From the NCBI GenBank assembly GCA_964019135.1, contig OZ025249.1:38971247-39035246 (forward strand): a stretch of 64,000 nucleotides of DNA, given 5' to 3'. The first letter of the stretch is position 1; each line of letters starts with the position of its first letter. The position numbers and the translations under genes are program-made. Under the pieces are notes generated by a model. That model was not told the DNA's origin. It saw only the letters and a list, made by a program, of their open reading frames with translations, and made no database searches. The stretch is from Arenicola marina. Lineage: Eukaryota; Annelida; Polychaeta; Arenicolidae. Below are positions 1 through 64,000 of the stretch, one piece after another.

Positions 1-388
1 TTCTGTTATATTTATTATTATGAGTTATTGTTTTGACACTTATTATTCGTCTGCGAGTCTGTATGGAAATACTGTGAAACTTAATAAAGCCGAAAGGATT
101 AAAAGAAAGAACGGTTGAAAAAGTATAGACTTTTTTGATTTGATGAAGAATATTGATATATACATTTTGGATATACTTCTACTTATACACTGTATATATA
201 TTAATATATGTCCGTCCAAACATGTGTAAGACTAAGCCCACAGGGATTTCGAAAAGGAAGTCTCCTTTGGTTGCCATAAGAGTTTGATATGGACAAGCCA
301 TACATTCTATGTAAACTTCCTATGTTTACCTATATATTATCCCGTGCATCAACGAGAGAGTTAATGTATATATATTTTTTCAACACAG

Positions 389-3300
389 CCATCCACGGCG
401 AGTACAGCTGATGAGGTCGGCCCACTGCTGACGCGGCTGCTGAGCAAATACTGCAAGAGCGCCAACCCCCACGTCAGACAGGTGAGTCAGTAGCGAACAT
501 GTGGGACAATTGATAGCCCACAACACCACTTCGTGCATGCATTTGCTCGCAGTTAAGCTCATGCTGTCGAGTGTAATCGACGCGTCAAAATGTCCCACAG
601 TTCAAATGTATTTTGTTTTGTATGTCATAAAGACACTCAGTTTTTCAAAATCAGAGCCCATATTCATAATCCTGTCGACACTTCCGTGTCAAGAATTCCT
701 GTTTCGTCATCGCCTCTCAAGCTCTAAGGGGGTGGCATTCAAGCTACTCCTCAGCGGATCTGTTAAATTAAATGTTGGCATTTCGCTAATTCTTAAATGC
801 GCTGGCATGGTGGACATGTGTAATATGTTTTTCGCCAGGAAGAGCACTGAAATATCGATTATACTTCCTTACCCTGTTTCGGCACAATTATATCGTGTAC
901 GGAGCATGTGTGTATAATATATACGATAAAGCAAAGAACATATTGGTTGTTTCAGAGTCCTATGCCATGGTGATTCATCTTTGCGAAATCCGAATTGTAA
1001 TACGATTTCGTTGTGTACGCTAGTTGGGACCGTGACAGTCCGCAGTGCCGGGCTTGAATATAACTATGAATGTTTTTATCAAATACACGCAAGCAGTGAC
1101 TACTCATTTACATATAATTTATTATTATATGCACTAACCAGCCAATACGTTTGATTCCGCTCGCTCCCTCAGGCTGCGTGCATCTGGCTGATGACTCTGG
1201 TGAAGAAATGCGGCGCCAACGCCGAGGTGCAGAAGGAGTTGGACAACATCCAGGCTGCCTTCATGGATCTGCTGACGGAGAACGACGGTACGAACTGACC
1301 CGATGGCTAGACCGAGGGGTTGGAACGGGGCGGGGGAGTAAAAACAGTGAATTCTGTGGCTGGTTTGTTGCTGTACATAGGCGGACGTCTCTTGTCTGCG
1401 ACGCAGGGTATTAGCCAGAGAAACGCCAGTTTCAATTTTGGCTGGCAGATTTTCAGTCTGGCGGGCACTCAGGTGTTGTTTACCCGCCCAAAAAGGGCCT
1501 TTTGGTCAGGAAGTTTAGAAAAAAAATCATAGCTGTCACAATTTTATATAAACACTTTTTTTTAGCAGCCAAAATATTGGCTTGCAAGAAAAAATCTGGC
1601 TAATACCCTGGTCTGCGTGATAGTTAATATATCTGTACAGGGGTTACACATGTAATACCGAGGAACCGACCGTCAGCAACACTTGATTCCAAATCAAGAA
1701 ATCTTATGTTGTAATAGATGTGTTAATGAAGCCAGAAATCAGTGAATAAAATTGATTATATTTGTGAATCTTCTCGACATAACATTTTCGTCCCGTGATA
1801 CCTACTCCAGGCTGTCCAGTGACCCTACTGTTTCTTACTTGTTGGTCTCCATTCTATTTTTCCTACTTTTTCTTCAAAATACCTGCTGTTTCCTAGTATT
1901 AGCGTTGTCTTTCAGAGTTGAAAGCGGACATAACGTCCATTATACTAGCGTTTTCTTACACAGTGGATACAGGACTTAGCGTCCATTGTAACAACGTTTC
2001 ATTACAGACTTGACACAGGACATAGCGTCCAAGGGGCTTGGCGTCGTGTATGAGAACTGTAGCGAGGAGCACAGGCAGCAGTTGGTGTCCACTCTGGTCG
2101 AGACACTCATGTCAGGGCGCAAGTAAGTCCACTGCTGCGGTGACCTGCACACAAATATGGAGATTTTACTCTCTACCTTAGGTTAGGTATCAAGGTTTTC
2201 TCTCATCTTAAGCCACCTAAGATAACAGGAGGTCAAGATTATCTTTTTTTTCGCTTTGTGTGACCTGTAATGCTGACGGCGTAACATTTAACTGAGCCGT
2301 CCGCAATGAAACTATATACTGTTGGGTTATCCCTGTCGCCAGATCCGCTGGTCTAGCAACGATGATTGTTATGTTTGTGATCCTCCAGGGTTCAGCAGAA
2401 CGTCACTGGAGACACGGAACTCTTCAAGGACGGGGCTCTGGGCAAGACTCCTGACGGGTGAGTCAGCACTTTAAGCTATTACATGTGTATCCGAACCTAG
2501 TACACGTGTACCCATAGCTAACCCATAGCTAGTACACGTGCACCCGTAGCTAGTACACTTGTGCCCGTAGCTAGTACATGTGTACCTGTAGCTAGTACCT
2601 GTGTACCCGTAGCTAGTACACGTGTACCTATAGCTAACCCATAGCTAGTACACGTGTACCCGTAGTTAGTACATGTGTACCCGTAGCTGGTATATGTGCA
2701 CCTGTAGCTAGTACCTGTGTACCCGTAGCTAGTACATGTGTACCCGTAGCCAGTACATGTGTACCGTAACTAGTATGTGTGTACCGTAGCTAGTATATGT
2801 GTACCAGTGGTTAGCACATGTGTACCTGTTTCTAGTACATGTGTACTCAAGATAGTACATGTGTACCCAAGCTAGTACATGTGTACCCGTAGACTGGGTA
2901 CCTTAAGTGTGCCGTACAATACCCTGGGATCCTTAGTTCGTCTCCATTGGACATTTCTTATTCATAAAGCATAATTCATTATACCGGTAAGTGTTTTTCC
3001 AGTATCTCCAGCAATCGTTTGATTAACGTTTTCGTACCATTACTTGACCACAGGAAAGGTATGTCTACGTACAAGGAGCTGTGCTCTATCGCCAATGATC
3101 TCAACCAACCTGACCTCATCTACAAGTTCATGCATCTAGCAAATCACAATGCTGTCTGGAACTCAAAAATGGTAAGATTATTTAAATCATTGTATTGTAC
3201 CTGCAACGCCGGTCTTGAATACAATGCAACTTAAAGAAGACTAAAATATTTTGTTTAATTATTGATTTACTGTTGGTATATTGACTAAATTTAACGCAAA

Positions 3301-6300
3301 GGTGTATGTTATATACCTGCGATATTAGTACCTTGAGACCAGTTTGTAGTGGTTCCTTCACACCAGGTATGAAATAAAATAAAGGAAAGGAAGAATCTGT
3401 TTTGCTTTTTTAGGTGTCGTTATTGGCTCGAAGAAATTGTACTGAGGCTAATCAAGTCAATGGGGTTGAGAAAGTCACGTTACTGAGAAATGTTCCTGAA
3501 CTGTTTTGCTGGTGTGGACCTTTCATCAAGTGGATTTTTGTTGTTCTCCAGGGTGCGGCTTTCGGCTTTACGACGATAGCCAGCCAGGCGGGAGACCAGC
3601 TGGCACCGTACCTGGACAAGATCCTTCCCAAGTTGTATCGCTACCAATTTGACCCCAACCTCAAGATCCAACAGGCCATGACCAGCATCTGGAACGCGCT
3701 CGTGCCCAAGGCGAAAGATACCGTAAGCGAACAGCGGGCATATAACAACAGTCTAAGAGCTAGAAAATAAAAAGTGAAACCACAGGTACTGATATCATTA
3801 AAATTAATGGACATTGGCCGTAATTGCCAGCTGAATATTGACTTGTTTCTTACTCCGTGATACACTATAGGGTCAAAGCGTCCTGAATATACAACCAACC
3901 AATCTCTACACTATGGCCAAGCATCTTGATATTTAGGTGGCCTTCGCGCACTGACTGTACTGATTATAACTATTGCTGTCTAAGGTTCACTGATTTACAA
4001 GATGTGACATTTTCGGTACTTGCGTAGTACTCCGGTTTCCATAGTTTGTGGGACGCATATACGCCATATTGGCAATTCGTCTTGGCGTCAACCTGGACCA
4101 TGGGTCGCACGATAAAGATCCATTGTCTTTCTTCGTAAAGAGTAGGGGGTTACCCCCGATGACATGGCTCCAGTCTTCCTTCCTTCTCCCATTGGCGCGA
4201 TATGAGCAAAAGTGGTTCAAGCGTCCTGAATATACAACCAACTAATCAACCTGGACCATACACGCTCTAGAACCTCTTCAACTAGACCATAGTCAATGCA
4301 AGTAATCGCCCCTAATCCTAAATAATCCAAGTAAGAAATTGTTAACGTGAGTATAAATTCCGTTTAAAAATGTGCATTTAACATTTTGTGCGTCTTATGA
4401 CGGTTGGACTTTCAACGTTTGTGTACCGCGTGTCTGACCGTGTGACTACTCGGCAGGTGGACAAGTACGTGGTGCCTATTATGGACGACTTGCTGAAGAA
4501 CCTGGTCAGCAACCAGTGGAGGGTGCGAGAGTCGAGGTACGTCACTCAGGGGAACAGGTGGGGATGTCATAGCGGTGAACGAGATGGATCTGAAACAATC
4601 ACTGTATCACTGAAGAGAACAGGTGGTGAAAACCATTAGTTTGGGTGACAATTTTTATTGTGAACTCTTCTGGTTACACTTTGCCACAAGAAATCCGATA
4701 AAGAGAAGAGGTGGGGACTATCTACCATGGCGCCTACAGTTACGGCTATTATTTCATGTGGAAATACGGTTATTTGGTAAAACTGGTTGAAATGTTTGAT
4801 CCGGCGGTAAAGATGCGAGTGTTTATGCATGGAAAAAATATGTTCTGATTTTTTTTGGAAATGCATGGTTTACAGTAGCATCGTTTTCAGCGGCGTAGAT
4901 TATTAAATGTGCAGGTGTAGTCTCACTATAGTATATCATATTTTCTATGAATTAAGGTACAGAGGAATTTTGCATATGATGGTTTACGATCTAAGTTTGT
5001 TTCTTTTGATGACAAAGCCTTGCTGATGCATTCCTCAACAAATAACCAGCACTTTTAACAGGTATTTAAAAAAAAAAATAGTTCTTTAAATGCGTCTGAT
5101 TCGTAGCGTTTATCTGGTGCACATTTTCGCCCAAATTTACAGTAACTATGAAATAAATTATTGTGGAGCATCGCCGTTACATGGCATTGCGATGTATTGA
5201 ATCGCTAACTGTCGGAGGTTAAACTCTAATTGCTGTAAACGTTTTGTCCATAAATTACGGAGGAATGTTGCACATGATGGTTTACGATCTAAGTCTGAAT
5301 CATTTGCTGACAATATTTAGCTGATGCACTTTCCTTTTCACAAGTTACAACATGCTTGAACAAATTTGTTTCATAAAATAATATATTCACAGTAAAATGT
5401 AGAAGTGTATATGAAGTCTGTAGAAATTGTTATTTTATATTAAAGAATAATATAACTTCAAGGAATTTGGCATATCATGGTTTACGATCTAAGTCTGAAT
5501 CATTTGCTGACAATACTTTGCTGATGGAATTCCTTATCACGACTTGTGATACTTGAACACGTTTGTTTCATAGCATTTATAATTACGGTCAATTGTAGAA
5601 GTGCATATGTTTTCTGGATGAACTATTATTCATATTTAATATTTTGTTTAATCAGATAAAGTATAGGTATCTGTAGAGGAATTTTGCATGTGATGGTACA
5701 CGATCTAAGTCTGAATCATTTGCTGACAATACTTTGCTGATGCAATTCCTTATCGTGACTTTCGATATTTGAACACGTTTGTTTCATAACATTTATAATT
5801 ACGGTCAATTGTACAAGTGCATATGTATTCTGTAGGAAATATTATTCATATTAAATGTTTCATTTGATCAGGCACCTATATGTGCTGAGGAATTTTGCAT
5901 GTGATGGTTTACGATCTAAGTCTGACTCTTGTTGCTGACAATATTTTGCTGATGCAGTTTCTCTTTACGAATTATCAATTTGTTTATTAAGGAAAGTCAT
6001 TTTTGTACAGCCTAGGACTAACCTTACTCAGCTCATCCCCAATTTTTTTTGAACTGCAATGTCAAAGGAATTTTGCACATGATGGTTTACGATCTAAGTC
6101 TGAATCATTTGCTGACAATACTTTGCTGATGCATTTCCTTTGCACAAGTTACAACATGTTGGGCATACTTTAACAAGTTTGTTTCTTTAAATATATCATT
6201 ATAGTAAAATGTAGAAGTGCATATGTAGTCTGTATAAAAGTTTCATTTTTATATTAAGGACTGTTCTGTTCGATGAACTAAATCATTTGCTGACAATACC

Positions 6301-9300
6301 TTAAAAATTTAGTTAAAGGTTCAGAAGCGTAGATGCAGTTGGTAGATATCATATTAAACATTAGTGTTCCTTCTCAAGAGGAGGATTCTCGCTGGCTCAG
6401 TAGGGCCGCCCGATAGCTCAGTGGGTTAGAGTGCTAAATGCCAGCACTCTGGCAACACGAGAGCCTAAATTCACGTGGATCGGTGGTTCGCTCTCCGCTG
6501 TGGCCAGATCTGTGGGGTCACGGGATAAAGATCCCATGTCCTTCACAAAGAGTATAGGGTTACCCCGAGGACATGGCTCCGTTCTTCTCTTCCTTCTCCT
6601 ATTGACACGATATGACCAGAATTGGTTTAAGTGTTCTGAATATACAACGAAACCGAACCCTAGCTCAGTTATTACGCTGGCTCTGTTGCAGATCAACAGG
6701 TGATGGTATGTTCCATCCAACCCTATATCATTGTTCCTCGAGGCTTCTTGGCCCAGTTCCCTTAGCGTTCCTGTACACCAGTGGCATAGCGCACCAACTT
6801 TTAATTTCTATAAAGATACATTACAGAGGAATTATGCATATGATGGTGTACGATCTAAGTCTGATTTATTTGCTGACGAATCTTTGCTGATGCATTCCTC
6901 AACAAGTATTTTAATCGAGATCTTTTTAAAACATTATTTTTCGGCATGCGTATAATTCTTAACGACATGCGCTTTTGGAGCATACCGTCGTCCAAGTTGA
7001 CAAACTGTAAACTAACCAGATCAATAATTAAGCTTCACCATTCATATTTTGTACCGACTGGCCAGGGTCAGAGGGTTAACTCTCGAGAAAGTGCCTCTCG
7101 GAGAGCTCTTTCATATTAGTCTTCTTGTCGATGAATTACAGAGGAAAGTTGCATATAATGGTTTACGATCTATGTCTGAATCAGTTGTTGACCAAACTTT
7201 GCTGATTTTTTTTCCTTTTTTGCAAATTACCATCTTGCTTGGACTTAGTGATATATGTAGCAACAGCTTAAACGAGAGTTGAGGAATCATGCAATGATGT
7301 TTTTGCATGTCAGTCTGAAGTTGATGACACTTTCATTTCTGATGCAAGTTTCCTCATGTTAGTGTTCTTAAATTTACATTTTCTATATATTGGTTTCCGT
7401 TGATGACGACAGTGATATATGTAGCGACATTTTAGCAAAAGTTGAGGAATCATTGCAATGATGATTTTGCATGTCAGTCTGAAGTTGATGACACTATTTT
7501 CATTTCTGATGCAAGATTCCTCATGTTTGTGTTCTTAAATTAAAATATTCTAGAGATATATGTAGCAACATTTTAGCAAAAGTTGAGGAACCATTGCAAT
7601 GATGATTTTGCATGTCAGTCTGAAGTTGATGACACTAATTTCATTTCTGATGCAAGTTTCCTCATGTTAATGTTCTTAAATATACATTTTCTAGATATAG
7701 GTTTTCGTTGATGACGACAGTGATATATGTAGCGACATTTTAGCGAAAGTTGAGGAATCATGCAACAATGATTTTGCATGTCAGTCTGAAGTTGATGACA
7801 CTATTTTCATTTCTAATGCAAGTTTCCTCATGTTAGTGGGCGCATTTCTTTGGGCCAGGTTCGGTATCCCGCCCCGGGCCCGCAACACGTGACAAGGAAC
7901 TTCCGAGTATGCCGATAGGGATATGCCTATTCCAATGAAATGCACACACCGTTCCCATCCGGTGCACATTAAGGCACTGGAACCAACCTACTCTCATCAC
8001 CTTTCAATCAGCCGCCATCTTCTCCCGAATGCCCCTTGCTGTTTAGAACGGGGCACATCGGCATACCGAATGCATGCGCGCGCATCCATACCCGGGTGAA
8101 AGAAGTGTCGGGCGGTGAACCGATGCGTAATGTGCGTATTCGGTCCACCGTAGGGATACACCCGGGTTACCAAAGAAATGCGCCCAGTGTTCTTAAATTT
8201 ACATTTTCTATATATTGGTTTCTATTGATGACGACAGTGATATATGTAAGGACATTTTAGCAAAAGTTGAGGAATCATTGTAATGATGATTTTGCATGTC
8301 AGTCTGAAGTTGATGACACTATTTTCATTTCCGATGCAAGTTTCCTCATGTTGGTGTTCTTAAGTTTAAATATTCTAGATACTGATTTTCGTTGATGACG
8401 ACAATGATATATGTAGCAAAATTTTAGCGAAAGTTGAGGAATCATTGCAATGATGATTTTGCATGTCAGTCTGAAGTTGATGACACTATTTTCATTTCTG
8501 ATGCTAGTTTCCTCATGTTAGTGCTCTTAAATTTAAATATTCTAGATACTGGTTTTCGTTGAAGACGACAGTGATATATGTAGCGATAGTTTAGCAAAAG
8601 TTGAGGAATCATGCAATGATGATTTTGCATGTCAGTCTGAAGTTGATGACACTATTTTCATTTCTGATGCAAGTTTCCTCATGTTAGTGTTCTTAAATAT
8701 ACATTTTCTAGATATTGGTTTCCGTTGATGACGACAGTGATATATGTTGCGACAGTTTAGCGAAAGTTGAATCATTGCAATGATGATTTTGCATGTCAGT
8801 CTGAAGTTGATGCCACTATTTTTATTTCTGATGCGAGTTTTCTCATGTTAGTGTTTTTAAATACACATTTTCTTGATATTGGTTTCCGTTGATGACGACA
8901 GTGATATATGTAGCGACATTTTAGCGAAAGTTGAGGAATCACGCAATGATGATTTTGCATGTCAGTCTGAAGTTGATGACACTATTTTCATTTCTGATGC
9001 AAGTTTCCTCATGTTGGTGTTCTTAAATATACATTTTCTAGATATTGGTTTCCGTTGATGACGACAGTTATATATGTTGTGACAGTTCAGCGAAAGTTGA
9101 GGAATCATGCAATGATGATTTTGCATGTCAGTCTGAAGTTAATGACACTATTTTCATTTCTGATGCAAATTTCTTCATGTTGGTGTTCTTAAATATACAT
9201 TTTCTAGATATTGGTTTTCGTTGAAGACGACAGTGATATATGTAGCGACATTTTAGCGAAAGTTGAGGAATCATGCAATGATGATTTTGCATGTCAGTCT

Positions 9301-12300
9301 GAAGTTGATGACACTATTTTCATTTCTGATGCTATTTTCCTCATGTTGGTGTTAATTAAAATGTTCTAGATATTAGTTTTCGTTGATGACCGCAGTAATA
9401 TATGTAGAAACATTTTAGCGAAAGTTGAGGAATCATTGCAATGATGATTTTGCATGTCAGTCTGAAGTTGATGACACTATTTTCATTTCTGATGCTAGTT
9501 TCCTCATGTTGGTGTTTTTAAATTAAAATTTTCTAGATTCTGGTTTTCGTTGAAGACGACAGTGATATATGTAGCGATAGTTTAGCGAATGTTGAGGAAT
9601 CATGCAATGATGATTTTGCATGTCAGTCTGAAGTTGATGACACTATTTTCATTTCTGATGCAAGTTTCCTCATGTTAGTGTTCTTAAATATACATTTTCT
9701 AGATATTGGTTTCCGTTGATGACGACAGTGATATATGTTGCGACAGTTTAGCGAAAGTTGAGGAATCATGCAATGATGATTTTGCATGTCAGTCTGAAGT
9801 TGATGACACTATTTTCATTTCTGATGCAAGTTTCCTCATGTTAGTGTTGTTAAATATACATTTCTAGATCTTGGTTTCCGTTGATGACGACAGTGATATA
9901 TGTTGCGACAGTTTAGCGAAAGTTGAGGAATCATGCAATGATGATTTTGCATGTCAGTCTGAAGTTGATGACACTATTTTCATTTCTGATGCAAGTTTCC
10001 TCATGTTGGTGTTCTTAAATATACATTTTCTTGATATTGGTTTTCGTTGATGACGACAGTGATATATGTTGCGACAGTTTAGCGAAAGTTGAGGAATCAT
10101 TGCAATGATGATTTTGCATGTCAGTCTGAAGTTGATGACACTATTTTCATTTCTGATGCAAGTTTCCTCATGTTAGTGTTCTTAAATATGCATTTTCTAG
10201 ATATTGGTTTCCGTTGATGACGAGAGTGATATATGTAGCAACATTTTAGCGAAAGTTGAGGAATTATGCAATGATGATTTTGCATGTCAGTCTGAAGTTG
10301 ATGCCACTATTTTTATTTCTGATGCGAGTTTTCTCATGTTAGTGTTTTTAAATACACATTTTCTTGATATTGGTTTCCGTTGATGACGACAGTGATATAT
10401 GTAGCGACATTTTAGCGAAAGTTGAGGAATCACGCAATGATGATTTTGCATGTCAGTCTGAAGTTGATGACACTATTTTCATTTCTGATGCAAGTTTCCT
10501 CATGTTGGTGTTCTTAAATATACATTTTCTAGATATTGGTTTCCGTTGATGACGACAGTTATATATGTTGTGACAGTTCAGCGAAAGTTGAGGAATCATG
10601 CAATGATGATTTTGCATGTCAGTCTGAAGTTAATGACACTATTTTCATTTCTGATGCAAATTTCTTCATGTTGGTGTTCTTAAATATACATTTTCTAGAT
10701 ATTGGTTTTCGTTGAAGACGACAGTGATGTATGTAGCGACATTTTAGCGAAAGTTGAGGAATCATGCAATGATGATTTTGCATGTCAGTCTGAAGTTGAT
10801 GACACTATTTTCATTTCTGATGCTATTTTCCTCATGTTGGTGTTAATTAAAATGTTCTAGATATTAGTTTTCGTTGATGACCGCAGTAATATATGTAGAA
10901 ACATTTTAGCGAAAGTTGAGGAATCATTGCAATGATGATTTTGCATGTCAGTCTGAAGTTGATGACACTATTTTCATTTCTGATGCTAGTTTCCTCATGT
11001 TGGTGTTTTTAAATTAAAATTTTCTAGATTCTGGTTTTCGTTGAAGACGACAGTGATATATGTTGCGATAGTTTAGCGAATGTTGAGGAATCATGCAATG
11101 ATGATTTTGCATGTCAGTCTGAAGTTAATGACACTATTTTCATTTCTGATGCAAGTTTCCTCATGTTGTTCTTAAATATACATTTTCTAGATATTGGTTT
11201 CCGTTGATGACGACAGTGATATATGTTGCGACAGTTTAGCGAAAGTTGAGGAATCATGCAATGATGATTTTGCATGTCAGTCTGAAGTTGATGACACTAT
11301 TTTCATTTCTGATGCAAGTTTCCTCATGTTAGTGTTGTTAAATATACATTTCTAGATCTTGGTTTCCGTTGATGACGACAGTGATATATGTTGCGACAGT
11401 TTAGCGAAAGTTGAGGAATCATGCAATGATGATTTTGCATGTCAGTCTGAAGTTGATGACACTATTTTCATTTCTGATGCAAGTTTTCTCATGTTAGTGT
11501 TCTTAAATACACATTTTCTTGATATTGGTTTTCGTTGATGACGACAGTGATATATGTAGCAACTTTTTAGCGAAAGTTGAGGAATTATGCAATGATGATT
11601 TTGCATGTCAGTCTGAAGTTGATGCCACTATTTTTATTTCTGATGCGAATTTTCTCATGTTAGTGTTTTTAAATACACATTTTCTTGATATTGGTTTCCG
11701 TTGATGACGACAGTGATATATGTAGCGACATTTTAGCGAAAGTTGAGGAATCACGCAATGATGATTTTGCATGTCAGTCTGAAGTTGATGACACTATTTT
11801 CATTTCTGATGCAAGTTTCCTCATGTTGGTGTTCTTAAATTAAAATTTTCTAGATATTGGTTTTCGTTGAAGACGACAGTGATATATGTAGCGATAGTTT
11901 AGCGAAAGTTGAGGAATCATGCAATGATGATTTTGCATGTCAGTCTGAAGTTGATGACACTATTTTCATTTCTGAATGGAATGTTGGTGTTTTAGGCCAC
12001 TTTTGTGCACATACAGGCTAAATTGGGCCAAGGAACCTCCCGAAACGTTTCATTTCTGATGCTATTTTCCTCATGTTGGTGTTAATTAAAATGTTCTAGA
12101 TATTAGTTTTCGTTAATGACCGCAGTAATATATGTAGAACCATTTTAGCGAAAGTTGAGGAATCATTGCAATGATGATTTTGCATGTCAGTCTGAAGTTG
12201 ATGACACTATTTTCATTTCTGATGCAAGTTTCCTCATGTTAGTGTTCTTAAATATACATTTTCTAGATATTGGTTTCCGTTGATGACGACAGTGATATAT

Positions 12301-15300
12301 GTTGCGACAGTTTAACGGAAGTTGAGGAATCATGCAATGATGATTTTGCATGTCAGTCTGAAGTTGATGACACTATTTTCATTTCTGATGCAAGTTTCCT
12401 CATGTTAGTGTTGTTAAATATACATTTCTAGATATTGGTTTCCGTTGATGACGACAGTGATATATGTTGCGACAGTTTAGCGAAAGTTGAGGAATCATGC
12501 AATGATGATTTTGCATGTCAGTCTGAAGTTGATGACACTATTTTCATTTCTGATGCAAGTTTCCTCATGTTAGTGTTCTTAAATACACATTTTCTTGATA
12601 TTGGTTTCCGTTGATGACGACAGTGATATATGTAGCGACATTTTAGCGAAAGTTGAGGAATCATGCAATGATGATTTTGCATGTCAGTCTGAAGTTGATG
12701 ACACTATTTTCATTTCTGATGCAAGTTTCCTCATGTTGGTGTTTTTAAATTAAAATTTTCTAGATATTGGTTTTCGTTGAAGACGACAGTGATATATCTA
12801 GCGATAGTTTAGCGAAAGTTGAGGAATCATGCAATGATGATTTTTGCATGTCAGTCTGAAGTTAATGACACTATTTTCATTTCTGATGTAAGTTTCCTCA
12901 TGTTAGTGTTGTTAAATATACATTTCTAGATATTGGTTTCCGTTGATGACGACAGTGATATATGTTGCGACAGTTTAGCGAAAGTTGAGGAATCATGCAA
13001 TGATGATTTTGCATGTCAGTCTGAAGTTGATGACACTATTTTCATTTCTGATGCAAGTTTCCTCATGTTGGTGTTCTTAAATTTAAATTTTCTAGATATA
13101 AGTTTTCGTTAATGACGACGGTGATATATGTTGCGACAGTTTGGCGGAAGTTGAGGAATCATGCAATGATGATTTTGCATGTCAGTCTGAAGTTGATGAC
13201 ACTATTTTCCTTTCTGATGCAAATTTCTTCATGTTTGTGTTCATAAATATACATTTTCTTGATATTGGTTTTCGTTGATGACGACAGTGATATTTGTAGG
13301 GATATTTTAGCGAAAGTTGAGGAATCATGCAATGATGATTTTGCATGTCAGTCTGAAGTTGATGCCACTATTTTCATTTCTGATGCAAATTTTTCCATGT
13401 TAGTGTTCTGAATTATGCATTTTCTAGATATTGGTTTCCGTTGATGACGACAGTGATATATGAAGCGATAGTTTAGCGAAAGTGGAAGAATCATGCAATG
13501 ATGATTTTGCATGTCAGTCTCAAGTTGATGACACTATTTTCATTTCTGATGCAAGTTTCCTTATGTTGGTGCTTACGTTTTTAAGATTTACGTTGATAAA
13601 GGCAGTAATATATGTAGCAACATTTTAGCGTTTCATGTTAGTGTTTTTCATGTTGGTGTTCTTAAATTAATTTTTTAAGTAAAAATATAAATTTTCCTTA
13701 ATGTTCATGACGATAGTTACATAGTACAGGGAGCAACAGTTGAATGAAAGTTGAGGAATCGTGCATGTCGCAGATGTTCTGACGTTGATGACAACTATTT
13801 CTGATGCGAGATTCCTAAAAAAAATTCAAGTTAGTGTTCTCTTTTTAAAGACTAGTAGAAGCATTACTGTCCTCCTGACAATCACTAGCAACCAGTCACT
13901 CACACATATATCTCTCACTCGGTTCTCTGTATTATGGTCCATAGCATGTCTCACTCGTCCTCGTCGTTATCACTCATCATGTGAATATCACAAACCACAC
14001 AGACATGGCCACAGCGGGGCGCGAATCACCGATCCACGTGCCGTTAGGCTCTCAGGTGGCCAAAATACTCAAGGCGAGCGCTCTAACCCAGCCAGCTATT
14101 GAGGCGGCCCCCAGTCACTTTTGTTGTGTCTATCACATCTGTCTGTATGGTGCTCTACATCATGTACTCAGTGACCTCACAGTGACCTCTGTCCTGTATC
14201 ACACAGCTGTCTGTATGGTGCTCTACATCATGTACTCAGTGACCTCACAGGGACCTCTGTCCTGTATCACACATCTGTCTGTATGGTGCTCTACATCATG
14301 TACTCAGTGACCTCACAGTGACCTCTGTCCTGTATCACACAGCTGTCTGTATGGTGCTCTACATCATGTACTCAGTGACCTCACAGGGACCTCTGTCCTG
14401 TATCACACAGCTGTCTGTATGGTGCTCTACATCATGTACTCAGTGACCTCACAGTGACCTCTGTCCTGTATCACATAGCTGTCTGTATGGTGCTCTACAT
14501 CATGTACTCAGTGACCTCACAGTGACCTCTGTCCTGTATCACACAGCTGTCTGTAAGGTGCTCTACATCATGTACTCAGTGACCTCACAGTGACCTCTGT
14601 CCTGTATCACACAGCTGTCTGTATGGTGCTCTACATCATGTACTCAGTGACCTCACAGTGACCTCTGTCCTGTATCACACAGCTGTCTGTATGGTGCTCT
14701 ACATCATGTAATCAGTGACCTCACAGTGACCTCTGTCCTGTATCACATAGCTGTCTGTATGGTGCTCTACATCATGTACTCAGTGACCTCACAGTGACCT
14801 CTGTCCTGTATCACACAGCTGTCTGCATGGTGCTCTACATCATGTACTCAGTGACCTCACAGTGACCTCTGTCCTGTATCACACAGCTGTCTGTATGGTG
14901 CTCTACATCATGTACTCAGTGACCTCACAGTGACCTCACAGTGACCTCTGTCCTGTATCACATAGCTGTCTGTATGGTGCTCTACATCATGTACTCAGTG
15001 ACCTCACAGTGACCTCTGTCCTGTATCACATAGCGGTCTGTATGGTGCTCTACATCATGTACTCAGTGACCTCACAGTGACCTCTGTCCTGTATCACACA
15101 GCTGTCTGTATGGTGCTCTACATCATGTAATCAGTGACCTCACAGTGACCTCTGTCCTGTATCACATAGCTGTCTGTATGGTGCTCTACATCATGTACTC
15201 AGTGACCTCACAGTGACCTCTGTCCTGTATCACACAGCTGTCTGCATGGTGCTCTACATCATGTACTCAGTGACCTCACAGTGACCTCTGTCCTGTATCA

Positions 15301-18300
15301 CACAGCTGTCTGTATGGTGCTCTACATCATGTAATCAGTGACCTCACAGTGACCTCTGTCCTGTATCACATAGCTGTCTGTATGGTGCTCTACATCATGT
15401 ACTCAGTGACCTCACAGTGACCTCTGTCCTGTATCACACAGCTGTCTGCATGGTGCTCTACATCATGTACTCAGTGACCTCACAGTGACCTCTGTCCTGT
15501 ATCACACAGCTGTCTGTATGGTGCTCTACATCATGTACTCAGTGACCTCACAGTGACCTCACAGTGACCTCTGTCCTGTATCACATAGCTGTCTGTATGG
15601 TGCTCTACATCATGTACTCAGTGACCTCACAGTGACCTCTGTCCTGTATCACATAGCGGTCTGTATGGTGCTCTACATCATGTACTCAGTGACCTCACAG
15701 TGACCTCTGTCCTGTATCACATAGCTGTTTGTATGGTGCTCTACATCATGTACTCAGTGACCTCACAGTGACCTCTGTCCTGTATCACACAGCTGTCTGT
15801 ATGGTGCTCTACATCATGTACTCAGTGACCTCACAGTGACCTCTGTCCTGTATCACATAGCTGTGTGTATGGTGCTCTACATCATGTACTCAGTGACCTC
15901 ACAGTGACCTCTGTCCTGTATCACATAGCGGTCTGTATGGTGCTCTACATCATGTACTCAGTGACCTCACAGTGACCTCTGTCCTGTATCACACAGCTGT
16001 CTGTATGGTGCTCTACATCATGTACTCAGTGACCTCACAGTGACCTCTGTCCTGTATCACACAGCTGTCTGTATGGTGCTCTACATCATGTACTCAGTGA
16101 CCTCACAGTGACCTCTGTCCCGTATCATACAGCTGTCTGTATGGTGCGCTACATCATGTACTCAGTGACCTCACAGTGACCTCTGTCCTGTATCACACAG
16201 CTGTCTGTATGGTGCTCTACATCATGTACTCAGTGACCTCACAGTGACCTCTGTCCTGTATCACACAGCTGTCTGTATGGTGCTCTACATCATGTACTCA
16301 GTGACCTCACAGTGACCTCTGTCCTGTATCACATAGCTGTCTGTATGGTGCTCTACATCATGTACTCAGTGACCTCACAGTGACCTCTGTCCTGTATCAC
16401 ACAGCTGTCTGTAAGGTGCTCTACATCATGTACTCAGTGACCTCACAGTGACCTCTGTCCTGTATCACACAGCTGTCTGTATGGTGCTCTACATCATGTA
16501 CTCAGTGACCTCACAGTGACCTCTGTCCTGTATCACACAGCTGTCTGTATGGTGCTCTACATCATGTAATCAGTGACCTCACAGTGACCTCTGTCCTGTA
16601 TCACATAGCTGTCTGTATGGTGCTCTACATCATGTACTCAGTGACCTCACAGTGACCTCTGTCCTGTATCACACAGCTGTCTGCATGGTGCTCTACATCA
16701 TGTACTCAGTGACCTCACAGTGACCTCTGTCCTGTATCACACAGCTGTCTGTATGGTGCTCTACATCATGTACTCAGTGACCTCACAGTGACCTCACAGT
16801 GACCTCTGTCCTGTATCACATAGCTGTCTGTATGGTGCTCTACATCATGTACTCAGTGACCTCACAGTGACCTCTGTCCTGTATCACATAGCGGTCTGTA
16901 TGGTGCTCTACATCATGTACTCAGTGACCTCACAGTGACCTCTGTCCTGTATCACACAGCTGTCTGTATGGTGCTCTACATCATGTAATCAGTGACCTCA
17001 CAGTGACCTCTGTCCTGTATCACATAGCTGTCTGTATGGTGCTCTACATCATGTACTCAGTGACCTCACAGTGACCTCTGTCCTGTATCACACAGCTGTC
17101 TGCATGGTGCTCTACATCATGTACTCAGTGACCTCACAGTGACCTCTGTCCTGTATCACACAGCTGTCTGTATGGTGCTCTACATCATGTAATCAGTGAC
17201 CTCACAGTGACCTCTGTCCTGTATCACATAGCTGTCTGTATGGTGCTCTACATCATGTACTCAGTGACCTCACAGTGACCTCTGTCCTGTATCACACAGC
17301 TGTCTGCATGGTGCTCTACATCATGTACTCAGTGACCTCACAGTGACCTCTGTCCTGTATCACACAGCTGTCTGTATGGTGCTCTACATCATGTACTCAG
17401 TGACCTCACAGTGACCTCACAGTGACCTCTGTCCTGTATCACATAGCTGTCTGTATGGTGCTCTACATCATGTACTCAGTGACCTCACAGTGACCTCTGT
17501 CCTGTATCACATAGCGGTCTGTATGGTGCTCTACATCATGTACTCAGTGACCTCACAGTGACCTCTGTCCTGTATCACATAGCTGTTTGTATGGTGCTCT
17601 ACATCATGTACTCAGTGACCTCACAGTGACCTCTGTCCTGTATCACACAGCTGTCTGTATGGTGCTCTACATCATGTACTCAGTGACCTCACAGTGACCT
17701 CTGTCCTGTATCACATAGCTGTGTGTATGGTGCTCTACATCATGTACTCAGTGACCTCACAGTGACCTCTGTCCTGTATCACATAGCGGTCTGTATGGTG
17801 CTCTACATCATGTACTCAGTGACCTCACAGTGACCTCTGTCCTGTATCACACAGCTGTCTGTATGGTGCTCTACATCATGTACTCAGTGACCTCACAGTG
17901 ACCTCTGTCCTGTATCACACAGCTGTCTGTATGGTGCTCTACATCATGTACTCAGTGACCTCACAGTGACCTCTGTCCCGTATCATACAGCTGTCTGTAT
18001 GGTGCGCTACATCATGTACTCAGTGACCTCACAGTGACCTCTGTCCTGTATCACACAGCTGTCTGTATGGTGCTCTACATCATGTACTCAGTGACCTCAC
18101 AGTGACCTCTGTCCTGTATCACACAGCTGTCTGTATGGTGCTCTACATCATGTACTCAGTGACCTCACAGTGACCTCTGTCCTGTATCACACAGCTGTCT
18201 GTATGGTGCTCTACATCATGTACTCAGTGACGTCACATGACGCCTATCCTATCCCTCACACAGTTGTCTGGCGGTCAGCGATCTGCTCCGTGGCCGCGTC

Positions 18301-21300
18301 CTGGATCCCGTGATTCAGCGACTCCCGGAGCTCTGGGATACCATGTTTCGCGTCCGGGATGACATCAAGGAGACTGTCCGGAACGCCGCGGACATCGCCG
18401 TCAAGAGTCTCAGCAGGGTGACTATACTCACCCCCAGCCCCACCCAGGCCCAAGCGGTGACGGGTTCGCACCCCACCGTGGGTGCGTGGGGCCGTAGGAC
18501 CCTTCCGTCGCATTGTCCCATGGGTTACTCTGCCCCGTCAAGCAATTGTATGCTCACACGTGGTTTGAAACCCCAATTTATCCATGAATTTGTGCAGCGA
18601 ACGTAACTAATTTGTATTAGAAAAAATGTCTAAACTACATGACTATTGAGGGTAGGGAAGTGACTATTTAAGCCACGATATCAATACCAGTCTGTAAACC
18701 AGTATATAAACTATTTATATATATATAAAAATATGACGTATTTATGGTAATATCACCATGATAACAGCGAAATTATGGCTGTCCGTCTTCCATGTCAACC
18801 CCCGGCAAAGTCTGTTATTATAATAAACGTAAGTGTGAGTAATACGTGAGTTATGTGTCGCGCTCGATGACAACCAACTACCCATTTCTCGATATCGCGT
18901 TCGTTACCCTGAGTGACCGTGTGGTTTATCTCGACAGGCGAGCATCAAGCTGTGTGACCCGGAGTATGGCGGCAAGGTGGCGGGAGAGGCGACCAGTCTC
19001 ATCCTGCCCTGCCTCCTCAAGTCAGGACTGGGCAGCCAGGTGCAGGAGGTCAGGGCCATCAGGTAGGAGGGACCGGAATAGCTATGTGACTCTGGTTTGT
19101 GTGCAGCTAACTGACCGTTATATCATTTAAAACTATATTAATTAACAACATAACCCCATGTCGCATTCACTCGGTGTAACGATACACAAACGAACTTTCG
19201 TTAGTGGTCAATATTATTGGTTTGTACCGAATCTGTTACTGTGCCTCTTACAATGTAGTTATTGTACGTTTAAATCTGCTGTTGAACCAGAAACATCTTT
19301 AGATGTCACACTTGCTAAGATACACCGCAAAGCTCTCAACAAATTACGGCGCTCAAACCATTATGTACGGAATATTCAAATGTAAAGCCTGGATAACATA
19401 TCACATACGAAATACGGAAAAAACTTGTCCCCTCAACCTCTGCCCGGGGGCCGGCCCGGTAGCTCAGTGTGCTAGAGCGTTCGCCTTGAGTGTTTTGGCC
19501 AACTGAGAGCCTAACGGCACGTGGATCGGTGGTTCGCGCCCCGCTGTGGTCATGTCTGTGTGGTCGCAGGATAAAGATCCTATGTCCTTCTTCGCAAAGA
19601 GTAGGGGGTTACCCCCGGGGACATGGCTTCGCTCTTCCCTTTATTCTCCCATTGCCGCGATATGACCAAAAGTGGTTAAAGCCTCCTGAATATACAACCA
19701 ACGAATCTCCGTGTCCGCAGCCTGAGCACTATCCTGAAGGTGAGCCGGACGGCGGGAGTCCTGCTCAAGCCACACATCCCACTACTGGTCGTCGCTCTGC
19801 TCGAGTCCCTCAGCACGCTGGAGCCACAGTACCTCAACTACGTGGCTCTGCACGCCGCCTCCAGCCAGGTCACCCAGGAGAAGGTACGTACTGGGGGAGG
19901 GGGGGGCGGGGAGGGAGGGGGGTCTACTACAGTACCTCAACTACGTGGCTCTGCACGCCGCCTCCAGCCAGGTCACCCAGGAGAAGGTACGTACTGGGGG
20001 AGGGAGGGGGGTCTACCACAGTACCTCAACTACGTGGCTCTGCACGCCGCCTCCAGCCAGGTCACCCAGGAGAAGGTACGTACTGGGGGAGGGAGGGGGG
20101 TCTACCACAGTACCTCAACTACGTGGCTCTGCACGCCGCCTCCAGCCAGGTCACCCAGGAGAAGGTATGTACTGGGGGAGGGAGAGGGGGGGGGGGCTTC
20201 TAAGAGGGACTCATTTAGTAACCTGTGATAACATACCGCGACAATTATGGAACTGGATGTTATGATGAACGAGCCATGTCTGTTTGGCGGGGTCACCCAT
20301 TCATTTGTTTTTGTCGTCGGATTTAATTGTAATTAAATTATCTGATCTTTAACTTATAGTATTATGTTAACCTTTGTGAATTCTACTTATCGAGAGCTCT
20401 ATGTAACTATAACTATAATATGGCCACATAAATGGCTTGCTATATTCTGTTATCGTCGTACGATATGTTATTACATATATTAAAGGCTTCTCTGCGCCAA
20501 ATGTCCAATGGATATGGAATTGTATGTATTTTGTGGCTGTCCCGGCAGCAAAATCACGTGTGTGCGTGACGAAGACTGATTTCTTACCGTAAGACGTCTG
20601 GTTCATATGCTTCGTTCTCTCACAGTTGGATAACGCGCGCGTTGCTGCCTCGAAGACTTCGCCAATGATGGAGGTTGTAAACATGGTAGGATACGCTTAT
20701 CTTTGTCTACAAGGGGCCGGCCCGGTAGTGGGCATTGAGTGCTCTGGCCACCTGTGAGCCTAACGGCACGTGGATCGGTCGTTCGCGCCCCGCTGTGGCC
20801 ATGTCGGTGTGGTCGCCGGATAAAGATCCCATGTCCTTTTTCGTAACGAGTAGGGGGTTACCCCCGGGGACATGGCTCCACTCTCCCTTCCTTCTTCCAT
20901 TGACGCGATATGAAGTGGTTAAATCGTCCTGAATATACAACCAACCAATGCTTTGTCTACATATAAGTTATTATTAAATATCTAGATTGGCGAATAGTTT
21001 AAAATCTCCTCATTAAAAACCAAGTTGTAATATCGTTGGAGAGCAATAATGCTAACTCTACATTATGTACTTGTAGCTTCTGCTGAATGTCGGTATTATT
21101 CATTGTCCTCTCCCCTCACCATATGACATGTATATTGTGACGTCATTGCAGTGTGTGCAGTACGTGGACGATGACGTGTTGAAGGAGCTCATACCACGTG
21201 TCCGTGACGTCATCAAGCAGAATGTGGGCCTGGGCACCAAGGTCAGATTCTCGTCTCACTGAACAAGTTGACGGTCGATATTTCGCTCTTTTCGGGAGAG

Positions 21301-24300
21301 ACTCCATGGCTGAGTGGGGGGGCCTCCCTGGTGTAGTGGTTAGCGCACTAGACCGCAGATCAATAGGTCCTGGGTTCGAATCCGGGCTCGGGCACCTAAT
21401 CTGGGGCATGTTTCATTCCTTCATCCTTCATCGTCTCGGGAGGTTCCTTGGCCCAATTTAGCCTGTATGTGCACAAAAGTGGCCTAAAACACCAACATTC
21501 CATTCCATGGCTGAGTGGTAGAACCCTCGACTGCAGATCAATAGGTCCCTGGTTCAAAACCCGGTTTGGGTGATCAAGTCTGGATCATATTGTTCATCCA
21601 AACCATTCATCGTCCCCGAAGGTTCCTTGGCCCAGTTATAACAATTATTTAATTTCCTCTAACTCCACTCACTATCCCAGGAGGTTTTATCGTCCAGTAT
21701 AGCTTTCCTGAGCACATGAGTAGCACGAAACGTCTCATTTGAGTCCCAGGGACCTATCTGGTGTAGTAGTTAACACATTAGGCCGCACACCAATAAGTCC
21801 TGGGTTGGAATCCGCACCTAAGCTGGGCATGTCTCATCCATTCATAACTCATCGTCCCGGGAGGTGCTTTGGCACAGTTTAGCCCTTGTGTGGACAACAA
21901 GCGACCCAAAACGCCAATTCATGTAATTTAAGTTCAGTTCTTCCATAATCGAACACAATATTATTTATTACGTATCGTTGTATGTGTACAATTATTTTTG
22001 CTGTAATGTTTGCTTCTTTTAAATTTGATCAGAATATTTGGCCTGCCCGCTATATTATATAAAACCATGTATGTATGAAGTTATCTATATCCCGCCCTTG
22101 GCGGTGTTGGGGTATATAGCCAGTGAGTCGTTGTGTTTCAGGCTGGCTGCGCCAATCTGATCGTGTCGCTGACTCATCAGTGTCCCCACCAGCTGGCGTC
22201 TCACTCAGGTATGGCGTCGTGAAAGGTGGATTTCCTGATGGTTTAGATAATTCAAAGCTAGTGAAAGTGAACTTAAAAGGCTGATCTCGAACCTAAATCG
22301 ATATTACAGAACGAAGTTTATATTTTAGTCAATGGACCTGCAAAAATAAAGGCCTTCTGCATTGTTGAACGGCACCTTACTCTCTGCGTGCTATTGAACA
22401 CCTATATTAGCGTTATATGTTAGGCACAACACTGGTTCAATTCCTTTTTTTGAAAAGGCAAAATTCGTCAACCGTTTAGTACTCCGTGTTGCTTTCTGTT
22501 TAGAACACTTCTTCGCGCGCCTCTCATCTTACAGTTTATCACAAATATCAATTCGCCAAAGTTTAGCGTAACGTCATGCTAGATTGACCGATGTTAGCTC
22601 GGCTCTGGATGCTATACAAGATCTCTTGGTACGATATAGTCTGTGGGAATGTAAAGAAAAACATGCAATGAAATGTTAAACGCCGAATTATCTTGTCTCT
22701 CGTGCTCAGGAAAACTTCTCAGTGTGTTGTTGAACGGGCTGCACGACAGAAACACCACAGTGCGGAGGTCCTATGCCTCTGCCATCGGACACCTAGCCAA
22801 GGTAAGGTACAGTTACTAAGTGGGCTTCCTCTTAATGATCTTAGTAGTGAATTTTATGTACCGTTTCGCCCCAGATTACTGCCCCGAATAGTGCTTGGGT
22901 CGGTATCCTTTATTTGTCACGCGCTAAAGCTGATAAATGCACTGTCCCTTACACCGCCATGGTCTTGCGAAGCCTTGTGGTTTGTAGACGTCGGGACGAG
23001 CCGATTCTGTGGTCCGTAGAACATCCCTTGCGTGATAAAACGGTTCTATAAAGAGTCAACCAGCGAGGCTTCTGAAATCCTCTACATACTCACCGTTGTA
23101 ATGCGTCTCAGTGGTTCTACGTTACACATTCCGGCGGCCGGCCTCCCGGGGGCCGACAGCTGCATAACGCGTAACCACGCAACGGCGGTTCTTCCGAGGC
23201 TTAGGTCTGACTGGTTATGTAAGACAGATCTCATCAGTTAAACTGAATTTGAGAAAAGAAATGACGTTTTCTTCTAGATCTATCAGGAGCTTCACTTTTA
23301 TTGGTTGTTTTAAATTCTAATATGGAGGACAGAGCGCTTGGATGATGCTACTGTTTCGCATTGGGTGCATCTGTCTGTTTAGGTATGGTGTGCCCCATAT
23401 GCAATGTATATTGAATGTTAACACTGATCCGAAGATTTGTTTATCTTATTTCAGATCTCAAAAGACAGCAGCGTGGAGAAGTTGATTTCTCGACTGAGCG
23501 AATGGTACATGGAGAAAGAAGGTAGTGTGATTACTTGTACATCACTAGTACAACTATGACATTGCTGGCTTTTCCTGTAGAGATTACCTAAGTGTATCAT
23601 GGCTAAGAAGTATGCTAGACCTAGCTAGGTTACCTGACCCAACCATTATACATTACATGAATAATCTGGTGCTGAAAGTGCCGTCACTGACCTGGTTGTT
23701 GGTACAGATTTTCAGTGCATATGTTTGTTCATTGGCCTTTCATCGCACCAGCGTCGTGTAGATATAGGAAAACCACGTGTTCCTTGTCTGTGATGATCCA
23801 GAGGAGTCGATCCGGAAGGCATGCGGCCTGAGCCTGTATAAGTCTATACAGTTAACCACGTGTTCCTTGTCTGTGATGATCCAGAGGAGTCGATCCGGAA
23901 GGCGTGCGGCCTGAGCCTGTATAAGTCTATATAGTTAACCACGTGTTCCTTGTCTGTGGTGATCCAGAGGAGTCGATCCGGAAAGCGTGCGGCCTGACCC
24001 TGTATAAATCTATATAGTTGACCACGTGTTCCTTGTCCGTGGTGATCCAGAGGAGTCGATCCGGAAGGCGTGCGGCCTGAGCCTGTATAAGTCTATATAG
24101 TTAACCACGTGTTCCTTGTCTGTGGTGATCCAGAGGAGTCGATCCGGAAGGCGTGCGGCCTGAGCCTGTATAAGTCTATATAGTTAACCACGTGTTCCTT
24201 GTCCGTGGTGATCCAGAGGAGTCGATCCGGAAGGCGTGCGGCCTGAGCCTGTATAAGTCTATATAGTTAACCACGTGTTCCTTGTCTGTGGTTATTCAGA

Positions 24301-27300
24301 GGAGTCGATCCGGAAGGCGTGCGGCCTGAGCCTGTATAAGTCTATATAGTTAACCACGTGTTCCTTGTCTGTGGTGATCCAGAGGAGTCGATCCGGAAAG
24401 CGTGCGGCCTGACCCTGTATAAGTCTATATATTTGACCACGTGTTCCTTGTCTGTGGTGATCCAGAAGAGTCGATCCGGAAGGCGTGCGGCCTGACCCTG
24501 TATAAGTCTATATAGTTGACCACGTGTTCCTTGTCTGTGGTGATCCAGAAGAGTCGATCCGGAAGGCGTGCGGCCTGACCCTGTATAAATCTATATAGTT
24601 AACCACGTGTTTCTTGTCTGTGGTGATCCAGATGAGTCGATCCGGAAAGCGTGCGGCCTGACCCTGCACGCCATTAACCAGCAGGCCCCGGACGTCCTGA
24701 AGAGCCACGGAGCGGCCGCCCTCCCGCTGGCCTTTCTCGCCATGCACGAGAAACCCCCAGGTATGTGATCCGGGGGGTGGGGGGGTCGGCCCGGGCCCTG
24801 GGTATCAGCGTGACCAGATAGATCTTGGTGGGGTGCAGTTTAAGTGTGTTTTGCTAAAATCCTTGCCTTTCATGCAGTTGTTCGATTGCAAATGACGTCA
24901 CAAGTCAGTTCCTGGATATTGACTCCTTGTGCCACGATGGATGAAATTTGTACAATACGCCACGTAGACATGGGGTATAAGCTATATCACTATTAAGTAT
25001 TCGGTGTAATTATTACTCATACGATAAACGACTAATTTACGCCATTTAACGTCATTTGCGTGCAATATGCATATTAAACGTCACTGTTGCCCAGTTTGAA
25101 ATGAAGTGACCGTTTCTCGTTCCGTCAGAGGGGACTTCAACAGACAAGAAGACCTCGTTATGGGAGGAAGTATGGCTGGATGCTACGCCGGGTAAGCTAC
25201 CGTCCATTCCGGGAGTTCACCTCTCGCGAATGAATTTTATTTGATCTCTGGACCTTTATATATATCCTTGTAACCGCCAGACCCACACTACCGTAGAACC
25301 GCCGTTGCGTGTTCAAGCGGTGTGCAGTTGTAGGCCCAGAAAGGCCGGCCACCCGACTATCCTAGAACCGCCGTTGCGTGTTCATGCGGTGTGCATGTGC
25401 AGAACCCAGAATGCTGCCGTTTGGCTATTTATAGCAACGATTTAGCACACACTGGGGATTCTACGCTACTCCCGGCCTCTCGGGGCCTGCAAATCGCTAC
25501 GCATTACAAGGCACCGGCGGTTGAAAGGATATAGGTATACCTTTCTTTGATAAGTCGAATACTTTTCGAACGTGCAACAGCGAAGTAGAAATAAATTTAA
25601 ATAACAAGGACCACTTGTAATAACTTTCTTTTACACTCCATCCCACGTGACAGGCAGCGAGGGCGGAGTGCGCCTGTACCTGACGGAGCTGGTGGATCTC
25701 ACGCAGAGGGCGCTACAATCGCAGTCCTGGCCAATGAAGGCGCAAGCGGCCAGCGCCATGGCAACCATGGCGGACAAGCTCAAGGCCAACCTGGGTCCCC
25801 CTTACTTGGGGCTCCTGCTGGGGGCCCTCCTGGGTGGCCTGCCCGGGCGAACCTGGACCGGCAAGGTAGAATTGGCCACAGGGTGCTTCTCTATAGAGTA
25901 AAGTAACGAAAGGCGATTGTACCGTACGTCATGTTGAAACTGCTGATACAACAATTTTTCACCTGCAATATGATTTTCTTTTGGAGACCTGTTTTGGACA
26001 GTATTTGTTTTGGGTGGGGCGTGGGGGGGGGTGGTAAAGAGTAGGGGGCTTGTCTGGTCAGTCAGCTCGAAAGCTTTTGTAGCGGTAGCCACCATAGGAT
26101 GCGTGTAAGGGGCAGGGTGGGGTAAGGTCAGCACACAGTATTTGGCTTCCTTGCTTCCTGTCAAACAAAGCCTGACACGAGTTTAAAGGAATCGGTCGAG
26201 CGGGAGGGGGAGGGGGGAGGTGTCACAAACTTAGCCTCTTCGTATACAAGAAAGCCGCACACGGGATGCTCGAGCGGCCCAAAGCATCAATTCGTGTCAT
26301 TCATTTCCATCTATTAGCCAAAGAGATAAACAGCTTAATGGTACTTATTCGCTCACATCATATCGTGTCTTTGGTTGTAGAACTCCTTGTTGGAAGCACT
26401 TGCGACGGTGTGCTTGGCTTGCAAGTGAGTCACCTTTCATGTCGCGTTCCACATGTAGACATTTAGACTTTTCTATATACTTTATGTTTTCATTTTATTC
26501 ATAATACTCTTCTTATATTTTTTAAATGACTGGTATTCTTAATAATTCATTTGATTGATTAATGAATACTTCATTTTATTCATGTTATAATGAATATGTT
26601 ATTATTTTGTATAATTGATCATAAAACTAAATTTGAATGCATTTAATTGTTCAGTTTAATGCGCTTGTAAAGCTCCGAAATATGCTAACGAGGTTCAACT
26701 TGCTCTGCGCAGAGATGCCATGCGCACGGCACGCGACGGGCAAGCGTCCATCGATGACGTCATAAGCGCCCTGCTCAAGGAGGCCAGGAAAGACAACCTT
26801 ATGTACAAGATGGACGCTCTGCGTCACGTGACCGACATCCTGGAGGCCTATGAGGTGGACAACTTCCGGGACATCCACGAAATCCTCCAGCCAATGCTAG
26901 CCAAGGTGAAGGTCATTCAGAGAGTTGCCTGTCCAACATACGTATGGGTATTTTTTTTTATTCTGCGATGGGTTATGATGAGATAAATGCGGAATAACGA
27001 AGACACTTGTTTTCCGTACCTGAGTGTGGAAACATTGCATGTTATACAATGCCTAATAGACTACCTATGCAAGTGTACAATTCAATTTTACCTGCCATGA
27101 CCCTCACCTGCCACGACTCTACGATATATTTTCATGGCCAACGGCTCTGCCATGACCCGCGTTCCCTGGCTCTACCATTTCATTCATAACCTGGTTCTCT
27201 TCTTCACTGTCTTGCCCTGCCATGACCGGGGCCGGCGCAATAGCTCAGCGAGCTAGAGCGCTCGCCCTGAGTGCTCTGGTCACCTGCGAGCCTAACGGCA

Positions 27301-30300
27301 CGTGGATCGGTGGTTCGAGCCCTGCTGTGGCCATGTCTGTGTGGTCGCAGGATAAAGATCCCATGTCTTTCTTCTTAAAGAGTAGGGGGTTACCCACGGG
27401 GACATGGCTCTACTCCCCCTTCCTTCTCCCATTGACGCGATATGACCAAAAGTGGTTAAAGCGTCCTGAATAACCAACCAACGAACCTGCCATGACCCTC
27501 TCCCCCATCCCTTCCCATTACCTGATACCTTGCCTAACTCATTCTGTTCTGCAATGACCTGGTTCCTTGTCTCATTTTCCTGCCATTACCTGCTTCCCCT
27601 AATCACTCCTATCATGATCCTCGTGGCCGGGTTCCCTGACTCACTCTTCCCTGCCATGTCCTTATGAACTGGTTCCCTGACTCACTGTCCCCTGCCATGT
27701 CCATATTAACTGGTTCCCTGACTCACTCTTCCCTGCCATGTCCTTATGAACTGGTTCCCTGACTCACTGTCCCCTGCCATGTCCATATTAACTGGTTCCC
27801 TGACTTACTCTCCCCTGCCATGTCCATATGAACTGGTTCCCTGACTCACCTTAGCGTTTTGTTCCAGACCAAGCCTGCCGACGATGCCGACGTTGGCAAG
27901 GACGCTTGGCTGGAGTTCCAGGAGGTGGCCTACCTCAGCCTGGGCAAGGCGTGGCCCGGCCCAGCCCACACCGACACACAAGGTAACCGTACTGCGTACA
28001 CATATACAACGTATCTCCCTGGCCGATACATGTAATACATGTGTGCATACAACAGGAATACAATTTCAAAAACAGAAGAATTGATTCAAATTTTATGCGA
28101 GAAGAATGAAATCAAATTTCATGCAAGAAAAATTCAGTCAAATTTCATGCAAGAAAAATTAAGTCAAATTTCATGCAAGATAAAATTAAGTCAAATTTCA
28201 TGCAAGAATTATGACATCAAATATCATGCAAGAATTATGACATCAAATTTCATGCAAGAATTATGACATCAAATTTCATGCAAGAATTATGACATCAACA
28301 GGCTGTCCAGTGATCCTACTTTTCCTACTTTTTCCTACTTTTTTGTCTCCATCCTATTTTTCCTACTTTTTCTTCAAAATGCCTACATTTTCCTACTTTT
28401 GGGTCTTTGCTTCACCAGGCGCAATTTCAAAATGTCGTGAATTGCTGTAAAAGTGTGTATATCGCTTCTATTATTGCAAAAGTCAGAGGTATTTTGTTTT
28501 TGCGTCCTGATATATCTTTAAATCAACACTAGTGTCTGTCAAGTTCTAATAATGAAAATACAGGTACAGCTGAGCAGCATATAAGAAATGTTCTAAAGAG
28601 GCATTTTCCCAGTAATATAACTTTTTGTCATTTGTTTATCCGGAATAATGTTGCTACATTTTTTAGTCATACTTTTTGCTTCTATTTTCCTACTTTTGTC
28701 CTACTTTTTCTGTATTTCCATTCCTACTTTTGTCCTACTTTTTCATGAGGGTGTGCTGGACAGCCTGCATCAAATTTCATGCAAGGAGAATGAAATCGAA
28801 TGTTTAAGCATGGGGGATTCCTTCTCTGCTCTTATATGGTTTGTATGGCATTCCACATCGAAATGAATGTCTAGATCATCCCTTTAAATCACTCCAACGG
28901 CCTCTTTTTTTTTTCTTTACCGCAGATTCCTTCCGAGAATCCATGAGCTGTCTGCTATGCGGTATCTTACAAAACAGCTTGTGGAAGGTGGAATTAGCGT
29001 CTCTGAAGTCCTGTACAAAGTTCCTTAGCAGGTGAGTTCATAGCGCTGGACATAGTTACCTCCCGGCACAATTTAACATGACCCCCCTGTTATAAAGGGG
29101 TCAAGCCTGGGTTCTCGCTTTGTTTACTATCTATGTCTATCCTGATCTTAATTTACTACTTTAGATTGACTTGTGAGTCTGAACTTGCTGTGTCGAAAGT
29201 CTTTTGTGAGCCCCAATTGACTATCAACCTTAGTTAATCAGTTTCAATTGACGGCATCAAAAAGGCTTGTAAGAGTAAAGTTAATCTAGTACATTTCAAA
29301 GTAGTTCACATTACATTATAATCAGCGACTTCCTATTCTGTTGTAATTCCATATAAAATGCCGGTATTTATGCCGTTGAGGTGCGCATAGATAACATGTT
29401 CGGTGTGACGGTTATCGGTAAATATACCGATCACTTCTATTTACTATACAAGCCTTATTATTTATATCCATTTGTACAATTATCTTTCAGGATGCACCTG
29501 ACAGCCACTGACAGTGATAAACAGTTCCTGCAGCAGCACGTGACCATTCCGTTGTTACCATGCCTGTGTAGATCTCTAGGTTTGTATAATCTATTACTGG
29601 ACTAACTTGGGAGCCAAGGATATTAAAATTGTGATGAATATATGTTATTTGTGTAGCTTAAAACGTTAACGTAATGAAGTTACCAAAGTCGATATTATCT
29701 GTGTCTTGGATTGTAAATGTAGGCCTTAAATATCCAGTTTTTGTCATACTTGTCGCATAACTATTGTATAGACCCTTTTGACAATGATAAATGGGGAAAA
29801 GACGCTTTCTAGGTTCAAGTAGCCGTGTAAAGTTATTCCGGAACTCTCGAAACATGGGTTAGAATTGCAGGAAATATTAGCCTTGTCGTAAATTTAATTA
29901 AAGTAAATACGTATTCATCTTTCTCTTGTTTACAGGAAACAAAAAGTATCAGTCCATACGGTCTGAGGGTCTGTCGGTCATACAGACCTTGCTCAAACTT
30001 CTATGTGGTAAGTCCCCCACTTTATTCCTATTTGTCTCGGCCTGTTTTATACATAAATATGACATATAAACTTTTCAAGTATTATTCCATGTATTGTCAA
30101 CGCTGAGAATATTATGTATGAGGAATTTGTTATTGTCTATTGTGTGAATATTGTTGCTGGCATCAACATCGAATGTCTTGGATAATGGCAGATGATGACA
30201 GATATTTATGATTTATCTCTAGTTTCAAATAGATGGATTAATTAATCTTCGACCTGTTGTTTAGTTAGTTAGCAGCATATCAAGATTATGAAGAAATAAC

Positions 30301-30458
30301 ATCGAGGGTGTTTTTCAGATATTGACCAGATGTCGTTGATATCAAGCGAAGTGAGAGGACAACTGAGGACCTGCCTCGAGACTGTCAGCAAGGAGGACTC
30401 GGTGCCTGAGCTCAGAGACACGGCGTCTTCACTTCTCAAACAACTCCCCAACGAGTGA
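389..30458 (+). CDS. ECPAS: Proteasome adaptor and scaffold protein ECM29 (C-terminal half, 25 exons)
   Basis: ECM29 is a HEAT-repeat protein that binds the 26S proteasome and tethers or checks it. Exons: 389-481, 1173-1287, 2008-2122, 2389-2457, 3054-3171, 3552-3722, 4457-4536, 18264-18417, 18938-19062, 19721-19883, 20626-20685, 21152-21241, 22142-22208, 22710-22801, 23455-23521, 24632-24760, 25129-25191, 25654-25865, 26381-26424, 26713-26905, 27868-27982, 28926-29031, 29491-29579, 29936-30007, 30319-30458 (TGA). All junctions are GT-AG and phases agree throughout, giving 913 codons, about half of the ~1,840-residue family length; the 5' half lies outside the window. Recognised blocks include [10 protein letters not shown] then [56 protein letters not shown] and LGKAWP, which match remembered human ECM29 in order. 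Helical repeats without catalytic residues fit the family. Introns not mentioned in other entries show nothing I can identify. Transcription of this gene would also traverse the snoRNA-like arrays. Confidence 0.93.
1807..1900 (+). repeat. Fragment of a TIR element (left end only)
   Basis: The stretch begins with CAGGCTGTCCAG and continues with repeated CCTACTTTTT-like runs. It matches the left end of the complete element at 28299-28767. No right terminus is visible, so it is a truncated copy inside an ECM29 intron. Confidence 0.5.
2477..2893 (+). repeat. Minisatellite, ~21 bp unit
   Basis: About 20 imperfect units built on GTAGCTAGTACATGTGTACC lie in the intron between the exons at 2389 and 3054. 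Units differ mainly by C/T changes within the ACATGTGTAC or ACACGTGTAC palindrome. No coding or RNA function is evident. Confidence 0.85.
3869..3902 (+). repeat. SINE-A 3' tail fragment
   Basis: The stretch matches the last ~34 bp of the SINE-A family (AAAGCGTCCTGAATATACAA followed by CCAACCAAT). It is a short remnant in an ECM29 intron. Confidence 0.6.
4104..4247 (+). mobile_element. SINE-A, 5'-truncated copy
   Basis: Family landmarks are present in order: GATAAAGATCC, AAAGAGTAGGGGGTTACCCC, GACATGGCTCC, TTCCTTCTCCCATTG, CGATATGA and the ATATACAACCAAC tail. The tRNA-like head is missing, as in typical 5' truncation during LINE-driven insertion. Confidence 0.8.
4962..5036 (+). ncRNA. Putative box C/D snoRNA, family 1 copy 1
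   Basis: The terminal stem is GAGGAA with TTCCTC plus an inner TGCA pair. C-like box ATGATGG, box C' TGATGA (consensus here, unlike later copies) and box D CTGA are present. The D' position reads TTGT and is probably lost. Processing from the ECM29 intron is inferred. Confidence 0.6.
5260..5336 (+). ncRNA. Putative box C/D snoRNA, family 1 copy 2
   Basis: ATGATGG (C), CTGA (D'), TGCTGA (C'-like) and CTGA (D) occur with the same spacing as in the other copies. The GAGGAA stem pairs imperfectly with TTCCTT. The D' guide TTTACGATCTAAGT is unchanged. Confidence 0.6.
5461..5534 (+). ncRNA. Putative box C/D snoRNA, family 1 copy 3 (C box weakened)
   Basis: The C position reads ATCATGG rather than RTGATGG, and the inner stem GCAT/GATG is altered. 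The D' guide, D' CTGA, C'-like TGCTGA, the D guide CAATACTTTG and D CTGA are intact. It may be a decaying copy. Confidence 0.5.
5676..5750 (+). ncRNA. Putative box C/D snoRNA, family 1 copy 4 (representative)
   Basis: The layout matches a box C/D snoRNA, which would direct fibrillarin-dependent 2'-O-methylation. The outer stem pairs 5677-5682 with 5745-5750, and TGCA at 5685-5688 pairs with TGCA at 5741-5744. Box C is GTGATGG 5690-5696, then a 14 nt guide at 5697-5710, D' CTGA 5711-5714, C' TGCTGA 5721-5726, a 10 nt segment, and D CTGA 5737-5740. Total length is 75 nt, within the usual 70-90. The sixth-to-last C base (G for A) and C' deviate from consensus, which is common for C'. I found no confident rRNA target for TTTACGATCTAAGT, so it is an orphan for now. 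Confidence 0.65.
5887..5963 (+). ncRNA. Putative box C/D snoRNA, family 1 copy 5
   Basis: C GTGATGG, D' CTGA, C'-like TGCTGA and D CTGA are present. The D'-C' spacer differs (CTCTTGT), while the D' guide is unchanged. The 3' stem reads GTTTCTC, so the outer stem is weakened. Confidence 0.55.
6065..6140 (+). ncRNA. Putative box C/D snoRNA, family 1 copy 6
   Basis: AAGGAA pairs with TTCCTT, a covarying change from GAGGAA/TTCCTC seen elsewhere, and TGCA pairs across the base. ATGATGG, CTGA, TGCTGA and CTGA are all in register, and both guides match the family consensus. Confidence 0.62.
6288..6311 (+). repeat. Remnant of family 1 snoRNA-like unit
   Basis: Only the D'-C'-D guide part (AATCATTTGCTGACAATACC) survives, with no C box, stem or D box. 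Its position continues the ~200 bp spacing of the family 1 copies. Confidence 0.5.
6404..6654 (+). mobile_element. SINE-A, near full length
   Basis: This is a tRNA-derived SINE. The head has a pol III A-box-like TAGCTCAGTGGGTTAGAG and a B-box-like GGTGGTTCG segment. The shared body (GATAAAGATCCC, GAGTATAGGGTTACCCC, GACATGGCTCC) and the ATATACAACGAAACC tail follow. It is inserted among the family 1 snoRNA-like copies. Confidence 0.85.
6826..6900 (+). ncRNA. Putative box C/D snoRNA, family 1 copy 7
   Basis: GAGGAAT pairs with ATTCCTC, and TGCA is present on both sides. Box C is ATGATGG, with D' CTGA, C'-like TGCTGA and D CTGA. The guide differs by one base (GTGTACGATCTAAGT). Confidence 0.6.
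7141..7217 (+). ncRNA. Putative box C/D snoRNA, family 1 copy 8 (degenerate 3' stem)
   Basis: The C position reads ATAATGG, D' CTGA is present, C' reads TGTTGA and D is CTGA. The 3' stem has become a T-run and no longer pairs with GAGGAA. It lies between the two families and is probably not functional. Confidence 0.4.
7838..8185. mobile_element. 348 bp TIR element (MITE-like), copy 1
   Basis: The ends GGGCGCATTTCTTTGG and CCAAAGAAATGCGCCC are perfect inverted repeats. They are flanked by AGT on both sides (7835-7837, 8186-8188), a possible 3 bp target duplication. It has no coding capacity. It splits the snoRNA-like array in the linker after the copy at 7752. A sister copy lies at 32773-33120. 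Confidence 0.85.
9760..9837 (+). ncRNA. Representative family 2 box C/D snoRNA unit
   Basis: The outer stem pairs GAGGAA 9760-9765 with TTCCTC 9832-9837, and the inner stem pairs TGCA 9769-9772 with TGCA 9825-9828. Box C ATGATGA is at 9773-9779, followed by a 14 nt guide TTTTGCATGTCAGT at 9780-9793 and D' CTGA at 9794-9797. After a 3 nt spacer come C' TGATGA 9801-9806, a 14 nt guide CACTATTTTCATTT at 9807-9820 and D CTGA 9821-9824. All four boxes match consensus exactly and the two guides have equal length. It is listed apart from the array to document the box positions. Confidence 0.72.
11976..12047 (-). mobile_element. SINE-B 3' fragment, reversed, inside a snoRNA-like unit
   Basis: The sequence is the reverse complement of the 3' part of the SINE-B copy at 21325-21507 (from the GGAGGTTCCTTGGCCCAATT segment to its end). 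It is bounded by a 12 bp direct repeat TTTCATTTCTGA at 11964-11975 and 12048-12059, a classic target-site duplication. The host unit's D box is duplicated and separated from its C box. Confidence 0.85.
13996..14113 (-). mobile_element. SINE-A 5' half, reversed
   Basis: Read on the minus strand, it begins at the tRNA-like head (GGGGCCGCCTCAATAGCTGG) and ends near CATGTCTGTGTGG of the family body. It is the only SINE-A copy on the minus strand and lies just before the 68 bp satellite. Confidence 0.75.
14135..18236 (+). repeat. 68 bp satellite array, ~60 units
   Basis: The unit reads AGCTGTCTGTATGGTGCTCT, ACATCATGTACTCAGTGACC, TCACAGTGACCTCTGTCCTG, TATCACAC. Most units differ by single bases. 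Partially duplicated units with an extra CACAGTGACCT recur near 14930, 15543, 16783 and 17403. A rare CCCGTATCATACAG variant recurs near 16120 and 17980. The spacings give a ~620 bp higher-order repeat and a ~1,860 bp segmental copy. The array grades into TCACACAG, the acceptor of the next ECM29 exon. Confidence 0.95.
19449..19707 (+). mobile_element. SINE-A, full length, ending 13 bp before an exon acceptor
   Basis: This is a complete copy: GGCCGGCCCGGTAGCTCAGT head, B-box region GGTGGTTCGCGCC, GATAAAGATCC, GAGTAGGGGGTTACCCCCGG, and the ATATACAACCAACGAAT tail. The ECM29 exon begins at 19721, so the branch point and upstream tract of that 3' splice site must be SINE-derived. Confidence 0.9.
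19830..20164 (+). repeat. Four tandem copies of an exon 3' end with its donor
   Basis: The last 54 bp of the ECM29 exon at 19721-19883 plus its donor (GTACGT) are repeated. Copies: 19830-19883 (authentic), 19933-19986, 20022-20075 and 20111-20164 (donor GTATGT). The extra copies are preceded by CTACTACAG or CTACCACAG, which resembles an acceptor. Each copy would encode 18 in-frame residues starting [10 protein letters not shown]. The gaps of 35-49 bp are too short for ordinary introns, so alternative donor use is more plausible than microexons. Confidence 0.9.
20716..20948 (+). mobile_element. SINE-A with a deletion in the tRNA head
   Basis: The copy starts GGCCGGCCCGGTAGTGGGC and lacks the part of the head between the A box and the TTGAGTGCTCTGGCC segment. 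The body and the CAACCAACCAAT tail are complete. Confidence 0.85.
21325..21507 (+). mobile_element. SINE-B (second tRNA-derived family), full length
   Basis: The head is tRNA-like, with A box TGGTGTAGTGGTTAGCGC and B box GGGTTCGAATCC. The body follows (GGCACCTAATCTGGGGCATG, GGAGGTTCCTTGGCCCAATT), then a tail rich in AAAACACCAACATTCC. It is not a functional tRNA gene because the 3' body continues and related copies recur. Confidence 0.85.
21509..21636 (+). mobile_element. SINE-B, diverged copy
   Basis: GGCTGAGTGGTAGAACCC, GGTTCAAAACCC and GAAGGTTCCTTGGCCCAGTT align to the SINE-B head, B box and body. It is older than its left neighbour and directly adjacent to it. Confidence 0.7.
21750..21922 (+). 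mobile_element. SINE-B, diverged copy
   Basis: CTGGTGTAGTAGTTAACACA (A box), GGGTTGGAATCC (B box) and CGGGAGGTGCTTTGGCACAG align to SINE-B. It is the third copy in 600 bp of one ECM29 intron. Confidence 0.75.
23771..24631 (+). repeat. 83 bp tandem array that repeats an exon's acceptor and 5' end
   Basis: Ten units of exactly 83 bp precede the ECM29 exon at 24632. Each carries GTGATCCAG followed by AGGAGTCGATCCGGAAGGCG and TGCGGCCTGA, the start of that exon (real copy GATGAGTCGATCC...), then TATAAGTCTATATAGTTAAC. Using a decoy acceptor would read [10 protein letters not shown] and then hit TAG within the unit. Confidence 0.93.
25285..25400 (+). repeat. Two-copy tandem repeat
   Basis: TAGAACCGCCGTTGCGTGTT and GCGGTGTGCA occur twice about 70 bp apart in an ECM29 intron. 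No further role is apparent. Confidence 0.6.
27229..27483 (+). mobile_element. SINE-A, full length
   Basis: The copy has a clean A box region (TAGCTCAGCGAGCTAGAGCG), a B box GGTTCGAGCCC and all body landmarks. The tail is GAATAACCAACCAACGAACC. It lies in a CTGCCATGACC-rich stretch of an ECM29 intron. Confidence 0.9.
27620..27855 (+). repeat. Minisatellite, ~40 bp unit
   Basis: About five units of GGTTCCCTGACTCACTCTTC followed by CCTGCCATGTCC and TTATGAACT run up to the acceptor of the exon at 27868. Confidence 0.85.
28085..28298 (+). repeat. Minisatellite, ~26 bp unit
   Basis: Repeated CAAATTTCATGCAAGAAT units in an ECM29 intron are split by the TIR element that follows, and the array resumes at 28768. 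Confidence 0.85.
28299..28767. mobile_element. 469 bp TIR element (MITE-like)
   Basis: The termini are CAGGCTGTCCAG and CTGGACAGCCTG, with CATCAA on both flanks (28293-28298, 28768-28773) as target duplication or minisatellite context. The interior is rich in TTTTCCTACTTTT motifs, which appear in both orientations. It has no ORF of note. A left-end relative lies at 1807. Confidence 0.8.
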
Positions 30459-33400
30459 ATGACACCAGTATGGTGCCCCTTGCCCTCTTGTCTCATCTTG
30501 CCTTGTTTGGTCTTGTCCATAATGCTTCAGTTATGCTACAGTAACAACACAAAATGTAAACAGATCATTAGATCATGCCATTTTGAAGTCACATGTGTTT
30601 TACTGATATCCTTTTTTTCGGACACAGGGTGGTTTCCATTGAACAGTCGATACTTGACGAGATGGGCCATAAATACTGTACTGGGTAGTTGGCGTTCGTT
30701 TAGATAATGGGTAATATGGTATAATAGGGCTCTTACTGTAGAACCCAGTACACATCTAAAAAGTTTTGGAAACTTTGTGCCCGAAACATTGTGTCCGAAA
30801 CAAACCGTTAAGATCTAGAAGTTTCTGCGACACAAAGTTGCCGAAAGCTGTGCTTGTGTTGTATTTAGGCCTATCTCTACCTCTCGCCATCTCTCTGAGA
30901 CATTGAACCAGAGGGATATCCACTTTGGACCACAGCATAAGGGTCTATAAAATAATATGGAGGATTCATTACACAAACGGCCCATCGCCTTCAAGAGTCA
31001 CTGGGCATTCTTTTGGAGATTTAATTCTTATTCTCTTTCAGGTTGAGAGTTGTGTTCAATTTCGTTAGCTTCGGTTAATACCACTTAACCGTGGTATACA
31101 CTTCGCATGAAGACGGAAATGTATGTAAATGAAGGGATGTGCATAGCAATTACTAATTTATTAAAAGCAAATATCTTGTGTGCAAATTCACGTGCGGATT
31201 TATTCACAGTAGAGCTATTCAGATGCAATTTAGTCTCGTTATAGTTATTTCACCATTACTGTTTATAATAGTCTTCCTAATTAAAGGAGGGCTTACAATT
31301 CGGGAACTGAGAGCTGCAACAAAGTATATATGTGTATATTTATAAGGAATGAATATATGAAACTTCTTCTACAACTTTACTTATGTATTTAATAACGAAA
31401 TTGCTTGTTAATGCCGTGTTATGTGAGAAAGAGATTATGCACGAATGATCCATATAAGGAATAAAGGAAGGAAGAAAAAAGTACTTTTTTTTTGCTTTTG
31501 TCTTCCCACTTGTGGAAAATGAAATATAATTGCTATACGTTGCTTTAATATTGCGGTGTACCTTATTTTTGATACTATGGTAACAGAATTTCGATAATCT
31601 GAATGTGTTCCCTGTGACAAGTAATTATAGAGCACAAACCGGAAAAAATGTACGGTAGCTGATAAGATTCTGGTTGCACCAATGAAAGTGTTCAACGGAG
31701 GTCGTTCCACAAACGACATAGACGTTCTGCACTACGTAATCTGAACTATAAGAGACATTATTTCGCAAAAAAATTAATTAGCAATTCGATAAGTTTTCCC
31801 CACATGCATACATAACTTAATTTGATCGAGGTCAAGAACCCGCAGCTCTTAATTTGACAACTCTTTAGTGAGCATGAACCGTACGATAAAGCGTGGATTT
31901 TCTTCTTATTCTGCATCATTGTGACACCAAGACCGTTCAGGTCCACCGCTAGGTGGGGCGGTATTGATGTAAGGAGCGAGCAACCTGCTGGCAGATTAAC
32001 AGTCTATGGCACGTTTTTGTTGGTTGTAGGAGGGGGTCAGGTTGAGGTGTCCATCGTTCTGGGATATGGATTTATGATGTATGTCCCCTTTTTTATTACT
32101 AAAATCAGTACACAAATAACACAAGAGCAATCGAAAGAACCAACATTTGTTTGAAACATAATATCGTGCACATTCATTTATTAGGAAATAAAACATTTTG
32201 TACCTGACGATCTGCAAACCACCGATCGACGCACGTGGTCCACAGAAATTGATGTTATCGGTCGAAATCGATTCCTCGAAAGGGCTTTTAGCCGACTGCA
32301 TGAAATCATTTAAATGTTTATATTACCTAAGCAGTAATCAAATGCAAGCTATTTAAAAACATTGTGAGCATAAAATTTCTATGCTGACAGTATATGTGGC
32401 ATAAATATACTTAATCATTTTATAAGCAAGATCGAGAAGCTGTTTGTGATTTCCAGATTCCGCGGCGTACGCTGCAGCTTTCTGTGCGAAACTAAAATAA
32501 TGATCGTTTTGGGGTCAAGGTCGGAAGTCATGTGATACGATTCACTTGGTTGGTAAACATATTCTTGAACAAGTTTGATGTAAATCTGGCTTTACTTGAA
32601 ACGAAAAGTTAATGCAACAGAAACATATGTCTTACTCAATTAAACGCATTATAGCTTCATTTTACCTATCTGTAGCTGCGCCTATATTTATCTGTTACTG
32701 AGTTTTAACTGGGAGGCCAGTAGAAGCTGAGGTGAGAAACCTGGATCCCTGGAATTGGAAACAGAAATCTTTGGGCGCATTTCTTTGGGCCAGGTTCGAT
32801 ATCCCGCCCTGGGCCCGCAACACATGACAGGGAACTTCCGAGTATGCCGATAGGGATATGCCTATTCTAATGAAGTGCACACACCCTTCACATCCGGTGG
32901 ACATTAAGGCACTGGAACCAACCTACTCTTCATCACCTTTTAATCAGCCGCCATCTTCTCCAGAATGCCCCGTGCTGTTTAGAACGGGACACATCGGCAT
33001 ACCGAATGCATGCGTGCGCATCCATACTCGGGTGAAAGAAGTGTCGGGCGGTGAACCGATGCGTAATGTGCGTATTCGGTCCACCATAGGGATATACCTG
33101 GGGTATCAAAGAAATGCGCCTTTTGCTTTGGCCAGTTTGGGCTTTGACTTTTCTTTGCCTTTCGCTTTAACGTAAAATAAAGTCAAAGTTTAAGGTGGCT
33201 ATTTCATACTTCTCGTTTGTTTGTGTTTATTGGTAAAAATCAAGGCTATTGTAAAAAAAATAATGTAATTACAGCAGTGGTCTTTGGTGCAAGTGCCTAT
33301 AAAATGTACAAGCAAGCCAGCTTCTCTAGGGGCATCATGTTAAAATCCTTTGACGTTAGTAGGGAATCGACTAGCTTTTATTATAATATGTGCTCGAACA

Positions 33401-33574
33401 ATCATAGTGTTTACATATTTTATATACCTTGTTCTATCATCTGACATCAATAAAGTGTGTTGATACTAGGTTGTTTCGGTTATATTTTCGCAAAGAAATG
33501 TTAAAACACATAACTGTTCCCAACCAGCCATCTGCCATATTTGTTTTGGGCGGATGCTGGTACCTGTGAATGCG
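30459..33574. other. Intergenic, including the likely ECM29 3' UTR
   Basis: This is AT-rich sequence after the ECM29 stop. Candidate polyadenylation signals AATAAA lie at 31460-31465 and 32187-32192; neither can be confirmed. A TIR element occupies 32773-33120. No other gene is recognisable on either strand. Confidence 0.6.
32773..33120. mobile_element. 348 bp TIR element (MITE-like), copy 2
   Basis: It has the same length as, and very high similarity to, the element at 7838-8185, with ends GGGCGCATTTCTTTGG and CAAAGAAATGCGCC. Flanking TTT (32770-32772, 33121-33123) fits a 3 bp target duplication. Confidence 0.85.
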
Positions 33575-34596
33575 GTATGGGTAAACCACGAAACGGATTC
33601 CGTTTCGCGAAACGGAGCGAAATGGAGCATCAATAGGCGAAACGGAGTGATTGGGTGGCCGTATTGGCGGTAATGGTATTGTGACGTTATAAACTAAGAA
33701 CTATTACATGTTATGCAGCAAGGTATATCCATTAGGGAAGGGGAAACTGCAACATTTTGGAGCTGTAACGTTTTTCACCCACCGCGGACCCAGCCGCCAT
33801 ATTGTGTGTTGATAAAACGAAATCTGCAGTCTCATATCTAAAGCCTTCACAAGTAACAAACTAATAGCACTCTTGATAATGTTAATTGATGTTCAAAGAG
33901 ATGTTTCATTATATTCGCTGCCGTGGGAGGGTTCTGCCGATCGCATGGCTATAGCGAACCGTTCCATTATTTTCGCTGCCGTCGGAGGGTTTGGCCGATT
34001 GCATGGCTATAGCGAACCGTTTCATTATTTTCGCTGTCGTGGGAGGGTTTGGCCGATCGCATGGCTATAGCGAACCGTTTCATTATTTTCGCTGCCGTGG
34101 GAGGGTTTTGCCAATCGCATGGCTATAGCAAACCGTTTCATTATTTTCGCTGCCGTGAGAGGGTTTGTCCGATCGCATGGCTATAGCCATTCTATTCCGT
34201 GGGAATGTGCAGAGGGCTTCATAAATAATACAATAATTTCACTAAGAACGTGTTTGCTTGGATTTAGCAACGCCAGCTGGCGCCACTGCAGACTACAGAT
34301 AATTTTCGTTAACAATCACTCCGTTTCGCTAGATGGCGCCACTGCAGATTTCGTTTTATCAACACACAATATGGCAGCTGGGTCCGCGGTGGGTGAAAAA
34401 CGTTACAGCTCCAAAATGTTGCGGTTTCCCCTTCCCTAATGGATATACCTTGCTGCATAACATGTAATAATTCTTAGTTTATAACGTCACAATACCATTA
34501 CCGCCAATACGGCCACCCAGTCACTCTGTTTAGCCTATTGATGCTCTGTTTCGCTCCGTTTCGCGAAACAGAGTCCGTTTCGTGGTTTACCCGTAC
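33575..34596. mobile_element. 1.0 kb foldback element with long inverted repeats
   Basis: The left arm (~33575-33828) and right arm (~34345-34596) are inverted copies about 250 bp long. Ends: GTATGGGTAAACCACGAAAC and the reverse complement of GTTTCGTGGTTTACCCGTAC, one mismatch. CCTGTGAATGCG flanks both sides (33563-33574, 34597-34608), a 12 bp target duplication. The centre holds a ~58 bp tandem repeat. There is no transposase ORF, so it is non-autonomous. Confidence 0.9.
33903..34192 (+). repeat. 58 bp tandem repeat inside the foldback element
   Basis: Five units contain TTTCATTATTTTCGCTGCCG, GAGGGTTT and GATCGCATGGCTATAGCGAA. The array fills the loop between the element's arms. Confidence 0.85.
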
Positions 34597-34608
34597 CCTG
34601 TGAATGCG

Positions 34609-35895
34609 ACTTGGTTCCTCCTCTCCGTTAGTATATGACTTTCAGCTAGAGGGCCTTGTCAGTCACTCACTTAGAACTTAAGGACAACAGCAGCGCCCTC
34701 TGTGTCACAGGTAATTGACTGTTACAAAGTTTGGGACCCAGGCTACAAATGGTGGTGGGATCCGCCAGGGGGCACTGCATACGCATGGCGGTTAATTGGT
34801 AGGGAAAAGTCACATGCTCCACCATTTGTTCTTGAAGATATGACTGCAACAATCTATTGTTGATACACTTTCTTGATGTCAGAAGATAGAACAAGGTATA
34901 TAGAATATGTAAGCACTATTATTATACGCGCCCGTATTATAATAAAAGCTACAGTCGATTCCCTACCAACGTCGAAGGATTTTAACATTGTCACCGTTGT
35001 GCCCTTAGAGAAGCGAGCTTGCCTGGGGGCACTTGCGCCAACAGTGGTCCCTACACTATCATGATTATATATGGTTCCTGTCTATTATATGACTCCATCT
35101 GTTATCTGGTCTTAACTCGTTGCATGGCGGCGCATTGTGGCAGTCAATCCAATTGACTATGAACAAGCAATACATTGTGCTAATCTGACTGATTATTGAT
35201 GAGCAGACGTCTAAGAGCGAGTGAGAAAGTGTTTGTGACTTAAGATTACCCAAGATAGATTGAAGAAAGGGGTAAAAAAGTACTTCCTCTCATGAAAAAT
35301 ATATATCTCTACAAGGATGATGGAGGGAGGGTGTGAAAGACCTAAACTGGGGGTATCTGACAATTGATATATTAATTATTCTGGTGAGGCATATGTTAAA
35401 AGTAGTGGCAGCAGGGAATCTAGTCACAGGTTAGTCATCAATTAGGGTAGCAGAGGATAGGAGTCTTAAGAATGTCTATCACTGTTACCCTAATATGTGA
35501 TACACCTAACAGCAACATATACACACCTGCAATAATTAATCAGGAATGTTACTTTTAATTGATCATCATAGCATGGTCAAACTGAACAAATTGAAACTAG
35601 ATTGGTAAAGGTTGTAAAGTCACAATACTTAGCTTGTGAACTGTATAATCAAAGTTCTAATATATGCTTTCTTGTGTGACAGATGTGTAACTTTAAGGCC
35701 TACTACTTACAATTTCATGATGTCTGCTTGAGATGCACAAGCAAGCAAGGTAATTGTAAACTTTATGTACAATACATTGTATTTTTCCATTTTCAGATTT
35801 TTGATCAAAACAACGGAACTATTACAGATCTAACGGAAAACAGGTTCTTTGTGCATATAATTGTTTGATTGACAAGCACCTTCCTATAGCTTACA
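34609..35895. other. Intergenic, upstream of mucolipin
   Basis: This is AT-rich sequence without a recognisable gene. CCATTTTCAG at ~35795, followed by an AACAG/GTTC boundary near 35840, could mark a non-coding 5' UTR exon of the mucolipin gene, but this is weak. Confidence 0.4.
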
Positions 35896-38800
35896 ATGGA
35901 TGATGTCAGCACTGCAAGTTTATCAAACATCAACGAGGAACGTCAGTGTCCTGAAGATTGCCTCAGACGCAACCTCAAGTTCTTTTTCTTAAACCCATGT
36001 GCAAAGTTCAAGGCCAAGGGAAGGTTTCCATGGAAACTAGTGCTGCAGCTAGTCAAGATTATCTTGGTGACAGTTCAGGTAAGATAAGTATCATGGACCC
36101 TGCTAGCTAGCTAGTCTATAATTTTACTCATCTTCATTCATTTTCAGCTTATCTAAATTACTGGTATCATTACACTGATATTATAGCTAAGGTTTTATAG
36201 ATAACTGCATTTCCTATATTGAAACTTTATTGCCTTTAATTTTTTTACTCTTTAAGATTGTTTACTATCTATTAAGGTAAAGTTTTATTTATATTTTTAT
36301 ATTTACAATACATGTTTATGTACATGTACAGGTAATAAATACATATGTACCATATAGTGTATTTACTGTAATATACTTTGGTAATTCTTCTGCATTAGGG
36401 TGACCTATTATTTCAATGTAGCTCACAGGCCTCATGCTTACCATTTACTACAATAATCGATGTTGTGGGCTCTAGCATGAAAAATGGACCTATATTTTCC
36501 TTTGCTTATCTTTTCCAGTTGGCAATGTTTGGGTTTACCCGATCAGCTCATGTGGAATTTCTTGAAAAGAGCAACGTTGCCTTCAGTCACTTGTTGCTAA
36601 AAGACTGGACATCTGCCTATGAGACGATGCCCTACCCACCGGCATCAGGCGCCTTCGCTGTGTACACTATACCAGACTTTTATGACAGTGTTAATTATGC
36701 CATGCGAAAGGTAATAATGACGGTTAAAAGTTAGATTTAGAGGAACATTCTGTTCAGATGGGCAGGGACTGCCATAGCACAGTTATCAATGAGCCGGGCG
36801 TTTCAAGATAATTTCGTCTGTTTCTATGGCCAAAACCAATGATTTACAAATGAATTTTTAATTGTATCTATGGTATGTTGCTATTATAGGCATATTTTGA
36901 TATCGGGGTAGCTGTCATTGTCTGTATGAAGAGAAGATGCATAAGAAATTATGGTGTGGTAACAACTCACAAGTAACAAGTAATAATCTGTGCTAACAAG
37001 AACATAATAATCAGTAATTACCGGTAGTTTATTGTCACAAAAACAGAACAAAAATTACATTCATTTAGTACATTTTGCAAGACATTTATCGTGACAAGAG
37101 CAGAAGCCAAAGGCTCATTCGTTTTATTAGTTAAGGTGATTTGAGCTGAAAACTCTATGCAAGGAAGCTAACAAAGAAAGAAACGCGATAAAAGAACAAG
37201 TCAAATAAACAAGCCATTGAATGTTATATAACGTCTGTCACATCTAGCCACAGTAAAGGATAATACATTTTTAATATGACACGTGTGGATTCCCTGGCTC
37301 CCTCAGTACAATGAGACCGAGAAGGACGCCATTGGGACGTACGCCTTTACGCGCGTCAACGGCACGCAAGTCCCGATGAGGATGTGCAAGAAACACTTCC
37401 GCGTCGGCAAGATTTCAGCCCACAACCAGACGTACAAGTTTGATGCCGCACAGGTCACAGGTAGGTGTGCTTCTCGTGTTGAGTGCACATGTGATATCTC
37501 TCTGCCCGGCTCTCCGTGGACCCCTCCAAGGACCTACCCTTGTATACGGAGGTCAAGGGTCATGAACTGACCCGGAAAGTTTTGGTGGCTCGGACGCGAA
37601 CCACCGACCTCTCGCTTTCCAGGACGTACGGAGCGAAACGTCAGACGCGATGCGCCAAAGGGATAATCTCGTTGGCGCCATATTGGTGCCATATTGGCAC
37701 CATTAGCATCTGTTATATTGATTGAATTCAAACCAATTTAAGTTCTTTGTGCATCAATGGGACTTGACAGACCAGCATTTTATTCGATTTGTTTGTGCCA
37801 CAGGGCGGATTCACAGTTTGGAGAATTGTGGATTCGTGGATCAATACAGTAAAATGGCTGGCATGAAAGGCAAAAACAGCTTAAATTCATTCAAGGTGGA
37901 GTTACATCATTGTTATTTAACTTCCCAAATTGAAATGTCTTGAATATCTCACAACCATTTCGCATCAGAGTAACACGGGCGTGCTTATGTTTTGTAGAGT
38001 GCTTCAATTTATATCCTGTTGTGGAGTTTGACAAGGACACGAAGCAAGAAAAGGAAACATTTGACATTAAACAATATCTTACAGACATCAATGAGACCAT
38101 CAATTTTGACAGGTTAGTGTGTCCTTATTTACATGTTCTAATCAATAATAATCGTGTACGTTATCGACGATGCTGATTCACCATTTAGCTGTGATAATAG
38201 TGTGACCGGGGCTTCGGTGGCGCCATCTAGTCACCGTCATCGAAGCCGCGATCCCTAGCGATTGTAAGTAATTCAGAAAGGCGCGAGAGGCAGGCTCGGC
38301 ATCCACTCACAAATTAACAAACGTTAAGAACGGTCTGGCTAATACAAGGCTGCCATGTCTTAGGGAGTTCCAGGTTTTTTTGTACGCTTGCCTCACCGAG
38401 CCAATGACAAACGTGACGGATCTTTGTATGAATTAAAACATCAAAGGAACCTGGATCGTCGTTGTTTATTGGGCGAAAACCTTTACAACGGTAAAATCGT
38501 ATTTTATTGTCAATGTTTAGTGAGAGCAGTATTAACGTCTATATGTTTGTGATGGGCGTCTGATATATATTTTTCAGATTGATAACACTAACACTACACG
38601 TATCCCTGAAAACTATTCATCTGAAGTATCTTTCACAACTAGACACACCTGACTGCTTTCTCTTCAACATAACCGTAAGTATCTTGTTTAATTAATGTTT
38701 CTTTCCTTAGTTTCATATAAAAATATCTTTTTAGTTTTTTGGCCACGGTTTCGGGTTCGTGTGGCTGAGTCAAGATGTGGGTGACGCCACAGCCTTATTG

Positions 38801-41800
38801 AGTGAAGTGTCTCAGCGAACGAGGGATGTTTTGTGGCAGCAATGGCATTCAGACGCCTGTAACAACGCTAAATTGTCCGCGGAGTACTGTCATTTCTAAG
38901 CACTTTTGAATCCTGAACGTTATCTTACTGTATATCAAGTGCTCGGTTGAGAAAAGCTTCTAGCAGGTTCAGGTGTGGCAATCACGAAGAGAAAGGTCGC
39001 CACCTATATATCCCATTTGAACAGCGGCTATGCAGATACTGCCCAGGGTTTGCATTTGACGAATCCCAATTACATTTGCTTTTTCGATGTAAATAGTACT
39101 CCGACCTGCGAAGGAAAATGCTTGGAGCAAGATATATTGACAAATCAATGACTGAAGCTTTTATTGATGTAATGAATAGTTCCGACGAAACGACATTGTA
39201 TAACCTGTGTAAATACATTACCACTGCCTTTAAAGGGAGGAGACAACAGAGCTGTTTCTCCCAATAGCGTATTGTCATCTGTCTGCTGTATTTGTATGTC
39301 GGTTATTATTTGTACCATGACTAGAGGCCAGCTTAAGTACGACCAAAATTAACTTCTTCTTCTTCAAACTTTTTTATATAAAAACCTCGAAAGATCTCAA
39401 CCTAGCTGTTGGTAACTGCCGCAATGTACCTGATGCTTATTTGTACCAATAGCATTTACCATACTAGCAAGAGAGAGAGCAGCCGCTCTGGTTTATCTAT
39501 TACTTTATGTTCGTTGATTTCTTATAGATCACATACGACATTTCTGCTCATAGCGGGCAAATGAAAATCTCGTTGACGTCTGACGAGACTGCGCTTCCTT
39601 GTCACGGTCACGTGTTCTACGACAGTAAGTTGTTCTAATAATTTATACGGGCGTGTTTTCGTGCAACTGGGCGTGGTATAAAGAGATCGGATGAAAAAGT
39701 GCTGCTCAGTTGGTGTGGTTTGATTGGATGTTTTAATCTGAAAGGTCATCAAGTGTTGACGAAAAAGTGCAAGGGTAGAACGCTACACTCTGTTCTTTTC
39801 CGAAAGAAACAGGGACTTACAAGAAGCTATGGCATCACAAGAGAATATCTTTGTCTGACAGAGCATAGTCGTAAATTATATCATTTCTTGCAAAGACTTT
39901 TGTACGCAAAAACGTGTTACTACCGGTACCTTAATATTGTGAGTTTGTTTGCTGTGTCATATTTAAGTTATACTATTTAAAGCATACAATGTGTCTTTAT
40001 CACTCAATGCCAACATGACTTGAAGCGGATTTAATTATTGTTTTTTTTTCTTTGCAGATGACGAGAAAGCAATAATCATCCTGATGTCGTTTTTCGATGC
40101 CCTGGTGATTATCGTCAGTGTCATGTCCCTGGGGCTGTGTGCGCGCTCCATCTTCCGGGCCCAGCGTCTCCGGCGGGTGAGTTGAGAAGTCAAGGGTAAA
40201 ACACGACGTATGTCGGCAAAGGCGTTAACACAGTCTAAAATGCAGAGACGAAATGCACTGTAGATATTTATACCGCCTTTCTGCCCATGAAGGATAATTT
40301 GAGACCGAGAAACCTCCAGGGTATTAAATAGGATTCGTTGAAACTTATATATCCATATGGAGATGCCAGAGAGTTCGTAGCCACTACCAGTTGATCTGCA
40401 GCTAAGCCTGATTGTCCAAAAAATTATGGGGAGGGGATAAATTCTGGCAGAAAAACCCTGATTACAATAACAATTTACATCTGTTATGTGTGTCATTCCA
40501 CGATGACTCGTCTCATTATTTCCTTGATTCAGTTTAGTCAATAAGCGCACAAACATATAAATAATATATAAAACACCCAATTCAGTCAAATAATTTCTTT
40601 GCACATTGTGGTGGATCATATAGATTTGTTTCTGTAGTATACACCTCGAAGTGTACATGCGTGTATCGCTTCAGTTCACTGTGGAATTCTTCCGCGACCG
40701 TTACGGCACGAAGCTGGACCAATCTGACCAGCTGGAGTTCCTCAACATGTGGTACGTCCTCATCATCCTCAATGACTTCCTGACCGTCACCGGATCCATC
40801 TTCAAGATCGGCATCGAGAACAAGGCGAGTACCGCTACCAATAACGGCAACCTATATCGGGGATTTTAAAGATTTAAAGTAAATCATTAAGCTAGATATG
40901 ATTAGGTAGGTTACACTTGATATTATTCGTGTAAAGTGAGTACGGTGTATGCATATTATGATTCTGCTTACTGCTATAATAACATTGATACTATTATAAT
41001 ATGAACTATATATACATATATTATATTGTGTGATATGTAATAACATATGATCAGGTAAAATACACTATTATATACTGTATAATATATACCGGTACCTACT
41101 ATTATATGCTATGTACGTGTATCGTACTTTCCTCGAGCGAGTGCATTGTCTTCCCATGATAATTATATTAATCAACATTAGCGGCTATGGGGCTATCGGA
41201 AAATACACTGCTTTCTTAGAGGCTGCCGCTGATACCTTGGGTTGCATATAAGTTGAAAAACAGCTAATTTTATTTTAAAAGGAATACGTGGCCACGATTT
41301 AGGCCATAAGACAAGCAGACATTACATTATCCCTGCTTACTCTATTTGTAGCGCTTCAAACCCCAACACTTAACATAATTACATCTATATGACTTACTGT
41401 TTTCATTTCAGGTCAGTACCAACTACGAGATCTGCGGCGTCCTCCTGGGCACCGGCAACCTGCTGGTCTGGTTCGGCGTCCTACGCTACCTGGGATTCTT
41501 CAGGAAATACAATGCAAGTACACGTAGCTTCACCAAGCTCCATCTTTCTCCGGGCAGATCAGTTGGTCCTGGGTTCGAATACCGGGCCCGGGCACCTGAT
41601 CTAGGGCATGTTTTATTCATTCATCGTTCCAGGAGGTCCCTTGGACTAGTTTAGATGTTGTGTGCCATAAAGAGACTTAAAACACCACTTCAGTTCATTT
41701 TATGTTACCCCGGATTATATTTTTAGATTTGCAATATGTCGGCATATGTTTAAAAAAAATGCTGAATAATATTCAATAACATGCAAGGTGGGTGGGGGTG

Positions 41801-44417
41801 ATATGCATTTATGCCGCAGAAACCTCATGAATTAGTGGTAAAATCTGGTTGAGAAATCACCCACGCGTGCAAAAATACAAAACGCAGCCTGACAACCTCT
41901 TAATTGCTTGACCAGCAGATGGCAGCATTGTACTATAACATATGCAGAATTCGGCAACGATATGAAGAGTAGCGAATATCCCCCATTAGACACAAAACTC
42001 AAGTGCACTGAAATATATATAATAGTAAACGTATATTTGTTTTTCAGATTCTGATCTTGACGATGAAGAGATCCGCGCCAAACATTTTCCGGTTTTTAGT
42101 GTGCGCCGGTGTCTTCTACTTTGGCTTCACTATCTGTGGCTGGGTTGTCCTGGGGCCATATCATATCAAGGTAGGAGCATGATGCCCTGAAATTCAGCCT
42201 AAAACTGGAGTTTTTGGAAACTCATGTACCGGTATTTTTATGAGGCCCACCTTACAAGCTGGATCTCGGCTGGCTGTAGTTCTTTTTCGCACTTTATTGA
42301 AGGGGTAATTTGTCTCATTGTTTATATATTTGTTGCTTTCCATTTCTTCTTCTGTTCGATTATTAAGGTAATGCAGGTAACAATTTCAATAATTTGTAAA
42401 TAAATGATGAAACGTACAACTTCATGATTAAGCAAGAGGTTACAGGCCTATCACAGCGAGATATGTGTACTAAGGTACCTATCATGTCAGACATGGTAGT
42501 TATGAGTGACCTTGGGCGTTGACTATATAGTCCATGGTCGTTCTTGTGCGCATGTCTGGTACATGTTGTGAAAAATAATCTGTGTTAGAACGGCGCGTAA
42601 CGCTTACACTATATGACAAATCACTGTGGAGGTCACCAGTGAGGGGTGTGTGATAAAACAAGCATCCCGACTCTAGGACCAGTATGATCGACCTCGGTTC
42701 AGTTAAACCACCCTAAATCACTGCATCCAACATGGCGCTCATCCGCTGCGCAACCCATAGAGACCCGAACAACACGTGCTCTGTTCGGAGTATGGTACCA
42801 GAAACGCGTCAAAGTGGCTAAACCATGGTGTGTTTGGCGAGTTGCAGTTGTTATAATCACGTGGATCGATAGTTCGAGCCCCGCTGTGGCCATGTCTGTG
42901 TGGTCGCAGGATAAAGATCTCATGTCCTTCTTCGCAAAGAGTAGGGGGTTACCCCCGGGGACATGGCTCCGATCTTCCGTTCCTTCTCCCATTGACGCGA
43001 TATGACCAAAAGCGGTTATAGCGGGCTGAATATTAAACCAATCAGATATCCATGTAGCCTCTGTTAACCGCCCACCCGCTCTCCTCCCTTCTCCCTCCTC
43101 CCCCCAGTTCCGGTATATCAGTACGGCCTCCGAATGCCTCTTCTCGCTTGTGAACGGCGACGACATGTTTACGACGTTCGCCGCCATCACGCAGACCAAC
43201 AGCTACGTCTGGTGGTACAGCCGCGTCTACCTCTACACCTTCATCAGCCTCTTCATCTACGTCGTCCTCAGCGTCTTCATCTCCGTCATCATGGACACCT
43301 ACGAGACCATCAAGGTATGGAGAGGGGGGTGGGCAGCCGGTGGTTGGGGGGGGGGGCAGAAGGGGTGGGGTGAGCGGCGGGTGGATGGAAGATGCTTCAT
43401 TGCCGTCATCATGGACAACTACGAGACCATCAAGTTATGGATACATAGGTTGGGGTTGGACAGAAGGGGTGGGGGTGGGCAGAAGGGGTGGGGTCAGCGG
43501 CGGAGGGAATGGCAGAGGGGGTGGGGGGGGTCGTGGAAGATGCATCATCTTCGTCATCATGGACACCTACGAGACCATCAAGGTATGGAGACTTAGGGTG
43601 GGGGTGAGGGCAATGGGGAAGGGTATCAAGGTAGAGACAGGGCGGGGTCTAGGGCGACGAGAGGTGGGTGAGGGCAAGGGAAGGGAGGGGAGCTGGATGG
43701 AGTAATATATCTTATCTGTCTGAAAGTAGTTTCATATAGGATAAGAAATTCATGAATTAGCATTCTGGGAAGGTTGAATGTGGATTTCCCTCCCAATTGA
43801 GTGTTAATGAACTTTTATCTCTAAATACAACTCGTAAGACCTTAGTGTATCTCTGCACAAGATATTATCAGTTTTCCCTTTTATGAATACACACTTCTCT
43901 TACCCCCCCCCCCCGGCCCTGTCGTTGCCGTGGCTACCAGTCCTATTACACGAGCGGCTTCCCGAGGACCGTGCTGGAGCAGTTCATAGACCAATGTACG
44001 GACGAGCCTCACACGCTCTTCCAACGCGACCACGACAGTAACTGCTGCGACCTGGGTTCCTGTTGTCTGTGTACCTGCTTCACCGCCGGCTTCTGGAAGC
44101 GTCAGCCGAGGTAACGCTATTTACTAGTAGTCTAGTTACGTAACGTTTACAGTATTAATAAGGTAGAATATACAGTATGCGTAAGCTAACATTTATAGTA
44201 TTCGTAAGGTAACGTTTGCAGTATTCTTAAAGTAACGCTTAATAGGATTAGAACAATAACTATTACACAAAATGGTACAACAAATGAATGCAAGATGTTT
44301 AAGTCTGGTTCATGAAAACAAAAAAATATTCGGCATATCTGTCATCTTATCTGCACTGTTCGTTTCAGGTCGAACCCAACTGACGAGCCGAACGAGTACA
44401 CAAGTCTCATCTCCTGA
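35896..44417 (+). CDS. MCOLN: Mucolipin (TRPML) endolysosomal cation channel, complete, 13 exons
   Basis: TRPML channels release Ca2+ and other cations from late endosomes and lysosomes. Exons: 35896-36078, 36519-36710, 37307-37460, 37998-38112, 38578-38674, 39528-39624, 40058-40176, 40675-40824, 41412-41513, 42048-42170, 43108-43314, 43941-44110, 44369-44417 (TGA). All phases agree: 585 codons, against ~580 in human TRPML1. The start MDDVS opens the only frame leading into [20 protein letters not shown], the conserved basic N-terminus. TM1 is ~48-68, followed by the lumenal domain to ~280. TM2 ~284-305, TM3 ~341-362, TM4 ~377-397, TM5 ~417-438, selectivity filter NGDDMF 460-465 and TM6 ~484-506 follow. 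A cytosolic Cys cluster lies at 548-558 ([12 protein letters not shown]). The tail EYTSLI (579-584) is an acidic dileucine lysosomal-sorting motif, as in the mammalian protein. Introns after 40824 and 41513 start with GC, not GT. It lies head-to-tail with ECM29, 5.4 kb downstream. Confidence 0.95.
38966..39270 (+). pseudogene. Non-LTR retrotransposon ORF C-terminal remnant
   Basis: In one frame the sequence reads [41 protein letters not shown] stop at 39094-39096, [10 protein letters not shown], then a TAG after QQSCFSQ. The C-x2-C...H-x4-C knuckle with following Y-x3-R resembles the C-terminus of LINE reverse transcriptase ORFs. It is broken and lacks the RT domain. It lies in a mucolipin intron. 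Confidence 0.65.
41547..41690 (+). mobile_element. SINE-B, 5'-truncated
   Basis: It begins within the tRNA-like head (GCAGATCAGTTGGTCCTGGG), with the B box GGGTTCGAATACC, GGCACCTGATCTAGGGCATG and AGGAGGTCCCTTGGACTAGT following. It starts 33 bp after a GC donor in a mucolipin intron. Confidence 0.8.
42858..43046 (+). mobile_element. SINE-A, 5'-truncated
   Basis: The copy starts at CACGTGGATCGATAGTTCGA and runs through the body to a diverged tail (GAATATTAAACCAATCAG). It ends about 60 bp upstream of the mucolipin pore-exon acceptor. Confidence 0.85.
43395..43582 (+). repeat. Two extra copies of the mucolipin pore-exon 3' end
   Basis: The last ~35 bp of the exon 43108-43314 (CGTCATCATGGACACCTACG AGACCATCAAG) recur ending at 43434, where the donor is mutated (CAAG/TTATGG), and ending at 43582, where the donor is intact (CAAG/GTATGG). 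G-rich spacers separate them. Neither copy has an obvious acceptor. Confidence 0.85.
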
Positions 44418-47400
44418 TCTGCCCCAGCCTGGCGAACACCGGCCCTCATAGTGCTCCCCTCTCTCTCATAACTCCTGCAGATATCACGCTTCCCTTATGG
44501 TGGGATGAGATTGAACCTCTTGTCGCCTAGCAACGCCACAGTGTCAGTGCGTCATGCTGACGTTACGCCTCAGGCCAGTACCAATGACGCCAGTGGTCGC
44601 GACACCACCGATGAGTTGCGCCTGATGTTCGGTGTTTAGTTTGAAATTGTACGTCTGGTATAGAAGATATATATTTTTAATATTCGCTTTGCCGAGTTTG
44701 ATTTGATCTTTTATAATATCTAGTTTCATGGACGATTTATTCCTACGATATGTTTTTATTGCTGAACGGCCGGTGCTACAAATGTTTGCGTATTCATTTT
44801 AGGACATTTTAGGAGATTTTAAGGAGTGCAAGTCTAATTAGATTTTTATCGTGGTAATGGCTATAACATCAAAATTGTTTGTCTACTATTGCGTTTATTG
44901 AGTAGTTAAACGTAATCAGTTGTATAATTATGTAGTATCAAATATTTAAATATGTTGGTAAAGCTGATTTAATTATGCAATGTCAATCACAATGATATAA
45001 ATCACCTTAGATACCCATCGAGGTGATTATTGTCTTGCTACAGTGAGGCGTTTTATCTCAACCTTTGCATGTCTCTTGGCGTTTCCGCCAAATATTTCTG
45101 CTCGCAATCTATAGGTTACGGTTTTAAGGCTTTTTGTCACGCAATGAATTGCTTGATATTTCTGCTCGCAATTTATAGGTTACGGTTTTAAGGCTTTTTG
45201 TCACGCAATGAATTGCATCTCAACTTGCGTTGACCAATGTGATTATTCGTTTACAGGTGAATGTTTTATCTTTATCTCATGTGTTGCCATCAGTTCAATT
45301 CTTATTTGCCAGTGTGATTAGTTTCTGCGAGGGTGGATAGCCTTGTAGTGACATCACTGGCGAGGCACCATAGCGGCTATGGTGCACGTGAAGCATTTTA
45401 GCTTAACCCGATATTTTTATTATTCAATCAGTTTTACCATTATCCACCGACAATAATTTTTCACATGTGAACATTATAAGTACAAGATTCGATTTTAAAA
45501 AAGTTATTTTCAGAATCTGAATTGTATCTCACGCGTCATATATTTGTGATGTGATATTTTCTGCAAGATAATTCTTTTAGTGTCAAACGTTAATCGTTTT
45601 ACAGTTACCGTTATTGCTGTAATTATTATTTGCAAGTAAAATATTTTAATTTAACGCTTGTAGAGTCTTTAATGAAATATACCCTCTACCCCAGTTTAAC
45701 CAAATGGGTGGAAGATCTGAAAAATATGAAATGAAATCATTCTGTACGAAAGTGCCATTTGATGCTTCCACGCTATCTTAGTCATTTGGCTTGCATATAC
45801 GTTGCACAATCATTTGGGTCAAACGGGTTTCATTTTTAATGTTCAGTTACCAAAAAAAACAAAATCTATATACAAATGAAAGTGACATTTGACTTTTACT
45901 CGTGTCTTAACAACTATAACCACTATACCGGAAGAATAACAACAGATATATCGTTTTATATCAGCAAGTGCATGGCTTGTGGTATGGGATTTTTTTTACG
46001 GTACTTGCATAATAATACAAGCATAGTTGCCTCGATTTTATACGGATTACGATCCGGTGAAATGGAACCTTAAATTTTATGATATGCAGCGCTATTTGTA
46101 GTCTTGCCACAGTATGAATTACTGGGTATGCTTTGCTTATTTGTTTTGTTTATGTTTTTGAAAGCAGAGACATGAAACTTTAAATAAAAAATAGCACTAG
46201 ACGATCAATTGCTATGTAATGTCATATCACCATTGTCACGACGTGAACAAAAAAGGTCTCAATGCTCATTAATAATAACAATATTTAATATGACATAATA
46301 TTGGCAATGTATACCTTAGATACAATGGGGTGTTATATTTGCACGGTTTAGCATGGTTTGGGAAAAAGTCATAGTCACTCTCCTGACTGCTTCTGGGCAG
46401 CAGTGATGTGTCCGGGTGGATCACAGACTCCAGTTATGCCGACGCCGACCGGAAACAGGAAAACTGCTGTCGACCTTCTAGATGGCTGTTGGTGGACTGT
46501 CGCGGCACTGTCATCATCGACGAACGGAGATACCACCCCACTACAAAGGGGCGTCTCCAGGCGGCGCGGTGATAGAGTCCACTGGTGATAGCGCTACCAC
46601 GATCTGGAATGCCCACAGGAAACGGCAGCGTCCAGAAGCTACAAGGACGTAGCAGCCTAGCGCCCTAAACTCCGAAGCGCTCGTAGGGATCGTCTTGACG
46701 ACATCGGATGTTCTGTCGTCGCCTGTCCTGAGGTAGTCTGTCCACTCCGATGTGGATGCAGTACTTATACCGATGGCCACTCCCATGATAAACGCACCAT
46801 CGACCGCACTGAGCTAATCAATAGCGGCTGCTGAGCATATGGCCACTCCCAGAACGATCTCACCATCGACCGATTTGAGCTCAACTCAACTCAACAGTCA
46901 CTGCTGAGTTTAAGAAACTGACATTACAAATGGAGTAAACTGGTAATCAAGTTTATGACAACCATATCTAATATTGTTTTGTTTCCTTTATTTTACCTCT
47001 GGGGTTTCGATAGTTTAATGGTTACTTCCATTCATTGGCATAGGGAGATGGATCTATCAGTGTTATGATGCTACACCATACGTTTAGTGGACAAGGGTTG
47101 GTGACTTGGGGAACGAAGTTCTACCACTTCACCGTTTCATTTTTTTTTTTTTTGTAAAGGGTTGGTGGTGACTCAGATAATTTGAAGAGTGCATCATATG
47201 AAAAAAATTTCACAAATATGTACATTTAAAGGAATTTGTTTGAGGTACTTACTAGTAAGAAGCAGGTTCGAGTTCTGCAGGATTTCGTCATTCGTTAGAT
47301 GTATAAAAAGAAAGTGAGTTGCCCTGCCAAATTCCGAGAATCTTTTTCTGTCACGCGAAAAGTTGTTTGTAAATTGTGAGCCGATAAGGCATTCTATGTT

Positions 47401-47761
47401 TGTTCTATTTAATTTATTAACATTTAATCTTTGTTATATGCTGTTTCCTATTATTGATTTTATTCATATAAGCATGAGCCATATATACTACCTGCTTGTG
47501 GGTAAAGTCATTCAGGAAACATTGAACATGTCAAACGTGATTGTGTGATGGTTTATATCCAAGAAACTTGTGTATGCTCGTATCTTTCGCCTTGTGATTT
47601 TACTTTAGGTGTATGATTCGTACGCGGTCGCCTGTGGTATTGCTTTATCAATGTACAAACCATTTTGTACGATCACAAATGATGCCGTTGTAGTCCACGG
47701 GTTGTGTGTACCTCTCTTGGTTATTAGTATTTTACCACTGGACTGCCGTTGCGAGAGCCAC
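44418..47761. other. Intergenic, including the likely mucolipin 3' UTR
   Basis: Mostly AT-rich. A 64 bp direct duplication (45092-45155, 45156-45217) contains TCTGCTCGCAATYTATAGG. AATAAA at 46183-46188 is a possible polyadenylation signal. A GC-richer block at ~46390-46880 has no recognisable coding frame; its end holds GGCCACTCCCA...CACCATCGACCG twice. Confidence 0.6.
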
Positions 47762-47937
47762 CGGGGCCGGTCCGATAGATCAGTCGGTTAGAGCGCTCGC
47801 CTTGAGTGCCCCGGCCACCTCAGAGCCAAAGAGTAGGGGGTTATCTCCGGGGACATGGCTTCACTCTCCCTTCCTTTTCCCATTGACGCGATATGACCAA
47901 ACGTGGTCTTAAAACGTTCTGAATATACAACCAACCG
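47762..47937 (+). mobile_element. SINE-A with internal deletion
   Basis: The tRNA head (GGGGCCGGTCCGATAGATCA) joins directly to AAAGAGTAGGGGGTTATCTC, skipping the B-box segment and GATAAAGATCC. The tail ATATACAACCAACC is intact. Confidence 0.85.
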
Positions 47938-49397
47938 AGAGCCCCCAATTTGCTATCCCACGGGAGAACCCTCCGTGACTCACTTAATTGGAAAGCTCAC
48001 TGAGCTGCTGACACAATTAGAGATCTGCATGATGGACGAATTCTGATACAGATACTCCAAAGCAGCCACTAGGACTAATATTTGGCGGCTGATAGCACTG
48101 ATCAATGTGCATTATGCACGTGCTGTCGCTGGCGTGCCAAACCAGCCCATACCCTCTGTAGCAGCCCCCTGCTTGTGAGAGCGTTGACAACCCACATAGA
48201 GGATCAGGCTTGTGAATATCCGTTGATTTGAGTCCTCAGTATAGATATTTCAGCTGTGGTATCGGGCCAAACCTTGCACACTGCTCAATGCCACCAGACA
48301 TAATGAGAAAAAATATATGCCATCTTGAGATTCATGCAGCTACCGAGCGTGACTATACTTACTTGCAGCACAATATAGGCCTACACGGACATTATAGGGA
48401 CCTACATAAGGGGACTATATTCGTTGTCCAGATAGGCTACCAAACGATGTCGCCTATCTCGGACGGATAGTTATTAATTATTAATTTGTATTGAGGAGGA
48501 TCAGAACATTTACGTACAGAATGGTCATCATTAAGGAAGTATAACCCCATTTACGCACGTCAGATATTTATATGGAGTGGGGTGAACTCGAGTCACTACT
48601 GCATGGGTACTGTTGACAGACAGAACCATGAGGGTAGGACGGTCCCTTCTCCACTGAAGACACATGACAAGCCTGGGGTGGGGGTTGTAGGGGGCATGGA
48701 TTCTGGTTGCAATGCCGACGGTCTTGGCCGAGTGTTTACACAAACCCTAAGTTCCGGTCTCCTTCCTTTAGGCGAGCGCTCCCCGTACAGTATCACTCAT
48801 TTTGTCGAGAGGTTGCTGGGCCGGCCATTCACCCACGGAAGTAGCTTGGGGTTAAAGGGACGGAGCAGAGGGAAAGGGAGGGGGGTGCAGTTTGTCGTTC
48901 ATTTCTGCAGTGTGACCGATCTAACTTCATTCTGGTAAATAACGCTGATAATGATAATATTATATTATTAAATTAACGTACCATAACGTTAAGTCCAACC
49001 TTCGAGGTATATAGGCCCTTATATGCAGCCTAATTCCGTTCACTTTTCAACATAATTGAGTACTGGTTTTCAATTCCGTTGTTACTTAATTAAGCCTGAG
49101 GAATATATATATATCGTTACATAACATTATATATCAGAAACCTGTTTTCTAAGTCGGATATTGTCCAAGATTTGTCTTAAGACCTAGTTTCCTGGAACAT
49201 CTTTCTTCTGATAAGTCACGCATTATCTTGCCGGTATGACGGCCCACGGCGCCCTAGCACGTTCATGTGACAGACATATGTGACCCCGGACAGTGACGGC
49301 CCGACCTCGACCAGTGTGCAGACCTCAGACAGCTACCGCAGGCCACGTGACGCTCGGCCTTATCGGTAAGCGAGAGATAACGCTCGCCCGTGGGAAC
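47938..49397. other. Intergenic, nothing recognised
   Basis: I see no gene, repeat family or RNA structure I can support here. The base composition rises in GC towards the promoter-like region at 49.4 kb. Confidence 0.5.
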
Positions 49398-49669
49398 CAC
49401 GTGATTTGTTACCACGGTATCGTTACCCAGAATCGACCGGCTCGCTACTGCTAGCGCTAGGCCCTTTGTGCCGACGGCATGTTTGCAGAGTCGCTATATA
49501 AGGGTGTTAACCGAGAGTTCGTCGCCCCTGAGCACTCTTTTTAAGATAAAAATCTCGTTTATATATCGATTGACAGGTTGTAGTGCCAAACGGGACGCCT
49601 ATCAGCCTATATAGCTGTGCTCCTCCCGGGCTTCGGTATCATAATCTAAACAATGGTGTTGCTGTGAGT
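49398..49669 (+). promoter_or_regulatory. TATA promoter and possible first exon of an unrecognised gene
   Basis: An E-box CACGTG (49398-49403) and a consensus TATA box TATATAAG (49495-49502) lie in a GC-rich stretch. About 150 bp further on, AACAATGGTG gives a start codon at 49653-49655 in good context, and GTGAGT at 49664-49669 would be a donor after only 11 coding bases. No downstream exon could be identified. The gene, if real, may have distant exons. Confidence 0.4.
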
Positions 49670-51225
49670 TGTGTGTGTGTGTGGAAGTGGGCGTGGGGGG
49701 GGGGGGGGGTGGGGAGGGGTATACAAGGTACCGCCCGACGTCCGAGGTAATAGTTTACACGTACTCAACAAGTTATGAGTTATTAGTAAGTACCGATATA
49801 TGTGTATACATTATTTAGATGGGTTTTCTATGCGATATCATGGCCACAGGTTTCGGACCCAGAACAATGCGTAGATAGATATCATAGCCGGTATATAGTA
49901 TGAACTTAACCATTACAGCATAGTAACACTTACCTCTTGTCCAAGCGAAGAAGAATGATTCACCAGTTTAAGCACGATTTTTAACTGAAAATCGGCTCTT
50001 GATATTTTCATATTGTGGTTTTAATTACAGTCACGACTACTACATCAATATCCAGGAAGAAGAAACGTATTTTATTTGCATATAGAAAACACGACAGGAG
50101 TACAAAAGCCACTCGATTGTTGCAGTCGGGTTCTTGCTATAGTATACTAAAATAGGGGGGAGGGGGGTATTGTGAAGGACAATCCTCCACCCGAAAAGAT
50201 GCAGCCAGGGCCAGGACCAAGTTAAAAGTTTTCGGAAAAGACTCATAAGTGAAATTCAGTAGGGGTATGAACTGTCGGTAACAATATAGGTAGGCAATGG
50301 ATAAGTTACAAAGTAGCCAGCGCAACCAGCACCCTTTCCAAGTGTAAAAATATAGTATATATACCATCGCCACAATAAGCCTAACAACCAAGATGGCGAG
50401 AGGTTCCCATCGTCTAATATCTCCATTGACATTCTGTTACACACGACAACATGAGTATAGCTCAATGTATCAAACACTGCTGCGCACTATAATAATACTT
50501 GTATCACATTTTGAACACAACAAAGTCGAAACCCCATTTTGTTAAGCGTCCACACTTTACCTGTAACTATGCAATTTTAATTGTCACTTCTTTCTTAAAA
50601 CACGTCAATTAAACCGCTTAAACAAGAAACAAAGTGTGGCCTTTGGCCTTTTGTGCAATGACCGTTACAGAGAGCAAAAATAAACTGGTCTACGATCAGT
50701 TAATTATCATCAACACCTGCATGCAATGTGAGCTATGCTTATGTAACTTAATTAAATTAATTAAAAATTAAAGTACAACTTAATAGCCAAATGTTAAAAC
50801 AAACTAGTCATATGAGGGATCATTTTCACAACATATAATGCCATAGGCGCCTGAGTTTCTGTTTTTGCGTTTTTAGCGTTGGGCAATAAATATGCAGATT
50901 GTTTGGTGATCATTAATATTCAATACAGTAAACATGCACAACACGTTTGGCATTGTTTACCAATAAAGCACACATATTTTCAGCTGTTAACTTAAAAGTT
51001 CTGAAAAGGCGCCCTACAGCAAGTGCGAACACAGAAACAAATTATAATCAACCAATAAAATTGAAGTTTGTTAACGAGGCTACATCTAGTATTGAAATAG
51101 TAACAGATCTTCAAAAGCAGGAGCGATGAAAGACATTAATCTCACCGGACAAAAACAAAAACTCGACAAAAAAAGAAAACCAGGAGTATTCTCCAAATTA
51201 ATAATCAACAGATTACGCAAAAATG
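49670..51225. other. Intergenic, nothing recognised
   Basis: It begins with a GT microsatellite and a G-run (49670-49720). The rest is AT-rich without a supportable gene. Confidence 0.5.
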
Positions 51226-51530
51226 ACCTAACCGATAGCTTCACACATAGCTTCACCAGATAGCTTCTCCGATGGCTTCGCCATGGAGCTTCATTGATGG
51301 CTTCACGAGATAACTTCACCGATAACTTTACCGATGGTTTCACAAATATGGCTTTACTGATGGCTTCACAAGATAGCTTCACCGATGGTTTCACAAATAT
51401 GGCGTTACAAGATAACTTCACCGATGGCTTCACAAATATGGCTTCACCGATAGCTTCACCAGATAGCTTTACCGATGGCTTCACAACTATGGCTTCACAA
51501 CTATGGGCTCACAACATGGCTTCACAAGAG
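51226..51530 (+). repeat. Minisatellite built on GGCTTCACCGATAGCTTCAC
   Basis: Imperfect 12-15 bp subunits (ATGGCTTCAC, ATAGCTTCACC) form higher blocks of ~40-55 bp. Open frames on both strands are by-products of the repeat. It lies just beyond the 3' end of the first sterol reductase gene. Confidence 0.85.
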
Positions 51531-51650
51531 AACTGGATGGCTTTAGGCTGCAATGTTCGCACAGATAACGTAAACACCGGGGGGGGGGGGGGGGAGTCTC
51601 AGCTGTAGAAGACAGGCTATTATTACAAGGCAGTTCCTTGAGGGGAAGGC

Positions 51651-53081
51651 CTAGAAGACGCCCGGGATCATTTTGTAGGGGACCTTCTGGCAGTACTTCT
51701 TCCAGTAGCGACCGTACTTATTGCCACACTTGGTATCGTCGCGGAAGGTTCTGTGGGTCAGCAGCAAGCAGAGCCAGATGAAGTAGCTATAAACCATGGC
51801 GTTCTCGAACAGGGCCGGCACGCTCCACAGGAAGGCCAGCATCAGCTCCGGGATGTAGTGGAAGTGCCTGGCGATGCCCCAGTAGCCGTTGACCAGCAGA
51901 AGACTCTCGCGGGTCTCGCCGCTCTCCAGCCGGTACGTGGCGCGGATCACCTCCGCCTTGCCGCCCCACACCGCGCACCGCCCCTGGCTGCGGCGCACGT
52001 CCAGCTTCTGCTTGTCCGCCAGGTAGTTGACCGCCAGGCAGGCCGTGCCCGCCGCCAGGATCGCCAGGCTCCAGAACGGCCCCAGGTGGACTGGGTGGTT
52101 GACCATGTACATGCTGACGGACCCATACAGGCCGGCGACGTAGGCCAGGCAGCCCCAGCAGATGTAGAATCCGGCGCGGTCCAGCATGATATCGATTGTG
52201 CGCATGTAACCAGACTCCCACCAGAAGAACTTGGTGAAGTACATCATCTGCAGGGCGGTGGACACCCAGATACTGTCGACGAAGCCGTACAGCTCGTAAC
52301 TCTTGACGGCGAAGATGAGGACGAGCAGAGGCCAGACGGTCATACCGAAGCGGCAGTTGGTGAACACCTTGACGTCCACCCCGAGCACGCGAGGGTAGAG
52401 CTCCGTGCCCCAGTAGTAGTCGAAGATCGGATTCCCGGACGAGCCGCAGTCCGTGGTCGAGGGTAAGTAGATCCCCTTCAGGTAGAGCACGATACAGATC
52501 AGGTGGCTAAACACCGTGAGCGACCCGAGAAATTCGTCGAAGCGGTCGTAGACGATAGTGGTGGACATGCCCTTCTGCTTCAGGCCGTAGGTCAGCACCA
52601 CGAAGGCCACGATGGTGACCACGTAGCAGAAGAAGCCGTTGTCCTTATACACGGGGACGTTGCCCTTGGGGGTGACGGGCCCTTCCGACCGGGGCCCCGG
52701 CAGGGTCACCTGCAGCAGGACCGCGAAGAGCCCGTACCCCAGGATGATGTAGCCGATCAGGGCGCTGCTGATGTGGATCTCAGACCAGATGTTGGCCAGC
52801 CCGGTCAGGATGCCGTGCTCCGTCAGCCGCTCGCCCAGGACCATCACGCTGCCGTCGCATTTCGTGGCCGTGTACCACAGCAGGATGACCAGGTTAGGCG
52901 AGAAGGCCATGAGGAAGAGCGGCATCAGGGTCTGGTAGAGGAAGCGCTCCCACGCGGTCAGAGGCAGCTCCGCCGCCGGTTTCCCGGCAGGGGCGCCACT
53001 GTCGTAGTCGTTCTGGGCGGGCGCGGCGGCTCCGTTCATCTCGCCGCCGTTCCTGGCTTGCTGACGCCTAGTCTTCGCCAT
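51651..53081 (-). CDS. DHCR7: Sterol delta-7 reductase (7-dehydrocholesterol reductase), copy 1
   Basis: This is an ERG4/ERG24-family membrane enzyme of the ER. It uses NADPH to reduce the C7-C8 double bond of 7-dehydrosterols, the last step towards cholesterol in one branch. It has 476 residues in one coding exon, with many hydrophobic helices from ~50 to the C-terminus. Motifs: GPVTPKGNVPVYKDNG 134-149, KVFTNCRFGM 238-247, DRAGFYICWG 301-310, NHPVHLG 328-334, GRCAVWG 367-373, GYWGIARHFHY 399-409 (family signature near the NADPH site), KYGRYWKKYC 455-464, ending IPGVF. These blocks match remembered Arabidopsis DWF5 more closely than human DHCR7; TM7SF2/LBR fit less well. The ATG follows AATATATTTCAG/AGTCCTC, so a 5' UTR intron is likely. 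It is in tandem with copy 2. The N-terminal ~40 residues are polar and specific to this copy. Confidence 0.93.
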   Translation of the reverse strand: MAKTRRQQARNGGEMNGAAAPAQNDYDSGAPAGKPAAELPLTAWERFLYQTLMPLFLMAFSPNLVILLWYTATKCDGSVMVLGERLTEHGILTGLANIWSEIHISSALIGYIILGYGLFAVLLQVTLPGPRSEGPVTPKGNVPVYKDNGFFCYVVTIVAFVVLTYGLKQKGMSTTIVYDRFDEFLGSLTVFSHLICIVLYLKGIYLPSTTDCGSSGNPIFDYYWGTELYPRVLGVDVKVFTNCRFGMTVWPLLVLIFAVKSYELYGFVDSIWVSTALQMMYFTKFFWWESGYMRTIDIMLDRAGFYICWGCLAYVAGLYGSVSMYMVNHPVHLGPFWSLAILAAGTACLAVNYLADKQKLDVRRSQGRCAVWGGKAEVIRATYRLESGETRESLLLVNGYWGIARHFHYIPELMLAFLWSVPALFENAMVYSYFIWLCLLLTHRTFRDDTKCGNKYGRYWKKYCQKVPYKMIPGVF

Positions 53082-54673
53082 GAGGACTCTGAAATATATT
53101 AATTTATCATGAACTTTAATATAGTTTTGGTATTACATATATTGAGAAAATATACGTGGCTGTAACGTAAATAAGAGCAAATAATGGATCTTCTGCATAC
53201 TCAATCTAAAATGGCATTTGGGAATCTCCTTAGATCATTTGGTAAGCGGGCAGAGCCGTAGTCAAACAGTTCATGGCTTCAAACCATGGCTCCCATTCTG
53301 GGGCATGTGTAGCCCTGATGCATAGCCCTAACGACCTGAACCCTAACGGGCCCTTTTTGTCAGAAGGGTCAAGTTCACTGGGCTAGGGCATGTGGCCAAC
53401 CACCTGCCACTCCCCAAGTGTGCCTTTTTGTGAAAAACGTGTCCAAAAACGAAACATTTTATTTTATTTATTTTTTATATTGCACAATGCTCATTCATGG
53501 GGTTAAATAATAATTCATTATGAGTAAAATCTTAACCAAAGTCGGCCATTATAATCCATAAACCAGCGTCGAACATTTCAATATAGACACGGCACACAAA
53601 ATAATACATCATATTTAAAATCAACCTACGGGGACTGCGTGACAAGCGAAATTAACACATTCAATCTACAGATATGCACACTACAAACCGCGCACATCCA
53701 CAGCCACCGGAATCCAGGAAGACAGCCGACAGACATAACGAGGCGTGTAGCTGATTACCCTCAGTGTATAGAACACTCCCCGAGGGGGTACATTGTTGGC
53801 TTTGGGAGGGTTCCGCGGAAAAGCTCCCCCTTTTTCACTTCCAAAATTCGCTCCGAAGGCGTATCTGTTTGCCATGACCAACGCAGGCCCGCTTGCCTTA
53901 TCCACCCCCTCTACGGACACTGTTGTGATGTAAGGACGCCAGAACAGTCGTTCTCTTTAATTTTAGCGTTGGATTACAACTTTACATGTGAAATATCAGT
54001 TCTGTTGGGTAACTGCAAGCATATAGTTTAGTTCGCAAGGGATGTTTTATTGCGCTCTATAGGGGCCTTTTCATAAAAAAGTCCGTTCTATGAGGCAATA
54101 CTGACCTCCCTCCCACCCCACACACACCAGATTTGCATATCCTACTAGTGTCCGTGTACCCTGAGGTGACTGCTCGATGGTAAACCTCAGAAAAGAAAAG
54201 AGGTTTAAATAAAAACAAAATAAGCTTATATATTTTTATAATAATACTAAAATGAATAGTGCCCCCCCCACCAATCTTTGTATGTGCCATGTCCCCCCCC
54301 CCCCCCAATCTTTGTATGTGCCCTGTTTTCAGGTTAATCATATACGTCTAGGGTGCCTAGATGGCCGAACACTCTTATCTATATCACTCTTACCCGCACC
54401 GAAACCAAACTACCTCTGCCCTCCCCCACCCCACCCCCGTTCGTTATCAGCTGGCTCTCACGAGTTCGTTGCCACGCGGCACTGTGACGTCGTACTGCGC
54501 GCCTAGCTGACGTGGTGCAAGTGACGTTCAAGAACCCTTACGCGGCCCTCGGCCCCAGCTCGTTTTGTCGGGGTTTTTGTTTCTTGCATCCCGCTGAGAC
54601 ATTAAAACTCGTAATCGTCAGTTTGATAATATCACCTCACCCTGGCAAAATGTAAACCCCTCCTACTCTCTGG

Positions 54674-54942
54674 AGGGCCGCCCAATAGCTCAGTGGGTTG
54701 GCAGGTTAGAGCGCTCGTATTGAGCGCCCTGGTCACCTGAGGGCCTAACGACACGTGGATATGTGGTTCGAGCTCCGCTGTGGTCATGTCTGTGCGGTCG
54801 CAGGAGAAAGATCCCATGTCTTTCTGCGCAAAGAGTAGGGGGTTACCCCGAGGAAGAACATGGCTCCGCTCTTCCCTTTCTTCTCCCATTGACGCAATAT
54901 GACCAGAATTTATTAAAGCGTCCTGAATATACAAGCAACTCT
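54674..54942 (+). mobile_element. SINE-A, full length
   Basis: The head GGGCCGCCCAATAGCTCAGT contains a small insertion (GGGTTGGCAGGTTAGAGCG). The B box GTGGTTCGAGCTCC, the body and the ATATACAAGCAACT tail are present. The body has GAGGAAGAACATGGCTCC instead of GGGGACATGG. Confidence 0.88.
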
Positions 54943-56159
54943 CTGGTGCCATGTAGGTGTGCCCCCCCCCCCCTCCCCCCACCATTCGCTACTCCGCCCT
55001 GGCCAACTTATGCATTTTGTTCACGTAAAACAGCTAGGGGCGGGTCCGGCGGTGGGGGGGGGGGGGGGGCGACCCGACCCCGGCCCCCGGACCAGTAACG
55101 AACCAGTATTCAATTTAGATTTACGAAAATGCCATATGCTTATATGAGCCCACCCTAAAGGTCAATTGCCCTGCAACACAACAAATGCATGTACTTTGTC
55201 ACCATGCAGATTGTGGACAATGCTACTGTCTCCAGGGTTTCAACCCTTGTCCTACATAGATCTCAAGGATACATCATACGAGTCAACACAGATATCGAGG
55301 CGGGCGGGCTCTACTGGGTCACCAGTACATTCCACTATAGATAGTATCGGTTATTTATGATGGTCATATTAATATCGATATTTTGCATGAATTATCATAT
55401 AAGATCAGCCCATTAACCTTATACAAGGCGGGCAGCCAACCGCTGTGTCTTCGGGCGGAAATAAGGCCCACCCCCATTCTCAAAAAGGGGGCACAGGGGG
55501 CACACTCACTATTCTTTCTGCACAACCTCACCAGCACCCCCTCCCACGCCAGTCACAAGTTTCTCACTGGATCTCGCGCCTGGATAATACCTCCCCAGCC
55601 CCCCCCCCCCCACCCCCGTCGCAAGTTTTTTACCGGATCGGCATCTGGATATTACTTATATACATTGTGCCCCCCTTTTCGTAAATTCCTCGATCCGCCA
55701 CTGGAGAACGGGAGGATTCAGTCACGATGTCCCCAATTTGTTAAAGAAAATTGGGCATAAAAGATATTCCAAAAACTGAGGTCGTTTGGAGATGCGAAGA
55801 ATTTAAGCCAATATGTCAGCAGTTGTGACTGTCTTTACATTCCTAATTTCCTGGGCGAGCGGTGTGGCACGTGCGCCCGTACCCTGAATCGGTACAGTCT
55901 GGATGCCAATAAAGACGGGGGTCCATATTTTCCGTTACCAAATACGCTTCCTAGATTTTCTTGTCGCGATCGGCGAAGATATCGTCTCGATCTCGAACAA
56001 TCGGTCGGCGTCAGTTTGACAGACTTCGTGACGTCCTCGCCCCCCTTCCAAAAAGTGATGGGCAGGGGTTGGCATGCAGGGACATTCATCGTCATTAACG
56101 AGGCCATATAGGGAAGGTAGGCCACACCTAAGTGTGTGTTCTGTATGTGTGTGTGAGGG

Positions 56160-56370
56160 GGGGTACCCTTCATACCGGCCTGCTACCGTACATGGCGAAT
56201 TGTGTGTGCGTGGTGGTGGGTGGGGGGGGGGGGCAATATCCTTCATACCTGCCTGGTACCATACATAGCGAATTGTGTGTGTGTGGGGGGGGGGGGGGCG
56301 GGGTGGCAATACCCTTCAGACCTGCCTGGTACCATACATGGCGATTTGTGTGTGTGTGTGCGTGGTGTGC
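56160..56370 (+). repeat. ~73 bp tandem repeat, three units
   Basis: Units contain CCTTCATACC, GCCTGGTACCATACATGGCG and AATTGTGTGTGTGTGG followed by a G-run. The variable G-run length suggests replication slippage. Confidence 0.8.
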
Positions 56371-59300
56371 TCCGATCTGTCTTAGCCTATTTGGTTATTA
56401 TACATATATTCAGTATATAGATATATACATATATTCGCTCTTAAGTCAATGGGTTTAGACTTGACATTTCTATTAGTCTATTGCTAATAATGACGAGATA
56501 GAATATAATATAGGCCTACTAGACTGGCTGCTAAGTTATTTGTATGATCTAAAATGAAATATGAAATCAAGTACCAACAATATATCTGCATTCAATCTTT
56601 GTGCTATATGGATTATTAAAAAAATAGGTCTTATCCCAGATCTCTCATTATCAAACACCAGTGTTTACTTTCAGAGGTCATTTAACAGGTTAACACTTAT
56701 TAAATATCATTAAATATAAAAGCCAGCTATAGCTGATCATGCAATAATCAAGTCAATCAAATACTGATATATTACAGATCATACCAACTATAAATCTAAC
56801 CTGAAATCCTTTATACATAGTCCTATGCAACTTTAACCTAGCCTTTAATTTAGCATGTTTAATATAGTCTGGTTAAAAATACATCCAAGGGCCAGGTGAG
56901 GGATGTCCCAGGTTTTCAATGATGAAAATTGTACAAAGTTACCAAATTAGAACTTAAAAGGCTAGAAAATCTGATGCAAAGATGGAACCAGGGGGGGAGG
57001 GGCAAAAATCTGACAGGTTTTTGCCTGTCCTACAGCCACAGAACTAGGGCTAGGAGGGGCCCAGTCCAAGGGGTCCAGACCCCCACCCCCACCCCTCTAG
57101 GGATGAATGCCATTTTTTTAATGCAAAATATAGGCCATCTGCGGCTTGGACTCCACCCCCCCACCCTTTTCGACTTTTCAATGGACCTCCCCCCCCTCCC
57201 CTAGTAGTAAAAAAAATTCAAAGCCCCCCCCCCCCCAGTCACAACTTTAAATAAAACCCCCACTACCTTTCAAATTCCTGGATCCGCCTGTGTGGTTTCG
57301 GTAATTCTGTAAGGTAGACTTCTCAACATGAGCCTATCATTGTCTAATAACAATTTAAATACCAATTGAGCTCAGAACATGATGAATAAGAGTGTATAGT
57401 GGGGGGAGGGTAATGTATTGCATAGATTTATTGCTGCATATCAGCTTATAATATATATATATATATATATTTGATTTATTGATTAAAATTTGTATAGTTT
57501 GGGAACCATTGTGGTTCAACTTTTCAACACCTACCACTCAGACAGGTTGGCAGTATCCAGAACATGGTTGGGGTATAAGTGTAATCCTATATTTATTCTA
57601 TATTTATCCCCCCCCCCCCCCACCCACCCCCAATCCATGCAACCCCAGCCCACCCAACTGATTATCAGTTCTTGAGCTTATTTGTATATAAACATAATCT
57701 TGTAATCTCCAAAGCCAAATATAACATCCATTCCCCGGGCCCTCAATCCCCCCACCCCCACTGCCCAGTCATTCCACCCACGCACCCACACTTCCCTGTG
57801 GAGTTTAATCTATATAGGTACAGATCCCTGTGACCTATTTAATGCACTTAATTTTAAACAGACGTCTATATGTCATATAAGGCTTAGGGGCGGGTATAAA
57901 GTTAGAGTAATTAAGACTGCCATAGATTAGATTATAGCACTGATGGAATATATCCACCATAAACATGATAAATACCGCAGTCAGACCTCTGTTAGTGTAG
58001 ATCGACTATACTTTAGCTGGTAACGTTTTTGGTTCCAGCTCCGGCGTTCTGGCAACCCAGTACATCAACCTCAAGTGTCTATGACCACCTGTGCCATAAC
58101 ACAAAGATCGCCCGCACGTAAAAGGCCAAGGAAGCCGCCGATTTCCTGTGAGGGGTTGGCAGAGTCAACGGCCCCAAATACAACTTACACTGGCCTAATC
58201 CATACAGTGATTACTCACCAAAGAGCTTGAGCTGTGGCTTCACCGATGTTCGGAGCGATGTCCTGCAGATTAAGCGGCTTACGTCGCTAAGATGGCAAGA
58301 CAATGACACCAGACCGGCTGACGCAGAATACAGGGGGCCGGTGGCTGTCAAGTGTTCAGTGTGCTCGTTTTTTGTGCACAGTCGGTGGAAGGTTGGGGTT
58401 GCAGTGCAGGAGGGAGGGGGTTGAGGCGTTGCACTCAGTAACCGGAGAATCACGCAGTCATAATGCAATACTGTAGGTCTTTGCTTCGTATAATGTCAAA
58501 TATACAGCCAAATGACACAAATATCAAAGATCTCTAGCACATAGAATAAGCGCATTGCACGACATATTTATATAAGCCTCTCATTATTATAAGTTGGTAA
58601 AGCCTACAGAATAGCTGTAAATCTACTAAAACCAAGGGACCCTTGACAAAACGACTGAACGTTTAAAGCATTTTGATTGGCCGCCAGAAATGGGGCGACT
58701 GCCTGATAGTTCGGTACTCGCTAGATGGCGCTATGGACATTCCTTGCGGCTTGCGGTTTAGCCGTCTAAGGGGCTTAGTCGGCTAGTTACCATGTAAATG
58801 ATGGTCGATTTTAGCCGACAAACTTCCGTAGCCGGCTAACCTATTATGTGAAATAGGCCGCTGGGGGGAAGGGACGGACTATTACAACGTCTGTTTGACT
58901 TGACGCGACACAAATTAAAACACTGAACCCTTAGGAATTATTTCGATATCGCTCTTAATTAATTTGTACATACAAACGCAGCACCAATGTAGACACGGCA
59001 AAATCTGTTTAATGACAATATAAAGTGTACATTAGAGCTATACTATTACTTCAACTGCTTTCTGTTAACAAGGTAAAAAAAGTTTCCTGCATAAATAGAG
59101 CCACTTTTTTTTTACTTATCTGCTAAGTGATTATTTGTGATACCATAACGACAATCCCAGGTGAATGTCAAAATGCATTATGTGCTGTTTATGTAGACTT
59201 AATTGTATGTATAATTGAAGGGTTGTGGCATAATACTACAATTTATTTGTAACTTTAAACACAACAAGTTATGTTTGAACATTAAACTTAACATTTTGTC

Positions 59301-59928
59301 AAGACCATCTCTATTCAAAAATCATTAGACCAGAAAGTCGATTGGAGAGCTGCATATATATATATACCATTTTCCATTCCTGCTTAGCACCAGCAGGCAA
59401 AGACACAAGATCTAGATTTAAACAGGATTCAAAGAGACGAGCAATTCGGATATCCCTGATCGAAGCTGCATAGATCGAGGCCTGTCAGTAGGAAGATAAT
59501 GGGCGATTGTATGCATCCGCGATTAATAAATAACTTCTGCATATCATTAATATCTCCGAAAGTGCCTACATGTATATCAATGTACATCTGCATATCACTT
59601 CGTAATACATCTGATTGTACCCCCGCCTACATCATCGTCCTTCTCTGCTTGTACATCTGCCTAACACCGCCTTCTCGGCTTATACATCTGCTTTTCACAA
59701 ATCTGCCTCTCCTTGCAGCCCTACATCTCCCAAATACTGGTAGCATTGGTAGAACATAATACCTTAACATACAACATGCTTGCACCCATCAATAAACCGA
59801 CTCTGGGATAGTTTTATAGTAATTATAGAGTATTACTCGTAAATGGTTATACTGTTCGCACAGTCGCAGAGAGTATTATTTTTCATAAACCGCATTCATG
59901 ACTGTTAAGCAAACGGACAATGCACGTC

Positions 59929-61365
59929 TTAGAAGACGCCCGGGATGATTTTATATGGAACCTTCTGGCAGTATTCGGCCCAGTAGCGACCGTACTTCTT
60001 GCCGCACTTTTCGTCATCTCGAAATGTTCTGTGCGCGAGAAGAATGCACAAAAATATGACATAAGTATAGACCATGAAATTGTCAAAGAGCGCCGGTAGA
60101 CTCCAGAAGAAGGCCAGCAGGATCTCCGGGATGTAGTGGAAGTGCCTGGCGATGCCCCAGTAGCCGTTGACCAGCAGAAGACTCTCGCGGGTCTCGCCGC
60201 TCTCCAACCGGTATTTGGCGCGGATCACCTCCGCCTTGCCGCCCCACACCGCGCACCGCCCCTGGCTACGGCGCACGTCCAGCTTCTGCTTGTCCGCCAG
60301 GTAGTTGACGATAATGGAGGCCAGTCCAAGTCCGAAGATAACCAGACTCCAGACGGGTCCCAGATGGACGGGGTGGTTGACCATGTACATGCTGACCGAG
60401 GCGTACATACCAGGGATGAAGACCAGACAGCCCCAGCAGATGTAGAATCCGGCGCGGTCCAGCATGATGTCGATTGTGCGCATGTAACCGGACTCCCACC
60501 AGAAGAACTTGGTGAAATAGATCATCTGCAGGGCGGTGGACACCCAGATACTGTCGACGAAGCCGTACAGCTCGTAACTCTTGACGGCGAAGATGAGGAC
60601 GAGCAGAGGCCAGACGGTCATACCGAAGCGGCAGTTGGTGAACACCTTGACGTCCACCCCGAGCACGCGAGGGTAGAGCTCCGTGCCCCAGTAGTAGTCG
60701 AAGATCGGATTCCCGGACGAGCCGCAGTCCGTGGTCGACGGGAAGAAGAGTCCTTTGAAATACAACAGGACACAAATGACGTGACTGAATACAGTCAAGC
60801 AGCCTAAGAAGTTGCCGAAGTTGTCGTAGACAACGGTGGTCGACATACCATTCTGCTTGAGGTAGTAAGTCAGCGCGACGAAGGACACGATTGTCACCAC
60901 GTAGCAGAAGAATCCGTTGTCCTTATACACGGGGACGTTGCCTTGTGGTGTCACGGGTCCTTCGGCGCGAGGTCCCGGAAGCGCCAAGTGCAGGAGAATC
61001 GCGAATGCGCTGTAGCCCAGAATGACGCAGGCAACCAGCGCGCTAGTGATATCCAGTTGGCTCCAGATGCCTATCAGCTCGCTAAGGATTCCTCCCTTCC
61101 AGAGCTGCTCCCCCAGGACGAGCATGCTACCGTCGCACTTCGTGGCTGTGTACCACAGCAGGATGCCCAGGATCGGCGGGAAGGTCATCAGGAAGAGCGG
61201 CACTAGGGTGTAGTGCGCGAGGCGGGCAAGGATCCCGGACTCCTGGTGACCACTGGGACACGGTTTGGCGGATGTCCCGTTGGCCGTGCCGTTGCTGTGG
61301 CCTTCACCCCCTTGGCGCGCCCCGTTAGACTCGCCAAAAGCCATCTGATCTCTCTGGCGCAGCAT
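59929..61365 (-). CDS. DHCR7: Sterol delta-7 reductase (7-dehydrocholesterol reductase), copy 2
   Basis: Same enzyme family as the gene at 51651-53081 and in the same orientation 6.8 kb upstream of it (in transcription direction). It has one coding exon and 478 residues from the chosen ATG at 61365. The frame stays open to 61416, but that ATG lies only ~5 bp from a TATA-like box and aligns with nothing in copy 1. A start at 61344 (MAFGES) is also possible and aligns with MAKTRR of copy 1. Conserved blocks: VTPQGNVPVYKDNG, KVFTNCRFGM, DRAGFYICWG, NHPVHLG, GRCAVWG, GYWGIARHFHYIPE, RDDEKCGKKYGRYW, IPGVF. The C-terminal PALFDNFMVYTYVIFL is even closer to remembered plant DWF5 than copy 1. The central region is base-identical to copy 1 over 218 bp, while both ends have diverged. 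Confidence 0.93.
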   Translation of the reverse strand: MLRQRDQMAFGESNGARQGGEGHSNGTANGTSAKPCPSGHQESGILARLAHYTLVPLFLMTFPPILGILLWYTATKCDGSMLVLGEQLWKGGILSELIGIWSQLDITSALVACVILGYSAFAILLHLALPGPRAEGPVTPQGNVPVYKDNGFFCYVVTIVSFVALTYYLKQNGMSTTVVYDNFGNFLGCLTVFSHVICVLLYFKGLFFPSTTDCGSSGNPIFDYYWGTELYPRVLGVDVKVFTNCRFGMTVWPLLVLIFAVKSYELYGFVDSIWVSTALQMIYFTKFFWWESGYMRTIDIMLDRAGFYICWGCLVFIPGMYASVSMYMVNHPVHLGPVWSLVIFGLGLASIIVNYLADKQKLDVRRSQGRCAVWGGKAEVIRAKYRLESGETRESLLLVNGYWGIARHFHYIPEILLAFFWSLPALFDNFMVYTYVIFLCILLAHRTFRDDEKCGKKYGRYWAEYCQKVPYKIIPGVF

Positions 61366-61420
61366 TCTAGACCTGTCAATGACAAACACAAGAGTGAATT
61401 GATCGATCAATGCCACGCTA

Positions 61421-61430
61421 TATAAAGGTT
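61421..61430 (-). promoter_or_regulatory. TATA-like box for sterol reductase copy 2
   Basis: On the minus strand CTTTATATAG lies ~55-65 bp upstream of the ATG at 61365, which would place transcription start near 61395. The other strand reads CTATATAAAG, equally TATA-like, so the direction is not certain. Confidence 0.4.
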
Positions 61431-63615
61431 CAAATAAAAGTAGGCAATCTCCCGGCAGAAGGCGTTTCTCTATGAACGAGCTCCCTTTGCTGACTGAGTG
61501 GAAAGAAGGTTCAGCATTGTTTCGATCGGTTCAGGCTAGTTTCGGGCGACCAGCGAACCGAGGAACAAAACACGGCTCTTCTAGTGCTCCTAGTTCAACC
61601 ACTCATGGCCGCATCTGGGGGGTGGGTGGGGCGGGGGCGGGGGCGGGGGCGGGGGGGAGGGATACAGATGCGCCGGCCGAGGTTGGCTGCTTTTAATTTT
61701 AAACCAGATAGTCACGTACATACACATACACATACATATATTAGCAGGCAACATATATATGAACCGGGGTGATTAAAAAGAAACCAGATACATAGATTAT
61801 TTTCACATAAAACCGAAAACTCGAATATCAGCACATAGCTGTATGCAACAGATGCGTAATAAAAATAAAAAGGTGGTGAAAAGGTAGGCTACAATAAAAA
61901 ATAAGGCAATGCAATCCCGCCCCCCAAAATGCACAAGGACTTGTAAATAAGACATCACAACAGACGAAGAATCAAATAATAGTGACGTAACGACAATATT
62001 AAAAAGTAGACAATTTAAGCTCCCTCCCACTAGCCAGGTTTCTTGGTCAGGTCCCCGGGGGAGGAGGGGCGGGGGGGGTGGCACTGTTATACAAATCCGG
62101 TTGGGGCGGTCCCGCGGGTGCCTTGACGCCTGAGAGAGCGCATATTTGTGATGAAAAAGAAACCCCTATAGAGCGAATATTTTAAAACTTGCGACGGTGG
62201 GTGGGGGGGGGGGGAGGGGGGGGGGGGGCTCTAGAAATGTGTATTCATAGAGCGGGTAGCCGCGAAAAAAATACCACTTCCGAGCGGATTTTGGCGGTGA
62301 AACGCCCCAACCGAGCGAATTTTGGTGCTAAAAACGCCCCGAACGAGCGGATTTGGGCGGTGTAAAACAAGGGGGGGGAGGGGGGGGGGTTACCGCGGGA
62401 CCCCCCCAAACCCAGCAATGTATTATGTCCCCCCCCTCTCCCCGGGTCAGGTCTCCGCTCACTTGCCATCAAACCCAAACCCCTAGCATCAAAAGATATT
62501 CCTACGCCACTTCAGTATCAATACATAAATCAATAAATCGTGTCGATAAAGGAACATCGTCATTTATATAGTCTTCTGTAGTTTTATGGAATCCTGCATC
62601 TGAGTTAAAGAGCCGACCATATATATTTTACCTTACTGCGGCGTCCCACGACTGTTCATAAGATGCTGGTTTTTATACATCATCCACAAGTCTGACTGCG
62701 GTCGTCAAGACAAACTACTGCCACCCAACAAGCACTAGGCCAGCTTATAAGACACTCTGCCATGAATATTTATAGCAATGAATATCTCAACAGCCCGTAA
62801 ATAGTCTCATCTATTTATAACAACAAAGCATTAGCGAAGCTTCGGCGATTTACAATAAAGGTCTTTTTAAGGCTCAAAGGTAATTTGACATGATAACAAC
62901 CGGGATTGACATGAAATTAGCCACATTTTGCTGTAATATCCATCGTTAACCTGTCAAGTTGACGTGAGGTTATATAATGTTTCAATGTTGCTAAGTTTGC
63001 TTGTCAATTTCGTTGTGAAAACAGCTTAGTCGCTCTGTACGCCATGACAAAACGGAGTAAGCTGCTCGATCACGTCATTGCGTCCATAAGGCTATATCAG
63101 CCCTGTGCCTAATTGACCTAATTTAATGTAATGGGCATATTGGTCCAACCATGTGCCGCCACTATTTTTGCGTTTTTTATTCCACCGTATTGGCAGGGTG
63201 TTATTCTCAGGCCTATGCGTAAATTCGCCCACAGACTCATTACTATCTGGTAATGTCGATTTCCGAGGACATTAACTTATGTGGCCCTATGTAATATTCA
63301 CGTCCATATGACTCAAACACACTATATTATAGGCTACATTACAAAAAAATAATGATGTTAGAGAACAAGTGAGTGACGTCACCATCCTATAATCACCCCC
63401 CCCCCCCCAACCCACACACGCTTCGGCATACTTCTGCGGCATACTTCTGCCCCCGCCCCCCCCCCCCCCCCCCTTTTAATGCAACAAAATATCTTCCGCA
63501 GGGCAAGGACAAGATCTGGGGGGGTGGGGAGGGGGTAGAGGGGCTGCAACCCCACCTTGAGCATACACCGTAAAACTTTCCGACGAAAAATATCGGAAAG
63601 TGACATTTATTAGAT
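61431..63615. other. Upstream of copy 2; repeats only
   Basis: It contains GGGGGC repeats (61620-61660), a G-rich stretch with long G-runs (62195-62230), tandem GAGCGGATTTTGGCG-like units (62280-62360), and C-runs near 63400 and 63455. No gene is supportable. Confidence 0.5.
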
Positions 63616-63857
63616 GCAACCCAGAGGCGGATCCAAGTGGTGGGGGGGGGGGGGGTTAAACCCACCTCACTCAAGCAATGACTCACTCACTCAAGGGATG
63701 TTCAGGACTGTTAAAGTCGACAGCTTTGTCACCCCCCACGCCCCGGTTGTAAACAATATTGGTGGACACCCGCGGTCATTTTTACCCCGTCCCCCTTGTC
63801 TTAAGCTAAGACCCCCCCCCCCCGCATCTTTTCAAATTCCTAGATTCACCCCTGTCA
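63616..63857. mobile_element. Short TIR-like element with G/C-runs
   Basis: The left end CAGAGGCGGATCCA and right end TCCTAGATTCACCCCTG are imperfect inverted repeats. Internal G-runs and C-runs sit next to each end. The same termini (GGCGGATCCAGGAATTT) appear as single ends near 55700 and 57285. Confidence 0.5.
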
Positions 63858-64000
63858 CATAACATTACATTTATTCACTCAAGATCCGGTACGTTATGTT
63901 TTTCGGTTTTATAAAAAAAAGATTAAGCTTACTTTGAATAATATAGGACGAATAGATTGCCACAGAAAGGAAAGTATGATTGAATTGGTTGGGTCTCTGA

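Follow-up and report, generated by a model that had tools for sequence, protein, structure and literature searches.

Two amplified families of box C/D snoRNA-like genes with predicted rRNA targets share one ECM29 intron in Arenicola marina

How can dozens of box C/D snoRNA-like genes be released from a single intron, and on what would they act? Both questions are raised by a stretch of Arenicola marina DNA (the window, 64,000 nt of contig OZ025249.1) in which a preliminary description had placed an amplified snoRNA-like array, at 7281-13816, in one intron of ECM29 and had labelled it an orphan cluster. Array and host both proved correct, the array comprising 36 strong copies plus one that has decayed; the orphan label finds no support, for reasons given below. 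We consider it likely that this array (Family A) and a second set of units in the same intron (Family B) constitute a functional amplified pair of predicted rRNA-methylation guides.

The host gene is identified by the joined exon peptides, which match Pfam HEAT_ECM29 at E=3.2e-31; the reading frame across the exon junction was read by hand. All 45 C/D copies are on the + strand, the coding strand of ECM29, and lie between the splice sites at 4537 and 18263 (Table 1), thereby forming an intronic snoRNA gene cluster. A tRNA scan of the sequence found no tRNA. A satellite of 68-bp units, about 60 of them, shares the intron, and other tandem arrays in ECM29 even duplicate exon pieces.

With the 78-nt core of Family A as query, nhmmer places 36 copies on the + strand of 7281-13817, none with an E above 4.9e-14; three weaker matches (E 0.04-0.095) are Family B copies. 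Tandem Repeats Finder reports the array as period 166 with 22.9 + 9.2 copies and, at 7414-7699, as two copies of period 141. When the animal's own genome (867 Mb) was searched by BLAST with the core, there were at least 36 matches, every one in the array; an earlier genome search with the unit had given at least 26, with 26/26 in the array. The boxes ATGATGA, CTGA, TGATGA and CTGA had been reported as perfect in 23 copies. Most copies are indeed exact, and the count is 24/37, the decayed copy being scored as failing here and in the other box counts. Box C and box D are both exact in 33/37, which places the units among C/D snoRNA-like genes, and the guide with its D' box is exact in 35/37. Variants exist with C' TAATGA or TGATGC, or with TTTTTATTT in the D guide. 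Damaged copies are found towards the array edges (7294, 7765, 8283, 13498, and 13751).

Family B, upstream of Family A, was overlooked in the preliminary description. A genome search with it gave at least eight matches, 8/8 of them at 4962-7219. Box D is CTGA in all eight copies; the final letter of box C is G in 8/8, and the box is further broken in two, so that Family B fits the C/D box pattern loosely. Boxes are intact in five of the eight copies, the other three having a broken C or D'. Rfam snoZ17 tops the matches for Family B (five copies, E 0.0056-0.13, in a 3.8-kb search); no match at either family reaches the gathering score in the Rfam search. The stem arms of the two families are near-identical, and their guides differ. 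A sequence search relates them weakly, at a best E of 0.013, a value boosted by the boxes common to both. Families A and B are probably paralogues.

Table 1. Features of the ECM29 intron, in window coordinates
Feature	Position	Strand	Details
ECM29 intron holding both arrays	4537..18263	+	GT 4537 to AG 18263, 13,727 bp; flanking exons HEAT_ECM29
Family B, 8 dispersed C/D copies	4962..7219	+	D' guide predicted to aim at 18S A121
Family B copy starts	4962, 5260, 5460, 5676, 5887, 6065, 6826, 7141
Possible Family B relic	6257-6316		E=0.13
Best Rfam snoZ17 match in Family B	6833..6896	+	31.3 bits, E=0.0056; gathering score 44
Family A, 36 strong + 1 decayed copy	7281..13816	+	78-nt C/D unit, ~166-bp period; D' guide predicted to aim at 28S
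Decayed terminal Family A copy	13756..13816	+	nhmmer E=0.0024
Foldback (MITE-like) insertion in Family A linker	7835..8189	+	Inverted GGCGCATTTCTTTGG ends, AGTG either side
Higher-order duplication within Family A array	8186..11975	+	8186-10488 vs 9677-11975, 95.9%, shift ~9 units
Intact representative Family A unit	8603..8680	+	Sub-coordinates counted by hand
Same unit, outer stem			GAGGAA..TGCA at 5' side, TGCA..TTCCTC at 3' side
Same unit, 5' half			Box C 8616-8622, D' guide 8623-8636, D' 8637-8640
Same unit, 3' half			C' 8644-8649, D guide 8650-8663, box D 8664-8667

The proposed closing stem, TGCA/TGCA plus GAGGAA/TTCCTC, does form. At dG<=-6 it is present in 35/36 strong Family A copies, compared with 2/36 control flanks, and the corresponding figures for Family B are 8/8 and 0/8; with both families pooled, 43/44 copies have a terminal stem against 2/44 controls. 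Arms paired within their own copy gain hardly anything over cross-paired arms (-12.4 versus -12.5 in Family A, -11.1 versus -10.4 in Family B), and the gain of whole cores over shuffles is small (folding z -0.77 to -1.26, four cores).

Selection on both snoRNA families is visible when the copies within this one genome are compared. In Family A, the boxes and D' guide together show 0.20 changes/site and the linkers 0.98. The D' guide has 0 changes over 14 sites, and conservation is fair in the D guide, CACTATTTTCATTT (0.21 changes/site). There is an invariant run of 22 nt, and a permutation test of conservation, which ignores homogenisation, gives p 0.0005. In Family B, identity is 0.86 in the bodies versus 0.37/0.42 in the flanks. 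The preliminary description had set boxes and stem together against the linkers; among the copies this contrast stands for the boxes taken with the D' guide but not for the 3' stem arm (0.92) or box C' (0.83), which are near the linker rate, although the stem still pairs. These rates bear on whether the locus is mostly a satellite expansion, in which one real snoRNA gene, or a few, lay in an amplification-prone gene and most Family A copies are passengers that yield no RNA. Such an origin would be in keeping with the satellite of about 60 copies of 68 bp in the same intron, the exon-copying arrays elsewhere in ECM29, the large duplication inside Family A and the damage to its edge copies. Homogenisation should, however, act unit-wide, yet the guide and boxes are near-invariant where the linkers differ by about 1 change/site, and the guide and D' box are retained in 35 of the 37 copies. 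We regard passenger copies as possible but rather unlikely.

If the units are guides, their D' elements should point to a target. That of Family A forms a duplex of 12 bp or more, one or two of them G:U, with a universal motif in the 28S of other eukaryotes; CTGACGTGCAAATCG, or most of it, is present in the Rfam LSU consensus and in metazoan 28S primers. The stand-in LSUs were fetched by this 28S motif and so contain it by design; what tests the pairing is the rank of the site within each LSU and its register. The site is far ahead in the four LSUs scanned whole (12-12.5 versus 7.5-8.5 for the runner-up), and its score was reached by 4, 4, 0, and 0 of 400 shuffled guides. As to register, a seven-site methylation ladder fits uniquely when the paired A is yeast Am876, with all seven letters in 4/6 LSUs; at this register L021 has 6/7 letters and L027 4/7. 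Our first guess for the site, 28S Am1133/Am1871, was rejected because it puts Psi1124 (a 28S position given in a passage of PMC2806949) on G in 6/6 LSUs, whereas the Am876 ladder fits. U6 was dropped as a target for an apparent mid-guide mismatch, and a scan of viral contigs for the 28S motif gave no match. Best 18S scores for the same guide were 9.0 (L032, 139/400 shuffles), 7.0 (L031), and 9.5 (the animal's own partial 18S, 35/400). Pairing with the stand-in 28S thus predicts that Family A guides the nucleotide equivalent to yeast Am876, the snR72 site; if so, the animal's own 28S would carry CTGACGTGCAAA. In an excerpt of a published methylation table, the equivalent position is blank for human (PMC11542601).

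This predicted target argues against an orphan array of the SNORD115/116 kind, whose copies would act on mRNAs or proteins and not on rRNA. The large copy number resembles that of SNORD113-116, and the pairing scan gave no convincing rRNA target for the D guides of either family, including the fairly conserved CACTATTTTCATTT of Family A. The most conserved element, however, is the D' guide, which fits a 28S site that is universal and whose target nucleotide carries methylation in yeast and plants. Orphan action is in our judgment very unlikely, and the neighboring Family B, with its own predicted 18S target, is a further reason to drop the label.

The Family B guide forms 11 consecutive bp with the animal's own 18S (951 nt scanned), a duplex that puts index 121 where methylation is predicted; 6/400 shuffled guides equal this. 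Scores of 11.0 (18/400 shuffles) and 9.5 (41/400) are also obtained with it in LSU L021, from another organism, and in the L032 SSU, respectively. snoZ17 is a guide for U121. The table excerpt cited above gives the position as Um121 in human and Um123 in plants (PMC11542601). On base pairing, then, Family B is a predicted SNORD4/snoZ17-like guide for 2'-O-methylation of 18S A121.

For the origin of this pair of guide families, we propose that Family A probably descends, through tandem duplication and a switched D' guide, from an ancestor that it shares with Family B. Unequal exchange would then have amplified it, in part as a stretch some nine units long, with guide and boxes preserved by selection. 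Since the more diverged Family B adjoins the amplified Family A, a guide switch by duplication could be traced in place. Both families would be transcribed with the ECM29 pre-mRNA. The last strong Family A copy ends 4.7 kb upstream of the 3' splice site; snoRNP assembly may be nucleated by the terminal stem and not by splicing distance.

The release problem that dozens of copies in one intron pose was rightly raised in the preliminary description. Inner copies may be freed by endonuclease cuts in the linkers; no stable RNase III-type hairpin was found in the five linkers folded (z -0.29 to +1.49). Alternatively, exonuclease trimming could stop at the first and last snoRNP, so that the product would be a long C/D-studded RNA of about 45 units, resembling the sno-lncRNAs described in a passage of PMC11028025. 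The sharing of an intron by many snoRNA-like units, the five linkers free of stable hairpins and the lack of GTRAGT in the linkers (0/35) would suit this outcome. Multi-snoRNA introns are nevertheless known in rice and Drosophila, where they yield single snoRNAs, and we think maturation of the outermost copies only improbable. More speculative still, and something of a long shot, is that the excised 13.7-kb intron persists as a giant poly-snoRNP RNA, a many-unit sno-lncRNA with up to 45 C/D particles that would serve as a multivalent nucleolar scaffold co-delivering the 18S-121 and 28S-Am876 guides. Splicing itself could release each copy if tiny non-coding exons in the linkers gave it an intron of its own, as in an SNHG-like host. 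Indeed, a possible 3' splice site, reading TTTCTAG or ATTCTAG, occurs in 23/35 linkers; 7/35 have TTTCTTG instead, and GTRAGT, to which the 5' splice search was limited, is the motif that none of the 35 contains. Linker micro-exons were rejected as not conserved, and an SNHG-like host is barely credible.

For a pair of guide families aimed at known rRNA sites, dosage would be readable as methylation. Large C/D tandem repeats are named only for mammals in the relevant passages of PMC11028025, where more are expected in understudied genomes; the ECM29 intron locus of A. marina would be one of these, in a non-mammal. No description of an ECM29-hosted or comparable single-intron array was among the matches listed, which covered titles and abstract openings and few subscription journals.

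Family B resembles snoZ17/SNORD4 (Rfam RF00266) in its C/D layout and in a D' guide at 18S nucleotide 121. It differs in falling below the gathering score, in a guide that tracks the animal's own 18S, with A rather than U at 121, and in its eight copies in an ECM29 intron; the human snoZ17/SNORD4 copies are in RPL23A introns. Family A has its predicted LSU target nucleotide (yeast Am876) in common with yeast snR72 and plant snoR72Y, which a passage of PMC2780460 treats as counterparts. That comparison is by target site, and Family A, with 37 copies, resembles a Family B paralogue with a changed guide. The Rfam snoZ122 consensus carries UUUGCACGUCAGUCUGA, a near-match to the Family A guide in identical register. 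In SNORD113-116, each copy occupies its own intron within a non-coding host. Like these and the rat Bsr arrays, which according to a passage of PMC11028025 lie in mammalian imprinted domains, Family A has its C/D copies in tandem, by the dozen and partly homogenised. The present locus nevertheless falls outside that class, its many copies lying together in a single intron of protein-coding ECM29 and having predicted rRNA targets, and because the copies of both families sit in this single intron, release must differ. The intronic snoRNA clusters of rice and Drosophila are small. Several snoRNAs per intron are found in them (cited in a passage of PMC2780460), whereas the ECM29 intron holds 45 copies of two families.

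In keeping with the preliminary description of about 37 tandem box C/D snoRNA-like genes in one ECM29 intron, nhmmer recovers 36 strong family A copies (E ≤ 4.9e-14) and one decayed copy at a period of ~166 bp. The 78-nt unit reads GAGGAA-TCA-TGCA, ATGATGA (box C), TTTTGCATGTCAGT, CTGA (D'), AGT, TGATGA (C'), CACTATTTTCATTT, CTGA (D) and TGCA-AGT-TTCCTC. The guide plus D' box is exact in 35/37 copies, boxes C and D in 33/37, and all four boxes in 24/37, where 23 had been claimed. In the animal's own genome (867 Mb), where the window occupies C2:38971247-39035246, BLAST with the unit gave at least 36 matches, and a 42-nt pattern with ≤2 mismatches at least 26, every one within this array. The array appears to have grown partly by block, since 8186-10488 matches 9677-11975 at 95.9%.

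Exon peptides joined from both sides of the intron match Pfam HEAT_ECM29 (E=3.2e-31), and both arrays share the strand of the ECM29 coding sequence. A PDB sequence search matched one 2898-residue chain, 8i9x_LR (E=2.2e-8); none of its matches was a chain named ECM29. The 68-bp satellite occupies the 3' part of the intron, nearly reaching the splice site. The foldback element has GGCGCATTTCTTTGG ends and splits a family A linker; similar text near 32700, noticed by eye, suggests another copy within the window.

Snorna-like families, their host intron and other features of the window
Feature	Position	Strand	Remarks
ECM29 intron	GT 4537 to AG 18263	+	in-frame splice, junction frame read by hand
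Family B	4962-7219		8 dispersed copies, upstream of family A array
Family A array	7281-13816	+	36 strong copies, 1 decayed (nhmmer)
Foldback insertion	7835-8189		same ECM29 intron
68-bp satellite	14134-18241		~60 copies, same ECM29 intron
89-bp repeat	19908-20190		~3 copies, duplicating an ECM29 exon piece and its 5' splice site
83-bp repeat	23771-24666		~11 copies, duplicating 5' part of an ECM29 exon; exon proper runs on from last copy at ~24605 (by eye)
Open frame	51654-53132	-	493 codons, paralogue-like to the next (by eye)
Open frame	59932-61530	-	533 codons

Family B, absent from the earlier reading, is added here. Its approximate layout is GAGGAATTTTGCAT, ATGATGG, TTTACGATCTAAGT, CTGA, ..., CTGA, TGCAATTCCTC. 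C, D' and D are in place in 5/8 copies, D' being broken in copy 4976 and C in copies 5474 and 7155. Box C ends in G and ACGATCTA is kept in all eight, ACGATCTAAGTCTGA in 6/8. Mean identity is 0.86 across the bodies and 0.37 and 0.42 in the 85-nt flanks, and BLAST found no further match elsewhere in the genome (8/8 within this locus). The stem arms are nearly identical to those of family A, a likeness that the C/D class does not demand, so the two families probably share descent, the D' guide having changed since; sequence-search kinship is weak (family B query vs A copies, best E 0.013, with boxes in common contributing).

Parsimony was applied to 33 of the 36 family A units (30 distinct), two with insertions being unaligned and the terminal 13485 unit left out. 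The D' guide shows 0 changes over 14 sites and the D guide 0.21 per site. That boxes and stem should change less than linkers holds, among copies of this one genome, for boxes D' (0), C (0.14) and D (0.25) and the D' guide; the 5' stem stands at 0.46, but box C' (0.83) and the 3' stem (0.92) lie near the linker value of 0.98. The p values for boxes plus D' guide vs linkers (Mann-Whitney, 4.6e-5) and for the 22-nt invariant run (permutation, 0.0005) are guides only, because homogenisation undermines the independence of sites among tandem copies. A stem at dG ≤ -6 closes 35/36 family A and 8/8 family B copies, against 2/36 and 0/8 control flanks; covariation is weak, since in both families own pairs are scarcely stronger than cross pairs. 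Four whole cores barely outdo shuffles when folded (z -0.77 to -1.26), as may be the case for short one-stem C/D RNAs.

The label "orphan" gives way to predicted rRNA guides, family A pairing with 28S and family B with 18S. The family A guide is similar to part of the snoZ122 consensus (UUUGCACGUCAGUCUGA). It also resembles the metazoan 28S primers D3 (GACGATCGATTTGCACGTCA; PMC3625178, PMC13294684) and LSUB (ACGAACGATTTGCACGTCAG; PMC11377719), and so its target motif doubles as a primer site used on mollusc and annelid 28S; the Rfam LSU consensus contains CUGACGUGCAAAUCG as well. Searching the assembly found no own 28S. Stand-ins were 12 microbial-genome records with eukaryotic 28S stretches (LSU identity confirmed by cmscan in 8/8 scanned), and because they were retrieved by the target motif, which they contain by design, the actual test is the rank of the motif site within each LSU. 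It was the best family A site in 4/4 LSUs scanned whole (12-12.5 vs 7.5-8.5 next), with 13 positions paired in a row, one or two of them G:U, and shuffled guides reached that score in 4, 4, 0 and 0 of 400. For placement, seven methylated positions of yeast 25S 805-908 served as a ladder (PMC5199042). Am876 on the paired A, position 889 of the Rfam LSU model by hand count, is the only placement matching all seven letters in 4/6 stand-in LSUs; L021 matches 6/7 at that register and has its sole full placement elsewhere, and the divergent L027 matches 4/7 with no full placement. Yeast snR72 guides Am876 (PMC5199042), plant snoR72Y is given as its counterpart (PMC2780460), and one table row pairs plant Am885 with yeast Am876, human blank (PMC11542601). 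The predicted target of family A is 28S at the Am876 equivalent.

For family B, cmscan of 3.8 kb at permissive settings matched Rfam snoZ17 to five copies (E 0.0056 to 0.13, under gathering score), whereas family A copies did no better than E 1.1. With gathering thresholds applied, no Rfam family matched anywhere in the window. We take snoZ17/SNORD4 to guide U121. The family B guide forms 11 consecutive bp with the animal's own 18S (CCTTAGATCGTACA) in two rDNA-like stretches, L011 and L012, equalled by 6/400 shuffled guides over the 951 nt scanned. Those stretches lie in small contigs (C101 and C686) and look broken or rearranged past the 18S 5' part. The nucleotide five from box D' pairs at 18S index 121, and a comparative table lists human Um121 and plant Um123 (PMC11542601). 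Although 18S is the predicted target, this guide's scores of 11.0 in L021, another organism's LSU (18/400 shuffles), and 9.5 in the L032 SSU (41/400) count against it.

Both families would be transcribed within the ECM29 pre-mRNA; C/D proteins would gather on each unit closed by its stem, and release of the RNAs from the intron would follow. In vertebrates, snoRNP assembly is coupled to splicing distance; because the last strong family A copy ends 4.7 kb upstream of the 3' splice site, such coupling could hardly serve the array. Exonucleases by themselves would halt at the outermost particles, none of five linkers folded into a stable hairpin (z -0.29 to +1.49) and GTRAGT occurs in 0/35 linkers, so the inner copies would need an endonuclease or remain joined. 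As the best explanation, we consider it likely that the intron encodes two functional, amplified C/D guide families for rRNA methylation, our confidence being slightly lowered by the motif-based selection of the 28S stand-ins.

Neither this array nor any ECM29 snoRNA host was found in the literature searched, which covers few subscription journals. Elsewhere, two snoRNAs are reported within one Plasmodium intron (PMC2656528), and intronic clusters are cited for rice and Drosophila (PMC2780460), with Drosophila hosts also in PMC13228274. A review gives one snoRNA per intron as the animal rule; the large tandem repeats it mentions are SNORD113-116 and rat Bsr, and it anticipates further ones in understudied genomes (PMC11028025).
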